Positions 1 to 64,000 of a stretch of 64,000 bases of DNA are shown piece by piece. Position numbers and translations under genes: made by a program. The stretch's first letter is position 1. Each line of letters begins with the position of its first letter. A model generated the notes under the pieces. That model was not told the DNA's origin. It ran no database searches and worked only from the letters and a program-made list of their open reading frames with translations. The stretch lies in assembly GCF_022808675.1 (NCBI RefSeq), contig NZ_JAKZKV010000008.1, forward strand, positions 66,711-130,710, written 5' to 3'. The DNA is from Parabacteroides sp. FAFU027. Its GTDB lineage: Bacteria; Bacteroidota; Bacteroidia; Bacteroidales; UBA7332.

Positions 1-1369
1 CACTGGTTGTATTAGCCGGGAGTGAAGTCGAACCTAAAGTTATGCCGGCAGGAGCTGTAATTGTGATCGGAGCTGACAGATTGGCTGCTGCAACAGTAAA
101 CGATGAAGGAGTCTTGTAAATATCATCATAATTGAGTGATGCAACTGAAGCTGTTAAAACAGGAGTTACCACCGGTCCGAAATAATAGAGTCTGAAATTA
201 TCAAACCCGGTCCAGTTACAAGCTACCGTACCTTGCAGCGCATATCCAATTGTCAATGTTCCGTCTGCAACATAAGCGTAATCACAATTATAATCGTTTC
301 CTGAGGAAATTTCAGCAGAAGATGCTCCGGCAGTAATAAATGCACCGGTATGAAGTGGGTTGGCTCCGGCTTGTTGAACGGCATGACCCGAAGCTACGAT
401 ACCATACAATCCATTTGTAAGGCCTGATACAGTTTGAGTGATACTGCCTGTACCTAAATTTCCTCCTCCAGAGGTCCATTTCTCACAGAAATAGGTACCA
501 TCTTTTACCCAGCCTTGTCCCGGAGTATTACTTTGTAAAGCAAAGCTTCCACTATTGGTCCACCCTGTAAAACTATTCGTTTCAAAACTTGGATTAGTAA
601 TAGAAGAAGTCACTTCTGTTCTTCCAAGCACAGTCAACAGATTAGCAGCAGCTGCGTTGATATCAGCTGTTACGCCAGCATTGTAAGTGGTGATATAAGA
701 TGCAATGTCAATGCCACCTCTGAGTTTTGCGTAGGTCATGTATCTATCCAACAACACTCTTGCATTATAGAGGTCAAAATCTGCCTGAGACACAAATTTC
801 CACTGGATATAACTATCACCGCTGGTTCTGTTAAATCTCACAACATTAGCAATACCCTTGTTTGTTGACTCTGTGGTTGCACTTGAACCCAGATATTGCG
901 ATGCCATATAACCTGCAAAAGTACTTGGTGCCTGAATGGTGTAAATGTTATTTATTGCATCTGTCAATACGACATCCCAGGTATTGTTTGATGAATTATC
1001 AGTATAAACATCACCGGAGTTAGGGTCTGTACTGGCCGCAAACAGATAGTTATTAGAAACATTGGAGCCATTATTATACTGGAATGTCCAGATTGAGCCG
1101 GAGGTGTTTGTCGGAGTCCATTTAATAATTGTTGCAGGAGTTGCGTTAGCAGTAGGTGTTGCTGACACTACTGCCTGCATAGCCCAGTATCCACCACGGT
1201 TTAAGAATCCTTTTGAACCCACATTATAGATATAATAGGTGGTTCCGGATACCGGGACACTTCCGTTGTAAGTAGGAGCTGTCCACGTCTGGGCACTACT
1301 GTTCGCAATACTCAATACGCCGAGTATAGCTAGTAAAAGCCCGCATTTCAGGTAGTTTTTCAATCTCAT
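1..1369 (-). CDS. Secreted multidomain protein with lectin/CBM-like and Ig-like domains (C-terminus outside window)
   Basis: The frame opens at an ATG at 1369 and stays open to the left edge, giving about 456 residues without a stop. Residues 1-24 form a Sec signal peptide ending SSAQT. Residues about 35-210 start YYIYNVGSKGFLNRGGYW, which resembles the beta-trefoil-like N-terminal module of Bacteroidota hydrolases and adhesins. Residues about 255-390 begin with NPSFETNSFTGW and end DNFRLYYFG, the pattern of a CBM4/9-like jelly roll. From about residue 405 comes an Ig-like repeat (SFTVAAANLSAPITITAPAG) common in T9SS-exported proteins. No catalytic motif is visible in this part; an enzyme domain or sorting tail may lie beyond the edge. 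It is the last gene of the co-directional series and has a 730-bp untranslated region upstream. Protein identity is not recognised; the domain assignments are by eye. Confidence 0.75.
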   Translation of the reverse strand, partial: MRLKNYLKCGLLLAILGVLSIANSSAQTWTAPTYNGSVPVSGTTYYIYNVGSKGFLNRGGYWAMQAVVSATPTANATPATIIKWTPTNTSGSIWTFQYNNGSNVSNNYLFAASTDPNSGDVYTDNSSNNTWDVVLTDAINNIYTIQAPSTFAGYMASQYLGSSATTESTNKGIANVVRFNRTSGDSYIQWKFVSQADFDLYNARVLLDRYMTYAKLRGGIDIASYITTYNAGVTADINAAAANLLTVLGRTEVTSSITNPSFETNSFTGWTNSGSFALQSNTPGQGWVKDGTYFCEKWTSGGGNLGTGSITQTVSGLTNGLYGIVASGHAVQQAGANPLHTGAFITAGASSAEISSGNDYNCDYAYVADGTLTIGYALQGTVACNWTGFDNFRLYYFGPVVTPVLTASVASLNYDDIYKTPSSFTVAAANLSAPITITAPAGITLGSTSLPANTTS

Positions 1370-1666
1370 AGAATAAAATTTAATTGATTAATAAAATGCA
1401 CTCCAACTTCTATTCTGGTAAACAAAAAGCTATTGTGCGTTTTCGATGAATATTTGTATTGATAATAATCAGGATCAAATGTGTATCGAGAAAATACACT
1501 GATGCAAGGAGAGAGATAACAACTTTCTCATGATAGGAATTTAAGGGTTAAACTATTTGGCCAGATCCTATATTGCAATCACATAAAAAGAGTTTCTTCT
1601 GATTGTCTGTATCTTGATTAGGCTCAGTTGCAAACATAGGCAAAGCAGAGACATTACACCGCTTCA

Positions 1667-1700
1667 AAATCGGTCATTCACAGAACACAAATCGGTCATT
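1667..1700. promoter_or_regulatory. Perfect 12-bp direct repeat, 22-bp period (candidate operator)
   Basis: The sequence AAATCGGTCATT occurs at 1667-1678 and again at 1689-1700. The starts are 22 bp apart, about two helical turns. This arrangement suits a tandem-binding AraC-type DNA-binding domain such as those of hybrid two-component regulators of PULs. The pair lies just upstream of a TAnnTTTG -7-like element (1638-1631, minus strand). Regulatory function is inferred; only the repeat is seen. Confidence 0.45.
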
Positions 1701-1837
1701 ATGCAATTCGCACCCTATCTATAAGCCGACTATGTACAGCTACCCCCCTACTAGACATCTCATAGGACATTCTATCCAAATAAGAAGACGATAAAACGTT
1801 TCCTGATTCTCATTTTTCAATGAGGGAATAAATACAA

Positions 1838-1874
1838 AAAGCAGCTCCAGACACTTTATTGCTGAAACTGCTTT
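1838..1874 (-). terminator. Hairpin terminator after GH44 gene
   Basis: Inverted arms AAAGCAG (1838-1844) and CTGCTTT (1868-1874). On the minus strand the hairpin runs into TTTTTGTATTTATT. It lies about 230 bp past the GH44 stop codon, so assignment to that transcript is tentative. Confidence 0.5.
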
Positions 1875-2101
1875 CTAATTGTTTCTATCGATACGTTTGT
1901 TTACGTTGGCTTGGATCTGTTATAAGCGAGGAATAAACGGTGCATTTCACAGACACTGAGCAGTAAGAAATAGTGAAGCCAATTAGGATTGCGACAAATC
2001 CGAAACAAGAAACCTTTCTAACTCTAACGTTTTGGAATAATTTATTCGCAATTCAAAAAGGCTTGACTATAAAAGTATCAAATTGATTTTACCAAGTTAT
2101 C

Positions 2102-4435
2102 CTATTGCCTTTTGATTATCTTGAATGACTTTGCCCAATTTACACCTTGTACCCTAACAATATATAAATCAGGCTTCAGCGAAGCGCCCATAATCATCAA
2201 GCTTGACACTGACGACGAACTGACACTCTCAACGTCTTTGCCAATTTTGTCATATACTGCGATTCTTACGACATCACTTGGGTTATCTACTTTTACATTG
2301 AAAGTTGATGTGAATGAGGTTGGGTATATCAACACATTGTCACCGGTGTTCTCAACCGGTTGAACCTCTGTAGCCACCGACTTCACCAACTGCGGACCAG
2401 CAAGCGTTGTAACTGTCCAAACCTGATTATTGTTACTACTTCTCTTATACTGGCACAAATTAGAGCCGTTAGTTGTATAACCCATACCATCAATATACAA
2501 TCCTGAAGTTCTGTTTTTGAATTTAAAATTAGTCCCTGTGGCAACTTGCTGCCATTGTTGATTATTGCTGGCACTACTAACTTTTTGAGCTACAACGGAA
2601 CCATTGGTGCTGCTACCCAATCCATCTAAATACAACCCACTGGCTTTATTTCTAATTTTTACGTAGCTGCCTACCGTTTCGATAACCCATTGCTGAGCAT
2701 CACTGCCACTATTACTCCACTGTCCGGCTGTTGAACCGTCAGTATATCTGCCCATGCCATCGGCCAATAATGAGGTAGCAACATTTTTCAGCGTAGAATA
2801 TGTAACAGTAGGAGGAACGCCTTTCAAAAGCAGAATAGCCGTTGTAGAGAGTGCCGGAACGGTTATGGTAAGAGAATTTGAACTTACGGCTACCGTACTT
2901 GGTTTCAGCGCATTTTGTGTTTCAGACACAAAAGTCTCTGTTGTTGGCAACGATGACAATTGCAATGTCTTGTAATTTCCATTGCTAACATTAAAATTGC
3001 TCAAATTGATTGTTACATTTTGAGAAGCTGTCATATCGCGGTTTACAAGTATCACTGTTAACGAGTCAGCATTCTGGTTTACCGAAGAATAAGCCGATAC
3101 TGTATTTTCTGCGCTGGAAGTACTGGAAACACTGAATTGTTTAGCATTTTTAAACAAGTGCAACGTTTCCCACATACCGATAGACCAGTTCCAGGGTGAA
3201 AATAATTCAACACCATTGTTTGCAAATGTGCCCAGATGTGAAGCGTATATTACAGATTCAATGTTTGGGTTGCTGTTTGTGGTCATTGTACCCCATTCGC
3301 TTACTCCGGTTGTAATGCCATGGTTTGCACCAAATTCTTCGTTTAACCAACCGTTGATACGTTTGAAAATATATTGTTGTTTAAGCGATGTATCCCATCC
3401 GCCGGTACTTGTATAAATACCATTTGAACCCGGATAAACATACGTTGTATCATAATAAATCCGATGCCCCTGCAATGCCTCTGTATTGTTGTTATAAAAT
3501 GGATAATTGTGAATATCAACAACGTCAACCAATTTGATTCCAGTTGCTTTATACTCATCACCCAGACGTTTTATGAAGTACTCAATCCATGGGTAATAAC
3601 GGCCATTGATGTATATACTTTCAGATGACCATTTGTACCATTGCCATTCGGAAGTTGCAACAGGACCGCAAAGTTTAATGCCCGGATACAAAGCTTTTGC
3701 CTTTTTGGCCAATTCGATGTAACGATCCATAAATGCAGAAGCGGATATTAATGTTGGCATAGCATAATCATGCGTACCATTCCATACATCTACCTCGTTG
3801 TCCATATTCCAATAAAGGAATTTAGCCGGGTTCAAGCCTAAACCATTTGCACCAAACCAGTGAGGAAGGATGGCCACTGAAGAATCGGCAGGCCAAGGTT
3901 GAGTGAACAAATTAATGTCTCCGTCAACAAGTGCCTTACTTCCCCCGGCTGGGTCAGGCGTTCCCCCTCCGGCTAAATTTTGACCAAAACCATTAAAACC
4001 CGGGTGTGCTTGCATGTATGCCCAGTCATTGAAATTATTATTTGTGTTGGATGCGACTCTACCCAGCAACTGGAAAGCAAACATGCCCTGCAAGCTGGAA
4101 TAGTTGCTATTAATGTTTTGTGCCTTTGCATCCCAGTCTTCGGCATACACATTATTAAACCAGTCGGGAGAAACCGTAATTTTTTTTCGCCAGTTGTAAC
4201 CTGTGGCGTTATTGCCGTGGTTCATCCGCGAAAAGTGTAGCCCCGCATCTATGTAAAACTGCACAGGATTTGCTAGGTCGTCATTTTTCCCGTAGATGCT
4301 CGGGGAAATCAGGCGTTTGTTTTGCGCAGCATCTACGGATATAGTTACTGACTGCGACCAAGCACTCACGGACATTAGAAGTCCGATTGCCAAACTCATT
4401 AAACTGAGTTTTCTAAAAGCTAATTGTTTTTTCAT
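2102..4435 (-). CDS. GH44-like endo-glucanase/xyloglucanase with CBM13 (ricin) domain and T9SS tail
   Basis: About 777 residues. The start at 4435 (MKKQLAFRKL) is chosen because a Sec signal peptide follows directly (ends SVSAWSQ); an ATG 54 bp upstream adds a non-signal-like leader. The catalytic region, about residues 30-540, carries YWNMDNEVDVW with Glu214 as probable acid/base and GVSEWGT with Glu380 as probable nucleophile. The spacing of 166 is close to that in characterised GH44 enzymes (known family: endo-beta-1,4-glucanases often active on xyloglucan). Residues about 545-680 form a ricin-type beta-trefoil with QQWVIE, QQWQQV and QVWTV motifs (CBM13-like). The last 75 residues are a T9SS sorting domain (IYPTSFTSTFNVKV to SFKIIKRQ). 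It follows the GH3 gene after a strong terminator, so it is probably its own transcript. Inferred role: surface backbone cleavage of xyloglucan or glucan. Confidence 0.8.
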   Translation of the reverse strand: MKKQLAFRKLSLMSLAIGLLMSVSAWSQSVTISVDAAQNKRLISPSIYGKNDDLANPVQFYIDAGLHFSRMNHGNNATGYNWRKKITVSPDWFNNVYAEDWDAKAQNINSNYSSLQGMFAFQLLGRVASNTNNNFNDWAYMQAHPGFNGFGQNLAGGGTPDPAGGSKALVDGDINLFTQPWPADSSVAILPHWFGANGLGLNPAKFLYWNMDNEVDVWNGTHDYAMPTLISASAFMDRYIELAKKAKALYPGIKLCGPVATSEWQWYKWSSESIYINGRYYPWIEYFIKRLGDEYKATGIKLVDVVDIHNYPFYNNNTEALQGHRIYYDTTYVYPGSNGIYTSTGGWDTSLKQQYIFKRINGWLNEEFGANHGITTGVSEWGTMTTNSNPNIESVIYASHLGTFANNGVELFSPWNWSIGMWETLHLFKNAKQFSVSSTSSAENTVSAYSSVNQNADSLTVILVNRDMTASQNVTINLSNFNVSNGNYKTLQLSSLPTTETFVSETQNALKPSTVAVSSNSLTITVPALSTTAILLLKGVPPTVTYSTLKNVATSLLADGMGRYTDGSTAGQWSNSGSDAQQWVIETVGSYVKIRNKASGLYLDGLGSSTNGSVVAQKVSSASNNQQWQQVATGTNFKFKNRTSGLYIDGMGYTTNGSNLCQYKRSSNNNQVWTVTTLAGPQLVKSVATEVQPVENTGDNVLIYPTSFTSTFNVKVDNPSDVVRIAVYDKIGKDVESVSSSSVSSLMIMGASLKPDLYIVRVQGVNWAKSFKIIKRQ

Positions 4436-4604
4436 GTAATAGAGATTAATAATTAAACATTGATATTTAACTTGTGCGACGTTGCACAAAGCTTTTCTTT
4501 AATGAAAAATGTTAATTCGGTCAACAAAATAATATGGTAACTAATAAGATTTAGGTATTACATGCCATCGGCTAACTACTTAGAAATAATAAATATAGAC
4601 AAAT

Positions 4605-4636
4605 AGTCCAGATTCAGCCCCGGCTGAATCTGGACT
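4605..4636 (-). terminator. Perfect 15-bp stem terminator after GH3 gene
   Basis: Arms 4605-4619 and 4622-4636 are perfect inverted complements (AGTCCAGATTCAGCC and its reverse complement). The left end of the TAA stop is 7 bp away. On the minus strand it is followed by an AT-rich tail (ATTTGTCTATATTTATT). A strong intrinsic terminator for the block ending with the GH3 gene. Confidence 0.85.
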
Positions 4637-4642
4637 TTGGAT

Positions 4643-6838
4643 TTACAGCACTTTGACGTCCACTTTTCCTTTTATATCACGAGATGAGCGACCGAGCAAA
4701 AGCGAGTAGCTTCCGGATTCCACTTCCCATGCTTGCTTAGATTCGTTGTAATAGGCAAAACTGCTCACGGGCACTTCGATGTTTACGGTTTTACTTTCGC
4801 CTGCTTTCAGGAATGTTTTCTTGAAAGCTTTGAGTTCTTTTGCCGCGCGAGCCACTACTGATTTCGATTTGCTTACATAGAGTTGCGCTGTTTCAGCTCC
4901 ATCTACTTTTCCTGTATTGGTGAGCGTAAACGACACTTTTACTGTTCCGTCGGCTTTTACCTCATTAACATCAACTGAAGGTTTGGAATAAACAAAAGTG
5001 GTATAACTCAACCCATAACCGAAAGGAAACAGCGGTTCTATCTTCTTCGTTTCCAACCAACGGTACCCAACCAGGATGTCTTCTTTGTATTGCACATTCA
5101 CGCTGTCGCCGGGATAGCAAAGTTTATCAAATGCATGAGCACCGATATCGGTAAGTTTTTTAGGAAATGAAAATGGTAATTTTCCGGAAGGATTCACATC
5201 GCCCGAAAGCACATCGACCAACGCATTGCCGGCTTCGGAGCCAAGATGCCATGTTTGAACAACGGCAGGTGTTTTATCCAACCATGGCATAGTAATAGCG
5301 TTGCCACTTGAGAAAACAACCACCACGTTTTTGTTTACCTGCTCAATAGAAGCTATCAGTTTGTCTTCGCCAAATGGCAAACTGAGCGATTTGCGGTCGC
5401 CGCTTTCGCAGTCCTGAAAATAATTCTTATTCAAGCCTCCTACAAAAATCACAAGATCCGCAGTTTTGGCAAGTTCAACGGCTGCATTCAACAAGGAATC
5501 AGCATTTAATTTTGAAGCTTCTTCCCTTCCATAAAGTGATGGACCTGAAGCATAACCCATGCTGTAAACCACATGTTCTTTGCCATACTTACTTATAATG
5601 CCCTGCAACGGAGTAACTTCATAAGCTACTTTGAGTGAGGTAGATCCTCCACCTACCACCAAACTACGACTTGCATTCTCGCCAATAACAGCAATTTTCT
5701 TGTATTTCCCAACAGGAATTGGCAGCATATTATGCTCATTTTTCAACAAGACAATGGCTTCCTGTGCAATTTTGCGTGCAGCTTCGCTATGCTCTGGCGA
5801 CACAAAACGTCCAAACGGACGATTGGCACTCATGGTGGTGCGGAAAATCATGCGCAAAATCCGGCGGGCTTTATCATCGAGTTTTGCCATTTCGTATTTA
5901 CCGCTTTTAATCCCTTTCAAAAAAGGATCAGCTAGATAGTAACTTGAGAATGGGAAATGTCCTTGCGTTGTCAAACCATTGGTATAAGTACCCATTTCAA
6001 TGTCAAGACCATTGTTTACAGCCTCGTCGGTGTTGTGTACGCCACCCCAGTCGCTCACCACCACTCCATCGAACTTCCAATCTTGTTTCAGGATTTTATT
6101 CAACAATAAGTCGTTATGACAACAATGTTCGCCACGGAATTTGTTATATGCGCCCATGATCGACCACACTTTTCCTTCCTGAACGGCCGCTTTGAAAGCG
6201 GGCAAATAGATTTCTTGTAATGCGCGGTCGCTTAGGTTGACATTGATTTCACCACGGCATATTTCCTGATTATTGAGTGCAAAATGCTTTACACAAGCTG
6301 CCACACCACAAGATTGTACTCCCTGAATATACGGAACCACCATGCGCGAAGCCAAATACGGATCTTCGCCCATGTATTCGAAGTTACGACCATTCAGCGG
6401 ACTGCGGTAGATATTCACGCCCGGCCCCAACAACATGGTCTTTTCGCGGTGACGGGCTTCTTCGCCAATTGACTTTCCGAAAAGCGATGCCATTTCGGGA
6501 TTAAATGTGGCTGCCAAAGCCGTGAGAGCAGGAAAAGCGGTACAGGAGTCATTCGCCCATTGAGCACTGCTCCATTCATCCCATAATTTTTCATCGCTCA
6601 CCCCGTGCGAACCATCCGACGACCATACGTCAGGAATACCCAAACGTGCAACGCCTTTGGAGCTAAATTTTGATTGCGCATGGCACATCGCCACTTTTTC
6701 CTCGGTGGTCATGAGCGAAAGGGCATTTTCCACCCGTTGTTCAATCGGTTTTGTCACGTCAAGGTAAACAGGCGTTTTTTGTTGTGCGGAAACCATTAAC
6801 GAGGCTCCGAGTAAAATGATTGAAAGTGTTGATTTCAT
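4643..6838 (-). CDS. GH3 beta-glucosidase, periplasmic
   Basis: 731 residues: Sec signal peptide (MKSTLSIILLGASLMVSAQQ), an N-terminal TIM barrel, an alpha/beta sandwich, and a C-terminal fibronectin-III-like domain (about 625-725) with FPFGYGLSYTTF before it. The nucleophile is Asp263 in VVSDWGG. The likely acid/base is Glu478 in DCESGDRKSL. The sequence between GRNFEYMGEDPYL and KHFALNNQE is typical of beta-glucosidases that remove glucose from the non-reducing end of oligosaccharides. No lipobox and no T9SS tail, so periplasmic location is inferred. It is the last gene of the block GH42-GH31-GH5-GH3 and is followed by a strong terminator. Inferred role: hydrolysis of the unbranched or debranched glucose units of xyloglucan oligosaccharides. 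Confidence 0.9.
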   Translation of the reverse strand: MKSTLSIILLGASLMVSAQQKTPVYLDVTKPIEQRVENALSLMTTEEKVAMCHAQSKFSSKGVARLGIPDVWSSDGSHGVSDEKLWDEWSSAQWANDSCTAFPALTALAATFNPEMASLFGKSIGEEARHREKTMLLGPGVNIYRSPLNGRNFEYMGEDPYLASRMVVPYIQGVQSCGVAACVKHFALNNQEICRGEINVNLSDRALQEIYLPAFKAAVQEGKVWSIMGAYNKFRGEHCCHNDLLLNKILKQDWKFDGVVVSDWGGVHNTDEAVNNGLDIEMGTYTNGLTTQGHFPFSSYYLADPFLKGIKSGKYEMAKLDDKARRILRMIFRTTMSANRPFGRFVSPEHSEAARKIAQEAIVLLKNEHNMLPIPVGKYKKIAVIGENASRSLVVGGGSTSLKVAYEVTPLQGIISKYGKEHVVYSMGYASGPSLYGREEASKLNADSLLNAAVELAKTADLVIFVGGLNKNYFQDCESGDRKSLSLPFGEDKLIASIEQVNKNVVVVFSSGNAITMPWLDKTPAVVQTWHLGSEAGNALVDVLSGDVNPSGKLPFSFPKKLTDIGAHAFDKLCYPGDSVNVQYKEDILVGYRWLETKKIEPLFPFGYGLSYTTFVYSKPSVDVNEVKADGTVKVSFTLTNTGKVDGAETAQLYVSKSKSVVARAAKELKAFKKTFLKAGESKTVNIEVPVSSFAYYNESKQAWEVESGSYSLLLGRSSRDIKGKVDVKVL

Positions 6839-6862
6839 TATATTATTTTAAAGAACAGATAG

Positions 6863-7990
6863 TTAGTATTTGTAGCGAACCGATTCTTTTTCGCCTTGCA
6901 TAATGGCATTTAGAACAGCACTGTCAACCTGTCTGCTTGTTTTTCTATTGTATAACAAACCCGGCACATCCCAGCAAACAGGAATCAATCCCTTATTCAA
7001 AGCCGTTTTCACGGTATATCTGTAATAATATTCAATAGATGCATTGTGTAAGGCCTGATCGGAAGGGTTAGAAAGTCTCTTTCTGAATGCGCCAAATTCG
7101 CCAATAATCACCGGAATTCCTTTGTCCACAAACTTGGTTTTCATGCTTTCAAACTTCTTGTCCACATCATTTTCTTCACCCCACGTGGCATTACGGATTG
7201 TGTCGGTGGCCGAATGATTGTTCTTTCCCCAATAGTAAGCTATTTTACCCCAATCTGCATCTTTTTCCATCAAGCAAAATTGATAAGGGCTATAATAATG
7301 CACTTCCACCATCATTCTGTTCGCAACCTTATCTTTGGGCAATGTATTCATCAGTTTATTCGTTTCATCAATATCGGTAGAAGGCCCCTGCACAATCAAC
7401 GTGCGCAAACTGTTGTTACCACCAGTGGCTCTGACTGCATCAATAAAGGTTTGATGGTATGACAGCAATACGGACATTTGTACCGAATCGTGCGCACTCG
7501 GTTCATTGGCACTGGCAAAAAGCAAACGTTCATCGTAGTTTTTGAAATAGTTGGCAATCTGTGTCCAATAGGCATATTGTCTTTTGTTTACAATAGCCTG
7601 ATTAGCTTTATTAATGCGGTTTTCCAACCAACCTTTATCCCAGTGCATGTTCAGAATCACGTACATATCGTTATTTATGCAATAATCAACCACTTCCTTT
7701 ACACGGTCAATCCAGGCTTTATGAATAACGCTGGTAACTGTGTCGGAATGGATAAACCACGAAACCGGAAGCCGCACCGTGTTAAAACCAGCCGCCTTTA
7801 CGGAATCGATTAACTGCTTTGAGGTGTGTCCTGCCCCCCAGGCACCCTCCCCGCCAATGGCCTCAAGGGTATTGCCTAAGTTCCAGCCAACAGTCATTTT
7901 GTTGGCAATTTGTTGTGCCGTTGACATTTTTGCATTTGCCGGAAAAGTAATTGTAATCAGCAATGCAATTACTAAGAATATATTTTTCAT
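6863..7990 (-). CDS. GH5 endo-beta-glucanase/xyloglucanase (subfamily 4-like)
   Basis: 375 residues with a Sec signal peptide ending PANAK. The single TIM barrel shows MTVGWNLGNTLEAIG near the N-terminus and FNTVRLPVSW, both typical of GH5 endoglucanases. The acid/base is Glu163 in SANEPS and the nucleophile Glu298 in IIGEFGAF. The N-terminal NLGNTLEA pattern is common in subfamily GH5_4, which holds many xyloglucanases, but I cannot confirm the subfamily. There is no BACON or CBM domain, no lipobox and no T9SS tail, unlike the lipoprotein GH5 of gut xyloglucan loci. It therefore may act in the periplasm on imported oligosaccharides rather than on polymer. It lies 24 bp from the GH3 gene and 54 bp from the GH31 gene, so co-transcription is likely. 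Confidence 0.87.
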   Translation of the reverse strand: MKNIFLVIALLITITFPANAKMSTAQQIANKMTVGWNLGNTLEAIGGEGAWGAGHTSKQLIDSVKAAGFNTVRLPVSWFIHSDTVTSVIHKAWIDRVKEVVDYCINNDMYVILNMHWDKGWLENRINKANQAIVNKRQYAYWTQIANYFKNYDERLLFASANEPSAHDSVQMSVLLSYHQTFIDAVRATGGNNSLRTLIVQGPSTDIDETNKLMNTLPKDKVANRMMVEVHYYSPYQFCLMEKDADWGKIAYYWGKNNHSATDTIRNATWGEENDVDKKFESMKTKFVDKGIPVIIGEFGAFRKRLSNPSDQALHNASIEYYYRYTVKTALNKGLIPVCWDVPGLLYNRKTSRQVDSAVLNAIMQGEKESVRYKY

Positions 7991-8044
7991 AATATCAAAT
8001 CAATTCTTTTATATCAATACAAGTTGATCTCAGAGTTTATTCGG

Positions 8045-10867
8045 TCATAAGTTTACTTCAACTTTTGCCCCAGTATAATGTACCACTTGTATATTGGTAT
8101 TTGAAGCTCCGATAGGTACAATACGGAACGTACGGTTCAGCAACATGCCTGTGAATTGTCCCTGACGAGCGCCGATAACCAATTGATGTTTGGCTTCGTT
8201 GTATTCGAAACTGATGGTAGAGAAAGCACCTTTTTCGTAGTTGTAGTTGTCGCCTTCGTCTTCATACAAGCTGAATTTTCCATCTTTACCCTGATATACG
8301 CGAATCTCGATATCTTCACCTTTTTTCTCGGAAGCATATTGCATTACATCGCCGATGGGCAGAATCGTTCCGGCCGGAACAAACAATGGAATGCGTTCGA
8401 GTGGTGCGTCTGCTTTTATTTTCTGGCCTCCTGCAATTTGTTTATTGCTATAAAAATCGAACCATTGAGAACCTGCTGGCAGGTAAACCTCTTTCGTGCG
8501 GGCTTTGTAACTGTACACCGGACAAACCATGATTCCGGGGCCAAACATAAACTGATCGCTTACGCCAAAGGTCTGTTTGTCGGAAGTATAACTCATTGCC
8601 AACGAGCGCATAATGGTGTAATCTTTGTGATAAGCCATTCCTGCCAACGAATAGATATAAGGCATCAAGCGGTAGCGCAATTCATCGTAGTAAACCAGAC
8701 TTTTATACACAGGATGTCCTTCCGGAGCCAAATTATATATTTCGCGAAATGGGAATTGTCCGTGACTGCGAAACAGCGGGCAGAATGAGCCAAACTGAAA
8801 CCAGCGGAGATTCAATTCGCGCCATTCGTTGAGGTCGGCATTTTCTTGTCCTGTTTTATCGAACAGACGTTGAGCTTCATCGTATCTTTTCTCCACACAG
8901 AAACCGCCAATATCCATTGTCCAGAACGGAATACCCGACATGGCAAAGTTCAGTCCGGCAGAAATTTGCGCCTTCATATCTTCCCAACGGGTAGCAATAT
9001 CACCACTCCAGGTGGCAGTAGAATAGCGTTGCAAGCCTGCAAAACCCGAACGGGTTAGCAAGAATACGCGCTTGTTGTTATCGACTTCGCGTTGTCCGTT
9101 ATAGATAGCATCGGCATTCTCCAACGCATAAGCGTTAAAGTATTTCCACGAAGAACCTAAAGCAGTAGGACCGCATAACTCTTTACGATAAATCATATCG
9201 GTACAGTCCCTTACATTAGGTTCGGAAGCATCCATCCACCAGGCATCAAAGCCTTTGGTGTAAATATTTTCTTTCATTTGATTCCAGAACAATTTACGAG
9301 CACCGGCACTGTAAGCATCGTAGAACGAACCCACATAACCCGGACCGACCCAGTCGCGGATGCTGTCTTTCGCAGCCTGCATATACATCCAGCCTTTTTG
9401 CTCAAATTGCTTGAAATGATCGGTCGTAACATAGAATTTAGGCCATACCGAAATCATGATATGGGCATTCTCTTTGTGTAACGAGTCCACCATACCTTTT
9501 GCATCGGGGAAACGATCAAGATCAAATTTGTGACTTCCCCAAGCATTTTCGGGCCAATAGTTCCAGTCGAGCACGATATTGTCAATAGGAATGTTACGTT
9601 TGCGGTATTCAGACATAACCCCAAGCAATTCTGCTTGAGTTTTGTAACGCTCGCGACTCTGCCAGTAGCCCATCGCCCATTTAGGCATAATGCTGGCTTT
9701 GCCGGTAAGGGTACGGTAACCGCCAATCACATCGTCCATGTTTTTGCCAGAAACGAAGTAGTAATCAATTTTATCGCCCATTTCGGACCAGAAAGAGATA
9801 TTTCCGTTTTTCTCAATCGGGCTTGACGACAAGGCTTTCAGTCCAATGTACGAAACGCCGCCATCTGGTTTCCATTCCAGTTTAATTTTATTGCGTTTGC
9901 CTTTTTCCAAATGGCAGGTAAAACGGAAAGTATTCGGATTCCATGAAGTTCTCCAACGCTCAGGTACTACCAACGAGTCGTTAACCCAAACTTTGGTATA
10001 ACCTGCGTAGTAAAGACTGAATTTGTAAGTATCGGTAATCGGCGACACGATAGAACCTTCCCAAACAATTGATCCATCGTTGAAATCAAAATTCGCGGGG
10101 AATTTCTTCACGGTCTTCAGGTTTTCGTAGTCGATTGCATTCTCTTTGCGAACAATAGACGGTTTACTTTTTTGAATATAAGTAGCCGTTAGGTTGCCTT
10201 CGTTGCCATCCTTATCGAAAAGTGTAAACTGATTCATGTCCTTGTAATCGCGTGAATCGCCGTATTTACTTTGCGAGTAGTTGTCCCACAGAATTCCATA
10301 GTTAGCCGTTGACACAATAAATGGCACAGAAACCTTGGTATTGTACTGGAAAAGGTCTTCGCTTTTGTTTTTATAGTTGAAATCGTCCGACTGATGCTGT
10401 CCTAATCCGTAAATAGCTTCGCCCTGCGTACCTTTAAAAACCTGCTGCATGGTATAGCCGTGGTCGTTTTGAGCCGTAAAAGGTTTGAAGCTCTTACTGT
10501 TGGGCATTTCTTCTAATATTGCTTTGCCCGCTTTGTCGAAAAACGACACTTCACCGGTGGACAATGCCACTTTCACGGTAAGTTCATCGGTGGTTATCGA
10601 CGCGAATTTACTGTTGGTTGCTACCTGAAAATTAGTTTTGGTAGCCGCATTGGGCACCACACAAAGGCTCGCCGCTGAAGGCGCCTCAACTGAAGGAAGT
10701 GCTTGCACACGGATAATCCTGCTATTAATAACTGAAATCTCGATTGTTTTTGCAGCCCCCTTTTTAGGCGACACGCGCATGCCGTTCGATAGTTTTTGTA
10801 CAGGACTTGCTGCACACAAGCTTCCAGCAAACCAAAGAAGCATTAAGAGAAAAGGAATTCGTTTCAT
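8045..10867 (-). CDS. GH31 alpha-xylosidase with PA14 insertion
   Basis: About 940 residues from the ATG at 10867 (MKRIPFLLMLLWFAGSLCAAS, Sec signal); an ATG at 10885 is an alternative start. An N-terminal beta-sandwich is interrupted by a PA14-like module (about 225-350, including VWEGSIVSPITDTYKFSLYY and KVWVNDSLVV). Then comes the (beta/alpha)8 barrel with nucleophile Asp546 in WWMDASEP and acid/base Asp623 in WSGDIATRW. Two C-terminal beta-domains follow. GH31 enzymes with this PA14 insertion include characterised alpha-xylosidases that remove the non-reducing-end xylose from xyloglucan oligosaccharides; the substrate is assigned on that basis. No T9SS tail, so periplasmic. It starts a few bases after the GH42 stop codon, indicating tight co-transcription. 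A second GH31 without PA14 is at 49416-51842. Confidence 0.9.
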   Translation of the reverse strand: MKRIPFLLMLLWFAGSLCAASPVQKLSNGMRVSPKKGAAKTIEISVINSRIIRVQALPSVEAPSAASLCVVPNAATKTNFQVATNSKFASITTDELTVKVALSTGEVSFFDKAGKAILEEMPNSKSFKPFTAQNDHGYTMQQVFKGTQGEAIYGLGQHQSDDFNYKNKSEDLFQYNTKVSVPFIVSTANYGILWDNYSQSKYGDSRDYKDMNQFTLFDKDGNEGNLTATYIQKSKPSIVRKENAIDYENLKTVKKFPANFDFNDGSIVWEGSIVSPITDTYKFSLYYAGYTKVWVNDSLVVPERWRTSWNPNTFRFTCHLEKGKRNKIKLEWKPDGGVSYIGLKALSSSPIEKNGNISFWSEMGDKIDYYFVSGKNMDDVIGGYRTLTGKASIMPKWAMGYWQSRERYKTQAELLGVMSEYRKRNIPIDNIVLDWNYWPENAWGSHKFDLDRFPDAKGMVDSLHKENAHIMISVWPKFYVTTDHFKQFEQKGWMYMQAAKDSIRDWVGPGYVGSFYDAYSAGARKLFWNQMKENIYTKGFDAWWMDASEPNVRDCTDMIYRKELCGPTALGSSWKYFNAYALENADAIYNGQREVDNNKRVFLLTRSGFAGLQRYSTATWSGDIATRWEDMKAQISAGLNFAMSGIPFWTMDIGGFCVEKRYDEAQRLFDKTGQENADLNEWRELNLRWFQFGSFCPLFRSHGQFPFREIYNLAPEGHPVYKSLVYYDELRYRLMPYIYSLAGMAYHKDYTIMRSLAMSYTSDKQTFGVSDQFMFGPGIMVCPVYSYKARTKEVYLPAGSQWFDFYSNKQIAGGQKIKADAPLERIPLFVPAGTILPIGDVMQYASEKKGEDIEIRVYQGKDGKFSLYEDEGDNYNYEKGAFSTISFEYNEAKHQLVIGARQGQFTGMLLNRTFRIVPIGASNTNIQVVHYTGAKVEVNL

Positions 10868-10890
10868 GTATATATTATTGTTCATTTAAA

Positions 10891-12972
10891 TTATTCGCTC
10901 CATACCAGAACACCGGCAGGCTTCAAGGTTTTATCGCCAACAAGAACTTTTGCAGAAGCAGGGATATTCATCGTATAGTCGGTCGATGAATAGTTCACGG
11001 CCACATAAAATCCATCACGCCAGTACACATACACACCTTCGGGATAATTTTCGGTGGTAGCACCCACACTTTGGTAAGCATTCCGCAAAATATCTTTTTC
11101 CAGCATCGAATCGTCGGTATCAACACCGATATAGGTTACCGAACCTTTTCCGAGTTTATGACGCACAACAGCCGCTTTGCCTTTGTAGAACTGGTTGTCA
11201 TAAGTAGCCACCACTTCCGTTCCCTTATCAGCATCGAGCAAGTCGGCCCAATTGTTCCAGTTGTATGAATTGCCTTGCATGGCAATGGAGCCTTTAGCAT
11301 AGCCTGAAAGCATATCGGTCGCTTGAACATGCGCCCCGATTAACCCCAAAATTGGCGCGGCACATTCACCTTCCCAGAAATGACCGGCGCGGTCTTTAGT
11401 GGCAGTGCGACAGGTTAAAATCAGATTTCCGCCATTGCGTACATATTCTGTCCAACGTTTTACCAATGCCGAATCGGCCAGTTCGTATGCCGGCACGATA
11501 AGCACTTTGTATTTCGAAAAGTCAGCTGTTTCGGGAATCACATCAGTTGGTGCACCCAGTGATTTTGCCATTTCAAGGAATTTGACGGGATAATTCCAGG
11601 TATCCCATTGCCATGTTTGCTTTTGTCTGTCGATTGTCCAGTAGTTTTCCAGATTCCAAAGTATAGCGGTAGAGCGGGCAGCCAGTTTTTCGGGCATTTT
11701 TGCATCCGGTTTGCAAACTTTGCGCAGCTCCTTGATTTCTTTCATAAACTGCATGTATTCCTCGCCTCCGGGCGATGGCGTTACGCCGTCGGTTTTGATA
11801 ACGCCGGAATGATATTGCTCTGAACTATACAAAATCTGTCTGAAACGGTAAGAACAAGCCAGTTTTCCACCGGCAGCAAAAGAGTGGTATAACCACATGC
11901 GCACGGTACCTGGCAAAAGCAATGGATTGTAACCTCCCCAGTTTACGGGTCCTGGCTGGATTTCCATCACACCACTTACACCGCCCACAGCTTTGTATAA
12001 TTCTGAAGCAAAAAGAATTACCTTACTGTTTCCCAACCGAAATCCGGTTTCGCCAATATTGTCGTTACCACCGTTGGGGTAAGCTGTATAGGCCGCAAAA
12101 TCGAGCTTTTTTGTTCTTGATGCATCAGCGCCGGTACAAACTGCGGTATAATTGGTTGTGATATATTGCTGAGCCGAAATGTATTTGCGAAGCGTGCCGG
12201 CTTGCAAATCGAGAAAATCGGCCTGTGCATCGGCTTCGTAACGTTTGAAGTCAAGTAGCGCATGAGGATTGTTGCCCCACCAGCCTACCAGGTTGGTATT
12301 GGGAATAATAACCTGACTGAAGTCACTAAACCACTGACTCCAGAATGCAGCTCCCCATACTTTGTTTAGCTCATCAATAGTTTTGTATTTGTTTTTCAGC
12401 CAAAGACGGAATGCTTCCTGCGATGCTGGGCTGAAGTCGGAAATTGCAGGTGGTTCGTTATCAACCTGCCAACCGATCACCGATTTATTTTGGCCGTAAC
12501 GTTTGGCCATTTCGGCAACGATTTGGGTGGTAAATGTGCGATATTTTTCGTTCACCACCGAACCTAACCCACGCGTACCGTTTTCGGCACGGATATAGTG
12601 GCTGTCCATAATGAACGTTTCGGGATAATTCAGCCTCATCCATGTAGGAGTTGTGGCCGATGGGGTACACATCACAATTTTCAGATGATACTTTTCGCAA
12701 AGTTTTACTACTCTATCCAACCATTCAAAATCATATTTTCCTTCTACAGGCTCCATTTTGTACCAGGCAAATTCTGCCAGATGCACGAATTCGTAACCCA
12801 TATTGGCAATTTTCTTTATATCGCGTTCCCATTGACTTTCGGGCCAATGCTCAGGGTAATAATAGATACCGGTAGAGATTAAATCTTTCTTTGGGAAAAA
12901 CCGGTCTGCATTCTGCGATTTAGCGGCCAATCCCGAAACTATAAATAGCAATAACAACAAGTACTGTTTCAT
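10891..12972 (-). CDS. GH42 beta-galactosidase
   Basis: 693 residues with a Sec signal peptide (MKQYLLLLLFIVSGLAAKSQ). The N-terminal TIM barrel starts at TGIYYYPEHWPESQWERD, a GH42 hallmark. Acid/base Glu173 lies in VDNEPP and nucleophile Glu337 in VMEIQPGP. After the barrel come the trimerisation domain of GH42 (about 455-630, with KVLIVPAYELAD and GGNLILTCRT) and a small C-terminal beta domain. Family role: removal of terminal beta-D-galactose; in this context from xyloglucan side chains after defucosylation (inference). Secretion by Sec is unusual for GH42, which is mostly cytoplasmic in other bacteria. It is the first gene after a 360-bp gap with an upstream terminator, so probably the promoter-proximal gene of the four-gene block down to 4643. 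Confidence 0.88.
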   Translation of the reverse strand: MKQYLLLLLFIVSGLAAKSQNADRFFPKKDLISTGIYYYPEHWPESQWERDIKKIANMGYEFVHLAEFAWYKMEPVEGKYDFEWLDRVVKLCEKYHLKIVMCTPSATTPTWMRLNYPETFIMDSHYIRAENGTRGLGSVVNEKYRTFTTQIVAEMAKRYGQNKSVIGWQVDNEPPAISDFSPASQEAFRLWLKNKYKTIDELNKVWGAAFWSQWFSDFSQVIIPNTNLVGWWGNNPHALLDFKRYEADAQADFLDLQAGTLRKYISAQQYITTNYTAVCTGADASRTKKLDFAAYTAYPNGGNDNIGETGFRLGNSKVILFASELYKAVGGVSGVMEIQPGPVNWGGYNPLLLPGTVRMWLYHSFAAGGKLACSYRFRQILYSSEQYHSGVIKTDGVTPSPGGEEYMQFMKEIKELRKVCKPDAKMPEKLAARSTAILWNLENYWTIDRQKQTWQWDTWNYPVKFLEMAKSLGAPTDVIPETADFSKYKVLIVPAYELADSALVKRWTEYVRNGGNLILTCRTATKDRAGHFWEGECAAPILGLIGAHVQATDMLSGYAKGSIAMQGNSYNWNNWADLLDADKGTEVVATYDNQFYKGKAAVVRHKLGKGSVTYIGVDTDDSMLEKDILRNAYQSVGATTENYPEGVYVYWRDGFYVAVNYSSTDYTMNIPASAKVLVGDKTLKPAGVLVWSE

Positions 12973-13334
12973 ATTCTAGTATTAAATTTTTTGTTGGATA
13001 AAAAGAGACCCTCAGCTAATGAGTTCGACTTGTCGTTTTTTCTTTATCAATTTTACCCCGGTATATATCCAATCGGATGTAGCGGACTAACGAACAAAGT
13101 CACTGTATAAATAATTAAGACAAGAGTTGGGCAAAAGTATTTTATTTTGTCATTGATCATATTATCCAAATGTTTCCTATAAGGTATCATTTTCGCTCTT
13201 TACGCGGTTTATCCAAATAAAGAAGCCTATCCTGAAGCATAAACTTCGGAATAGGCTTTGCTTTACATGAAAAACGGTTGGAGCATGTTATCGGATAATG
13301 ATTACCCTTTATTAACCCTGAGAAAAGTATCAAT
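12973..13334. other. Intergenic region: terminator of the esterase block and probable promoter of the GH42 block
   Basis: No gene is seen in this 362-bp stretch. It contains the hairpin at 13223-13258. A minus-strand TACTTTTG at 13139-13132 matches the Bacteroidota -7 pattern TAnnTTTG, but the nearest upstream TTTG (13170-13167) is 27 bp away instead of about 19-21. Promoter assignment is weak. Confidence 0.4.
13223..13258 (-). terminator. Hairpin terminator after tandem esterases
   Basis: Arms 13223-13237 (AAGCCTATCCTGAAG) and 13244-13258 pair with only two G-U-type differences around a 6-nt loop. The minus strand continues with CTTTATTT. It lies about 75 bp past the stop of the esterase gene at 13335. 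Confidence 0.8.
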
Positions 13335-14270
13335 TTATTTTCCGGATAACAAACCTTTTACCTCCAACCATTTCTCACAAGCTTTAGTCCAGGTGGATTC
13401 AGTACCTTTACTCCACATTCCCAAACCGTATCCGTGTCCTCCGTGTTCGTAAATATGAAGTTCGCAGGGAATGTTATATTTTTTCATTGCCAATGCATAT
13501 TCGATACTATTTTGCACCGGCACCACACCATCGTCCATAGAATGCATCATAAATGCCGGAGGAGTCTTAGCTGTAACCTGCAAAGCGTTAGAGAAATGTT
13601 TTATCATTTCCGGAGTCGGATTTTTACCCAACAAACTTTCTCTTGAGCCCCAATGAGTTATAGCAGAGTCCATGGAAACTACCGGATAAATCAGTAACGA
13701 AAAATCGGGACGCGCACTTGTCGTATCTTTTGGTTCATACACCTTTTCGTCGAAATGAGTGGAAACCGTAGAGGCAAGGTGTCCTCCGGCCGAGAAGCCC
13801 ATTATACCGATTTTATGTGGGTTGATGCCCCATTTCTTTGCATTGCGGCGTACAATGCGCATAGCCTCTTGACCATCTTGCAACGGAGCAATGGATTTGT
13901 TTTTCATAATAGCATCGTCGGGTAAGCGATAGTGTAAAACAACAGCTGTTACCCCCAACTGATTGAGCCATTTAGCCACTTCAATACCCTCGTTGATAAA
14001 AGAAATACCATAATAGCCTCCTCCCGGGCATACCACAACTGCCGTTCCGGTATTTTTGTCGGCAGGTGCCGGGTAAACCTGAATGGTGGGATTTGTAACA
14101 AACCTGATTTTTATCCAGTAAGCCGAATCAACTTTTTGCTTGTAGGTAGAATTAGGAATTGCTCCGGGAACTTTGCCGTTCCAAATATCAATTACTTTGC
14201 TCTGACTAAAAACACAGGCTGCTATTAGCATAATGCCAGCAACCAATAATAGGTTCTTTTTGAAACTCAT
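13335..14270 (-). CDS. Alpha/beta-hydrolase acetylesterase (BD-FAE/axe-like), copy 1
   Basis: 311 residues. The core is a single alpha/beta-hydrolase domain with oxyanion motif CPGGGY, nucleophile elbow GFSAGGH (Ser160), an Asp candidate in HSMDDGVVP and His in EHGGHGYG. The family contains bacterial xylan and other hemicellulose acetylesterases; the precise substrate is not known. The N-terminus is a signal peptide; IAAC (Cys19) matches a lipobox, yet VFSQ after it could be a signal peptidase I site, so lipidation is undecided. It is the paralogue of the adjacent gene at 14321-15271 (shared DIWNGK/DLWNGK start, LPDD, QDGQ and GFSAGGHLA motifs, same length), so the pair arose by tandem duplication. 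Expected role: removal of acetyl groups that block hydrolases. It is the last gene before a terminator. Confidence 0.83.
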   Translation of the reverse strand: MSFKKNLLLVAGIMLIAACVFSQSKVIDIWNGKVPGAIPNSTYKQKVDSAYWIKIRFVTNPTIQVYPAPADKNTGTAVVVCPGGGYYGISFINEGIEVAKWLNQLGVTAVVLHYRLPDDAIMKNKSIAPLQDGQEAMRIVRRNAKKWGINPHKIGIMGFSAGGHLASTVSTHFDEKVYEPKDTTSARPDFSLLIYPVVSMDSAITHWGSRESLLGKNPTPEMIKHFSNALQVTAKTPPAFMMHSMDDGVVPVQNSIEYALAMKKYNIPCELHIYEHGGHGYGLGMWSKGTESTWTKACEKWLEVKGLLSGK

Positions 14271-14320
14271 AACATTAAATTATTACTTATCAATTCACTA
14301 TTTTCACTGTTAAAATTTTC

Positions 14321-15271
14321 TCATTTATAAATTCCTGCCATCAAACCACTCACTTCCATCCATTTACGGCAGGCTTCAGGCCAGGAGGATTTCGTATCTG
14401 CCGATTTACCCATACCGTAACCATGCTTGCCGGTTGGATAGAGATGAAGTTCGCAGGAGATATTGGCTTTGTGCAATGCCAAGGCATAGTTGATGCTGTT
14501 TTGTACCGGTACGGCATCATCATCGAGCGAATGTACCATAAAAGCCGGCGGTGTTTTGTCGTTCACTTGCAACTCATTCGAATAGTGTTTCACCATCTCC
14601 GGTGTTGGTGAATTGCCAAGCAGATTTATCCGTGACCCCCAATGGGTAATATCCCCATTCATAGAAATAACAGGATAAATAAGGATTGAGAAATTGGGTT
14701 TGGCGCTGGTCAAATCGTCCGATTCATATACTATGTCATTGAAATGGGTAGAAAGCGTGGCTGCTAAATGTCCGCCGGCTGAGAATCCCATTATCCCGAT
14801 TTTTGAAGGATTTATACCCCACTCTTTTGCACGACTGCGCACCATGCGAATGGCTCGTTGCCCATCCTGCATAGGACCGATGGTTTTGTTTTCCATAATG
14901 CTATCGTCGGGCAAACGGTATTTCAGCACAAAAGCGGATACACCCAAACTATTCAACCATTTTGCTACCTGATCGCCTTCGTGTTTGATAGCAAGTCCGC
15001 CATAGGCTCCCCCGGGACAAATAATGACAGCAGTACCCGTTGCCTTTGCCTTGGGAGCAGGATAAAAATAGAGGCAGGGGGTGACGATGGAATGCTTATC
15101 CACCCAGCCGGCGGCCGTATCGACCATCTGTTTGAATTGATTGCTGTGTTTCGCTCCGGGAATTTTCCCGTTCCATAAATCAATCACTCTGGATTGCGCA
15201 GATAAACTTCCGCCAATTGTAATCAGGCATATAAATGCCAACATTGTTTGTTTTAGTTTCGATACCATCAT
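14321..15271 (-). CDS. Alpha/beta-hydrolase acetylesterase, copy 2
   Basis: 316 residues with a Sec signal ending GGSLSAQS and no lipobox. Motifs: CPGGAYGG (oxyanion hole), GFSAGGH with Ser164, HSLDDDAVP (probable Asp), GKHGYGMG (His). Same fold and length as its neighbour at 13335, differing mainly in the segment near residues 45-70 (KHSNQFKQMVDTAAG versus STYKQKVDSAYW). Its ATGATG start overlaps the TGA stop of the upstream GH2 gene, so translation is probably coupled. Family role: deacetylation of hemicellulose or its oligosaccharides. Divergence between the two copies suggests different acetyl positions or substrates (inference). Confidence 0.83.
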   Translation of the reverse strand: MMVSKLKQTMLAFICLITIGGSLSAQSRVIDLWNGKIPGAKHSNQFKQMVDTAAGWVDKHSIVTPCLYFYPAPKAKATGTAVIICPGGAYGGLAIKHEGDQVAKWLNSLGVSAFVLKYRLPDDSIMENKTIGPMQDGQRAIRMVRSRAKEWGINPSKIGIMGFSAGGHLAATLSTHFNDIVYESDDLTSAKPNFSILIYPVISMNGDITHWGSRINLLGNSPTPEMVKHYSNELQVNDKTPPAFMVHSLDDDAVPVQNSINYALALHKANISCELHLYPTGKHGYGMGKSADTKSSWPEACRKWMEVSGLMAGIYK

Positions 15272-17079
15272 TTTCTCTTATAAAATTCATTCATAATATA
15301 CCATGCTTTTTTCTTTTCTCCTTTTTCGGACAACAACCCTTTGCGGTTGTAACCGTTTTGATAAACCTGGTTCATGCGACCCAGCGATCTGTAATCAAAC
15401 AATATCCACGGGCATACCCCGCACAGGTTTGGAATGGTGCTGAACAGTTCGATTTGGTTAGCATAAATCTTTTCCTGATAGGCTTCTGTCCAATATGCCG
15501 CCTCATCGGTAGGGCCGCTATTGCTACCATACAAGGCCTCACCGCCGAATTCGGAGATAAACACCGGCTTGTCAGGAAAGGCGAATTGCCATTTGGTTTC
15601 CGACGGTTTTCCCTGCCAGGGATCGTACCACCCGATATACTCGTTAATCGAAATCAGGTCAGAATACTTATAAAGCGGATCCCAGACGTTGAATGCATTG
15701 TTTTTATAAACCTGAGTATTCATCACGTGTGTAATCAGGCGGGTTGAGTCTAACGCCCGGCATTTACCGGTTAGGCTGATAAGCGCCTCGTTGCGGTTAG
15801 GCCTTCCGGGATAGGTTTCGTTGGAAAGACTCCACACAACGACTCCACAGCGGTTTTTGTCGCGACGAACCATTTCGTTGAGCATAAGTTCCAACTTCTT
15901 AGAGACAAGACTGTCCGAAAACTGGATATGCTGATAAACCGGAAGTTCACTCCACACCATCAGCCCCATCTTTTCGGCTTCGCGTATCATGTTTTCGCTG
16001 TGCGGATAATGCGCCAGACGAACCATGTTGCAACCCAATTCTTTGGCTGCATTCAACAGGATGCGGGCATCGTCAATCGAATAGGCACGCGCTTTTTTAT
16101 ACGGATTCTCTTCGTGAATATTAACCGATTTCAGGAAAACAGGGTTACCGTTAAGCAGCACTTTTTTTCCTCTCACTTCAATACTTCTGAACCCAATACT
16201 GTCGGTCACCATATCGTTATCGCTTTCAACGATAACCTTGTAAAGTTTTGGGCTTTCGGGCGACCAGAGCTTGAAGCGGGAAGAAAACTCTATTTTTGCC
16301 CGTCCATTTTCGTCCGATTTTGTATTGTACACTAAGTTGAGTTCCGGTATTTTCACCTTGATGTTTTGACCATGCTGCGAGCCGTTTAATTGTACCCAGC
16401 CCAACACCTTATTCAGGCTGCCTTTTGTCAACTGAATTAAATAATCCTCAATATACGAATTGTTGGTTTCAATCAGGTCAACATCGCGGGTGATGCCGCC
16501 GTAGTTAAACCAATCGTAGCCCGTACCCGGCAATCCATTTCCCTGTCGGTTGTTGTTGACCTTCACTACAACGGTATTGCTTCCGGATTTCACCTTACCG
16601 GTAATCTCAAACTGAAAAGGAGTAAAGCCCCCTTCGTGACTACCTATTTTCTCGCCATTCAGATAGACATCGGCCATATAATTCACCGCTCCGAAATGGA
16701 GAAAAAGCCTTTTACCAGGCTGAAGGTCATTATAAAACTGTTTTTTATACCAGACAGTTCCCTCAAACCAAGTGAGTTCGCACAATTGCGAATTGAAATC
16801 GCCCGGCACTTTCAAATTTGGCCCACCATCAAACGAATATTCTATAAAGTCGGTCTTCTTTTGCGGCTTTTTTTCTTGCCAAACCTGCTTCCATTCGCCA
16901 ATCCCGGTAGGGTCAAGAATCACTTGCCATTCGCCGTTCAGGCTTGTTTTGTTTCTGTTTTGAACATTTATCATGGCGGTTTGAGCAAACAAACTACCAG
17001 TCAGTTGTAACAGGCAAAGCAGAAGAACAGCCTGAATTTTGAATAGATTCTTTTTAGTAACAGTCATTTTATATCGCAT
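15268..17079 (-). CDS. Compact GH2 hydrolase, beta-glucuronidase-like
   Basis: About 603 residues from the ATG at 17079 (MRYKMTVTKKN); ATGs at 17112 and 17067 are alternatives. The signal peptide ends TGSLFAQT. Architecture: GH2 sugar-binding jelly roll (about 35-200), Ig-like domain (about 210-300), TIM barrel to the end, without the DUF4982 or small-chain domains of the other two GH2 genes. Acid/base is Glu421 in LSNETY and nucleophile Glu510 in ISEFGGEA. The compact size and SEFGGE pattern resemble beta-glucuronidases more than LacZ. Uronic acid activity would fit acidic (GalA-containing) xyloglucan, but this is speculative; beta-galactosidase is the alternative. Stop overlaps the next esterase start. 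No T9SS tail. Confidence 0.82.
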   Translation of the reverse strand: MRYKMTVTKKNLFKIQAVLLLCLLQLTGSLFAQTAMINVQNRNKTSLNGEWQVILDPTGIGEWKQVWQEKKPQKKTDFIEYSFDGGPNLKVPGDFNSQLCELTWFEGTVWYKKQFYNDLQPGKRLFLHFGAVNYMADVYLNGEKIGSHEGGFTPFQFEITGKVKSGSNTVVVKVNNNRQGNGLPGTGYDWFNYGGITRDVDLIETNNSYIEDYLIQLTKGSLNKVLGWVQLNGSQHGQNIKVKIPELNLVYNTKSDENGRAKIEFSSRFKLWSPESPKLYKVIVESDNDMVTDSIGFRSIEVRGKKVLLNGNPVFLKSVNIHEENPYKKARAYSIDDARILLNAAKELGCNMVRLAHYPHSENMIREAEKMGLMVWSELPVYQHIQFSDSLVSKKLELMLNEMVRRDKNRCGVVVWSLSNETYPGRPNRNEALISLTGKCRALDSTRLITHVMNTQVYKNNAFNVWDPLYKYSDLISINEYIGWYDPWQGKPSETKWQFAFPDKPVFISEFGGEALYGSNSGPTDEAAYWTEAYQEKIYANQIELFSTIPNLCGVCPWILFDYRSLGRMNQVYQNGYNRKGLLSEKGEKKKAWYIMNEFYKRK

Positions 17080-17169
17080 TGATTTGATTGAGATTAGTTT
17101 AACAGCAACCAAAAAATATTTGGTTATTGTTAAACAGTTGAATATACAAAACCTGGATATTCAAATCCA

Positions 17170-19545
17170 CTACTTTTTAATCACCTTAAACGATTTCGTA
17201 AAGTTTGAACCAGACACCTGCACAAGATAGATATTCGGTTTTAAAGCGCCCCCCAGAGTCATTTCACTTTTGATCTCTGATTGTCCTACAGTTTCAACCT
17301 GTTGGCCCAGCATATCATAAACCGCAACACGAACAATCTGATCCGGATTTTCCAGTTTTATTCTGAAAGCTGAAGAATAGGGATTAGGATATATATTAAT
17401 TGCTTTGGAATCGACAGAAATATCCGATACATCGGAGACACTTTGATCATCCCAATATATAATACCGCCGCCACCGGTGTACACTCTCCCGAAAACGTTC
17501 ATATCGCCTACCAGCAATTCAAGTCCTCCGAATTGATGAGCATTATCGTTCATTCTCAACCAACTCACACCTTTGTCGGTAGACCTGAAAAGTCCAGTAA
17601 TTCCATTCACAGTTCCCCAGATAAAAATGGTCGGATAAGAAGCTCCGGTCGCTGCTTTTCCAAAGCCGATAGACCGGCAATAACTTACATTCGTTACTGT
17701 TTTATATGTTTTTCCATAGTCGGTTGAATACCGTAATCCGTTGGCTATTCGCGGAACCCATATATGCCCTTCGTTACCCGGTGCAGCGCGACAAATATTT
17801 GTTGTCCATGGATTGGAAGAACTCCCCGCACTCCCTGCAAATGCGAAACTGACACCTTTGTTTGAACTTACATACATTCCACCATTACTCGGGTTATAAA
17901 CGTAAAAGTAATTGCTGTTCACCGGATCTGCCACCGGAATTGCACCGGAAACAATAGCACCTGTCGATTTTGTCCATGTATTGCCATTATCGGTGCTGTA
18001 AAACAGCGAATCGCTCGGGCAGTGAAGTATCGTTCCGCCATCGGCACTTAGTGTAGCTCGTCCGCCCGAGCCCTTGGAAGTGGCACAGGCTGTCCAGTTA
18101 GCCCCCATATTAGTAGAATAATACACATGAGCATCTGCATCACTCGTTCTTACCAATTTATTTACATTGGCACTGGCATACGCAATGCTTCGGTTAGTGC
18201 CACTACCAGGTGTAAGAAACTGTTTCGGATATGCCGTCAAGTCGGTAAATAAAAAACCAGTCATATCTCCCATCGCGCAAATAAACGGACCGCCCGGAAC
18301 ACTTACACCATCCAAAAATGCAGTTTCTTCTATTCCGATGACATCGTAAAACCATGTTGGGTTGGTTGCTGTAATATCGGAAGTGGTAAAGATTCCGCCA
18401 CCGCCAACAACACGTACTTTTTTACTGTCAAACGGGTCGAAAACAGCACATTCTGCCCAATTATCCTGACCAGAAGCACACCCAATACCATTATTGTTAA
18501 ATTTGCTATTGGATCCATTCTTCAAAGTCCAGCTTGTACCTCCGTTGGTGGACAGGTAAACGAAATCGCCCCACGTTTTACCATATTGGTTATTCATATA
18601 AACTCCGGTAGTGGAAATCACCACCCTGTTTACATTTGCCGGATCGATATCGACACCGCCATAGGAAAGATAATATTGTGAAAACGTATATGGTGTAACA
18701 TCCTTCCATAAGCCTGTTGAAGTATTCAACTTGTATACCGCACCTTTGCCACTTGTACCCGGTCCTTCATTATCAGCGTAAGTGACGTACATAGTGGTAT
18801 CCTGAAGTACAGCTCTGTGCGGCATGTAAGTGGTAGTGGCAGACATTGGGGTAAATGTGGCTCCACCGTCGGTACTTTTATAAATATTATCACTTCCCGT
18901 GCGGGAAACTCCGAGATAAATTGTTTGAGTTGTACCGTTGGAAGCGGTAGTGGGGTCAAAAACCACAAAACAGATTCCATTGCCATTGGTAGTAGTGGTA
19001 ACCCCATTCCATGCTAACGACCAATTGACACCACCGTCGGTACTTTTCCAAAGCCCGTTGGCTCTCGTACCGCAAAAAAGGATATTGCTGTTGTTCGGAT
19101 CTACTGCAAGACGCTCGCCATTACCGCGCCCATATCCATTGCCATGCGCCTTGAATTTGGAGGTAACATCTACATAGGTAAACGTATTTCCTTTATCGGT
19201 TGATTTCAGAATAGCCGTTCTCCCGTTATTTACATAAGATGTGCCACACAGCATATAGATATTGTTGGGGTTCTGGTTGTCAATTGCCAAGGCCTCTACA
19301 CCATAGAAACCGCCTTCGGCTTCCGAAAACCAATCGAGCAACTGCACCCACTTGCTGTTTGCCGCATCCCAGCGATAAGCGCCGCCCACATCGGTACGGC
19401 AATAAATATCCCCGGTTGTTTTATGGCTGATAACGCCAGTCACAAAACCTCCGCCCCCGATTGCTACGTGTTTAAATGTGTACTGCGCAAAAGAAGAAAC
19501 AGAACAAACAAATAGGATTGTGAAAAGAATTAGATTTTTTTTCAT
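17170..19545 (-). CDS. GH74 xyloglucanase with T9SS sorting domain, copy 1
   Basis: 791 residues from MKKNLILFT, signal peptide ending SSFAQ. The mature protein starts YTFKHVAIGGGGFVTGVISH and has the repeated KSTDGG/STDNG-type turns of two seven-bladed beta-propellers. The GH74 signature RTDVGGAYRW contains Asp52, the expected general base. Asp502 in LSADGG is a candidate for the general acid in the second propeller (not certain). C-terminal residues about 715-791 (INIYPNPYSSAFRI to FKVIKK) are a T9SS type A sorting domain. Family role: endo-cleavage of the xyloglucan backbone; endo-processive or reducing-end specificity cannot be told here. Highly similar in layout to the GH74 at 29070. It lies 7 bp from the downstream end of the GH29 gene, so co-transcribed. 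Confidence 0.93.
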   Translation of the reverse strand: MKKNLILFTILFVCSVSSFAQYTFKHVAIGGGGFVTGVISHKTTGDIYCRTDVGGAYRWDAANSKWVQLLDWFSEAEGGFYGVEALAIDNQNPNNIYMLCGTSYVNNGRTAILKSTDKGNTFTYVDVTSKFKAHGNGYGRGNGERLAVDPNNSNILFCGTRANGLWKSTDGGVNWSLAWNGVTTTTNGNGICFVVFDPTTASNGTTQTIYLGVSRTGSDNIYKSTDGGATFTPMSATTTYMPHRAVLQDTTMYVTYADNEGPGTSGKGAVYKLNTSTGLWKDVTPYTFSQYYLSYGGVDIDPANVNRVVISTTGVYMNNQYGKTWGDFVYLSTNGGTSWTLKNGSNSKFNNNGIGCASGQDNWAECAVFDPFDSKKVRVVGGGGIFTTSDITATNPTWFYDVIGIEETAFLDGVSVPGGPFICAMGDMTGFLFTDLTAYPKQFLTPGSGTNRSIAYASANVNKLVRTSDADAHVYYSTNMGANWTACATSKGSGGRATLSADGGTILHCPSDSLFYSTDNGNTWTKSTGAIVSGAIPVADPVNSNYFYVYNPSNGGMYVSSNKGVSFAFAGSAGSSSNPWTTNICRAAPGNEGHIWVPRIANGLRYSTDYGKTYKTVTNVSYCRSIGFGKAATGASYPTIFIWGTVNGITGLFRSTDKGVSWLRMNDNAHQFGGLELLVGDMNVFGRVYTGGGGIIYWDDQSVSDVSDISVDSKAINIYPNPYSSAFRIKLENPDQIVRVAVYDMLGQQVETVGQSEIKSEMTLGGALKPNIYLVQVSGSNFTKSFKVIKK

Positions 19546-19564
19546 GATTATTATCAATGTTTAT

Positions 19565-21646
19565 TTACTCTGTTATCACATCCACTTCGGCATACCCCGC
19601 TACATTATCGCCAAAAGTGTTTTTCAAAGCACGGAGTTTGATATATCGAGCCATTACCGGGGTGAATTTTTTGGTCTGTAACAATGGATTGTTTTTGATA
19701 TTGGAAAATTCGCCTTGATCCGCAATTTTCCAATTCATATTATCGTCCGACACATAAAACTCGTAAGTGGTAATAATACCTGAACTCCATTTATTCTGAT
19801 CGGGCAGGTATTTGAACCCGGATACATTGTATTCATTTCCTAAATCAATCACCAAGTCAATTGGCATTTTTTTGCCATCTCTCTGATGCCATACGCTGGC
19901 TGGATCTCCATCAATAACGGCAGAAGCCCTTTCATCAGTAATTCCGACAAGCTTCCAGTTTTTTCTGGAAATGTCAAATTTCTCCAAAGCCACCGGGCTG
20001 CTTTTGCGTGAAGCAGGATCGTAGGAGATGGCCTTCACGGTCACCTTCCCGTCTGCTGTGAAAGGGCCTGTATATTTGGTTGAGTTTGAAGTCGGTACGC
20101 TGCCGTCTAATGTATAATAGAATATCGGGCCGATATCATTTGTAATTATTGCCACTTGGCCTGATTGGTTTCGGGTAATAACGGGAGCATAGAGGAATAC
20201 CGGCGCATTATACACACCAATATTCGAAATGACCGGGCAGCATTTTGAGTCGGTAATACTGAAACGCACCTGCGTAGCCTTTACGGCCGGAAAACGAAGG
20301 ATACGTTTGTAACCGATGGTGGTCGCCTTGGCCAGTTCTTTCCAGTTTCCGTCCACAAGAGCTTCTACCTTGAAGGCTTTTACACGCTGCCCTAATCGAA
20401 TATATTCCTGCGCCAGAAAACGATTGAATATCGTTGGTTTACCCAAATCGATGGTCAACGAAGCTGTCTTCGTATTGTCATCGGTTGCCCAATAAGTATT
20501 TTTGTTTCCGTCAAGAGCCATCGAAGCGGCAAATTTGCCTGATTTTCCACGCACGTTCGATGCTTTTGCATTTTTATTGAGTGCAAGATTAACCGCAAAC
20601 GACTCTTTTACCGCTTTGGCAAATTCAATCCCATTCTTTTCGTCTGTCGGGTGGATCAAGCCATTGGGCATGATAGGGAAATTGAGCAACATAGTTCCAT
20701 TGCGACCTATTGAATTGTAGTACAAATCCATCAGTTGAGGAACGGTCTTCACTTTATCATCTTCGTTCGGATGATAGAACCATTCGGGACGGATAGAGGT
20801 ATTTACCTCAGCCATGACCCATTTATTGCCGGTTTCGAGGCCGAAATGCAACATATTCCAGCTAACATCACCGGTCGCATTTAATAAGCTCCAGTTGGTT
20901 TCGCCCACATTTCCTTCTTCGGTACCCACCCAACGCAGATCGCCACGGTCACCGCCATCATTCCAGATCACACATTTGGGCTGCAGCTTGTGAATCAGGG
21001 CATAGGTATTTTTCCAATCGTAATAAGTTTTCGCATCAATCTTGCGGGTCTCGTTGGCTCCGCCGTAGTATCCGTCGCCCCCGTTGGCTCCATCGAACCA
21101 AATTTCAAAAACCTCGCCATAATTGGTCAGCAGTTCGGTGAGCTGGTTACGGAAATAGGTGATGTATTCCGGTTTTCCGTAATCCTTGCTATTTCTGTCC
21201 CAAGGCGACAGGTAAACCCCGAATTTCAGCCCATATTCTTTGCAGGCATCGGCCATTTCGCGCACCATATCGCCTTTGCCGTTTTTCCACGGGGCGTTTT
21301 TTACTGAATATTCGGTGTACTTGGATGGCCACAGACAGAAACCACAGTGGTGTTTGGCAGTGATGATAATCCCTTTCATCCCCGATTCTTTGCAAATACG
21401 CGCCCACTGGCGGCAATCGGCTTGCTGCGGATTAAAAAGCTTCACATCTTCGTTGCCAAAACCCCACGACTGGTCGGTGTACGTGTTAAGCGAGAAATGA
21501 ACGAAAGCGTAACTTTCCATTTCCTGCACCCGCATTTGGTTCTCTGTTGGAGTAGGGCCACAAGGGATTGGCTTACCGGTTTGGGCATTCGAAACACCCG
21601 TAAAAAACAAGGAAATCAAAATTCCCACAAAAATTTTCTTCGTCAT
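19565..21646 (-). CDS. GH29 alpha-L-fucosidase with two F5/8-type C domains
   Basis: 693 residues, signal peptide ending GVSNAQ. The catalytic barrel covers about residues 25-345 with HFSLNTYTDQSWGFG, ITAKHHCGFCLWPS and nucleophile Asp185 in EIWFDGANG. Then follow an F5/8-type C (CBM32-like) domain (about 350-470), a chitobiase/hexosaminidase C-terminal-like Ig domain (about 490-560, YTLDGSVPTSNS) and a second F5/8-type C domain (about 570-690). This layout and the WGFGNED segment match the GH29 branch acting on alpha-1,3/1,4-fucose, in contrast to the shorter GH29 copies at 47294 and 56134. No sorting tail, so periplasmic or outer-membrane associated by other means. Substrate is inferred; a fucosylated side chain other than the Fuc-1,2-Gal of xyloglucan is possible. 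Confidence 0.9.
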   Translation of the reverse strand: MTKKIFVGILISLFFTGVSNAQTGKPIPCGPTPTENQMRVQEMESYAFVHFSLNTYTDQSWGFGNEDVKLFNPQQADCRQWARICKESGMKGIIITAKHHCGFCLWPSKYTEYSVKNAPWKNGKGDMVREMADACKEYGLKFGVYLSPWDRNSKDYGKPEYITYFRNQLTELLTNYGEVFEIWFDGANGGDGYYGGANETRKIDAKTYYDWKNTYALIHKLQPKCVIWNDGGDRGDLRWVGTEEGNVGETNWSLLNATGDVSWNMLHFGLETGNKWVMAEVNTSIRPEWFYHPNEDDKVKTVPQLMDLYYNSIGRNGTMLLNFPIMPNGLIHPTDEKNGIEFAKAVKESFAVNLALNKNAKASNVRGKSGKFAASMALDGNKNTYWATDDNTKTASLTIDLGKPTIFNRFLAQEYIRLGQRVKAFKVEALVDGNWKELAKATTIGYKRILRFPAVKATQVRFSITDSKCCPVISNIGVYNAPVFLYAPVITRNQSGQVAIITNDIGPIFYYTLDGSVPTSNSTKYTGPFTADGKVTVKAISYDPASRKSSPVALEKFDISRKNWKLVGITDERASAVIDGDPASVWHQRDGKKMPIDLVIDLGNEYNVSGFKYLPDQNKWSSGIITTYEFYVSDDNMNWKIADQGEFSNIKNNPLLQTKKFTPVMARYIKLRALKNTFGDNVAGYAEVDVITE

Positions 21647-21737
21647 AAAACAATAACCTATTTATTCGATATGCATTAGTACGTTCTTACACAAATATTC
21701 TTGAGAAACATTCGCATTTCAAAACAGATCAGGTGTA

Positions 21738-24149
21738 TTACTTCTTACCTGAAACCGCAACCTTTTTAACTTGAAATTGCGTAGCGTTGCTAATTTTCAC
21801 CAAACACACTCCCTCCGGAATGGCAACTGGTATTGAGAGCTTCGGCATCCCATCACAGGGTTTTGACAAAAGCAACTTGCCCATCATATCAAAAATTTCA
21901 ATCTTATTAAAATCAAAACCATTTGTTTTTATTTCCAATTTGCTTGAAGATGGATTAAAATAGACCTGCGTGCCCTCAGCATTCACTTGGGCAAGTCCGG
22001 TATTCAGTGCTTTTACATCCATGTAGTTGAAATTAAACCCTGTTGTTTTAGCAACCACTTTAAGATAATGCTTGCCCGGGTTGGCGGTCAGCTTCATATC
22101 AGTAGATTGAAACACCTGCCAATCGCCTGTAGCTGGCACATTAAAGCTTCCTCCTTTGACTCCATCGAGATAATAATCGATAGCACCACCGGCACTTGGA
22201 GCTGAAAGTCGGAACGAAATCTGAAAATCCTTGCCTGTAGATGTGTTATCAATGGTATATTCTGCCCAATCACCTGTTGCGATATATCCCATATTTTGTC
22301 CACCTCCGGTATCCGTGGTGGTTTCGGCTTGCATACCCGATTTGAATGCAAAGTTTTCTGCTTCAATTCTTCCGGGAATAGTTATCCAGTTGGTAGCCTG
22401 AACATCACTTTGGGCTACCAATCGGGTAAAAGCGGTTAGCGTGCCATTATCTTCAGCTTTAACTGTACCGGGAATATAGGTTACCCGCACCGTATCTCCG
22501 TAATGGGTTGCATCGGTTAGTTTGAAGATGATGGAACTGTCCTGAGCAGAAAACGATTTGACGACACAACGGGCAGTAAAGTTTTTAATAATTGCCATCG
22601 ACGTGAGCTGCGCCGTAGTCAACAGCATCGGTTTTGAAAATTTCACATTTAAAGTAATGCCATCTGCATTTAATTTAGCTGATTTAGCTGTTGCAGGTAG
22701 CCCATTGGCCACGTTAGTTACCTGAAACGAAGTAACAGGCTTCAGCAAACCACTATCCACCGAAGCTACATTTACACCCGAATATGCCAGTGTTAATTGA
22801 TAATCTCTGTACACTTTCTGACCTAAAGTCATTATTAAAATGGTAGAATCTGTTTTTGAAACAATACATTTAGATAAAGTTATTGCCTGATTGCCGTTGT
22901 AAGCCGCCGAAAGGGCAAATCCGTCCAACGAGGTTGGCAACAACATTTTCTTATTCAACTTGACTTTCAAAGTATCACCTCCTGTATTTGTACTAACCTC
23001 TAATATGTGGGGATAAGAACCTGTAAGTGCATTATCCACCGGTTTATCATTGAAATTCGCCATTTTTTTGCCAAGTCGCGACCAAACATTACCATTGTTG
23101 TAGGACAGCAAAATTTCATCAGACTTAATAACATTGCTCTGTAAATTGATGGCTAACTTATTTGAATCAGACAACACAACATTACTTACAGCCACCGTTT
23201 GATTGTTCACTTTCACAGTGAAGCCTTTAAAGTTCACAGAATCAGCAATTGAAGCACTCAGGGTGAGGTTGATTTGTTTCGGATTGTTGTTTGAAACGGC
23301 GGCCGACACGAACTCCGCCACACCAATTTTCAGGGAGTATCGGCTACAAAAGTTCCAGATTTCCTGACTGGAAACCACACCACCAGTACCATTAGAATAC
23401 CAGTGATCTACTCCGTTAACACCTATAAATACAACCTCAACACCTTCTTTTCCTGGTCCATAATATTTCTTTATTGACAACATATCAGAAAATGGATTTG
23501 TTACAACGGCTGGTGGGCAACCATTTCTTTTAACCCAGGCATCAATATGAGTTTGTACATTGCTATAAGGTACAAAATTATCATTCATACCATGTAGATG
23601 TATTATCGGAATTGGTCGTGAACTAACGGCATTAGGTCCACTCATCAGATAGCCGCTAACCGGTGCAATTGCGGCAATTTTATCGGCTATTTTGGTTGCA
23701 GCATAATAACACATCATGCCGCCCATCGAAAAACCTGAAAGATAAACACGGTCACGGTCAATACCGTAGCGTTTATACATTTCATTAATAATTGCCAGAA
23801 TAAAATCAATATCACTCGTACCATTCAAATCCCACGTAGTGCCGATTGATTGAGGGTAAACCAGAATAAAGCCATTGGCATCTGCAACCGGCTGAAATGA
23901 AGTTTGATTTTTTTGGTCGTTCATCGTTTGACCCATCCCGTGCATCGTAATTATTAGGGGGCAATTTTGTTTAATGCCTGATGGTGCATAAACAATCATC
24001 TGGCGGGTAGTTGAACCCACTTGTAAGGTTTGTTCTTCCTGTGCATTCACACATAAAGGGAATAGTAAAAGTACTGTGAGTGCTATGAAAAAAGACTTTG
24101 TTACATTTCGAAAATGAGACATTGATTTGTTTGAGTTTGATGATTTCAT
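21738..24149 (-). CDS. CE1-like esterase with Ig-like repeats, CBM6 and T9SS tail
   Basis: 803 residues; the signal peptide ends CVNAQ (start at 24149, or MSHFRN ten residues in). Residues about 38-275 form a PHB-depolymerase/CE1-type alpha/beta hydrolase with HGMGQT, nucleophile Ser141 in SGFSMGG, and His249 in VDHWYSN. Three repeats of a SwmB-like Ig domain follow (about 275-585), each with a pattern such as LNADGITLNVKFSKPM. A CBM6-like module (about 595-720) begins IPGRIEAENFAF and includes GDWAEYTI. The end (FNPSSSKLEIK onward) is a sorting-domain-like tail. Known family members are acetylxylan or feruloyl esterases. Here a surface-anchored deacetylase for polymeric hemicellulose is inferred. 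The Ig stack probably acts as a spacer. Confidence 0.82.
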   Translation of the reverse strand: MKSSNSNKSMSHFRNVTKSFFIALTVLLLFPLCVNAQEEQTLQVGSTTRQMIVYAPSGIKQNCPLIITMHGMGQTMNDQKNQTSFQPVADANGFILVYPQSIGTTWDLNGTSDIDFILAIINEMYKRYGIDRDRVYLSGFSMGGMMCYYAATKIADKIAAIAPVSGYLMSGPNAVSSRPIPIIHLHGMNDNFVPYSNVQTHIDAWVKRNGCPPAVVTNPFSDMLSIKKYYGPGKEGVEVVFIGVNGVDHWYSNGTGGVVSSQEIWNFCSRYSLKIGVAEFVSAAVSNNNPKQINLTLSASIADSVNFKGFTVKVNNQTVAVSNVVLSDSNKLAINLQSNVIKSDEILLSYNNGNVWSRLGKKMANFNDKPVDNALTGSYPHILEVSTNTGGDTLKVKLNKKMLLPTSLDGFALSAAYNGNQAITLSKCIVSKTDSTILIMTLGQKVYRDYQLTLAYSGVNVASVDSGLLKPVTSFQVTNVANGLPATAKSAKLNADGITLNVKFSKPMLLTTAQLTSMAIIKNFTARCVVKSFSAQDSSIIFKLTDATHYGDTVRVTYIPGTVKAEDNGTLTAFTRLVAQSDVQATNWITIPGRIEAENFAFKSGMQAETTTDTGGGQNMGYIATGDWAEYTIDNTSTGKDFQISFRLSAPSAGGAIDYYLDGVKGGSFNVPATGDWQVFQSTDMKLTANPGKHYLKVVAKTTGFNFNYMDVKALNTGLAQVNAEGTQVYFNPSSSKLEIKTNGFDFNKIEIFDMMGKLLLSKPCDGMPKLSIPVAIPEGVCLVKISNATQFQVKKVAVSGKK

Positions 24150-24324
24150 GATTTTATTAGTATTTATTCTAATGATATATTCAAATATGCAATGTAAACA
24201 ATGAGTTGCACATTGTAATTATTAACGAATTCTCAATTTAGCCGATATAGATTCATTGGCTGCTACTGGCTGACTCACAACATTCGGTGTGACAATTGAA
24301 AAATATATTTAGAATTGGAATGGA

Positions 24325-24353
24325 TTTGGTTGATGGCAAAGCCGTCAGCCAAA
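24325..24353 (-). terminator. Hairpin after GH2 gene
   Basis: Arms 24325-24337 (TTTGGTTGATGGC) and 24341-24353 pair over 13 bp with two wobble differences and a 3-nt loop. It is about 25 bp past the GH2 stop. The U-tract is weak. Confidence 0.65.
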
Positions 24354-24377
24354 CTGTTATAGACAGGTCATATCCAA

Positions 24378-26801
24378 CTATTGATTCGCATTATTTGTTT
24401 TAATATTCAATATCGCATTCTCTATTCCCGGAGAATTTACTATTAGTTTAATTTCGCCTGCTTTTTGCGTGCTCTTAACCACTACCTGCGCTCTGCCTTT
24501 CCAGGCCTTACGGGTATTACCAACATAAGGATCGGTGTCTCTTACATCGGCATTGCCCACTCCGGCAATTGTTCCTTCTCCTTCCACTTTAAAATTCAGG
24601 CGATTGTTGGCATTGGGTTGTTGCACTCCGTTTTTATCCGTTAACTCAACGGTTACAAATATCAAATCCTGACCATTGGCAGTCATTTCCTTTCTATCAG
24701 CAGTTAATTTGATTGCTGCTGCTTCGCCGGCAGTTTTTAGAAGCGTTGACTCAATTTCTTTGCCGTTATCAACACCAACAGCTTTGAGCACTCCGGCAGC
24801 ATAAGGCACTGTGAAGGTTGCTTTAAATTGTTGATCGCGACCAACAGATTGTTCTCCAATCAGCTTATCGTTAAGGTAAAGTCTTACTTTCGAATATTTC
24901 GAATAGACTTCTACCTGAACACTTCGTCCTTCAAACCCCGGCCATGTCCAGCTCTCCCAGGTTGGATAAACCGACCACCAGGTTTCTTTAATTTCAAGCG
25001 GTTCGGGAGCCGGCTCGCGCACAGCCATATAGAGTTTCTGATTGTCGTTGTACAACATACTACGATAGTGAGAGATAGGTTTCCGCCAACCGATCAAATC
25101 AATATCACCACAATAGGCCGCATGAATGGGGAACATATCGTTGTCCCAGTTTTCGCCCGGTACTTCGCCCGAATAATAATAGCGACCAATGCCCGATTCG
25201 CCCAGATAGTCGATGGCTGTCCAAACAATATCGCCCAACACATAGCTATTATCGTGTACCAATTTCCAGTTCACAAAAGCATCTTTGGGATAGGATTCGG
25301 TCTGAACAATCATGCGCGATGGCACCCGTTTATGATCATCTGGAGCTGCAAACAAGTGGTAATTGTAACCAACCACATCATGCACTGCCATCAGGGAGTC
25401 CATGATAGTCCAGTCCTTACCATTCTCTACAATGGCCGAGGTTATCGGACGGGTATTATCCATCTTTTTTAGCGCATCAATCAGCATAGTCGCTGTTTTT
25501 ACCGCTTCAGGTTTACCGCGTTCAGGAATTTCGTTGCCAATGCTCCACATGAAAATAGATGGGTGGTTGCGGTCGCGCAGCACCATAGCCTGCAAATCGC
25601 GCTCCCACCATTGGTTGAAATACACCGAATAATCATTCGGATTTTTCCCTATTGTCCAGCAATCGAACGATTCGTCCATCACCAACAAGCCTAAACGGTC
25701 GCATGCATCCAAAAAAGCTTCAGAAGGCGTATTGTGAGAAGTTCTTACCACATTAAAACCGCCTGCTTTGAGCAATTCGATTTTTCGCTCTTCGGCACGG
25801 TCGTAAGCTGCTGAACCTAAGCAGCCATTTTCGTGGTGTACACATCCACCGTTTATCTTCAGGGGTTTTCCATTGAGTTGAAATCCATTTTCGGCACTGA
25901 ATTTCAGGCTACGAATACCAAATGTGGTTTTCGAGTTGTCAATAATTTTATTGCTACTTATCAACTGAATCTGCGCCTGATACAAATCGGGCGATTCGGG
26001 CGACCAGAGCAAAGGATTTGCCACCGGAATAAGCTGAAAAACGTCTTTCTGCCCATTAGCCGAAAGCTGAACCTTTACACTTTTGCTTCCGGCAACTTTC
26101 CCGCTTTTGTTCCACAAAGTGGTTTTTAAGGTAATATTTTGAGGGATTGCGCTTACGTTTTTCACAATCGTTTTCACCTGTACGCTTGCCTTTTTCGGGC
26201 TAACTTCGGGTGTAGTTACAGCAACGCCCCAATGCGCCACATGCACCGGATCTGTTACCTGCATCCACACATGGCGATAAATGCCCGAACCGCTATACCA
26301 ACGGCTATTCAGGTGTTTTGAATTATCTACGCGTACGGCAATTACATTTGTTTTGCCAAAATCAAGATAAGAGCTAAGATCGTAGATGAATGATGAATAA
26401 CCGTAAGGATGAACACCTAACGATTTGCCATTTATAAATACTTCGGAATTCATATATACCCCTTCAAAATAAACGGATACTGACTTGCCCTTCCAATCAA
26501 TGGGAGTCTGAAATGTTTTTCGATACCAACCGATGCCAGCAGGGAAATAACCGCCGGCACCTTTTGTGGGATTTTTAGGATTCACTCTTCCTTCAATACT
26601 CCAATCGTGAGGTAAGTCCAGACTTCGCCATGAGGCATCGTTGAAGTTTTTTTGTTTCGCAGCGACTGTATCGCCCAAAAAGAATTTCCAATCGTAATCG
26701 AAAAGTTGTTTTCTTTCCAGATTGGTTTGCGCAAAAATTGAAAATATGCAAATAAACAGCAGGCAAAACAACGCTTTAGCTCTAAAAAAGATTTTATCCA
26801 T
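24378..26801 (-). CDS. GH2 beta-galactosidase (DUF4982 type)
   Basis: About 807 residues from MDKIFFRAK; signal peptide ending FSIFAQ. Order: sugar-binding jelly roll (about 30-175), Ig-like domain, TIM barrel (about 290-580), DUF4982-like domain (about 595-665), C-terminal GH2 Ig-like domain (about 690-800). Acid/base Glu424 in SIGNEIPE; nucleophile Glu502 in VQTESYP. This five-domain architecture is common among Bacteroidota PUL beta-galactosidases, including the type found in the Bacteroides ovatus xyloglucan locus (from memory, not searched). Proposed role: removing beta-galactose from xyloglucan oligosaccharides in the periplasm. Flanked on both sides by terminator-like hairpins, so possibly a single-gene transcript. 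Confidence 0.9.
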   Translation of the reverse strand: MDKIFFRAKALFCLLFICIFSIFAQTNLERKQLFDYDWKFFLGDTVAAKQKNFNDASWRSLDLPHDWSIEGRVNPKNPTKGAGGYFPAGIGWYRKTFQTPIDWKGKSVSVYFEGVYMNSEVFINGKSLGVHPYGYSSFIYDLSSYLDFGKTNVIAVRVDNSKHLNSRWYSGSGIYRHVWMQVTDPVHVAHWGVAVTTPEVSPKKASVQVKTIVKNVSAIPQNITLKTTLWNKSGKVAGSKSVKVQLSANGQKDVFQLIPVANPLLWSPESPDLYQAQIQLISSNKIIDNSKTTFGIRSLKFSAENGFQLNGKPLKINGGCVHHENGCLGSAAYDRAEERKIELLKAGGFNVVRTSHNTPSEAFLDACDRLGLLVMDESFDCWTIGKNPNDYSVYFNQWWERDLQAMVLRDRNHPSIFMWSIGNEIPERGKPEAVKTATMLIDALKKMDNTRPITSAIVENGKDWTIMDSLMAVHDVVGYNYHLFAAPDDHKRVPSRMIVQTESYPKDAFVNWKLVHDNSYVLGDIVWTAIDYLGESGIGRYYYSGEVPGENWDNDMFPIHAAYCGDIDLIGWRKPISHYRSMLYNDNQKLYMAVREPAPEPLEIKETWWSVYPTWESWTWPGFEGRSVQVEVYSKYSKVRLYLNDKLIGEQSVGRDQQFKATFTVPYAAGVLKAVGVDNGKEIESTLLKTAGEAAAIKLTADRKEMTANGQDLIFVTVELTDKNGVQQPNANNRLNFKVEGEGTIAGVGNADVRDTDPYVGNTRKAWKGRAQVVVKSTQKAGEIKLIVNSPGIENAILNIKTNNANQ

Positions 26802-26950
26802 TCTATTGTTTATCACAGTTATAATTGAATTAATTCCGTTGTATTACCGGTGTTAGTAACCTAAACTATATCCTGAAAACTGAAGTTTTAATCGATTTGA
26901 TCAAAGAAATTATATACTCTTTCCCTGTTGTATAATTGAAAAATAAAAGG

Positions 26951-26971
26951 GTGAAACCTTCGAGGTTTTAC
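26951..26971 (-). terminator. Hairpin terminator after GH51-like gene
   Basis: Arms GTGAAACCT (26951-26959) and AGGTTTTAC (26963-26971) with a TCG loop. The minus strand continues CCTTTTATTTTTC. It lies about 60 bp past the stop at 27030. Confidence 0.75.
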
Positions 26972-27029
26972 AACCCCAAAGGTATTAGGTACAATAAAAC
27001 AATCAGGCTATTATTAGTACTAAGTTGCT

Positions 27030-28922
27030 TTATTTCAAAAGAATCATTTTTCGGGTTGTCGCATAATTTCCAATTTTCAATTTATAGAAATACACCCCAG
27101 CAGGTAATGAACTTCCATCAAAATTTACAGTTTGATCACCTGAGAGTAATGCATTATTTATTAAAGTAGAAATTTTTCTACCCGTTTGGTCAAAAACCTC
27201 TATAGAAACAGGCTCTGCTGAATCTGTTTGAAACTTGATGGTTGTAGTACCCGAAAATGGATTCGGATAATTGGTAACACCAAATTTATCTTCCCTCAAA
27301 TTATTAATTGAGGCTGGAATTCCTGCATCGAGCATAATAAACTGAACCGACATTCTGGGGCAATTCACCACGATTGATCCGTCTGTAGAGTAGGCATTCG
27401 CCGGAATTGTCTCCAAAGTTTCACGCGGTCCCCATTGTGTGCCGGTCGGTGCGACACCATTTACCGACACATATAATGAAGAATCAATATTATCAACACC
27501 GCCAGTCAAGGTGTAAGTATAATATTTACTTCCAACACCGATATTCTTAGGATTGATTTTGACAACCTGAGCGGTTTTCGCTTTGTTTACAAGCACAACC
27601 CCGGTTTCACCTGAAGCAAACCGGGAAGCGTAGGCCAAAATACTTGAATTGGTTGAAGTCGCAGAAATCGCATGATCGCCGGTAAACTTCTGCTGATAAT
27701 AGGCATAATAGAAGTCAGGACGTGGCTGCCACAACAAACTGGTATTATTCCCCTGATAAAACATACCATCGTCACCCGAGGCAAGCAACCATCTTGCACC
27801 TAAACCAAAGTTGTTCTTAATCAACTCATTAAACAGGATAGTCGCCTGCATCCCATTAACATATGAACGCACCATGGTTGAACCGGACTTATTACCATCC
27901 ATATTATATTCAGTCAACGCTATGGGCTTTGCGAAAGCTTCTTTATTGATAATATCCTGCCGAATAAAGCTGCTGTTTTTTGCCGGCTCTGTTAGTGCTA
28001 CCGACAATAAATTATCGGCATTTTTATCATTTCCAAAATAATTATGCATTACATAAAAATCGGCTGCATCTCCCACCTGGCTAAAAACCCCGGCGTTCCA
28101 TGTTTTATCCACCGAATTCCAGCTTGTTGCGCCATCATAATGCAATATAAGTGCACCAATGAAAATTTTAGCATTCACTTGTTTTGCTGCTGCCCTCATA
28201 GAGTCGGCAAAAATCTTAAAATGCTGACCGTAAAGCTGTCCATTTATTATCTGTGGTTGCCCGTCTTTATTGGTTTTTGTATCTATCATCCAGCCTGCCT
28301 CCCAAGGACCGGGATTTTCATTCCCAATCTCCCAGAATTTTGTCCGCCCTTTATCGTAGCGCACCCATTCGGCAGCCTGATGGGCAGCCTGCGCAACAGG
28401 ATTTTGACCTAGCCCGTATCGCGCATAACCGTAATTAACCGTAATAAGCCCTTGTGAACCCGTCTGCTGACGCAACGTATAATAGTTTGCCGTAGTAGTG
28501 GACCATTCATTCGTTCCTGAAATGGAGGTAAACTTTACCTTTTTGCCAGATGCACCGTCATAAATTGAATCGGGCAGATCAGTTGGTCTTCCGTTCCAGA
28601 AAAAGATATTACCCCAGCTACCGCCCGGAAAACGGATCAAAGACGGATTCAACGCCTTTGTGTTTTTTACAAACGTAGCGTTACCTGTGTTATTCCCCAT
28701 CCAGGCGGCTATGGCATTTCCAAATACGTATTTAGAAATTGCACCAATGGTGTCAGCTGAAACAGTTACGGTTACGGCTGGTGTACTTGTAGTTTTAACT
28801 GCTACTTGAGAAACAGGAATGGTAGCTGTTTTAGGAACAAAATCATCCAGAAAGCAATTGGTGGTTTGGGCATTCACTGCCGAAACACACGCCATTAACG
28901 CAAATATCAATTTAAATTTCAT
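27030..28922 (-). CDS. Clan GH-A hydrolase, GH51-like, with T9SS tail
   Basis: 630 residues with a signal peptide ending SAVNAQ. The catalytic region has RFPGGSWGN (like the RFPGG motif of GH51), WEIGNENPGPW with Glu202 as probable acid/base, and ALTEYNMDG with Glu338 as probable nucleophile. The spacing of 136 is nearer GH51 than GH44. However LTEYN differs from the usual GH51 nucleophile context, so the family assignment stays open (GH51, GH44-related or an unclassified clan A member). A beta-sandwich follows (about 425-540), then a T9SS tail (VTNYPNPFSGTTTIKF to RKMILLK). Activity could be alpha-L-arabinofuranosidase or an endo-beta-glucanase; the surface location favours an endo- or polymer-active enzyme. 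It has terminators on both sides, so probably its own transcript. Confidence 0.7.
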   Translation of the reverse strand: MKFKLIFALMACVSAVNAQTTNCFLDDFVPKTATIPVSQVAVKTTSTPAVTVTVSADTIGAISKYVFGNAIAAWMGNNTGNATFVKNTKALNPSLIRFPGGSWGNIFFWNGRPTDLPDSIYDGASGKKVKFTSISGTNEWSTTTANYYTLRQQTGSQGLITVNYGYARYGLGQNPVAQAAHQAAEWVRYDKGRTKFWEIGNENPGPWEAGWMIDTKTNKDGQPQIINGQLYGQHFKIFADSMRAAAKQVNAKIFIGALILHYDGATSWNSVDKTWNAGVFSQVGDAADFYVMHNYFGNDKNADNLLSVALTEPAKNSSFIRQDIINKEAFAKPIALTEYNMDGNKSGSTMVRSYVNGMQATILFNELIKNNFGLGARWLLASGDDGMFYQGNNTSLLWQPRPDFYYAYYQQKFTGDHAISATSTNSSILAYASRFASGETGVVLVNKAKTAQVVKINPKNIGVGSKYYTYTLTGGVDNIDSSLYVSVNGVAPTGTQWGPRETLETIPANAYSTDGSIVVNCPRMSVQFIMLDAGIPASINNLREDKFGVTNYPNPFSGTTTIKFQTDSAEPVSIEVFDQTGRKISTLINNALLSGDQTVNFDGSSLPAGVYFYKLKIGNYATTRKMILLK

Positions 28923-29010
28923 GTTGTTTGTTTCTTGTGTTTTCCAAATACTAAATAAGCGTCTATAATAAATTATGGCAGAGAGTGGTTATATTCCTCA
29001 TTAATGTAGA

Positions 29011-29043
29011 AATACTCCAGGAGTCAGAGACTCCTGAAGTATT
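29011..29043 (-). terminator. Hairpin terminator after GH74 copy 2
   Basis: Arms 29011-29025 (AATACTCCAGGAGTC) and 29029-29043 pair over 15 bp with one wobble and a 3-nt loop. On the minus strand TATTTCTACATT follows. It lies 27 bp past the GH74 stop codon. Confidence 0.85.
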
Positions 29044-29069
29044 TCTTATATTGAACTATCCATCAATTT

Positions 29070-31514
29070 TCATTGAATAATAAGTTTTTTAGTGATGCTC
29101 ATCCCTTCTGATATTGCCTTCACAATGTAAATCCCTGTTTTCAGCCCTGAATCAATATCCAACTTACCAGTATTAGCAGATACCTTTTCAAACAACAATC
29201 TGCCCTGATTTTCATAAATACTGATTTTCACTCTATCAGAAGCCCCCGGAAGCATTATCGAAAATTTACCATCCTTAGCCGGATTGGGATAAATAGCCAT
29301 ATCATTCAAGCTACTTTCGGTTTCTATTGAGTTAGTTGCACCGACAGGTTCCCCGTAAATTATACCTCTTCCTCCACCGACACCCATATATACTCTTCCG
29401 AAAGTATTCATATCTCCAATGAGTAAAGGTGCTCCGCCAAACTGATGAGCATCATCGTTCATTTTAGTCCATGTAGTGCCTTGATCTGTTGAACAAAAAA
29501 GTCCTGTGACACCAGACACAGTTCCCCAAATGAAAATGGTTGGATAGCTGGCTCCTTCTTTTGCCTTGCCAATGCCGATTGATTTACAATATGTTATTCT
29601 TCCAATATTGGTATATGTCACGCCATAATTGGTCGAATATTTCAATCCATTTCTACCACGAGGCACCCAGATATGTCCTTCATAACCGGGCACTGTCCGA
29701 ATCAAGACAGATTCCCACGGATAATTCGCCGTTGAATTGCCCGGAGCACCCGCGACTGAAAAGCTGACACCTTTATTGGTACTTCTGTACATCTGACCTG
29801 TGGAAGGATGATAGATATAAAAGTAATTAGCATTCACCTGATCGGCCACCGGGGTTGCAGATCCCAGTGTTACACCCGAACATGCAGACCAGTTTGTTCC
29901 GTTGTCTGTTGTATAATAGGTCGTGGTGGAATTTCCGGGACAGTGCAGTATTGTGCTTCCATCCGCACTGATAGTCACCCTGCCATCTGTGCCTTTATTG
30001 GTGGCGCACCCCGTCCATGTAGCACCCATGTCGGAGGAGTAGTAAACAACGTTTCCGCCGTTCGATGCTCTTACCACTTTGCTTGGGTTTGCACCCGCGT
30101 AAGCAATGCTTTGGTTATTCCCATCCGTAGGTGAAAGTCTTTTTGTTGGATATGAAGTTAAAGGATCATGCACAAAACCAGTCACGTCACCGAAAGACGA
30201 AATCAGCGGACCTCCTGGTATAGATATACCATCCAGAAAAGCTGTCTCTTCGATTCCAATCACATCATATTTCCACGAAGGATTCGTGGCCGTAATATTG
30301 GGACAGGTATATACACCACCACCACCTATTACCCGTACAATATTCGTATTAGTATGGTCAAACTCAATGCAGTCCATCCAGTTAACAGCTCCTCCGTTTG
30401 ACCAGCTCATTCCGTTACTGTCATAAGTAGCGTTCGTACCATTCTTAAGTGTCCAGGATTTTCCACCATCGGTTGTGAGGAAAACAAAGTCTCCCCAACC
30501 GGTTTTAAACTGGTTGTTCCAGTACATGCCGCATGTCGAAACTACCACCCTGTTAACATTATTGGGATCTATGCTTACCCCTCCATATGAATAATCCTTC
30601 CAATGAACGGGAGTCGCATTTGTCCACACACCAGAAGAGGTGTTGAGCTTATATAATTTGCCATTTCCATTGACTGCCGGGCCAGCACCATCAGCATAGG
30701 TAACATACATAGTAGTGTCTTTCAGTGCTACTCTGTGAGGCATATATGTCGTATCAGGAGTAATGTCAGTAAATGTTGCCCCTCCATCAGTACTTTTGTA
30801 AACATTACCGCTTCCGGTGCGCGAAACGCCGATATACATGGTCTGGGTTATTCCGTTCACCACGCTGCCCGCAGGATCGTAAAGGACAAAGCATATCCCG
30901 TTACCATTGGTAGTGGAAGTCACGCCGCTCCAAGCCTGATTCCAGGTTACTCCGGCATCCGTACTCTTCCATAGCCCATTGGCCCGGGTTCCGCAGAATA
31001 AAATATTACTGTTATGTGGATCTACGGCAAGTCGTTCTCCATTTCCGCGTCCGTTCCCATTTCCATGAACTTTAAACTTAGCGGTAAGGTCTGTATAGGT
31101 AAAAGTATTTCCTTTATCGGTTGACTTTAACATGGCAGACTTTCCTGAGCCAGAATAATTGGTTCCGCAAAGCATGTAAACATTGTTTGCATTTTGCGGA
31201 TCAAGTGCCAAGGCCTCTACTCCGTAAAGGTCACCTTGTGAATCGTTAAGCCAGTCGAGCAATTGAACCCATTTATTGTTCGTGGCATCCCAGCGGTAGG
31301 CTCCGCCCACATCGGTACGGCAATACCTGTCGCCGGTTGTAGGATGGGTAATGAGTCCTGTTACAAATCCACCCCCACCAATGGGGGCATTTTTGAATGT
31401 GTATTGAGCGTATGACTCAATAGCTGATAAAAAACTAACACATATCAATATTAACGCCGCTATAAATCGAGGCAGCCTATTGAAATATCTGTAATTCTTA
31501 GCTCTCGTTTTCAT
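29070..31514 (-). CDS. GH74 xyloglucanase with T9SS sorting domain, copy 2
   Basis: About 814 residues from MKTRAKNYRY; the longer N-terminal region before AIESYAQ is still signal-like. The mature start YTFKNAPIGGGGFVTGLITH is nearly the same as copy 1 at 17170, and the motif RTDVGGAYRW holds the expected catalytic base Asp68. Two beta-propellers with repeated KSTDGG and STNKG turns follow. The tail from about residue 740 (MAIYPNPAKDGKFSIML to TKKLIIQ) is a T9SS sorting domain whose sequence is quite different from that of copy 1. Catalytic parts look recently duplicated while tails diverged or were swapped. Proposed role: extracellular endo-xyloglucanase. 42 bp from the GH51 gene upstream, so co-transcribed, and followed by a strong terminator. 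Confidence 0.93.
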   Translation of the reverse strand: MKTRAKNYRYFNRLPRFIAALILICVSFLSAIESYAQYTFKNAPIGGGGFVTGLITHPTTGDRYCRTDVGGAYRWDATNNKWVQLLDWLNDSQGDLYGVEALALDPQNANNVYMLCGTNYSGSGKSAMLKSTDKGNTFTYTDLTAKFKVHGNGNGRGNGERLAVDPHNSNILFCGTRANGLWKSTDAGVTWNQAWSGVTSTTNGNGICFVLYDPAGSVVNGITQTMYIGVSRTGSGNVYKSTDGGATFTDITPDTTYMPHRVALKDTTMYVTYADGAGPAVNGNGKLYKLNTSSGVWTNATPVHWKDYSYGGVSIDPNNVNRVVVSTCGMYWNNQFKTGWGDFVFLTTDGGKSWTLKNGTNATYDSNGMSWSNGGAVNWMDCIEFDHTNTNIVRVIGGGGVYTCPNITATNPSWKYDVIGIEETAFLDGISIPGGPLISSFGDVTGFVHDPLTSYPTKRLSPTDGNNQSIAYAGANPSKVVRASNGGNVVYYSSDMGATWTGCATNKGTDGRVTISADGSTILHCPGNSTTTYYTTDNGTNWSACSGVTLGSATPVADQVNANYFYIYHPSTGQMYRSTNKGVSFSVAGAPGNSTANYPWESVLIRTVPGYEGHIWVPRGRNGLKYSTNYGVTYTNIGRITYCKSIGIGKAKEGASYPTIFIWGTVSGVTGLFCSTDQGTTWTKMNDDAHQFGGAPLLIGDMNTFGRVYMGVGGGRGIIYGEPVGATNSIETESSLNDMAIYPNPAKDGKFSIMLPGASDRVKISIYENQGRLLFEKVSANTGKLDIDSGLKTGIYIVKAISEGMSITKKLIIQ

Positions 31515-31565
31515 ATTTATCAATTTTAACTAATAATAGTTTTTAAATTTACACTCAGAAAAAGA

Positions 31566-33977
31566 CTATTTTTTCGTGCCGAAACGAATTACTGTCAGTG
31601 AATTTCCCGGGAAATTACGCTTGCAGGTAGCTCCCGTCAATTTCACATCATCTGTTTTCGGATACACTTTCTTTGGGTTTTCTAATGTATTCTCGTCAAG
31701 CGGACTGGCCGAAGTCAGCACAATGGCTTTTCCTTTTCCGGTAAAAGTTTTGGCATCTTTCAAATCTATCTGTGTTTTTATTGCTTTGGCTGACGCGTTC
31801 ACAACTTTAACGATTACATCGCCAGACTTTTCGTCTTTCACGGCACTCATAATCAGGCTTTTCACAGCAAGGTTTTTATCTGAAATTTCCTGCACCAGCT
31901 TTCCGTCAAGATATGCTCTCACGTCATTTCCTTTGATTTCAATTTTTACATCGTACCATTGTTCCGTTTTAGCTTCAGCTTTCATTTCTGCTGTTGCCAT
32001 GCCCATTTCGAGGTGCATAACAGAATTACTCCAACCGCCTACTTCGAAACGGTTATGGTCATCATTTTTTCTATTGTGGAAGTATATCTGGAATCCGTTC
32101 TCACCCGAAATTTTACGAGCCTTCAGGTTGACAGTATAGTCTTTCCACGTAGAATCGCCCATAAAAACACTTACGCCCTGCTCTATTGCCGATTGTTTGA
32201 GCACTCCATCCTTTACACTCCATTGGCCTTTCCCGGTTTGTCTCCAGTTATTGTCAACTTTTGCAAAATCAGGTTTAAACAGAATTTTTCCGTCAGGAGC
32301 TGTAACTACGACATCTTTAAATTCAGCCGAGGTCATCCAGGTGCCAAAACCTATACCTCCCATGCTTTGTGCTGTTTCTATTGCCGGATTATTCTCCACG
32401 TCAAATGGCAACACATTGGTCCCCTGATTATTGGAAAACATTTGCTGTACATAATAGCTTGGCAAGCCGAACCAACGATAGCTATCGAAATTGATGAGAT
32501 TGATTGGCCAGGCTTTGTGATTTGTATTACATAATAATGGTGCATAAGCCCCCATCTCCACAATATCGGAATTTCGTTCCATCCCGGTCATCCAAGCCGC
32601 TTCGCCAATTGCCCCCCGAAGGTTACCGTTTCCTGTACCTGATGTTACCGCATACTCACCAATGAAAATTTTAGAACCGTTGCGGTTGTAACCATCGTAT
32701 TTGTTTGAGTTCCAGATAAACCAATCGGGATTGTTATAATAGTGCTCATCAATCAAATCAGGTTTCGGCTCATTGGGATGGCCGCCGGCCCATTCGTTGG
32801 CAATGAGTTTCATGTACGGATATTTTGCCAAAATTGCTTTTACAAACAACGGCCAACGTTCATTATATGGAGTTCCTCCGTTTTCGTTTCCAATTTCCAT
32901 ATATTTCAGGTTGAATGGTTCAGGATGTCCGTTTTTGGCTCTTATCCCACCCCAAACCGAAGTTATCGGGCCGTTGGCATATTCGATTGCATCCAGGGCA
33001 TCCTGCACCCATTGTCCCATTTGGTCAAGCGGAATTACTTCGCTGTGCGACATACCCACATTGATGCAGTATAGAGGTTCAGCTCCCAAATCCTCTGCCA
33101 GTTGAAGGTATTCGTGGAAACCAAGTCCGTTAGTAGCGTTGTAACCCCAAAAATTCCAAAGCGGAGAACGTGTATCAATATTGCCGATGGTATTTTTCCA
33201 GTGGTTCATTTGTTTCATTTCATTCCCTTCCACCCAACAGCCGCCCGGAAAGCGCAAAAATTTGGAGTGAATAGCATCTAATGCTTCAGCAAGGTCGGTG
33301 CGTAAGCCATGATTTTTCCATGTTTTATCAGGCAGCAGTGAAACCATGTCCAGAAACAGTTTTCCGTTGCCTTCACCTGAAATTTCCAGACTTGCCTTGG
33401 GATCGCCTGAGCTTATTTTCAGATTTGCAGTGTAATACGCCCAGTTGTCTGTAATTCCTTTAATTTCACCAGAGGATATTTCTTTTCCTTTTGCGTCCAG
33501 AATTCTTACTTTTAACGGTGAAGAAAAACCTTCAATGGCACGGGCTGCCAACTTTAGCGTATAACTTTCGCCCTGAACCATATTCATACCCCAGTAACCG
33601 GCGTTTTCCAACTTGAAAGAACCCGCTGCTGATATTAGTAATGACTTACGGTTAAACGGGTTTAATGGAGAAACCGGCGGTTTAGCATAAATTTCAGCAT
33701 TGCTTATCTTCGCTACACTTTTGCCATGAATACTACTAAACTTCCAGTTTTGAAGCGTATCAGCATCTTCAAACGAACGGTTTTGTACCATTTCGGGATA
33801 CAACCCGCCATCGGCAGAAAGATTAATATCTTCGAAGAAAATTCCAAATAATGCAGGCGAAATTGCATGTCCCGGCTTGGTTACATCAACCGTAATTTTT
33901 GTTTGTGCCTGAATGGTGCTACCCATTATTAATAGCAATAGAATTAATTTAGCTATAGAGATTTTTTCCCAATTCAT
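31566..33977 (-). CDS. GH51 alpha-L-arabinofuranosidase with extra jelly-roll modules
   Basis: 803 residues, signal peptide ending STIQAQ. The GH51 N-terminal region ISPALFGIFFEDINLSADGGLYPEM is clear. It is interrupted by a CBM4/9-like insert (about 60-200). The barrel contains EIGNENGG with Glu365 as acid/base and FIGEYAVTSG with Glu441 as nucleophile. Between barrel and the C-terminal beta domain sits a second inserted sandwich (about 570-700: GQWSVKDGVLKQ, FQIYFHNRKNDD), like a concanavalin-type CBM. Role: removal of alpha-L-arabinofuranose, as found on some xyloglucans (Solanaceae, olive) and on arabinoxylan. No sorting tail, so periplasmic. Closely spaced with the GH74 gene downstream. 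Confidence 0.9.
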   Translation of the reverse strand: MNWEKISIAKLILLLLIMGSTIQAQTKITVDVTKPGHAISPALFGIFFEDINLSADGGLYPEMVQNRSFEDADTLQNWKFSSIHGKSVAKISNAEIYAKPPVSPLNPFNRKSLLISAAGSFKLENAGYWGMNMVQGESYTLKLAARAIEGFSSPLKVRILDAKGKEISSGEIKGITDNWAYYTANLKISSGDPKASLEISGEGNGKLFLDMVSLLPDKTWKNHGLRTDLAEALDAIHSKFLRFPGGCWVEGNEMKQMNHWKNTIGNIDTRSPLWNFWGYNATNGLGFHEYLQLAEDLGAEPLYCINVGMSHSEVIPLDQMGQWVQDALDAIEYANGPITSVWGGIRAKNGHPEPFNLKYMEIGNENGGTPYNERWPLFVKAILAKYPYMKLIANEWAGGHPNEPKPDLIDEHYYNNPDWFIWNSNKYDGYNRNGSKIFIGEYAVTSGTGNGNLRGAIGEAAWMTGMERNSDIVEMGAYAPLLCNTNHKAWPINLINFDSYRWFGLPSYYVQQMFSNNQGTNVLPFDVENNPAIETAQSMGGIGFGTWMTSAEFKDVVVTAPDGKILFKPDFAKVDNNWRQTGKGQWSVKDGVLKQSAIEQGVSVFMGDSTWKDYTVNLKARKISGENGFQIYFHNRKNDDHNRFEVGGWSNSVMHLEMGMATAEMKAEAKTEQWYDVKIEIKGNDVRAYLDGKLVQEISDKNLAVKSLIMSAVKDEKSGDVIVKVVNASAKAIKTQIDLKDAKTFTGKGKAIVLTSASPLDENTLENPKKVYPKTDDVKLTGATCKRNFPGNSLTVIRFGTKK

Positions 33978-34111
33978 ATTTGATATTTTTCCTTATTTGA
34001 CTTTTTATGATTCAGTACAAGTTTATATTGTTTACTCAACTCCTCCTTGAATTTCGCAGAATTATTACCAATATCAAATTATGACCGTACTGAATTTAAG
34101 GCGACCTCCAC

Positions 34112-36040
34112 CTAGTCAATAACAATTTTAATGTTACGAGTTTGATTATTATTTAGCTTTAAAAAATAGACTCCTTTCTGTAGTTTTGGATTGAAATTGA
34201 GGTGATTTGTCAAATCAAATTTTCTGCTATACACTTGTTTTCCGGAACAATCAAAAATAGCCACATTGCTAATTCCGAATATATCACTCTTAATATTCAA
34301 TTCACCATTGGTGGGATTTGGATAAATACTTAGTCCGTTATCCAAAACATTTTCTATTCCTGTTGCCTTAACTTTCTCAAAATTAATCCAATTCAATTGA
34401 AACCCACCCGAGGTTGCAACCAATTTAAGGGTATGTCTTCCTGCCTTTAAAGGGATGTCCGTTGAACCCGATTTATATAAACCGCCCGTACCAGGTAAAG
34501 ATATTGAGCCAACTGGCTTCTCGTCAAGCAATACAGCTACTGCCCCATTCGAAACAGATGAAGTATAACGGAAGGTTGCTTTATAAGCTGTATCAGTTGG
34601 CACATTCACCAGATATTCCATATAATCGTCGGTATCGATATTCGTCACATCCGAAACACCATCAATATCGGCAGTAGCTGTAGGAAGTACCCATAATTGG
34701 TATGAATATGATTCTGCTTCAATTTTGCCTGGTACGTTATACACTACCGGATTAAAAGCTTTCACAGCCTGATCTCCCATTCCTGTGGGGAGAATGTCAA
34801 CATTTGAAATATATATTTTGTCAAGGCGGGCTCCCTCTTCGCCGTTGGTAATAGCCAAAGTATGATGTCCGGCTTTAAGATTATAGGTTTTCACCTTCAC
34901 CCATGTCCACGCACCTTTTGGCAAACCATTTACATATTCAAATGAGCCATCATCCATTTTAAACCAGTATGAATCCGATTTTAATGTAGCGCAATACACC
35001 CGCGCATAAACATAAAAAGTGGTGTCCGTTTTGGCAGTAAAATCAAAATAAATTGCATTTGCACTATCCGTTGATGCCGCGGTAGTGTTGTTCATTCCAG
35101 ACTTAATCGTCACATAATTGTTATTAGAAGCGGTTTTATCAGTAACTATATTCCAGTTAGCACCCAATTTCGAACATTCAGGTTCATAATAATAGTTCTC
35201 CGGCTCAAAAACCTTAGCTCCAACCCCCATTAACGATAGCATTTTTGCAGCGTATCTTATGCCAAGTTTTCGGTAACCATCGGAGGTAAAGTGTCCCCAA
35301 TCTCCGGTCAATCCTTCGGAAGAAATTATATGTGCCGTAGGAACGACATTAGGAAGTTGCCTGATGATGGGATTCATGTGTAAGAACATCCCGGTATACA
35401 ATACCTCACCTGATAAAAGCGGTACCGTATCGGCACTCAATGAAAGTTCAGCCAACATATCGTTATATACTTTCTTTACATACAATGGCCAGTTTGTATT
35501 ACCGGTATTAGCCTCTCCCTGATGCAATAGAATACCTTTTATTACCCCATCTTGTTGTGCTTGTTTGGCCAAATCCATCAGATGTTTAAGCGGATTTCCT
35601 CCATATGCCTGAACTTTAGCTGAAAAGGTAGCATCAGTTGGATTGAGATAACTCTGGTAAAGATCTTTATCAAACATCCTGATGTCGCACCCGCCAATTG
35701 ACACATTGATAACCCCTACGGTAATACTGTCCGGAAGGTATTTCACCATGGTTCTTCCGAAATAATCGGCAGGCGAAAGGCCTGAGGTACACTGACACAA
35801 TGGAGGAAGAGCCGTATACCACGTACCCTTATTCCGGCCTGTACAATCCAAGGATTGAAGAACTTTAAAACGGCTATCTACCGTTTTGTCCTGAGCTTCG
35901 ATAGCTCCCTGACCTTCCATATTCGACTGCCCGAAACAGATATAAATATGAAAATTCGGGTTGCGTGAGAATGAATTTGCACTTAACAGGAGCAAACCCG
36001 TTAGCATAAGTGCCTTAATGTATTTTTTACTGGTTTTCAT
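34112..36040 (-). CDS. SGNH acetylesterase (CE6-like) with CBM modules and T9SS tail
   Basis: About 642 residues from MKTSKKYIKA; signal peptide ending SANSFSR. Residues about 30-270 form a sialate-O-acetylesterase-type SGNH domain: nucleophile Ser39 in FGQSNMEGQG, SIGG at the oxyanion position, LHQGEANTGN, and SSEGLTGDWGHFTSDGYR with the Asp/His pair. CE6 acetylxylan esterases share this pattern. Then a CBM-like jelly roll (about 280-425), a CBM6-like module (about 435-560: VPGKIEAESYSYQ, DDYMEYLVNV) and a T9SS tail (LSIYPNPTNGELNIK to RNIKIVID). Surface deacetylation of polymeric hemicellulose is inferred. Lies 13 bp upstream-to-downstream from the LacZ-type GH2 gene. Confidence 0.85.
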   Translation of the reverse strand: MKTSKKYIKALMLTGLLLLSANSFSRNPNFHIYICFGQSNMEGQGAIEAQDKTVDSRFKVLQSLDCTGRNKGTWYTALPPLCQCTSGLSPADYFGRTMVKYLPDSITVGVINVSIGGCDIRMFDKDLYQSYLNPTDATFSAKVQAYGGNPLKHLMDLAKQAQQDGVIKGILLHQGEANTGNTNWPLYVKKVYNDMLAELSLSADTVPLLSGEVLYTGMFLHMNPIIRQLPNVVPTAHIISSEGLTGDWGHFTSDGYRKLGIRYAAKMLSLMGVGAKVFEPENYYYEPECSKLGANWNIVTDKTASNNNYVTIKSGMNNTTAASTDSANAIYFDFTAKTDTTFYVYARVYCATLKSDSYWFKMDDGSFEYVNGLPKGAWTWVKVKTYNLKAGHHTLAITNGEEGARLDKIYISNVDILPTGMGDQAVKAFNPVVYNVPGKIEAESYSYQLWVLPTATADIDGVSDVTNIDTDDYMEYLVNVPTDTAYKATFRYTSSVSNGAVAVLLDEKPVGSISLPGTGGLYKSGSTDIPLKAGRHTLKLVATSGGFQLNWINFEKVKATGIENVLDNGLSIYPNPTNGELNIKSDIFGISNVAIFDCSGKQVYSRKFDLTNHLNFNPKLQKGVYFLKLNNNQTRNIKIVID

Positions 36041-36086
36041 TGAATGTATTTTGTATTGGTTTTCATTAATCATTTTTCATCAGCTA

Positions 36087-39239
<3,153 letters not shown>

Positions 39240-39283
39240 TCAATTTAAAATTCCACAAGAAGATCTACTCATTTTGCCTGACA

Positions 39284-40654
39284 TTAACGCACCGGACTTA
39301 TCCGATAAAGTCCGGCTCCGTGTTGTGGTAATTCGCGCCCGAAACTTCCATTAAAAATTCCAAGGTCTTTGTGACTCCACAAATCGCGCACTTTGGCTTT
39401 GCCTTTTATACCAATGGCTTCAAAGTTTACTTTTACATTGGCCTGATTGGCATTGTTGAAATCAACATTCTCACCCTTGCTTTGCGCATTGAAAAGAGCC
39501 ACATATTTGTCTTTACTGTTAGGCACATCGGCCGTCCACACAATCAGATTTTTATTGCGCGACACCTGACGGTTGTTTATGCTGTGCTGGTTTACCTTGA
39601 GCATTTCAGGGTTGGTGAGTATCTCTTTCGTGAAATCGTCGAGCTTGGTCATGTCTCCTCCAAGAATAAGCGGCGAACGCCCGATAGCCCAAAGGCTCAT
39701 CAGCGTATATTGTTCATTTTTGGTGAAATTGGTAGGGCGTTTGAATTCTACAATCCCAATGGGAAGCATATCGGCATCGGGGAAATGACCCGGCCCACGA
39801 AATGGCGTCCACACATCCAGACGCTCAAACATGGCTTGCAACAATTCCCAACGATCCCAAAAATCGTCGGTGATTCGCCACATATTGGCATGATTCATAA
39901 CATGTTCGCCCATCTTAACCGGCGTTGCACCCGGCGACAAGCTCAAAATGATCGGGCGACCAGTTTTATCAATCGCCTTACGAAGAGCCTCAATCTCGGC
40001 CTGTTGCACATTGTCGTAAGGACGCGAAATATCGTCGCATTTGATAAAATCCACTCCCCAGTCGGCATACATCTGCACAATAGAGTTGTAGTAAGCCTGA
40101 CCTTCCGGTTTGGTAGCATCTACGCCATACATATCAGGGTTCCAAGCGCAGGTAGAGCTTTTAATGGCAATATCCTGAGCCTTGGCATTTGTACCAAGCA
40201 CAGGAGTATTCTTCTCAACAGCCTGACGGGGAATTCCACGCATGATATGAATGCCGAATTTCAGTCCTTTAGAGTGCACATAGTCCGCCAGTTGTTTGAA
40301 CCCTTTGGCGTCGGCTGCCGAAGGGAATTTTTTCAGACCGGGCGTTAAGCGACCGTACTCATCCATCGTGAGCGTAGCGTTAGGATCATAAGCATGTCCT
40401 TTAGCTTCGGGCTCGTACCACTGAATATCCACTGTGAGATATTTGTATCCGCTGGGTAAAAGGTATTTTACCATGGCATCGGCCTGTTCTTTTATTTGCT
40501 GTTCGGTAACTGTTGTTCCAAAGCAATCCCAACTGTTCCAGCCAAGCGGTGGTGTGGGAGCCCATTGATGGTATTTTTTGGTTGTTTGTGCATTTGCAAC
40601 ACTAATTGCAACTGCCATGAACAGAGCCCAAAGGACTGTAAGTTTGTGTTTCAT
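39284..40654 (-). CDS. GH27 alpha-galactosidase
   Basis: About 456 residues from MKHKLTVLWA, the start that gives a Sec signal peptide ending VANAQ; an upstream in-frame ATG at 40702 adds 16 non-signal residues. The motif PPLGWNSWDCFG near the mature N-terminus is the GH27/36 signature. Nucleophile Asp207 lies in FIKCDDIS and the acid/base is Asp263 or Asp264 in RITDDFWD. The C-terminal beta-sandwich (about 355-450) is typical. Family role: hydrolysis of terminal alpha-D-galactose; some members act on beta-L-arabinopyranose. Neither is a standard xyloglucan decoration, so this gene points to galactomannan, arabinogalactan or unusual side chains. Adjacent to GH97 (44 bp), another predicted alpha-galactosidase. 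Confidence 0.9.
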   Translation of the reverse strand: MKHKLTVLWALFMAVAISVANAQTTKKYHQWAPTPPLGWNSWDCFGTTVTEQQIKEQADAMVKYLLPSGYKYLTVDIQWYEPEAKGHAYDPNATLTMDEYGRLTPGLKKFPSAADAKGFKQLADYVHSKGLKFGIHIMRGIPRQAVEKNTPVLGTNAKAQDIAIKSSTCAWNPDMYGVDATKPEGQAYYNSIVQMYADWGVDFIKCDDISRPYDNVQQAEIEALRKAIDKTGRPIILSLSPGATPVKMGEHVMNHANMWRITDDFWDRWELLQAMFERLDVWTPFRGPGHFPDADMLPIGIVEFKRPTNFTKNEQYTLMSLWAIGRSPLILGGDMTKLDDFTKEILTNPEMLKVNQHSINNRQVSRNKNLIVWTADVPNSKDKYVALFNAQSKGENVDFNNANQANVKVNFEAIGIKGKAKVRDLWSHKDLGIFNGSFGRELPQHGAGLYRISPVR

Positions 40655-40698
40655 TCTTGAATAGTCTATAGTTTCAATAAACATAAGTTTCCAAATTG

Positions 40699-42648
40699 TC
40701 AATTTTCCGATACCAAGGATGCAACAAATCCACCTCTGCGAAGCAATTTCACATCAACTGAACTCGATTTATTTACAACCATGTATTGCACCTTGAAATC
40801 CTTATCATGGTTGCCATCAGCGATTAATGTGAGCTTATAGCTTGAATTATCCGGTAAAAAATCGAATTTCAATGTTTTGGTTTTTTCGCTATTTTCGCCG
40901 TTTATTCCGCCAATATACCATTTATCGCCTTTTTGTCTGGCCATGATAATGTCCTGACCGGGATAGCCATCGAGCAGTTTGGTGTTATCCCAGGTATTTG
41001 GAACATCCTTTAGGAAAGTTTTTGCCGCATCGGGCAAAGCATAATATCCTTCGGGACGGTCAGCCAGATGCTGGAAGCCCGATTCGAACACCACACTTAA
41101 AGCAAGCTCATGCCCATACGAAGTGATATGCGGATATTGAGAATTGGTGAAAGTGACGGGCGTATAGTCCATCGAACCAATCACGTTGCGCGTAAACGGC
41201 AGTGTAGCGTTGTGCGCAGGAGCAGCTGGGGTAAATTCCGGCCCATTGTTGTACCACTCAGCACCACGAACTCCCTCGTAGGTCATCAGGTTCGGGTAAG
41301 TGCGTTGCCAGCCGCGTGGCACCAGGCAACCGTGAAAATAAACCATTATCTTGAACTTAGCTGCATCATCCAAAATATCAAGATAATACTTGATCATATC
41401 CTGCTTTTCACTTTCGAAGAAATCAATCTTAACGCCTACGATTCCCAACTTATTCAGTTTGGTGAATTCTTCCACCCTGTTCTCGTGGGTGAGCATACGA
41501 TCCCTTGGAGTTGCTGAAACCCAGTTATGGTCTCCACCCGAGTTGTACCAAATGAGCGGTTTCAATCCTTTTGAATAGATATATTTAACAGCATCTTCAA
41601 GATTACCGCCATTGCCCATGGCATCCCACTCCCAGTCGAGCAGCGTATAGGGCCAGTTCATGGAAGCAGCAAGGTCAGCAAAATCGCATACCACTTTATA
41701 GTCTTTTGTTCCGTGGTTGTCCGACCAGTAGTTCCACGAGGCTTTACCGGGTTTTACCCAGTCGGTAGTAGTCAGTTTCGAAGGCGTTGACACATCATTA
41801 ACAAGCGTCGATTCAACAATATCAGCCAAATTTCCCACAACCACTACGCGCCACGGCGATTTCCAAGGAAGCGTGATTGTCGGCTTAGATTCCCCTTTTC
41901 CACGTCCGTTCCATTGGTCGGGGAAAGTGAGCTTGTATTTGGTTTTATCCCCGTAGTTGGTCAATTTAGTACCGCAATACGAACGGTCTACATCCGCCTC
42001 ATGAATCAAATACCAACATGATTTATCCGCAGTATTAAATAATGCTGGATAGCCCCAATCCGTTTGTTCGTGACCATTATTCATTGTGCTGTACAAACCT
42101 TCATTGGCTGTATTAAACTTTTCGAGCCAACGTTGTGTACTATCCGGAATGGAATAGGCGGTCAATTCATCTTTCATCACAAATTTCCCTTCTTTCTCAG
42201 GGAACTCGTACCGAAAAGCGATTCCGTCATTATACGCACGGATAATCAGGTTTAATTTGGCTTTGGAAGGATTTTCGAAAGCCACCACCATTTCGTTGGC
42301 TGCGTTACTGCACCGGCTGCGTTTTCCGTGAACATCGGTGTATTGTTCGTTTACCGAAACGGCTTTACCGGCTTTCAGAAATTTCAATTCAGAGGAAAAA
42401 TCCTGATCACTACGCGAAAGGCCCAAACCGATAGCCGGAATGACTTCCGAAACTTTGCCACTATTTGCGTAATTTACCTGCAAATGCCAACTCCCAGTCG
42501 TTTTGTTTTGCTGGCAATACAGTGCTACACTGATTTTCTTATTTGGCGACGAAACTGAAACGGTTTGAGAGATTACTCTGCTGGAACTGAATGTCATTAA
42601 CACTAAAGCAATTACAAGTTTTGCAATCGGAACAACTCTGTTTTTCAT
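40699..42648 (-). CDS. GH97 hydrolase, predicted retaining alpha-galactosidase type
   Basis: About 649 residues from MKNRVVPIAKL; signal peptide ending SRVISQ. Domains: N-terminal beta-super-sandwich, TIM barrel (about 290-560) starting ASWNYWSDNHGT, and C-terminal beta domain. GH97 splits into inverting enzymes with catalytic Glu (SusB type) and retaining ones with an Asp nucleophile. Here GVKIDFFESE carries Asp409 at the retaining position, so alpha-galactosidase or a related retaining activity is predicted rather than SusB-type alpha-glucosidase. Glu and Asp residues in LLDWEWDAMGNGG are typical barrel positions. Followed closely by GH27; two alpha-galactosidases in series suggest different linkages or that one has a different substrate. 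Confidence 0.88.
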   Translation of the reverse strand: MKNRVVPIAKLVIALVLMTFSSSRVISQTVSVSSPNKKISVALYCQQNKTTGSWHLQVNYANSGKVSEVIPAIGLGLSRSDQDFSSELKFLKAGKAVSVNEQYTDVHGKRSRCSNAANEMVVAFENPSKAKLNLIIRAYNDGIAFRYEFPEKEGKFVMKDELTAYSIPDSTQRWLEKFNTANEGLYSTMNNGHEQTDWGYPALFNTADKSCWYLIHEADVDRSYCGTKLTNYGDKTKYKLTFPDQWNGRGKGESKPTITLPWKSPWRVVVVGNLADIVESTLVNDVSTPSKLTTTDWVKPGKASWNYWSDNHGTKDYKVVCDFADLAASMNWPYTLLDWEWDAMGNGGNLEDAVKYIYSKGLKPLIWYNSGGDHNWVSATPRDRMLTHENRVEEFTKLNKLGIVGVKIDFFESEKQDMIKYYLDILDDAAKFKIMVYFHGCLVPRGWQRTYPNLMTYEGVRGAEWYNNGPEFTPAAPAHNATLPFTRNVIGSMDYTPVTFTNSQYPHITSYGHELALSVVFESGFQHLADRPEGYYALPDAAKTFLKDVPNTWDNTKLLDGYPGQDIIMARQKGDKWYIGGINGENSEKTKTLKFDFLPDNSSYKLTLIADGNHDKDFKVQYMVVNKSSSVDVKLLRRGGFVASLVSEN

Positions 42649-42705
42649 AAATATCTTTGAATTTATTATTTTACCTACAATAATATCCGCGAACAATATT
42701 GCTCA

Positions 42706-45156
42706 TTACTGTTTGATAATCTTGTATTGTTGAGAGCATTTTGTATCACGTACATTTACCAAATAAACACCCGATATAAGATCATCACCAAAATCAATAC
42801 TTTCATTCGCATACATATCGGTTTCAATATGTTGTATTTGCATTCCCTGAAGATTATAAATATCGATAGATTTGATATTTACACCATTTGCGCGAAGGGT
42901 TATGCTATTCTCAAACGGATTAGGCCCAATGATTGAATTTTTATCAGCATAATTCGCAGAAACTCCGGTTCCTGTATTTATGCCCATCCAAGGAATTCCC
43001 ATTCCTGCCGTACTTTTATACACTCTCCCGTAAACATTTTGATCTGCTTCAATATTACCGGCATTGGCTAAATGACCCCATTCATGTTCATCATCATTGG
43101 CTCTAATCCACGTTTTCCCCATATCTACCGAACGACACATTCCCTCTGGCGAAGAACCTAATGATTTTCCCCAAATATAAACAGTCGGATAATCGTTCCC
43201 TGGAGCTTCTTTTCCGAGCGAAAATGCGGCACAGGAGTAATTATTACAGGTTGTAAACGTTACCCCTTCATTGGTGCTGTATCTTATTTTTCCGTTATTA
43301 TTTATCCATACATGGCCGGCTTTTCCTGGAATGGTTTTGAGCACACTCGAACCGCCTGCACTTCCCACATTCGAAATCGGGTTAAACGTTTTAGCACCAT
43401 CATCGCTTCGGTAAATTTTACCTGTAGTGTTGTACAAATAAAATTTCAACGGATCAACGCCATCGGGCACCGGAACGGCATTGGCAGGCATTGTGGCAGT
43501 TTTATTCCATGTCACCCCTTTGTTGTCAGTCCAATACAGGACATTGCCTGTTGCAGTGTTATTTGCTTGCCACAAAATTATTTTTCCATCAGCTGATATA
43601 GAGGCCTTACCACCTGCAATTTTAACAGGCAATACCGGTAATTCAGTCCATGTGCTACCGTTATTTTCACTTAAAGCAACAACATTCCAATACTCAAATT
43701 GACCGGGGCTCAATTCTTTTTGTTTATTTACCGACCGTACAATTGTGCTGGTATTTTGCGGAGCATAAGCCATACTCACCGACTGTGTAATACTTGCTGT
43801 TGGATATTGGTCGATATCTGTATGAACGAAACCGTTTACATCGCCAATGGCTGTGATGAGCGGACCGTTAGGAATACTAAGCATTCCCTGAAAACACGGC
43901 ACTGTTTCTTCCAAACCATGCGAAACTACTTTCCATGCAGGTTTCGAAGCCATAATATTATCAGTCATAAACACTCCATTTCCGGATACCGCATATACTA
44001 CGCCCGGCTTGGTGTTGCTCATGGTAACACAACCTACCCAATGCATCGAGTGGTTCTGCATCCAATTAATGCCATTCGTGAGCATTGTGCTACCAGTACT
44101 TGAATTTTTTCGTACCCACAAACCTGTAGAACCTCCGGTTGCACTGTAATAAATCTCGTCGCCCCAACCCCATGGTTGCTGTGAGCCCCAGAAATTATAG
44201 GTTGAACAGGTTATTTTCTGTGGATCATTTAATATTAAACTGATTCCGCTGTATCCCCTATTGGTTGCAGGTGAAATATTTGTCCATTGTTTGGTGGTCA
44301 TGTTATATTTGTAAACCCCACCATATCCATCGGCGGAATCACCATTGGCATAGGTTACATACAAATTTCTATCGTTAGGCGATAATACGCAACGTTGAGG
44401 TTTTGCCTTGCTAAATCCGCCAATCGATGTCCATGTAGCTCCAAAATCTTCGCTGATAAAAAGGTTGTTTCCCGTTTTATGATTACCCACGATGATAGTC
44501 GAGCAACCCTCTGGGGTTGCCGAATCTTTATCGAACAGAACAAAACTAAATGAGGCAGCAGTGCCGATACTATCGGGGAAAGTGGTTACTTTATTCCAGG
44601 TTTTACCCGCATCGGTACTTTTAAACAAGCCATTTGAATTGCGTGTGCCGAAATAAAGTATATTTCCATTTGCAGGGTCAATGGCTAAGGTTTCTCCTTT
44701 TTGACGATCCAAACCATTTCCATCCACCTTGAACTTGGATGTGGTTTCATAAACCTCCCAGGTTTTTCCGTAGTCGAACGAACGCAACAAAGCACTTTTT
44801 CCATTGTTCCAATAGTTTGTCCCTGCCATGGCGAAGAGTTTATTGGGAGAGCCTGGATCAATGACAAAAGCCTCAGTTCCCATATAGGTTGTTTCATCGG
44901 GCGAAACCCATGCAAAGAGAGGCGTCCAGTCTTTAGTGGTTTCATTCCACTTGTAAATACCACCCACATCGCTTTTTGCATAAAACACATTTTGTTCAGA
45001 TAAACTCTCGATTACAGAGCATACATAACCGCCACCGCCAATTTTCACATAACCAAATGTTTTTTCTTGTGCAATATTTCTTTGAGCTAAAAAGGCAGTG
45101 AGAATTAAAAGCAAAATTATTCGCTTTGAGTTCCAATTACAATACTTTTTTTTCAT
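42706..45156 (-). CDS. Divergent GH74-family enzyme with T9SS tail, copy 3
   Basis: 816 residues; N-terminal signal region ending RNIAQ. The mature start FGYVKIGGGGYVCSVIES and motif KSDVGGIYKW (Asp63 as base) place it in GH74, but it departs from copies 1 and 2: RTDVGGAYRW is replaced by KSDVGGIYKW, the segment after blade 1 reads TTYMGTEAFVIDPGSP, and loops carrying Trp such as SQQPWGWGDEIYY and NWMQNHSMHWVG are longer. This suggests another cleavage pattern (exo-, or a different position relative to branches). ISADGK in the second propeller holds a candidate general acid Asp. The tail (IGPNPFENSITLRA to QQYKIIKQ) is a T9SS sorting domain. First gene after a weak terminator behind the SGNH esterase. 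Confidence 0.88.
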   Translation of the reverse strand: MKKKYCNWNSKRIILLLILTAFLAQRNIAQEKTFGYVKIGGGGYVCSVIESLSEQNVFYAKSDVGGIYKWNETTKDWTPLFAWVSPDETTYMGTEAFVIDPGSPNKLFAMAGTNYWNNGKSALLRSFDYGKTWEVYETTSKFKVDGNGLDRQKGETLAIDPANGNILYFGTRNSNGLFKSTDAGKTWNKVTTFPDSIGTAASFSFVLFDKDSATPEGCSTIIVGNHKTGNNLFISEDFGATWTSIGGFSKAKPQRCVLSPNDRNLYVTYANGDSADGYGGVYKYNMTTKQWTNISPATNRGYSGISLILNDPQKITCSTYNFWGSQQPWGWGDEIYYSATGGSTGLWVRKNSSTGSTMLTNGINWMQNHSMHWVGCVTMSNTKPGVVYAVSGNGVFMTDNIMASKPAWKVVSHGLEETVPCFQGMLSIPNGPLITAIGDVNGFVHTDIDQYPTASITQSVSMAYAPQNTSTIVRSVNKQKELSPGQFEYWNVVALSENNGSTWTELPVLPVKIAGGKASISADGKIILWQANNTATGNVLYWTDNKGVTWNKTATMPANAVPVPDGVDPLKFYLYNTTGKIYRSDDGAKTFNPISNVGSAGGSSVLKTIPGKAGHVWINNNGKIRYSTNEGVTFTTCNNYSCAAFSLGKEAPGNDYPTVYIWGKSLGSSPEGMCRSVDMGKTWIRANDDEHEWGHLANAGNIEADQNVYGRVYKSTAGMGIPWMGINTGTGVSANYADKNSIIGPNPFENSITLRANGVNIKSIDIYNLQGMQIQHIETDMYANESIDFGDDLISGVYLVNVRDTKCSQQYKIIKQ

Positions 45157-45190
45157 GGTTTATTTACAATTCAATTTAAAAAAATACATT

Positions 45191-45214
45191 TTTCAATCAA
45201 TAATCTGATTGAAA
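45191..45214 (-). terminator. AT-rich hairpin overlapping the stop of the SGNH esterase gene
   Basis: Perfect 9-bp arms TTTCAATCA (45191-45199) and TGATTGAAA (45206-45214) with a 6-nt loop. The TGA stop lies within the arm. On the minus strand a run ATTTTTTT follows. AT-rich, so probably a partial terminator. Confidence 0.5.
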
Positions 45215-47212
45215 AGAAGAAGCAGGCAATCCTTCTTTGTTAAACAAAGTGGCAGATGCCGTATCAGACCATGCATATCTTACTGCAACCGGTGCTTTTA
45301 CTTTATCAGACCACGCCATCACATTCTTATCCTTAATCAAAGCTTTTGCCGGATAAAATACTTTATCTGCTCCTGCAATTTCAAAGCCATCCAGCATTTT
45401 CCCGTTTTGTTTCAATCCGCTTCCGGTATTCGAGAAACTTATAATAATTTTTTGCCCTTCTACTCTATGTTTTTCATACAATGGACCCGAACAGGTATTT
45501 TTTTGGCCATACGTTTTTGCAAATGCCCATAAAGCGAGCCTTTTCCCGACATCCTGTTTATTCGCCGGATGGATATTTGCATTGTTTCCTATATCCATTG
45601 AAACAACCATTCCTGTACCTGGAAGAGAAAGTGCTTTCCGTTGCGCATCTCTCAGCTCTTGCGATTTTCCTTTCTGATAATCATTTTGGTAAGCCCAGGG
45701 AGCGATCTGTACAAAATAAAAAGGAACATCACTATTCCACTGCTTTCTCCAATCGGTAATAAGAGCAGGGAAAAGTCTTTCGTATTGCTTTGCATTTCCT
45801 ACATTGGCTTCACCCTGATACCATATTACACCTTTTATCTTATAAGAGGTCAAAGGCGCAATCATGGCGTTAAATAATGCTGTCGGTGTACCTGGTGTAA
45901 GATCCATGCTGCAGAAAGGTTTCTCCTGGAATTTAAATTGATCAATTCCAAAGAGATAGAGTTTCCCATTTCTGTATTCTGCAGAAGGAAGATATTTCCA
46001 CTCTCCCGCCAGTTCAATCCTGCCACCTTCAGAATTTTGGAGAAAAAGCTGTTCTTTCTTTCCCCAAATTCCGCCTCCGCCTCCTGTATCCATCACTTTG
46101 ACAGAAATCACATTCTTGCCTTTTTTTAGAAGACCTTCGGGTATTTCATACACACGTCCCGACTGCCATAGTCCATCCTTTACAGTCGTCCCTACCAGCT
46201 TTCCGTTCACATAAGTCATATCCATGTCGTCAATTGGACCCAGCGATAACTTATAGGATGAAGGTTTTTCATCTGTAATTTCAAACTCTTTCCTGAACCA
46301 TACAACTCCGTCAAACTCCCCAATTCCGCCTCGTTCCAATGCAGAAGGAAGTTGCATCGTTTTCCATGACCTGTCATTGAAATTTTCTGTCGCAGCTTCT
46401 GCATCTTTCAGGTCAAGGTGAGACCAGTTGACTCCAGATGAATTGGCCGTGAGACTCAGATCAATCGCAGGCAACTGCTTCATCCATTCATTGATCTTTT
46501 TTCTTTCCAGAGAAGACACGCTGATTTTTTTAAGAAGTTCTTTAAAATCATCCATTCCTGAAAGACCTGCATTGCTTACCCAGGACTCAGCCGGCGTACC
46601 TCCCCAAGAGGAGTTGATAACACCTACAGGCACACCAAGTTTTTTGTGAACCTCCCTCGCAAAGAAATAAGCTGTGGCACTTAAGTCCGGAGCATTTTGC
46701 GGATTACATACATTCCACACAGCCTTTACATCACTGAGAGGAGTATCAGAAAGTTCTTGAGCAACTGTAAACATTCTGATTCCCTGATAAGATGCAGAAG
46801 CAATTTCATTTTTTGAATTCTGCACCGTATCAGCAGGAGGCCAACCTTTAAGCCTCATTTCCATATTTGATTGACCCGATGCAAGCCAGACTTCTCCAAT
46901 CAATACATCGTCAATCAGGATAGTGGTATCTGCATTGGATATCTCGATTTTATATGGACCTCCAGCACCAGGTGTTCTCAGTTTGGAAGTCCATTTGCCA
47001 TCCTTTGCCGCTTTTGATTTTGCTGTTTCTCCCCAGCTTCCCCTGATGGTTATTTCTGCTTCGGAATTACTTTTTCCCCAAAAAACAACTTCCTCCTTCT
47101 GCTGAAGCACCATGTGTTGGGAAAAAAGTGATGGCAGCACAAGAGTATTTTGATTCTTTGCCATGCAACTGAACGAGAGAGCAAAGCACAATATCAAAAC
47201 CAGTGATTTCAT
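45197..47212 (-). CDS. SGNH sialate-O-acetylesterase-type esterase with inserted jelly roll (CE20-like)
   Basis: About 671 residues from MKSLVLILC, signal peptide ending FSCMAK. After an Ig-like N-terminal domain (MVLQQKEEVVFWG) comes GEVWLASGQSNMEM with nucleophile Ser115. SSWGGTPAESW follows. The SGNH domain is split by a GH2-sugar-binding-like jelly roll (about 240-390, VWFRKEFEI), then resumes at KGVIWYQGEAN and IHPANKQDVG (His). SGNH esterases split by such a jelly roll include CE20 xyloglucan acetylesterase of Xanthomonas (from memory). This makes it the best candidate for deacetylating xyloglucan galactose or backbone units. No sorting tail: periplasmic, unlike the two surface esterases at 21738 and 34112. 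57 bp after GH29. Confidence 0.85.
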   Translation of the reverse strand: MKSLVLILCFALSFSCMAKNQNTLVLPSLFSQHMVLQQKEEVVFWGKSNSEAEITIRGSWGETAKSKAAKDGKWTSKLRTPGAGGPYKIEISNADTTILIDDVLIGEVWLASGQSNMEMRLKGWPPADTVQNSKNEIASASYQGIRMFTVAQELSDTPLSDVKAVWNVCNPQNAPDLSATAYFFAREVHKKLGVPVGVINSSWGGTPAESWVSNAGLSGMDDFKELLKKISVSSLERKKINEWMKQLPAIDLSLTANSSGVNWSHLDLKDAEAATENFNDRSWKTMQLPSALERGGIGEFDGVVWFRKEFEITDEKPSSYKLSLGPIDDMDMTYVNGKLVGTTVKDGLWQSGRVYEIPEGLLKKGKNVISVKVMDTGGGGGIWGKKEQLFLQNSEGGRIELAGEWKYLPSAEYRNGKLYLFGIDQFKFQEKPFCSMDLTPGTPTALFNAMIAPLTSYKIKGVIWYQGEANVGNAKQYERLFPALITDWRKQWNSDVPFYFVQIAPWAYQNDYQKGKSQELRDAQRKALSLPGTGMVVSMDIGNNANIHPANKQDVGKRLALWAFAKTYGQKNTCSGPLYEKHRVEGQKIIISFSNTGSGLKQNGKMLDGFEIAGADKVFYPAKALIKDKNVMAWSDKVKAPVAVRYAWSDTASATLFNKEGLPASSFQSDY

Positions 47213-47293
47213 ATTGAAAATATTATCTAAAAACATCGGTTAGAACTTTTTTATTTTTAAAACACATCTAAAGGGAAACAGCATCCTTGATTA

Positions 47294-48934
47294 TTATTTC
47301 CGTTCTATTTTAAACACAACCGCTATATCGTTGGGAATATTCTTTGGTTTTTGAATGATAAGGACATCTGAATTCTGTTTCCAGGATAGCTTTTCCTTGC
47401 TGCCAAGCAGTTCGATTTTCTTGATTTTTTGTTTCCCAAGATTTTTCACAAGCGATTTGAGCGAAATATCTTCAGCCGGAACTCCCATTACAGTAGCATA
47501 AATCACATTTCCCTTTTGGGCATAACGAACATCCTTTGCAGTATAAGCCAGTTTTCCTTCGTTAAAACCTGCACCGTCCAACTTGTTCACCGCATCCACC
47601 GAAGGTCCTTCACCAATAATTTTCCACGGACGAGTATCGAAAATACTCTCTTTGTTTACTTCCATCCATGCAGCAATACCTTCGAGCACAGTCACTTCCT
47701 TATCGTCGATAGTACCATCGCCACGAACAGGAATATTGAGCAACAGGTTTCCGTTTTTACTTACGATATCTATCAACATCCGGATAACCGTAGCTGCCGA
47801 TTTGTAACCGCCATTATCGTAAATACCCCTATTATAATGCCAATCGCCGATACAGGTACAGGTTTGCCAGGCGTTCACCTGCGGTTTGTCGGGTGCACCG
47901 CGCTCCACATCCCAAACCATACATTTCTTTTGGTCTTCGGTCAACTGCTTGCCAAACAAAACTGCTTCGAGCTTCCCTTTATGTTGAGCCATATTGGTAT
48001 TGTAGTAGTGCGCCGCAATTTTCAGTCCTGCATCGCTAGCCGGGTAAAGGGGTAATTTAGAATCATCGAAATAAAGCAAATCAGGATGATAAAGGTTAAT
48101 CAAATCCATAGTGCGGTTGTAAAACTTATCGCAATATTTCTGATCGGGGGTACTTGCACCGTTATCCCAATCCCACTGACTCCACAATGCGGTAATGTTT
48201 TTTTCGCTGCCATTGCTCATAGGATGGTTTTGCTCATAAAGCTCTTGAGGATCAAGTCCTTCCCACCAGGTACCTTTGCCATCTGCTTTCGTTAATTTAG
48301 CATCGTAAGGCACACCTTTTAAGGCTCCTGCTGTATCAGAGCGTTGAGAAGTTTCAAACCATGTCCAGGTATGTGAAGCATGTACACTTAAACCAAAAGG
48401 CAATTTGTATTTTTTTGCCGCTGCAGCCCAACCGGCTACAATGTCTTTTTTAGGTCCAACGCGCACCGAATTCCATTCCTGGTATTTGCTGTTCCACAAA
48501 TCGAGGTTGTCGTGGTGGTTGGCCATGGCAAAGAAATACTGAGCACCCACACGTTTATAAAGTGCCACCAGTTTTTCGGGATTCCAATTCTGGGCTTTCC
48601 ACTCGTTGATCACATCTTTGAATCCAAATTTTGAGGGATGCCCATATTTTTGAACATGGGCGTTATATTGCCAACCTCCTTCGTTGTACATAAAACGACC
48701 ATACCAGTCGCCCAACTCGGGTTGACATTGCGGACCCCAGTGCGCCCAGATACCAAACTTGGCATTGCGAAACCACTCAGGGGCTTTGTACTGACTTAGC
48801 GACTCCCATGTTGGCTCAAACTTACCCAGAGCAACGGGTTCCTTTTCTGTGTTAACTACAACCATTTTCTTGTCCTGCGCTGACATATTTAAAGATATCA
48901 GAACTAAAACAACACTTAAAAATTTTGCCTTCAT
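47294..48934 (-). CDS. GH29 alpha-L-fucosidase, short form copy 1
   Basis: About 546 residues from MKAKFLSVV; Sec signal ending LNMSAQ. The barrel begins APEWFRNAKFGIWAHWGPQ and includes MANHHDNLDLW; nucleophile Asp290 lies in LLYFDDSKLPLYP. The C-terminal beta-sandwich (about 450-545) ends in PNDIAVVFKIE. There are no CBM-type additions, unlike the 693-residue copy at 19565. It is a close paralogue of the gene at 56134 (shared motifs such as WNSVRVGP, KGTWWEGLDPQELY and CTCIGDWHYNRG). Expected role: release of alpha-L-fucose from xyloglucan oligosaccharides in the periplasm. The adjoining mutarotase gene may handle the released sugar. Confidence 0.92.
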   Translation of the reverse strand: MKAKFLSVVLVLISLNMSAQDKKMVVVNTEKEPVALGKFEPTWESLSQYKAPEWFRNAKFGIWAHWGPQCQPELGDWYGRFMYNEGGWQYNAHVQKYGHPSKFGFKDVINEWKAQNWNPEKLVALYKRVGAQYFFAMANHHDNLDLWNSKYQEWNSVRVGPKKDIVAGWAAAAKKYKLPFGLSVHASHTWTWFETSQRSDTAGALKGVPYDAKLTKADGKGTWWEGLDPQELYEQNHPMSNGSEKNITALWSQWDWDNGASTPDQKYCDKFYNRTMDLINLYHPDLLYFDDSKLPLYPASDAGLKIAAHYYNTNMAQHKGKLEAVLFGKQLTEDQKKCMVWDVERGAPDKPQVNAWQTCTCIGDWHYNRGIYDNGGYKSAATVIRMLIDIVSKNGNLLLNIPVRGDGTIDDKEVTVLEGIAAWMEVNKESIFDTRPWKIIGEGPSVDAVNKLDGAGFNEGKLAYTAKDVRYAQKGNVIYATVMGVPAEDISLKSLVKNLGKQKIKKIELLGSKEKLSWKQNSDVLIIQKPKNIPNDIAVVFKIERK

Positions 48935-49026
48935 ATTTCTTTTAATCAATTCTATAACCAACTCATTTTACTTTCATCAAACAGCTGGTTCATTTATTCA
49001 TTACTTAAAAATTTCTCTCAGTAAAA

Positions 49027-49380
49027 TCATTCTCCCATCTTATAAATTCGCTCCATCAATTGCCATTTCTGGTCAGCAGAAGCGTCGGCAGAAGCGTCCT
49101 GAAACTGTGACATGTGCGCTTCCCATTCGCTTTGTCGAGGCTTTGTAGCAAGTTCAGCCATCGCCTTGTCATGATCAAAATCCGCTACGGTATCCATTAT
49201 CATGAATAGCTTTGTGCCGATCAGATATATCTCCATATCAAGAATACCCACATCTTTCATCCCCTGCGTTATTTCGGGCCATGCAGCACCTTTTGCATGA
49301 GCTTTTTTATAAGCTTCGATTAAGGCTGGGTCGTTGCGCAACTCCATGGTTTTGCAAAATCTTAGAATCGGTAAATGCAT
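49027..49380 (-). CDS. rhaM: L-rhamnose mutarotase family protein (cytoplasmic)
   Basis: 117 residues and no signal peptide, the only complete gene in the window whose product looks cytoplasmic. It matches the L-rhamnose mutarotase (DUF718) fold: EAYKKAH with Tyr24 and His28 corresponds to the catalytic Tyr/His pair of E. coli RhaM, and RQSEWEAHMSQF supplies the conserved Trp. The family interconverts alpha and beta anomers of L-rhamnose. Here it sits between an alpha-fucosidase and an alpha-xylosidase, and no rhamnosidase is seen in the window, so L-fucose (another 6-deoxy-L-sugar) or another released pyranose may be the substrate; that is inference. Short gaps of 35 and 92 bp on either side fit co-transcription. 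rhaM is a family name only; the substrate is not established. Confidence 0.8.
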   Translation of the reverse strand: MHLPILRFCKTMELRNDPALIEAYKKAHAKGAAWPEITQGMKDVGILDMEIYLIGTKLFMIMDTVADFDHDKAMAELATKPRQSEWEAHMSQFQDASADASADQKWQLMERIYKMGE

Positions 49381-49415
49381 ATACTTTTCGTTTATAAATT
49401 ATTATACGATTGATT

Positions 49416-51842
49416 TCATTTTTCAAAATTCACAACGAGTTTATTGCCATTGTATTTAACTACCTGATTAGGCGTAGCCGATAACTCAGCACCAATACCA
49501 CGATCAGTACCAACTACAACTATATTAAACTTCCGATTTTCAAGCATACCTGGAAATTGACCACTTCGTTTGTCTATTGTAAGCGTTTTGTGTTTATCGT
49601 TCCATGAAAAATGAATGGTAGAATAAATTCCCTTTTCGTAGTTGTAATTATCGTTCTCATCTTCGTAGAGCGTAAATTCACCGTCAGCTCCCCTGTAAAT
49701 GCGGATTTCAAGATTGCCCCATTTCTTTTCAGTAGCGTATTGAACTTTTGGCCCGATAGGCAGTATGGAACCGGCTTTTACATATAATGGGATAATGTCT
49801 AAAGGAACTTCTTTTTGAACGGTCTGGCCACCATTTACTTTTTCACCTGTCCAGAAGTCGTACCAATCCGCTCCCTTCGGCAAGTAAACGGTCTTTGTTT
49901 TTACCGAACTGTAATCTTCTACCTTGACAGAATCATTTCCCTGCAACTGATTTTTCCAATACATTGGTTGTGTAACCGGGCTAACCAGCAAGGATTTACC
50001 AAACATAAATTCATCGTTGAGATTTATCGCCTGTTTGTCGGAAGCAAAATCCATCACTAGCGCACGCATCATGCTCGACTGGTTGGCCGTAACCTGCCAC
50101 GATGCAGAATATATGTAAGGCAATAAGCTATATCTGAGGTTGATATATTTTTCGATCGCATCGTAAGTAGGGTTGCCTTTCTTGCCAAACTGGTAAAGTT
50201 CGCGTGGATACCCTTCGCCATGCGAACGCATCATCGGACAAAAGGTTCCAAACTCCATCCAACGTACATGTAACTCTCTGTAATCAGGGTTTTCGAGGGG
50301 ATTTTTGTATTTCCACAAAAAGAATCCGCCAATATCCGAGTTCCAGTTGGGTATAGCTGAAAGTGAGAAATTAAGACCTGTCGAGATCTGATTTTTCAAG
50401 GTTTCCCACGATGCGGTAATATCTCCCGACCAGGTATTGGCTCCATAGCGTTGCTGACCTGCAAATGCAGAACGGGTAAGAATAAAGACCCGTTTATCGG
50501 AAGAAACCTCACGTTGATGCTGATAAACCCCACCGACCGACATCAACGGATATGCATTCCGCACTTTCCTGAAACTGCCCAGGTAGGTCTTTGTGTCAAA
50601 ATCGGCAGGCGTTTCATCCAAATGATCCGGCTCAGACGAATCCATCCACCAGCCATCCATGCCCAATTTGAAGATGCCATTATTCAGATATTTCCAGTAT
50701 AAATCACGTGCTTTCGGATTGTACGCATCATAAACCTTAACGCCGGAAGGATAATCCTTATTAACCGGGAATTTTTCGGATCCGGATTCAGGCCAGGTCT
50801 TGAAATTAAACAAGGCATTCATTTTCTCTAATTCACTGAATTCCTTTGTCTTTGGTCCGAATGAGCTCCAAATGGAGATAATCATGTGAGCATTAAGTCC
50901 ATGCACATCATTCACCATCTTCTGAGGATCATCAAAGCCCGGATTGAGGAACTCCATGGCATTCCACAAGTAATTGTTCCCCCAATACTGCCAGTCCTGA
51001 ATAATTCCATCCAAAGGCACATTCAGTTCGCGGAATTTTTTCACCACACCTACCAACTCATCCTGGGTTTTATAACGTTCGCGGCTTTGCCAGAATCCGT
51101 ACGTCCACAACGGGAACATCGGAGCCTGCCCGGTAAGGTTGCGCATACAGGCTATCACACCATCGGCATTGCCTCCGCTCATAAAATAATAGTCTATACA
51201 ATCTCCGACTTCAGATTTAAAAGTCGTCAGTTCTTGATTATCATTAAAATAAGTGGACGAATAATTATCCCAAAACAGGCCATAGCCCTTAACGGATTGA
51301 AAAAACGGGATATAGTCATCGAGATTGCCCTGAACCATTTTAAGACTTACGTTGCGTTTCGACATCTTGCCTTGGTGCTGCTGCCCCAACCCGTAGATGC
51401 ATTCGTCTTTGTCTAATTCGAAAGATTGAGATACAGTGAATGATTTTTCTCCTGCATCGTTGATTTCAGCAAATGAAGTACTGCCTGCTTTTTCTTTTAG
51501 CAATGGAAGCTGATTTCCTGAAGAAAAACCAACCTGGCCACTGTGCAGATCAATCGCAACGCTCAACGCTTTGCTTTTCAATAATAAATTATCACCAACT
51601 TTTTTGGTGATAAAAGAAACTTTCTCCGGAGATTTCACTACCGAAAGGCTTTGCTTTGCACACACACTTCCTTTGGGGTATTTCACAACCCTTACAATAG
51701 AGGGTGTGTAAAACTGGATTTCGACAGTTAAATCGTTAATTCCCGCTTTCACTCCTGTACTTGTCACGCTGTAAGACTGCGCATTTGCAGCACTTGTTAA
51801 AAGCAAAAACAACATGACAATTTTAAACACGCGTTTTTTCAT
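49416..51842 (-). CDS. GH31 alpha-xylosidase/glucosidase without PA14
   Basis: About 808 residues from MKKRVFKIVM; signal peptide ending SAANAQ. N-terminal beta-sandwich (YGLGQQHQGK), then the barrel with FWQSRERYKTQDEL, nucleophile Asp401 in GWWMDSSEP and acid/base Asp in WSGDITASW. C-terminal beta-domains are followed by KLVVNFEK. Same overall pattern as the GH31 at 8045 but without the PA14 insertion, so subsites for longer oligosaccharides may differ. The FWQSRERY motif is shared by both and is common among alpha-xylosidases. Periplasmic. It lies 2 bp from the end of the type-B carboxylesterase gene. Confidence 0.9.
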   Translation of the reverse strand: MKKRVFKIVMLFLLLTSAANAQSYSVTSTGVKAGINDLTVEIQFYTPSIVRVVKYPKGSVCAKQSLSVVKSPEKVSFITKKVGDNLLLKSKALSVAIDLHSGQVGFSSGNQLPLLKEKAGSTSFAEINDAGEKSFTVSQSFELDKDECIYGLGQQHQGKMSKRNVSLKMVQGNLDDYIPFFQSVKGYGLFWDNYSSTYFNDNQELTTFKSEVGDCIDYYFMSGGNADGVIACMRNLTGQAPMFPLWTYGFWQSRERYKTQDELVGVVKKFRELNVPLDGIIQDWQYWGNNYLWNAMEFLNPGFDDPQKMVNDVHGLNAHMIISIWSSFGPKTKEFSELEKMNALFNFKTWPESGSEKFPVNKDYPSGVKVYDAYNPKARDLYWKYLNNGIFKLGMDGWWMDSSEPDHLDETPADFDTKTYLGSFRKVRNAYPLMSVGGVYQHQREVSSDKRVFILTRSAFAGQQRYGANTWSGDITASWETLKNQISTGLNFSLSAIPNWNSDIGGFFLWKYKNPLENPDYRELHVRWMEFGTFCPMMRSHGEGYPRELYQFGKKGNPTYDAIEKYINLRYSLLPYIYSASWQVTANQSSMMRALVMDFASDKQAINLNDEFMFGKSLLVSPVTQPMYWKNQLQGNDSVKVEDYSSVKTKTVYLPKGADWYDFWTGEKVNGGQTVQKEVPLDIIPLYVKAGSILPIGPKVQYATEKKWGNLEIRIYRGADGEFTLYEDENDNYNYEKGIYSTIHFSWNDKHKTLTIDKRSGQFPGMLENRKFNIVVVGTDRGIGAELSATPNQVVKYNGNKLVVNFEK

Positions 51843-51856
51843 TTGACCTATCAAAT

Positions 51857-53416
51857 TTATTTTGTTTCACTACTACCTATTTTCCATTTAAAATATCTAT
51901 CCAGCACCTCAAGTGGTGCTTCATCGGGTACTGCTCCTAAGTGTGGAGTATCTTCAAAATACATTACCATTGGACTATTACGGTTAAATGGAGTCCATTG
52001 AGGCAAAGTACCTCCATTGGGATTTCCAGATTTCACAAAATTTATCCAGTAGTTACCCATAGCCTCTGAAATGACTAAGTCCGATTTGGAAGTATTGGGA
52101 TCAGAAGCGTTCAAATGCTGAAAAACATACGAAACATCCTGCGCGTGAGGCGATCCATGACCATATTCAGGTGAAGTTTCGGGGTAATCGGGGTGTTGAT
52201 CGAAGAAATAATAATACACCTTCGATTTGCCGGTTTGCGATTGCAATTTCGCCCAACTCCAGTTATGCCACCCAAAAGCCGCATCGCGCGACAGGTTACG
52301 TGCTGAACGAAGCACCGAATTTTCGCCCACAGGATATGCCTTGAGCAAGTCGTCGGCAAATTTCCCATAGCGTTTCTTCACCGCATCAATACATTCCTGA
52401 GGCGTTTTTCCGGGCGAAAAGCTCAGCCCTTCATCCGAATTGTACCCAATCAGCACCGGCACATCGTTGTATTTTCCCTGATCGTATAATTTATATTGTA
52501 CATCGGGAATCACGTAGCCATCTATCACAGGCCACGAGCTGCCTGCTCCCCAACCCATCGGCAGTTTGTCGGCGGGCATTTTCCGAAGTTCTTCGATAGA
52601 AGCAGCACCTGCATTTTGAGCGTACTTAACACCTTCTTCGGTTGCAAACGACAACAACTTCATATTTTCTCCAGGATAAAACTCAGTGCCAATGGGACCA
52701 AACGAAGCACCGCTTTGCGAAATCGCCCCACGGAAAAGGCCTTTTGCCAATGGGGAAGCACATAGCATACTGACTGAAAGTCCGCCTGCCGATTCACCAA
52801 AAATGGTTACTTTGCGTGGGTCGCCGCCAAATTTTGCTATGTTTTTCTGTATCCATTTTAATGCAGCAACCTGATCCAGCAAGCCGTAATTTCCCGAAAC
52901 ATGATTCGAGTTTTCGGCATTGAGCGATGGATGCGCCAAAAAGCCCAAAGGCCCAACTCGATAGGCAATACTTACAAAAACGACGCCCTTTTTAGCCAAT
53001 TCGCTTCCTTCGTACCAGTAATCGGCAGTAGAGCCGGAGCTGAATCCACCTCCGTAAATCCACAACATGACAGGCAGCGATTCCGATTTTGATTTTACCG
53101 GTGTCCACACATTCAGGTACAAACAATCTTCGCTTTTACCTCCGGCGGGATTTCCGGTCTGCATAGGCGCGGGTGCAAAATGTTCGGCTGATTTTACGCC
53201 TTTCCAACCGACGACAGGCTGCGGCGCTTTCCAGCGCAACTGACCTACAGGAGGTGCAGCAAACGGAACTCCCCGGAATATCGTCAAATCATTTTCATGA
53301 ACTCCCTTCACCCATCCGCCTTCTACCTTCACTTGTAAAGGAATTTGAGCATAAGCTACAATATTGGCAAATACCAATAGGAATAGCACAATTATGTTAA
53401 ACCTATGTGTAGTCAT
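51857..53416 (-). CDS. Type-B carboxylesterase
   Basis: 519 residues with a signal peptide ending IVAYAQ. A classic carboxylesterase type B/CE10-like domain: FRGVPFAAPPVG, EDCLYLNVW, oxyanion GGGF, nucleophile Ser209 in FGESAGG, Glu in NSDEG and His in GHGSPHAQDV. Natural substrates of this family are broad, so it may deacetylate oligosaccharides or act on other plant esters (aryl or aliphatic). It begins 2 bp after the GH3 stop and ends 14 bp before the GH31 start region, so it is embedded in the operon. This is one of six esterases in the window. Confidence 0.88.
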   Translation of the reverse strand: MTTHRFNIIVLFLLVFANIVAYAQIPLQVKVEGGWVKGVHENDLTIFRGVPFAAPPVGQLRWKAPQPVVGWKGVKSAEHFAPAPMQTGNPAGGKSEDCLYLNVWTPVKSKSESLPVMLWIYGGGFSSGSTADYWYEGSELAKKGVVFVSIAYRVGPLGFLAHPSLNAENSNHVSGNYGLLDQVAALKWIQKNIAKFGGDPRKVTIFGESAGGLSVSMLCASPLAKGLFRGAISQSGASFGPIGTEFYPGENMKLLSFATEEGVKYAQNAGAASIEELRKMPADKLPMGWGAGSSWPVIDGYVIPDVQYKLYDQGKYNDVPVLIGYNSDEGLSFSPGKTPQECIDAVKKRYGKFADDLLKAYPVGENSVLRSARNLSRDAAFGWHNWSWAKLQSQTGKSKVYYYFFDQHPDYPETSPEYGHGSPHAQDVSYVFQHLNASDPNTSKSDLVISEAMGNYWINFVKSGNPNGGTLPQWTPFNRNSPMVMYFEDTPHLGAVPDEAPLEVLDRYFKWKIGSSETK

Positions 53417-53418
53417 TA

Positions 53419-56016
53419 TTATTTGATTATGGTTACGTTCATTTTCTTCAAATCTTTCAACGAAGAACTTTTCCCGTATAAGATTTCGTATTCGCCCGGA
53501 GTGACCATCATTTTACGTTGGCTCCAGTCAAAAAATTCGAAAGAAGAAGGATTTAATTCTATGCAAACCTGCGCAGTTTTACCTGCGGGAATTTCCACAC
53601 GTTTATATCCACGCAGGGTTTTCAACGGACCTTCAATGTCGTTCACTTTACGCACATACACCTGCACTATTTCAACACCGGAACGTTTGCCAGAATTCGT
53701 CACAGGAACGGTCAACTGAACTGATTCATCCGATTTTATTGTTGTCTTGCTCAATTTAGCCTCCGCAATTTTGAACGTGGTATAGCTTAACCCATATCCA
53801 AAGGGGAAAAGCGCATCGTCAGTGAAACGGTAGGTACGACCTTTCATCGAGTAATCTTCAAAATCGCCCAGTTTGTCTGAATTTTCATAGAAAGTAACCG
53901 GCAGTTTTCCCGATGGGTTGTAATCGCCAAACAAGACATCGGCTACAGCCTGTCCACCGGATTGGCCACCATACCAGGATTGAAGAATGGCATTGCAACT
54001 CTCGGTTTCAGGTGTCAAAGCTATCGCCGAACCTGAGCAGCTAACGAATACGATTTTCTTGCCTGCTTTTTTCAAAACCTGCAAACATTTGCGTTGCGAT
54101 TCAGGAAGTTCGATATTGGTTCGGTCACCTCCTTTAAAGCCATTAAATTCAACCGGCATTTCCTCTCCTTCTACTTTTGGAGAAATACCACCCACAAAAA
54201 TTACCTCGTCAATTCCCTTCAGTTTTTGAATTAATGCGTTATAATCAACGGGAATTTCCCTGCCTATATTCAATTTCAGGCTGGCATCCATATCTTTGTA
54301 TATAGCCGAATATCCGACCTCAATTTTATATTCTTTTCCCTTTTCTACTTTAAACGGAAGCCTGATAGGCGCAATTTGCCACACCTCTTTATTAAACAAA
54401 GTGTCATTATTGACAATCACATGGCATTTCCCTGCAAATTCCAGCCTTATTACTAATTCTTCGGATTTGTCAGACTGATAAACGGTTTGATATTTCCCGG
54501 AAAAGTTTCTGAGATTGACCCCGCGACCAAACCGGTTCTGACCGGCAGTTGTCAATTGTATCGGGCTTGTAAGCTGTTCGACAGCCACAGCTTCGCCCTT
54601 GAACTCTTTGTTGTTCCAATAAGTTGACTTCACACCTGTTTTTCCTTCGAACAAACAGTTATCGAAAAGACTTTGGGTGATTTTATTTTCAATCAAATCA
54701 CAACCCCTATCGTACAATATTTTATCAGCCTGAAGTTTTGATTTAACGCCATCGAGAATGGTGGTGATACTGGAAGGAAAACCATTATAGTTGCCCAATA
54801 ACATGGGTTTGTCATCGGCATTAGGGCCAATCACAGCTATTTTCTTTACCGATTTGGATAAAGGAAGGATGTTGTTTTTATTTTGGAGCAAAACCATTGA
54901 TTCCTGTGCCATTCTGAGCGCAATATCTTTGTGTTGCTGGCAATCTACAACAGACATCGGAATTCTTGACCACGGAACGATAGAATCATTGTCCATTTCG
55001 CCCAAATCAAAACGCCCTGCTAAAACCCGGGTAAGACTCTTGTCGATTTCCTTTTCGTCAATTAATCCCTTATCTATCGACTGAGGCAACTTTTTGAATG
55101 CATATCCCCAGCCACACTCTACATCAGTTCCTGATAAAACGGCTTTAGAAGCGGCATGAAAGTCATTAGAGGAAACTTTGTGTGTGCTGTAAAAATCGGT
55201 AATCGCACCACAATCGGAAACAACCAGATATTTGAACCCCCAATCATCCCGAAGAATTTTTTGTAATAAGCGGGTGCTTCCACAGCAAGGTTCATCATCT
55301 ATGCGTTGATAGGCACACATAACTTCACGCACATCAGCTTCCTGTACCAATGCCTTGAAAGCAGGAAGGTAGGTTTCCCACAAATCGCGTGGATTTACAT
55401 TATTGACATTTAAAGTATGTCGGCTCCATTCGGGGCCCGAATGAACAGCAAAATGCTTAGCGCATGCCAGTAGTTTTTTGTATTTTGAATCAGCAGGACC
55501 TTGCAACCCTTTAACAACGGCAACTCCGATTCGGGAAGTCAGGTAGGGGTCTTCACCATACGTCTCCTGACCGCGACCCCAACGAGGATCACGAAAAATG
55601 TTTATATTGGGAGTCCAAACCGACAAGCTTTGGAATTTGCCGTTTTCCAATCCTTTTCTACGCGCTTCGTGGTATTTGGCTCTGAATTCGTCGGAAACTG
55701 CGGTAAAAGCATCAAAAACAAGTTTTTCATCAAATGAAGCAGCCATTCCGATTGATTGCGGAAGAACGGTTACATTATATCCATGTTGTATGCCATGCAA
55801 GGCTTCACTCCACCAATTGAACTTTTTGATCCCTAAACGCGGAATTGCATCTGATTCGTCACACATCAATGCTGCCTTTTCTTGCAAAGTCAGGCGGGAT
55901 ATCAAATCTTTAGCACGCTCTTCAGAGCTAAGTTCTGGATGCTGGTAAGGCAACTGTTGCGCGCAAATTGCCACAGAAGAAAAAATAATGGAAAGAAGTA
56001 CGACTGATTTTTTCAT
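53419..56016 (-). CDS. GH3 beta-xylosidase/glucosidase with PA14-like insertion
   Basis: 865 residues, signal peptide ending AICAQ. The N-terminal part resembles plant-type xylosidases (NWWSEALHGIQHG, RDPRWGRGQETYGEDP). Nucleophile Asp268 in VVSDCGAI. The (alpha/beta)6 domain is interrupted by a PA14-like sandwich (about 425-570, YWNNKEFKG, FAGKCHVIVNNDTLF). A C-terminal fibronectin-III-like domain contains FPFGYGLSYTTF and ends in MNVTIIK. SDCG rather than SDWGG, and the WWSEALHG motif, point to beta-xylosidase or alpha-arabinofuranosidase specificity, distinguishing it from the beta-glucosidase-like GH3 at 4643. No sorting tail. Separated from the GH29 gene upstream by a terminator, so it probably starts a new transcript. 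Confidence 0.9.
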   Translation of the reverse strand: MKKSVVLLSIIFSSVAICAQQLPYQHPELSSEERAKDLISRLTLQEKAALMCDESDAIPRLGIKKFNWWSEALHGIQHGYNVTVLPQSIGMAASFDEKLVFDAFTAVSDEFRAKYHEARRKGLENGKFQSLSVWTPNINIFRDPRWGRGQETYGEDPYLTSRIGVAVVKGLQGPADSKYKKLLACAKHFAVHSGPEWSRHTLNVNNVNPRDLWETYLPAFKALVQEADVREVMCAYQRIDDEPCCGSTRLLQKILRDDWGFKYLVVSDCGAITDFYSTHKVSSNDFHAASKAVLSGTDVECGWGYAFKKLPQSIDKGLIDEKEIDKSLTRVLAGRFDLGEMDNDSIVPWSRIPMSVVDCQQHKDIALRMAQESMVLLQNKNNILPLSKSVKKIAVIGPNADDKPMLLGNYNGFPSSITTILDGVKSKLQADKILYDRGCDLIENKITQSLFDNCLFEGKTGVKSTYWNNKEFKGEAVAVEQLTSPIQLTTAGQNRFGRGVNLRNFSGKYQTVYQSDKSEELVIRLEFAGKCHVIVNNDTLFNKEVWQIAPIRLPFKVEKGKEYKIEVGYSAIYKDMDASLKLNIGREIPVDYNALIQKLKGIDEVIFVGGISPKVEGEEMPVEFNGFKGGDRTNIELPESQRKCLQVLKKAGKKIVFVSCSGSAIALTPETESCNAILQSWYGGQSGGQAVADVLFGDYNPSGKLPVTFYENSDKLGDFEDYSMKGRTYRFTDDALFPFGYGLSYTTFKIAEAKLSKTTIKSDESVQLTVPVTNSGKRSGVEIVQVYVRKVNDIEGPLKTLRGYKRVEIPAGKTAQVCIELNPSSFEFFDWSQRKMMVTPGEYEILYGKSSSLKDLKKMNVTIIK

Positions 56017-56066
56017 TTTATATACTCACTTGACGTGAATTGTTCGACTACAGATTAACAAATAAA

Positions 56067-56107
56067 GAGAATGGCCTGAACGGGTAACGACCGAACAGAC
56101 CATTCTC
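56067..56107 (-). terminator. Hairpin terminator after GH29 short copy 2
   Basis: GAGAATGG (56067-56074) pairs with CCATTCTC (56100-56107), with imperfect continuation of the stem inward. The minus strand continues TTTATTTGTTAATC. It lies about 27 bp past the stop at 56134. Confidence 0.75.
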
Positions 56108-56133
56108 AACTTCCCTTCACAAAAAAACAGCAT

Positions 56134-57768
56134 TTATTCGTTACGCAGGGGCTCTTTTTGTATCACAAATACTACCGAAATATCATTTGGAATAAATTCA
56201 GGCTTTTGAATAACCAACGAATCGGCATTTTGCTTCCAGACGAGTTTTTCACTACTACCAAGAAGTCTGATGCTTTTAATTCTCTCTTTTAGTTTATTCT
56301 TACCTAACAATTTCATACACACATCATCGGTGGGGACACCCAATAATGAAGCATAGAGAACATTTTTTTTCTGGTTGTAACGTATATCTTTTGCGGTTAA
56401 AATGACTTTCCCCTCGTTAAAGCCCTGCTCTTTCATCGGGTTTATAGCCTCCACAGCCGGCCCTTCGCCAAACACTTTCCACGGACGGGTATCAAAGATA
56501 CTCTCACTGTTGATCTTCATCCATTTGGCAATTCCTTCCAAAACAGCAACTTCTCTGTCATCTATCGTTCCATCGCCGCGAACCGGAATATTCAGCAACA
56601 GGTTTCCATTCTTGCTCACAATATCAATCAGTGTACGAATAACGGTGGCTGCCGATTTGTAACTATTATCATTGTAACGACCGCGATTGTAGTGCCAGTC
56701 GCCTATACAGGTACAAGTTTGCCAGGCCAATTCCTGACCTTTATCAGGCGCACCGCGTTCTACATCCCACACCATACATTTTTTTTGCTCTTCGCTAAGG
56801 ATTTTCCCAAACAATACAGCTTCCAATTTACCGTGGTGGGTGGCCATATTGTGGTTGTAATAGTGTGCTGCTATTTTCAGACCTGCATCGCTTACCGGGT
56901 AGAGCGGCAACGCTGTATCGTCAAAATAGACCAAATCAGGATTGTATTTGTTAATCAAATCCATGGTGCGGTTGTAGAACTTATCGCAGTATTCCTGCGA
57001 AGGTGGAGTTACCCATTTTTGCCATTCCCAGCCCCAACCTTTACTTAACGCATGGTTTTGCGCATAAAGCTCCTGCGGATCCAATCCTTCCCACCAGGTT
57101 CCTTTTCCATCGGCCTTGGTCAATTTCCCATCGTAAGGTACACCTTTGTACACCCCGGAAGTATCTGCACCCTGAGCGGGTTCGTAGAATGTCCAGGCAT
57201 GTGAAGCATGTACGCTTATACCGAAAGGAAGTTTATATTTCCGGGCTGCATTTGCCCAGCCGGTCATAATGTCTTTTTGCGGGCCTACCCGTACCGAGTT
57301 CCATTCCTGGTATTTACTGTCCCACAAATCAAGATTATCATGATGATTGGCCATTGCAAAAAAGTATTGCGCACCTGTTTCCTTATACAATTTCACCAAT
57401 TTTTCCGGATTCCAGTTTTCAGCTTTCCATTCATGAATAATATCCTTGAACCCGAATTTTGATGGATGACCATAATGCTCCAGGTGATAATTGCCGTGCC
57501 AATCATTTTGACCATACATTCCCCGTGCATACCAATCTCCATGTTCGGCCTGACACTGTGGTCCCCAATGTGCCCAAATGCCGAATTTTGCATTTCGATA
57601 CCATTCTGGTACTTTGTATTTACTGAGCGATTGCCAGGTTGGTTCATACTGTCCTGATTGAACAGGCTCTAGATTTGTATTGACAATCACCTGATTGTTT
57701 TCCTGAGCTAAAAGAGTTTGTGATAGCAAGAAAAACGCGATTAGGGAAGATAAGATTAGCTGTTTCAT
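56134..57768 (-). CDS. GH29 alpha-L-fucosidase, short form copy 2
   Basis: 544 residues, signal peptide ending TLLAQ. Motifs: VPEWYRNAKFGIWAHWGPQ, MANHHDNLDLW, nucleophile Asp283 in VYFDDTALPLYP. Same architecture as the gene at 47294, over nearly the full length, with local differences near residues 180-265 (for example YEPAQGADTSGVYKG and a shorter WGWEWQKW loop). That loop lies near the active site entrance in the GH29 barrel, so the copies may prefer different aglycones (inference). Periplasmic. Flanked by terminators on both sides, so probably expressed alone. Confidence 0.92.
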   Translation of the reverse strand: MKQLILSSLIAFFLLSQTLLAQENNQVIVNTNLEPVQSGQYEPTWQSLSKYKVPEWYRNAKFGIWAHWGPQCQAEHGDWYARGMYGQNDWHGNYHLEHYGHPSKFGFKDIIHEWKAENWNPEKLVKLYKETGAQYFFAMANHHDNLDLWDSKYQEWNSVRVGPQKDIMTGWANAARKYKLPFGISVHASHAWTFYEPAQGADTSGVYKGVPYDGKLTKADGKGTWWEGLDPQELYAQNHALSKGWGWEWQKWVTPPSQEYCDKFYNRTMDLINKYNPDLVYFDDTALPLYPVSDAGLKIAAHYYNHNMATHHGKLEAVLFGKILSEEQKKCMVWDVERGAPDKGQELAWQTCTCIGDWHYNRGRYNDNSYKSAATVIRTLIDIVSKNGNLLLNIPVRGDGTIDDREVAVLEGIAKWMKINSESIFDTRPWKVFGEGPAVEAINPMKEQGFNEGKVILTAKDIRYNQKKNVLYASLLGVPTDDVCMKLLGKNKLKERIKSIRLLGSSEKLVWKQNADSLVIQKPEFIPNDISVVFVIQKEPLRNE

Positions 57769-57810
57769 AAAGATTTTTTAGTCGTTTGTACATTTTGAAA
57801 TCTAAAACTA

Positions 57811-57840
57811 AAAAAGAGGGTGTCTGTACACCCTCTTTTT
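57811..57840 (-). terminator. Perfect bidirectional hairpin terminator
   Basis: Arms AAAAAGAGGGTGT (57811-57823) and ACACCCTCTTTTT (57828-57840) are perfect 13-bp complements around a 4-nt loop, with A- and T-runs at the outer ends. Typical bidirectional intrinsic terminator, about 55 bp past the stop at 57896. Confidence 0.9.
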
Positions 57841-57895
57841 TATGAATAAACTTAAGGCCAGTCACACAATAATGGAACTTTCTCTCTGTTTAAAA

Positions 57896-59185
57896 CTACT
57901 TTTTGACAAATTTGCTCTGCGTAGTGCTATTTCCAACAGTCATCTTCACAAGATAAACTCCGTTAGGTAATGAAGACACATCTACTTTCTCGCAGTTTTC
58001 TGCGCTTTTAACCATTTCACCGCTTAAATTAAAGATGGAAGCCTTTGCAGAAGCCGGTATCACAATATAAGTGGTGGCCGGATTTGGATAGATAGAAAGA
58101 ACATTCGGTTTTCCTGCTTCTATCGATGTGGGGACACCATTATGTACTTTACCAAGAATTTTCACATTGTCATAAACAGCTGTAAACAAAGGTGTATGCG
58201 AAAGTCTGATACTGATTGTATTTACATTGCTTATCGGATTACCACTTACATCTTTTAAAAGAATAACAGGAGTTGCCCAGTTCTGTCCAATTGCAGAAGT
58301 CGGTACAGGCACCCAATCACCGGCTCCTATCTTCACATCAATTAGTGGCGATTTATCAGCATCACTCGCACTGTAATATCCGGCATTTTGTTCCGTCAGA
58401 CTCCACGGCCATGACATATCGGCAGATAACTTCAGGCTGTCAAATCCGGCAACATTAATATCAGGTATAATAACAACAGCATCAGTTGGAGTAATTTTCA
58501 GAACATGACCATGATCACCCCACCACTGATCTAAATTTATATTTGCATCACCTGTAGTTTGCAAATTTACTTTTCCAAACCAACTACCAGCTTTGGTACT
58601 GGGAGCTCCTGACCAACTACCCCATGGACTCCACGATGCAGCGAATGATTCACCATATAATGTATTAAAAGTTGATTTTTTGAATACTATATTGTCAAGG
58701 TACACAGTATCCTTTGCTGTACCTGTTGAATTAGTACCATTATTGAAGAAAACTGTTACTGCGGTAATTTTTGAAGTACAAACCAGGTTGCGGGTATATT
58801 TGATCCATTTTGTGGAATCCGTGACCGCCTGTTCATACCAATCCAATTGATTACCAGACGCATCTTTTAATTGAATTTGGACTTTACCTTTAATCGTGTT
58901 TGGTGAATATACACTAACTTCATATGAAGAATAAACTTTCGAGTCAATATCAACTGCAGTTGAATTACCATTAGTATAACCACCGTTATGTGTAAGTTTT
59001 CCTACATTTGCCGAACTATTCACGGCATCCGAAAGCGGATTGGCATTAGGCACAAAAGTGTCACCCCAGCCTCCATTGGAAAAAGCAGGAGTAACTCCAT
59101 CAAAGTCAAATACAGTGATATCCTGAGAGTAGCCCGAGAGGCTTAGCATAAATATGCCGAGAAGAGTAAAATAGAATCTTTTCAT
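57896..59185 (-). CDS. Putative T9SS-sorted glycan-binding protein, two jelly rolls
   Basis: 429 residues, Sec signal ending SGYSQ. Two successive beta-jelly-roll domains without catalytic motifs: about 22-172 (DITVFDFDGVTPAF to TVYLDNIVFKK) and about 178-345 (LYGESFAASW to VYDNVKILGK). Then a T9SS tail (LSIYPNPATTYIVIPA to STTQSKFVKK). The ligand-type aromatic-rich stretches WYEQ, WSPWGSW and LDQWWGDHG fit sugar binding. I do not recognise a named family. Position two genes after SusD, where surface glycan-binding lipoproteins are usually found, suggests a non-catalytic binding role. Own terminator at 57811-57840 and a terminator upstream at 59232. No lipobox. Confidence 0.75.
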   Translation of the reverse strand: MKRFYFTLLGIFMLSLSGYSQDITVFDFDGVTPAFSNGGWGDTFVPNANPLSDAVNSSANVGKLTHNGGYTNGNSTAVDIDSKVYSSYEVSVYSPNTIKGKVQIQLKDASGNQLDWYEQAVTDSTKWIKYTRNLVCTSKITAVTVFFNNGTNSTGTAKDTVYLDNIVFKKSTFNTLYGESFAASWSPWGSWSGAPSTKAGSWFGKVNLQTTGDANINLDQWWGDHGHVLKITPTDAVVIIPDINVAGFDSLKLSADMSWPWSLTEQNAGYYSASDADKSPLIDVKIGAGDWVPVPTSAIGQNWATPVILLKDVSGNPISNVNTISIRLSHTPLFTAVYDNVKILGKVHNGVPTSIEAGKPNVLSIYPNPATTYIVIPASAKASIFNLSGEMVKSAENCEKVDVSSLPNGVYLVKMTVGNSTTQSKFVKK

Positions 59186-59231
59186 AAAATGTTATTTCAA
59201 GGTAATTATACAATTGATTTGGGTTAGATTA

Positions 59232-59268
59232 AAAAGGGTAGGAAAATCAAAGACTAACCTACCCTTTT
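59232..59268 (-). terminator. Hairpin terminator after the first glycan-binding-like gene
   Basis: Arms AAAAGGGTAGG (59232-59242) and CCTACCCTTTT (59258-59268), perfect over 11 bp with a 15-nt loop. The minus strand continues with TTTAATC. It lies 16 bp past the stop codon at 59284. Confidence 0.8.
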
Positions 59269-59283
59269 GAGCTTATTTATGAT

Positions 59284-60819
59284 TTACTCTTTTACGAGCT
59301 TACCAATTTTAGTCACACCATCGTTGATTACTTTCACAAAATAAACGCCGGAAGCCAAAGAAGCTACAGATACTTTATCAGTGTTTTGAGCATTCAATAC
59401 AACACGGCCATTCAGGTCCATAATAACTACTTTTTGAGCGTAAGGAGTTTTGATGTAGCTTACAGCAGGATTTGGATATACTCTAAACACATCTGATTTT
59501 GTATTAGAAACACCTGATAAAACTGATTTTCCTGACAACCACAAATCGTCAATCCAGAAATCAGCTCCTGACTTATAGCTCATGCGAAGGTTAATTGTAC
59601 TGGCTTTAGGCAGTGGTGCTCCCTCGATAGTTGTAAATGGATATTCCACTAAGGTGAAAATTTCATCTTCGTATTTATCCATCAATCCCCAGCCTAAATC
59701 AACTTGCTCGCCTGTGAATTGCAAGAAAGTGCTGTTTGAGTATATTTCATAGAAGTTACCACCATCTACAGAGATTTCCACTTTTGGACGTGCATTTGCA
59801 ATTTCACTATTATAAGGCCACCAGAGTTGTGTTCCAAGCCCGAAGCTCAAATTCAAATCAGTATTGCCTGAAACATCAATAGGACCAGTCTCCAACGTAC
59901 CGATAAACTTAGAGCGAAATTGCATTCGTCCACCACCAGAAGCACCTTTATATTTAGCACCCATTCCCCAGCCACGGGCAATAAAAGTACCTACACTATC
60001 TGCTGCAAAATCTCTGAACTTAAACGGAATTCCTGACGTAAAACCACCAACAGACGCATACCCCTCAGCTGTTCCGTATTCGCCAGGCCCGTCAAATTTT
60101 GTTACTCCATTATTATCAACGTAGGGATACGCTCGTTGTCCAGGTATCTTTCCATTCTCCCAGTCAGCAATATAACCTCCAAAAGTTTCGTAGAAAACGG
60201 TAGCCGGCAATTCTACACCATCAGCAGGAGCTTTAAATCCGATCTGGTCGATATAATACTCCGTATCTTCAGTTTTAGCTACTGAATCACCATTGTTTAT
60301 GCTAATTTGAATAGCATTAAACTTTACTGATGATTTGTTTTTCCCCAAAAAAGCCGTAACTGTAGTCCACTCATCCTGAGGAATCTGATCTTTATATCCT
60401 CCAACTGCTACTATTTCACCTTTGTCGTTAATCAGGTTAATGCTAATGTTGGATTTTGCAGGAGATTTACCTGCAACCGGATACACCTGAACCTGAAAAT
60501 TTGGAGTTTGAGAGAAAACAATACTTTGGTTAAGTCGAATATAAATTGATCTCCAACCACCTGCTGCACGTACATATTTCGCCGCAGTAGGACTCGTATT
60601 TTCCACAGCGAAAGGATTGTCAGCCAAAGTTATGTTGGCACTTTGGACTGTGACGGGAGTTGTCTTCAGAGTGTCCATCCATAAACTGTCTGTTACTAAC
60701 GGATTCTTATCCTCAAAATTAGCGATAAGAATGTCTTTTGCTCCAAAATCAGAAGCATCCTGTGCGTAAGCCAATGCCAACGCACCACTAAAAAGAAGGG
60801 TCAAAATTTTTCTTTTCAT
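59284..60819 (-). CDS. Putative T9SS-sorted surface glycan-binding protein downstream of SusD
   Basis: 511 residues, signal peptide ending LAYAQ. Two non-catalytic beta-sandwiches: about 25-195 (ILIANFEDKNP to EYYIDQIGFKA) and about 205-432 (ATVFYETFGGYIADWENG to FWIDDLWLSGK). Then a T9SS tail (VFRVYPNPAVSYIKTP to KIGKLVKE). Similar in plan to the next gene at 57896. Its place immediately after SusD (78 bp) is that of SGBP genes, which normally encode lipoproteins; no lipobox is present here. Aromatic clusters GWRSIY, FGLGTQLWWPYNS and LGWGLMDKYED could form glycan-binding platforms. Function is inferred from position and fold. Confidence 0.8.
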   Translation of the reverse strand: MKRKILTLLFSGALALAYAQDASDFGAKDILIANFEDKNPLVTDSLWMDTLKTTPVTVQSANITLADNPFAVENTSPTAAKYVRAAGGWRSIYIRLNQSIVFSQTPNFQVQVYPVAGKSPAKSNISINLINDKGEIVAVGGYKDQIPQDEWTTVTAFLGKNKSSVKFNAIQISINNGDSVAKTEDTEYYIDQIGFKAPADGVELPATVFYETFGGYIADWENGKIPGQRAYPYVDNNGVTKFDGPGEYGTAEGYASVGGFTSGIPFKFRDFAADSVGTFIARGWGMGAKYKGASGGGRMQFRSKFIGTLETGPIDVSGNTDLNLSFGLGTQLWWPYNSEIANARPKVEISVDGGNFYEIYSNSTFLQFTGEQVDLGWGLMDKYEDEIFTLVEYPFTTIEGAPLPKASTINLRMSYKSGADFWIDDLWLSGKSVLSGVSNTKSDVFRVYPNPAVSYIKTPYAQKVVIMDLNGRVVLNAQNTDKVSVASLASGVYFVKVINDGVTKIGKLVKE

Positions 60820-60897
60820 AATAACAAAAATTTAAAGTAAATAATAAAGAGTGTTTGTTTTATCTATTTGCAATAGCCTATCATTTCAGTTTATAAA

Positions 60898-62628
60898 TTA
60901 TTCCCAACCACTATTCTGTTTCAGTAATTTAGATTTTTGCATTTCATCGTATGGCAACGGCATTGCATACATTTTGGAATCGAACACACGATCTTCTACT
61001 TTGAAAACTTCGTACGTGAATGTAGTACCATTTTTGGTTATTTTCATCCCATGTATTGGTGCGTTAAAATATGTCTCGCCTTGTTTCCAACGACGCACGT
61101 CCCAAAAACGATGTCCCTCGAAACAGAGCTCAACTCTCCTTTCATTTCTAACTCTTTCTAAGAAATCATCTTTTGATAATGACTTAAGTGCTGACGGCGT
61201 TGCTAATCCTGCCCGATCTCTAATAAGTTTTAACGCATCATAAGCAGCACTGATGTTCCCTATTTCAGCCAAAGCCTCAGCGTAATTTAACAATATCTCT
61301 GCATATCGGAAATGAACCCAGAAATGGGTGGCTGTTTTACGATTCAGAATAATATCAGCATTAGGATCTACGAACTTACGGACATAATACCCTGTTTTTG
61401 TAGCATTTTTTGAGCTGTTGAAGCCATCTTTACCTCCCACATACGTATCAAGAGTCCTGGCTGCTAACTGAGCAGGAGTTTCGTCTTTAACTGCAACGCC
61501 ATATTGCGAGCCATTTAAAGCAATAAAATACGCAAGGCGTTTATCTCTTCGGTAATACGGATTAGTAGGGTTATATCCGCTTTTGGGATCCGTAATGGGA
61601 TAGCCCGTGAGGGATTCAAAAGCATCCACCAAATCCTGTGTAGGATTAATTTGTCCTCCTCCTCCTAAACTTGGCGGCAAATTACTTGCTTCAAAACCAT
61701 TTGATTGGACCACAGGGCTAGAAAACAAAACTTCATCGTTATCTGGAGTTGTAAAAACGCTTAACATATTATCGTTCGAAACAGTAGCTTTATCAGTCAA
61801 TTTGTATGTTGGTGATTTAGATCCGACTGGTATTACAGCTGCTAATTTTATTACATCATTAGCAGCATCCGCAGCTAATTTCCATTTCTCCACATCGCCG
61901 GAAGGATTTGCAAACGGACTAGCAGCATATAACAGAACCCTGGATTTTAAAGCCAATGCGGCAGCCTTAGACGCTTTACCATAATCAGAACCTCCTCGTC
62001 TTACAGGAAGAACTGCAGCCGCATTATCGCAATCACTAACGATGTAGTTCACACACTCATCATACTTGTTTCGCGCAAAATCGAGCGTATCATTGATCGT
62101 AAGGACTTTTTCAGGAACGATTGGAATGCCCAGATTTTTAGAGGGATCTCCGAATCTTTTCAAAAGCTCGAAATAATAGAATGCCCGTAAGAATCTTGCT
62201 TCTCCCCTCAATTGCTTCCTTAACGTATCATTAACACTAGGGGTCAATTTATAAGTATTGTCATCAAGAAACATAGCCTTGTCAACATTATCCAAAAATA
62301 TATGCACCCTCCTGATACCTGCATAGTAATGACCCCAGGTCCATGAACCTACATATGTTCTGGAAGTCCATGAGCCATTATTCATGATCAAAAATGGCGA
62401 TGCCTCATCCGTATGCTTGGATTCATCGGTCATAAAAGTCTCATCGAATGCCCCTGATGGCAAATAACTATAGATCGTCCGGACATAATTTAGCGCATAA
62501 ACGTAAGATGAAAATACGTCACTCTTAGTAAGAGTCTGATCGTACCCAGGATCCAGGTAACCCTCGCAGGAGCTCAACATTGCGATGAATATTGCAACAA
62601 AAAATATTTTGAAAGCAGTAAATTTCAT
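60898..62628 (-). CDS. SusD/RagB-family outer-membrane lipoprotein
   Basis: About 576 residues from MKFTAFKIFFVAIF; lipobox LSSC gives Cys21 followed by EGYLDPG, with an acidic residue right after the Cys as in surface lipoprotein signals. The TPR-rich N-terminal region starts YALNYVRTIYSYLPSG, with LRGEARFLRAFYYFELLKRFGD as a classical SusD helix. The C-terminal part has WVHFRYAEILLNYAEALAE and VRNERRVELCFEGHRFWDVRRWK. Partner lid of the SusC pore: captures oligosaccharides and closes the transporter. It is the only complete gene with an unambiguous lipobox in the window. 14 bp downstream of SusC, so co-transcribed and made in equal amounts. Confidence 0.96.
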   Translation of the reverse strand: MKFTAFKIFFVAIFIAMLSSCEGYLDPGYDQTLTKSDVFSSYVYALNYVRTIYSYLPSGAFDETFMTDESKHTDEASPFLIMNNGSWTSRTYVGSWTWGHYYAGIRRVHIFLDNVDKAMFLDDNTYKLTPSVNDTLRKQLRGEARFLRAFYYFELLKRFGDPSKNLGIPIVPEKVLTINDTLDFARNKYDECVNYIVSDCDNAAAVLPVRRGGSDYGKASKAAALALKSRVLLYAASPFANPSGDVEKWKLAADAANDVIKLAAVIPVGSKSPTYKLTDKATVSNDNMLSVFTTPDNDEVLFSSPVVQSNGFEASNLPPSLGGGGQINPTQDLVDAFESLTGYPITDPKSGYNPTNPYYRRDKRLAYFIALNGSQYGVAVKDETPAQLAARTLDTYVGGKDGFNSSKNATKTGYYVRKFVDPNADIILNRKTATHFWVHFRYAEILLNYAEALAEIGNISAAYDALKLIRDRAGLATPSALKSLSKDDFLERVRNERRVELCFEGHRFWDVRRWKQGETYFNAPIHGMKITKNGTTFTYEVFKVEDRVFDSKMYAMPLPYDEMQKSKLLKQNSGWE

Positions 62629-62666
62629 GGAATCTAATTTTTTAATATTCAATATTTACGTAATAA

Positions 62667-64000
62667 TTAGAAAGTTACATTCATCCCCAAAGTGATTATA
62701 CGCTGCATTGGGTAGTGACTAATGCCAGCTTGAGTATCTTCGGGATCATAATCTTTCACATGATCTAAAGAAAGCAGGTTGTACCCATTAACATATGCCC
62801 TTGCTTTAGAAACGCCAACGCTTTTAAGAATTGAGGAAGGTAAATTATAACCGATTTCGACCGTCTTTAATTTCACAAACGATCCATTTTTAAACCAGAA
62901 ATCAGAATATTGTTGATTATTGCTATTGTTATTTACAGACAAACGGGGATAAATAGCCGTTGCTGCTGTTTCAGGGGTCCAGGCCTGCAAGGCATAAACC
63001 GAAGCATTTCCTCCACCATTAAAACTATTACTATAAACTCCCGGCATATAAATATACCGATCAGCCATCCCCATCAACTGGGCTGCAAAATCAAATAATT
63101 TGTATTTAACTGACAGGTTAAGACCGCTTATCAGATTTGGCACTGAACTACCTGCTATAGGTTTTGCATCGTTCCAATCAATTTTTTTGTCACCATTGAC
63201 GTCCACATATTTAATGTCTCCGGCACGTATATTGCCGCCATTTTGAGCAACATCATAACCTTTGTCTTTTTCTTCCTGAGTCAGATTCCCCTGAGCTCTC
63301 CGGTCGATTTCCTCTTGAGTGAAAAACCCATTGCTCGTATAGGCGAAGGGTTGTCCGATTGGATTTCCTGCCTGATATTGATAAGCATACTGCTTGAATG
63401 ATTCATCGATATTAACAATTTTACTTCTGGTTAGCATCACATTTCCTTTTATAGTCACACGCAATGACTTGCTTATTTGCTTATCAAAAGTCAACTCGGA
63501 ATCAAATCCCCAGCTTTTAGTCTCACCTGCATTTTCATAAGGCAACGGAAGACCGGCCATACTTGGCGTGGTAGCATATTTTTGAACAACGATATCTTTA
63601 CGCTTGTCATAGAACCCATCGATAGTCCACAATAAGCTATTATTCAGAAATCCAAAATCCAAACCAACATTTGATTTATAAGAAGTCTCCCATTTCAGAT
63701 TATCGTTACCTACACGAGTCTGGTCTGTTCCGGTTCTGTCAACACCACTTGTACCAAAAGCATAACCGGAAACATCTCCCCAGTTTTCCCTGAATAAAAA
63801 CCTATCATTAAAAGGTTTTTCTAATCCTGTAGCGCCATAAGAGAGTCTTAATTTCAAGAAAGAAAGGTCATGATTATCTTTAAGAAAATCCTCATCGCTC
63901 ACAATCCAACCGGCAGAAACTGCAGGAAATAAACCGAAGCGATGGCCTCTTGCAAAGTTTTCGGATCCGGTATAACTCGCAGTTCCATCCAACAGGTATT
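62667..64000 (-). CDS. SusC/RagA-family TonB-dependent transporter (C-terminal part)
   Basis: About 444 residues of the C-terminal beta-barrel; the frame stays open at the right edge (reading YLLDGTASYTG), so N-terminal plug, signal and carboxypeptidase-like domain lie outside. Seen motifs typical of SusC: GLFPAVSAGWIVSDEDFLKD, LKLRLSYGATG, DGFYDKRKDIV, YVDVNGDKKIDWNDAKPIAGS, FVKLKTVEIGYNLP and the terminal GMNVTF ending in an aromatic residue that inserts in the outer membrane. Imports oligosaccharides using TonB energy together with SusD. The upstream promoter and any regulator must lie to the right of the window. Confidence 0.96.
   Translation of the reverse strand, partial: YLLDGTASYTGSENFARGHRFGLFPAVSAGWIVSDEDFLKDNHDLSFLKLRLSYGATGLEKPFNDRFLFRENWGDVSGYAFGTSGVDRTGTDQTRVGNDNLKWETSYKSNVGLDFGFLNNSLLWTIDGFYDKRKDIVVQKYATTPSMAGLPLPYENAGETKSWGFDSELTFDKQISKSLRVTIKGNVMLTRSKIVNIDESFKQYAYQYQAGNPIGQPFAYTSNGFFTQEEIDRRAQGNLTQEEKDKGYDVAQNGGNIRAGDIKYVDVNGDKKIDWNDAKPIAGSSVPNLISGLNLSVKYKLFDFAAQLMGMADRYIYMPGVYSNSFNGGGNASVYALQAWTPETAATAIYPRLSVNNNSNNQQYSDFWFKNGSFVKLKTVEIGYNLPSSILKSVGVSKARAYVNGYNLLSLDHVKDYDPEDTQAGISHYPMQRIITLGMNVTF

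Follow-up and report, generated by a model that had tools for sequence, protein, structure and literature searches.

Models of glycan capture in the Bacteroidota assume lipid-anchored binding proteins around SusCD, and SGBP-B proteins are anchored in this way. In Bacteroides, the SGBP-B proteins from loci for xyloglucan or beta-1,3-glucan (PDB 7k44 and 7kwb) are non-enzymatic, multi-domain beta-sandwich proteins encoded after SusD. The structure library lists PDB 8qx6 under the title 'Novel laminarin-binding CBM X584'; this carbohydrate-binding module presumably originates from Zuhlke et al. 2024. CHU_1279 of Cytophaga hutchinsonii, an SGBP-B-like outer membrane protein with two CBM-like domains and an atypical locus, binds cellulose; its gene cluster contains no SusD, and T9SS does not occur as a term in the article (PMC12016534). 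ChiA of Flavobacterium johnsoniae is a T9SS-dependent enzyme of a SusCD locus that is secreted in soluble form (PMC5127042). Our literature search, which was of partial coverage, found no described T9SS-tailed SGBP.

Here we describe two genes, B and A, that follow a SusD gene in a 64,000-nt stretch of DNA from Parabacteroides sp. FAFU027, hereafter the window. Like 7k44 and 7kwb, their products are encoded directly after SusD, show a CBM-like beta-sandwich (through their N-domains) and match no enzyme family; however, in place of a lipobox they have an ordinary Sec signal together with a T9SS tail, and no sequence similarity to these SGBP-B proteins was found. They resemble ChiA in being T9SS proteins of a SusCD locus, although ChiA is an enzyme. 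We consider A and B to be, with fair probability, glycan-binding proteins at the SGBP-B/SusE position of a xyloglucan locus that are exported by the T9SS instead of being lipid-anchored. We therefore see in the pair a variant form of a known type of part and not a new system.

Genes A and B probably close a SusCD transport unit

Gene B (59284..60819, 511 aa) and gene A (57896..59185, 429 aa) are on the minus strand, as are SusC2, SusD2 and the terminator described below, and each encodes a signal peptide, an N-domain, a C-domain and a T9SS type A tail. B begins 78 nt after SusD2 (60898..62652; PF07980, 191.5 bits), which has the lipobox ...MLSSCEG, and A begins 98 nt after B. Upstream of SusD2 are SusC2 (C-terminal part at 62667..63998, remainder in L040:2-1780), SusD1, SusC1, a T9SS-tailed GH44, GH43 and a hybrid two-component (HTCS) regulator, the genes from SusD1 onwards also lying in L040. 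A probable intrinsic terminator was located after A at 57809..57842; its 15-pair hairpin is flanked by A and T runs, has a folding energy of -24.4 kcal/mol (RNA fold, z=-6.1; 0 of 200 shuffles were equally stable) and separates the A/B pair from a fucosidase gene. A scan found no terminator hairpin in the SusD2-B and B-A gaps. The gene spacing and the terminator after A suggest that A and B close the SusCD transport unit and that the enzymes belong to another unit.

Downstream of A are a fucosidase-family gene, GH3, a carboxylesterase and GH31, and beyond them a long series of genes, among them three for GH74-like BNR proteins, GH2, GH42, GH5, a second GH44, more fucosidases, GH97, an arabinofuranosidase and SASA esterases. 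The enzymes of the locus include three GH74-like, two GH44 and two GH31 proteins, together with fucosidases, galactosidases and SASA esterases. The combination of GH74/GH44 with GH31, fucosidases and galactosidases points to xyloglucan; none of the scanned genes was recognised as a GH16. The GH74-like (sortilin/BNR) trio (17170-19557, 29070-31523 and 42706-45156) consists of separate proteins within a single locus, each T9SS-tailed. Another T9SS-tailed protein of 630 aa (27030-28922) has no Pfam or NCBIfam match besides its tail; judging from motifs that include RFPGGS and EIGNENPGPW, it may be a glycoside hydrolase of clan GH-A that is as yet unclassified. A secreted protein at 2-1369 (456 aa, truncated by the window end) has no Pfam or NCBIfam match.

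Signals for T9SS export

The signal peptides of B (MKRKILTLLFSGALALAYA/Q; aa 1-19, 60763..60819) and A (MKRFYFTLLGIFMLSLSGYS/Q; aa 1-20, 59126..59185) contain no cysteine, and a lipobox is therefore absent from both proteins. Cysteine is entirely missing from B, and the two of A, at 136 and 398, are internal. The tails of B (aa 447-511, 59284..59481) and A (aa 365-429, 57896..58093) scored 38.3 and 49 bits, respectively, against PF18962 of Pfam (cut-off 27) and 44.7 and 49.8 bits against TIGR04183 of NCBIfam (cut-off 23); with a sorting domain above the curated cut-offs and a Sec signal, both proteins classify as T9SS type A cargo. No catalytic family of Pfam or NCBIfam matched A or B. An earlier note on this DNA had described A and B as the genes directly after SusD, with a Sec signal, a T9SS tail, no lipobox and no enzyme motif, and had proposed that they would, if they bind xyloglucan, be a T9SS-exported alternative to SusE/F; the description held in each of these respects, and the proposal is supported by gene position, CBM-like N-domain, tail and the absent lipobox.

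The T9SS machinery was assessed through the PorU sortase, which is encoded in the near-complete genome containing the window (1158.8 bits against a cut-off of 420). Using our own tail model, we identified ten T9SS-tailed proteins among the 34 locus proteins checked: A, B, the three GH74-like proteins, two GH44 proteins, a CBM6 esterase, a CBM6 SASA esterase and the unclassified protein at 27030-28922. This model was trained partly on the same locus proteins, and the Pfam and NCBIfam scores are the independent evidence. A clear lipobox was found among the 34 proteins only in the SusDs, and all locus proteins with a clear surface signal besides SusC/SusD are T9SS-tailed. Since no clear lipobox protein besides the SusDs occurs in the locus, T9SS surface display appears to be the local rule; the replacement of lipoproteins by T9SS cargo covers the entire locus, beyond the A/B pair. 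The signal regions of two esterase-type proteins (13335-14270 and 45197-47236) contain cysteines that resemble those of a lipobox but are ambiguous.

The N-domains belong to a CBM4/CBM22-like family

The N-domains of B (aa 26-203, 60211..60744) and A (aa 21-172, 58670..59125) were both modelled well as beta-sandwiches (pLDDT mostly 75-95; mostly 75-94 in B). Foldseek matched B to 8qx6 (E=4.5e-6, TM 0.65 over the target) and weakly to 7k44, the SGBP-B of the B. uniformis xyloglucan locus. A matched CBM22, CBM11, CBM29 and CBM4-2, in the last case also the variant XG34 ('an evolved xyloglucan binding CBM'), and both proteins matched the B. thetaiotaomicron SGBP-B (7kwb). TM scores over the whole query were low because the remainder of the models was poorly resolved. 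The comparison of predicted structures with CBMs, which the earlier note had proposed as a check, thus yielded CBM-like folds for both N-domains.

Sequence searches with tail-bearing B were swamped by T9SS-tail matches, and the tail was removed for later searches. PF02018 (CBM_4_9) scored 25.1 bits on A, slightly under its cut-off of 25.9, and did not match B in Pfam. Profiles built from relatives found 8qx6 at E=5e-20 (12 rows) and E=1.7e-21 (36 rows). Both profiles include A and B, and we therefore rebuilt the model from 33 relatives in other genomes only; this leave-out HMM matched A (E=3e-13) and B (E=1e-13) and no other of the 34 locus proteins, which places them by sequence homology with CBM X584 and CBM4_9-like modules. 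Single-sequence searches of the PDB with A or B alone gave T9SS tails and chance matches and did not retrieve 8qx6, indicating that the two are divergent members. The N-domains of A and B share one CBM4/CBM22-like family that includes the laminarin-binding CBM of 8qx6.

N-domain relatives and the probable ligand

The N-domain profile matched 34 of the 149 genomes of the order. In the loci that we fetched, lipobox proteins with this domain are encoded directly after SusD in L164, L183, L184, L194 and L195; the presence of GH16 genes was confirmed for L184 and L195. Laminarin-type loci are a common setting of this domain family. T9SS-tailed proteins with the domain directly follow SusD in L170 and L175 and are followed by GH30; many other copies in the fetched loci are T9SS-tailed and have no SusD directly before them. 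The same binding family therefore takes either anchor at the same gene position, and the anchor swap is not unique to the A/B locus, recurring in the G024/G137 lineage (L175, L170). The proteins of that lineage contain two copies of the N-domain family and a T9SS tail and lie 120 nt after SusD; they differ from A and B in belonging to another SusCD pair next to GH30, and no match to the A/B C-domain was seen in them. The N-domain is also fused to GH16 in L179 and to CBM30 in L187. One protein that extends past its contig end (L198, G019:C73) contains five tandem copies of the family.

By the evidence of domain family and context, A and B probably capture a beta-glucan, most likely xyloglucan. 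It is the gene context that points to xyloglucan; the N-domain does not imply this ligand, since laminarin is the ligand of the one relative with a solved structure, and several of its relatives are located in GH16 (beta-1,3-glucan) loci. T9SS cargo may, moreover, be released to the medium instead of being retained. The ligand of A and B might be a glucan other than xyloglucan (beta-1,3-glucan, mixed-linkage glucan or cellulose), or the two might work as CBM proteins that the T9SS releases in soluble form; we regard this as the most serious of the alternatives, though an unlikely one. The laminarin-binding relative, the GH16 and GH30 genes adjoining other N-domain copies and the cellulose binding of the two-domain, SGBP-B-like CHU_1279 (PMC12016534) speak for it. 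The A/B locus, in contrast, is of the xyloglucan type and not of the laminarin type, with no GH16 among its scanned genes, and xyloglucan binding is possible for CBM4-type folds, judging from the titles of 3jxs and 4bj0.

The C-domains and the conservation of the pair

The C-domains of B (aa 204-436, 59512..60210) and A (aa 173-347, 58145..58669) are homologous to each other and match no known family; that of A is tryptophan-rich (10 W). No Pfam match was found even at E=10, and no PDB match. Both C-domains were modelled mostly at pLDDT < 60. Of the two jelly-roll domains that the earlier note had assigned to each protein, the N-terminal one is thus supported as a beta-sandwich, whereas the fold of the C-terminal one is putative. 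The suggestion of undescribed CBM families must be narrowed likewise: the N-domain joins the family of 8qx6, and only the C-domain qualifies as a candidate for a new family of binders. A profile search gave no convincing genome match to the C-domain outside the A/B group. Some very long proteins of G092 and G119 gave weak hits, which we discounted as probably due to chance because the frame inspected (L130) reads as a long repeat protein.

A scan of the genome contigs for relatives of A and B retrieved only the near-identical MAG bin86(7d) and UBA12394; gene A was found in G002 at 99%. The order SusC1-SusD1-SusC2-SusD2-B is intact in UBA12394. The SusC/D orthologues there are 63-72% identical, and the B orthologue is 65% identical in its body, 69% in its C-domain and 47% in its T9SS tail, which is retained. 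A lipobox call in this B (IFSC) was rejected; the cysteine is within the hydrophobic stretch and is a glycine in the window copy. Gene A is absent after B in UBA12394, where a convergent regulator is next, and of the pair at least A is therefore dispensable to the arrangement.

We also compared 40 loci around SusD2 relatives of about 35-45% identity. The first gene after SusD is lipobox-like in 22 of them by a loose pattern, and the A/B domains were found in none. A 315-aa protein (L104:5640-6587), 472 nt past a SusD relative, has a C-terminal stretch that resembles a degenerate sorting tail, although the tail model does not hit it. The first genes in L092, L095 and L114 encode T9SS-tailed proteins that read as glycoside hydrolases from their sequences. 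These genes, the fusion of the N-domain to GH16 in L179 and the SusE-like proteins with activity reported in the title of PMC8211771 raise the possibility that the C-domains are catalytic, acting as an unclassified hydrolase, lyase or esterase on xyloglucan, with the N-domain as an appended CBM. We consider this improbable, since the C-domain, besides matching nothing in Pfam and the PDB, has no recognisable catalytic motif; as its sequences come from two lineages only, conserved catalytic residues cannot be picked out. Least probable is that A and B have no glycan ligand and serve the SusCD complex or the outer surface in assembly or as spacers. In favour of this, growth was still restored by CHU_1279 variants whose cellulose binding was strongly reduced (PMC12016534), and DUF1735 spacers exist in such loci according to the title of PMC11216935; against it, the domain family of A and B includes a solved binder and shows CBM-like fold matches.

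A model for glycan capture

We propose the following course for A and B as T9SS-exported binding proteins. Judging from the spacing and the terminator after A, they would be co-transcribed with SusC1-SusD1-SusC2-SusD2 and, given their signal peptides, exported by Sec. The T9SS, represented in the genome by the gene for PorU, would then recognise the tails, the proteins would cross the outer membrane and PorU would remove the tails. From T9SS biology, A and B may be expected to stay on the cell surface. There, the CBM4/22-like N-domain, perhaps together with the aromatic-rich C-domain, would hold a beta-glucan, most likely xyloglucan, and keep it near the T9SS-tailed GH74-like and GH44 enzymes, so that glucan fragments would pass to the two SusCD pairs.

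A broader reading, which we offer tentatively and hold with less confidence than the assignment of A and B itself, is that there is a class of surface glycan-binding proteins in which, at the SusE/SGBP-B position, attachment by the T9SS has taken the place of lipidation, that this class arose from the same CBM family in two or more lineages, and that the A/B C-domain is a new xyloglucan-binding CBM family confined to a small Bacteroidota group. The C-domain may add a family to the known binders of a major plant hemicellulose. If the T9SS can deliver the binding module, the system is not defined by its lipid anchor, and annotation that seeks lipoproteins after SusD would overlook T9SS-tailed binders. 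Both of the main routes to the surface in this phylum would then serve the same job interchangeably.
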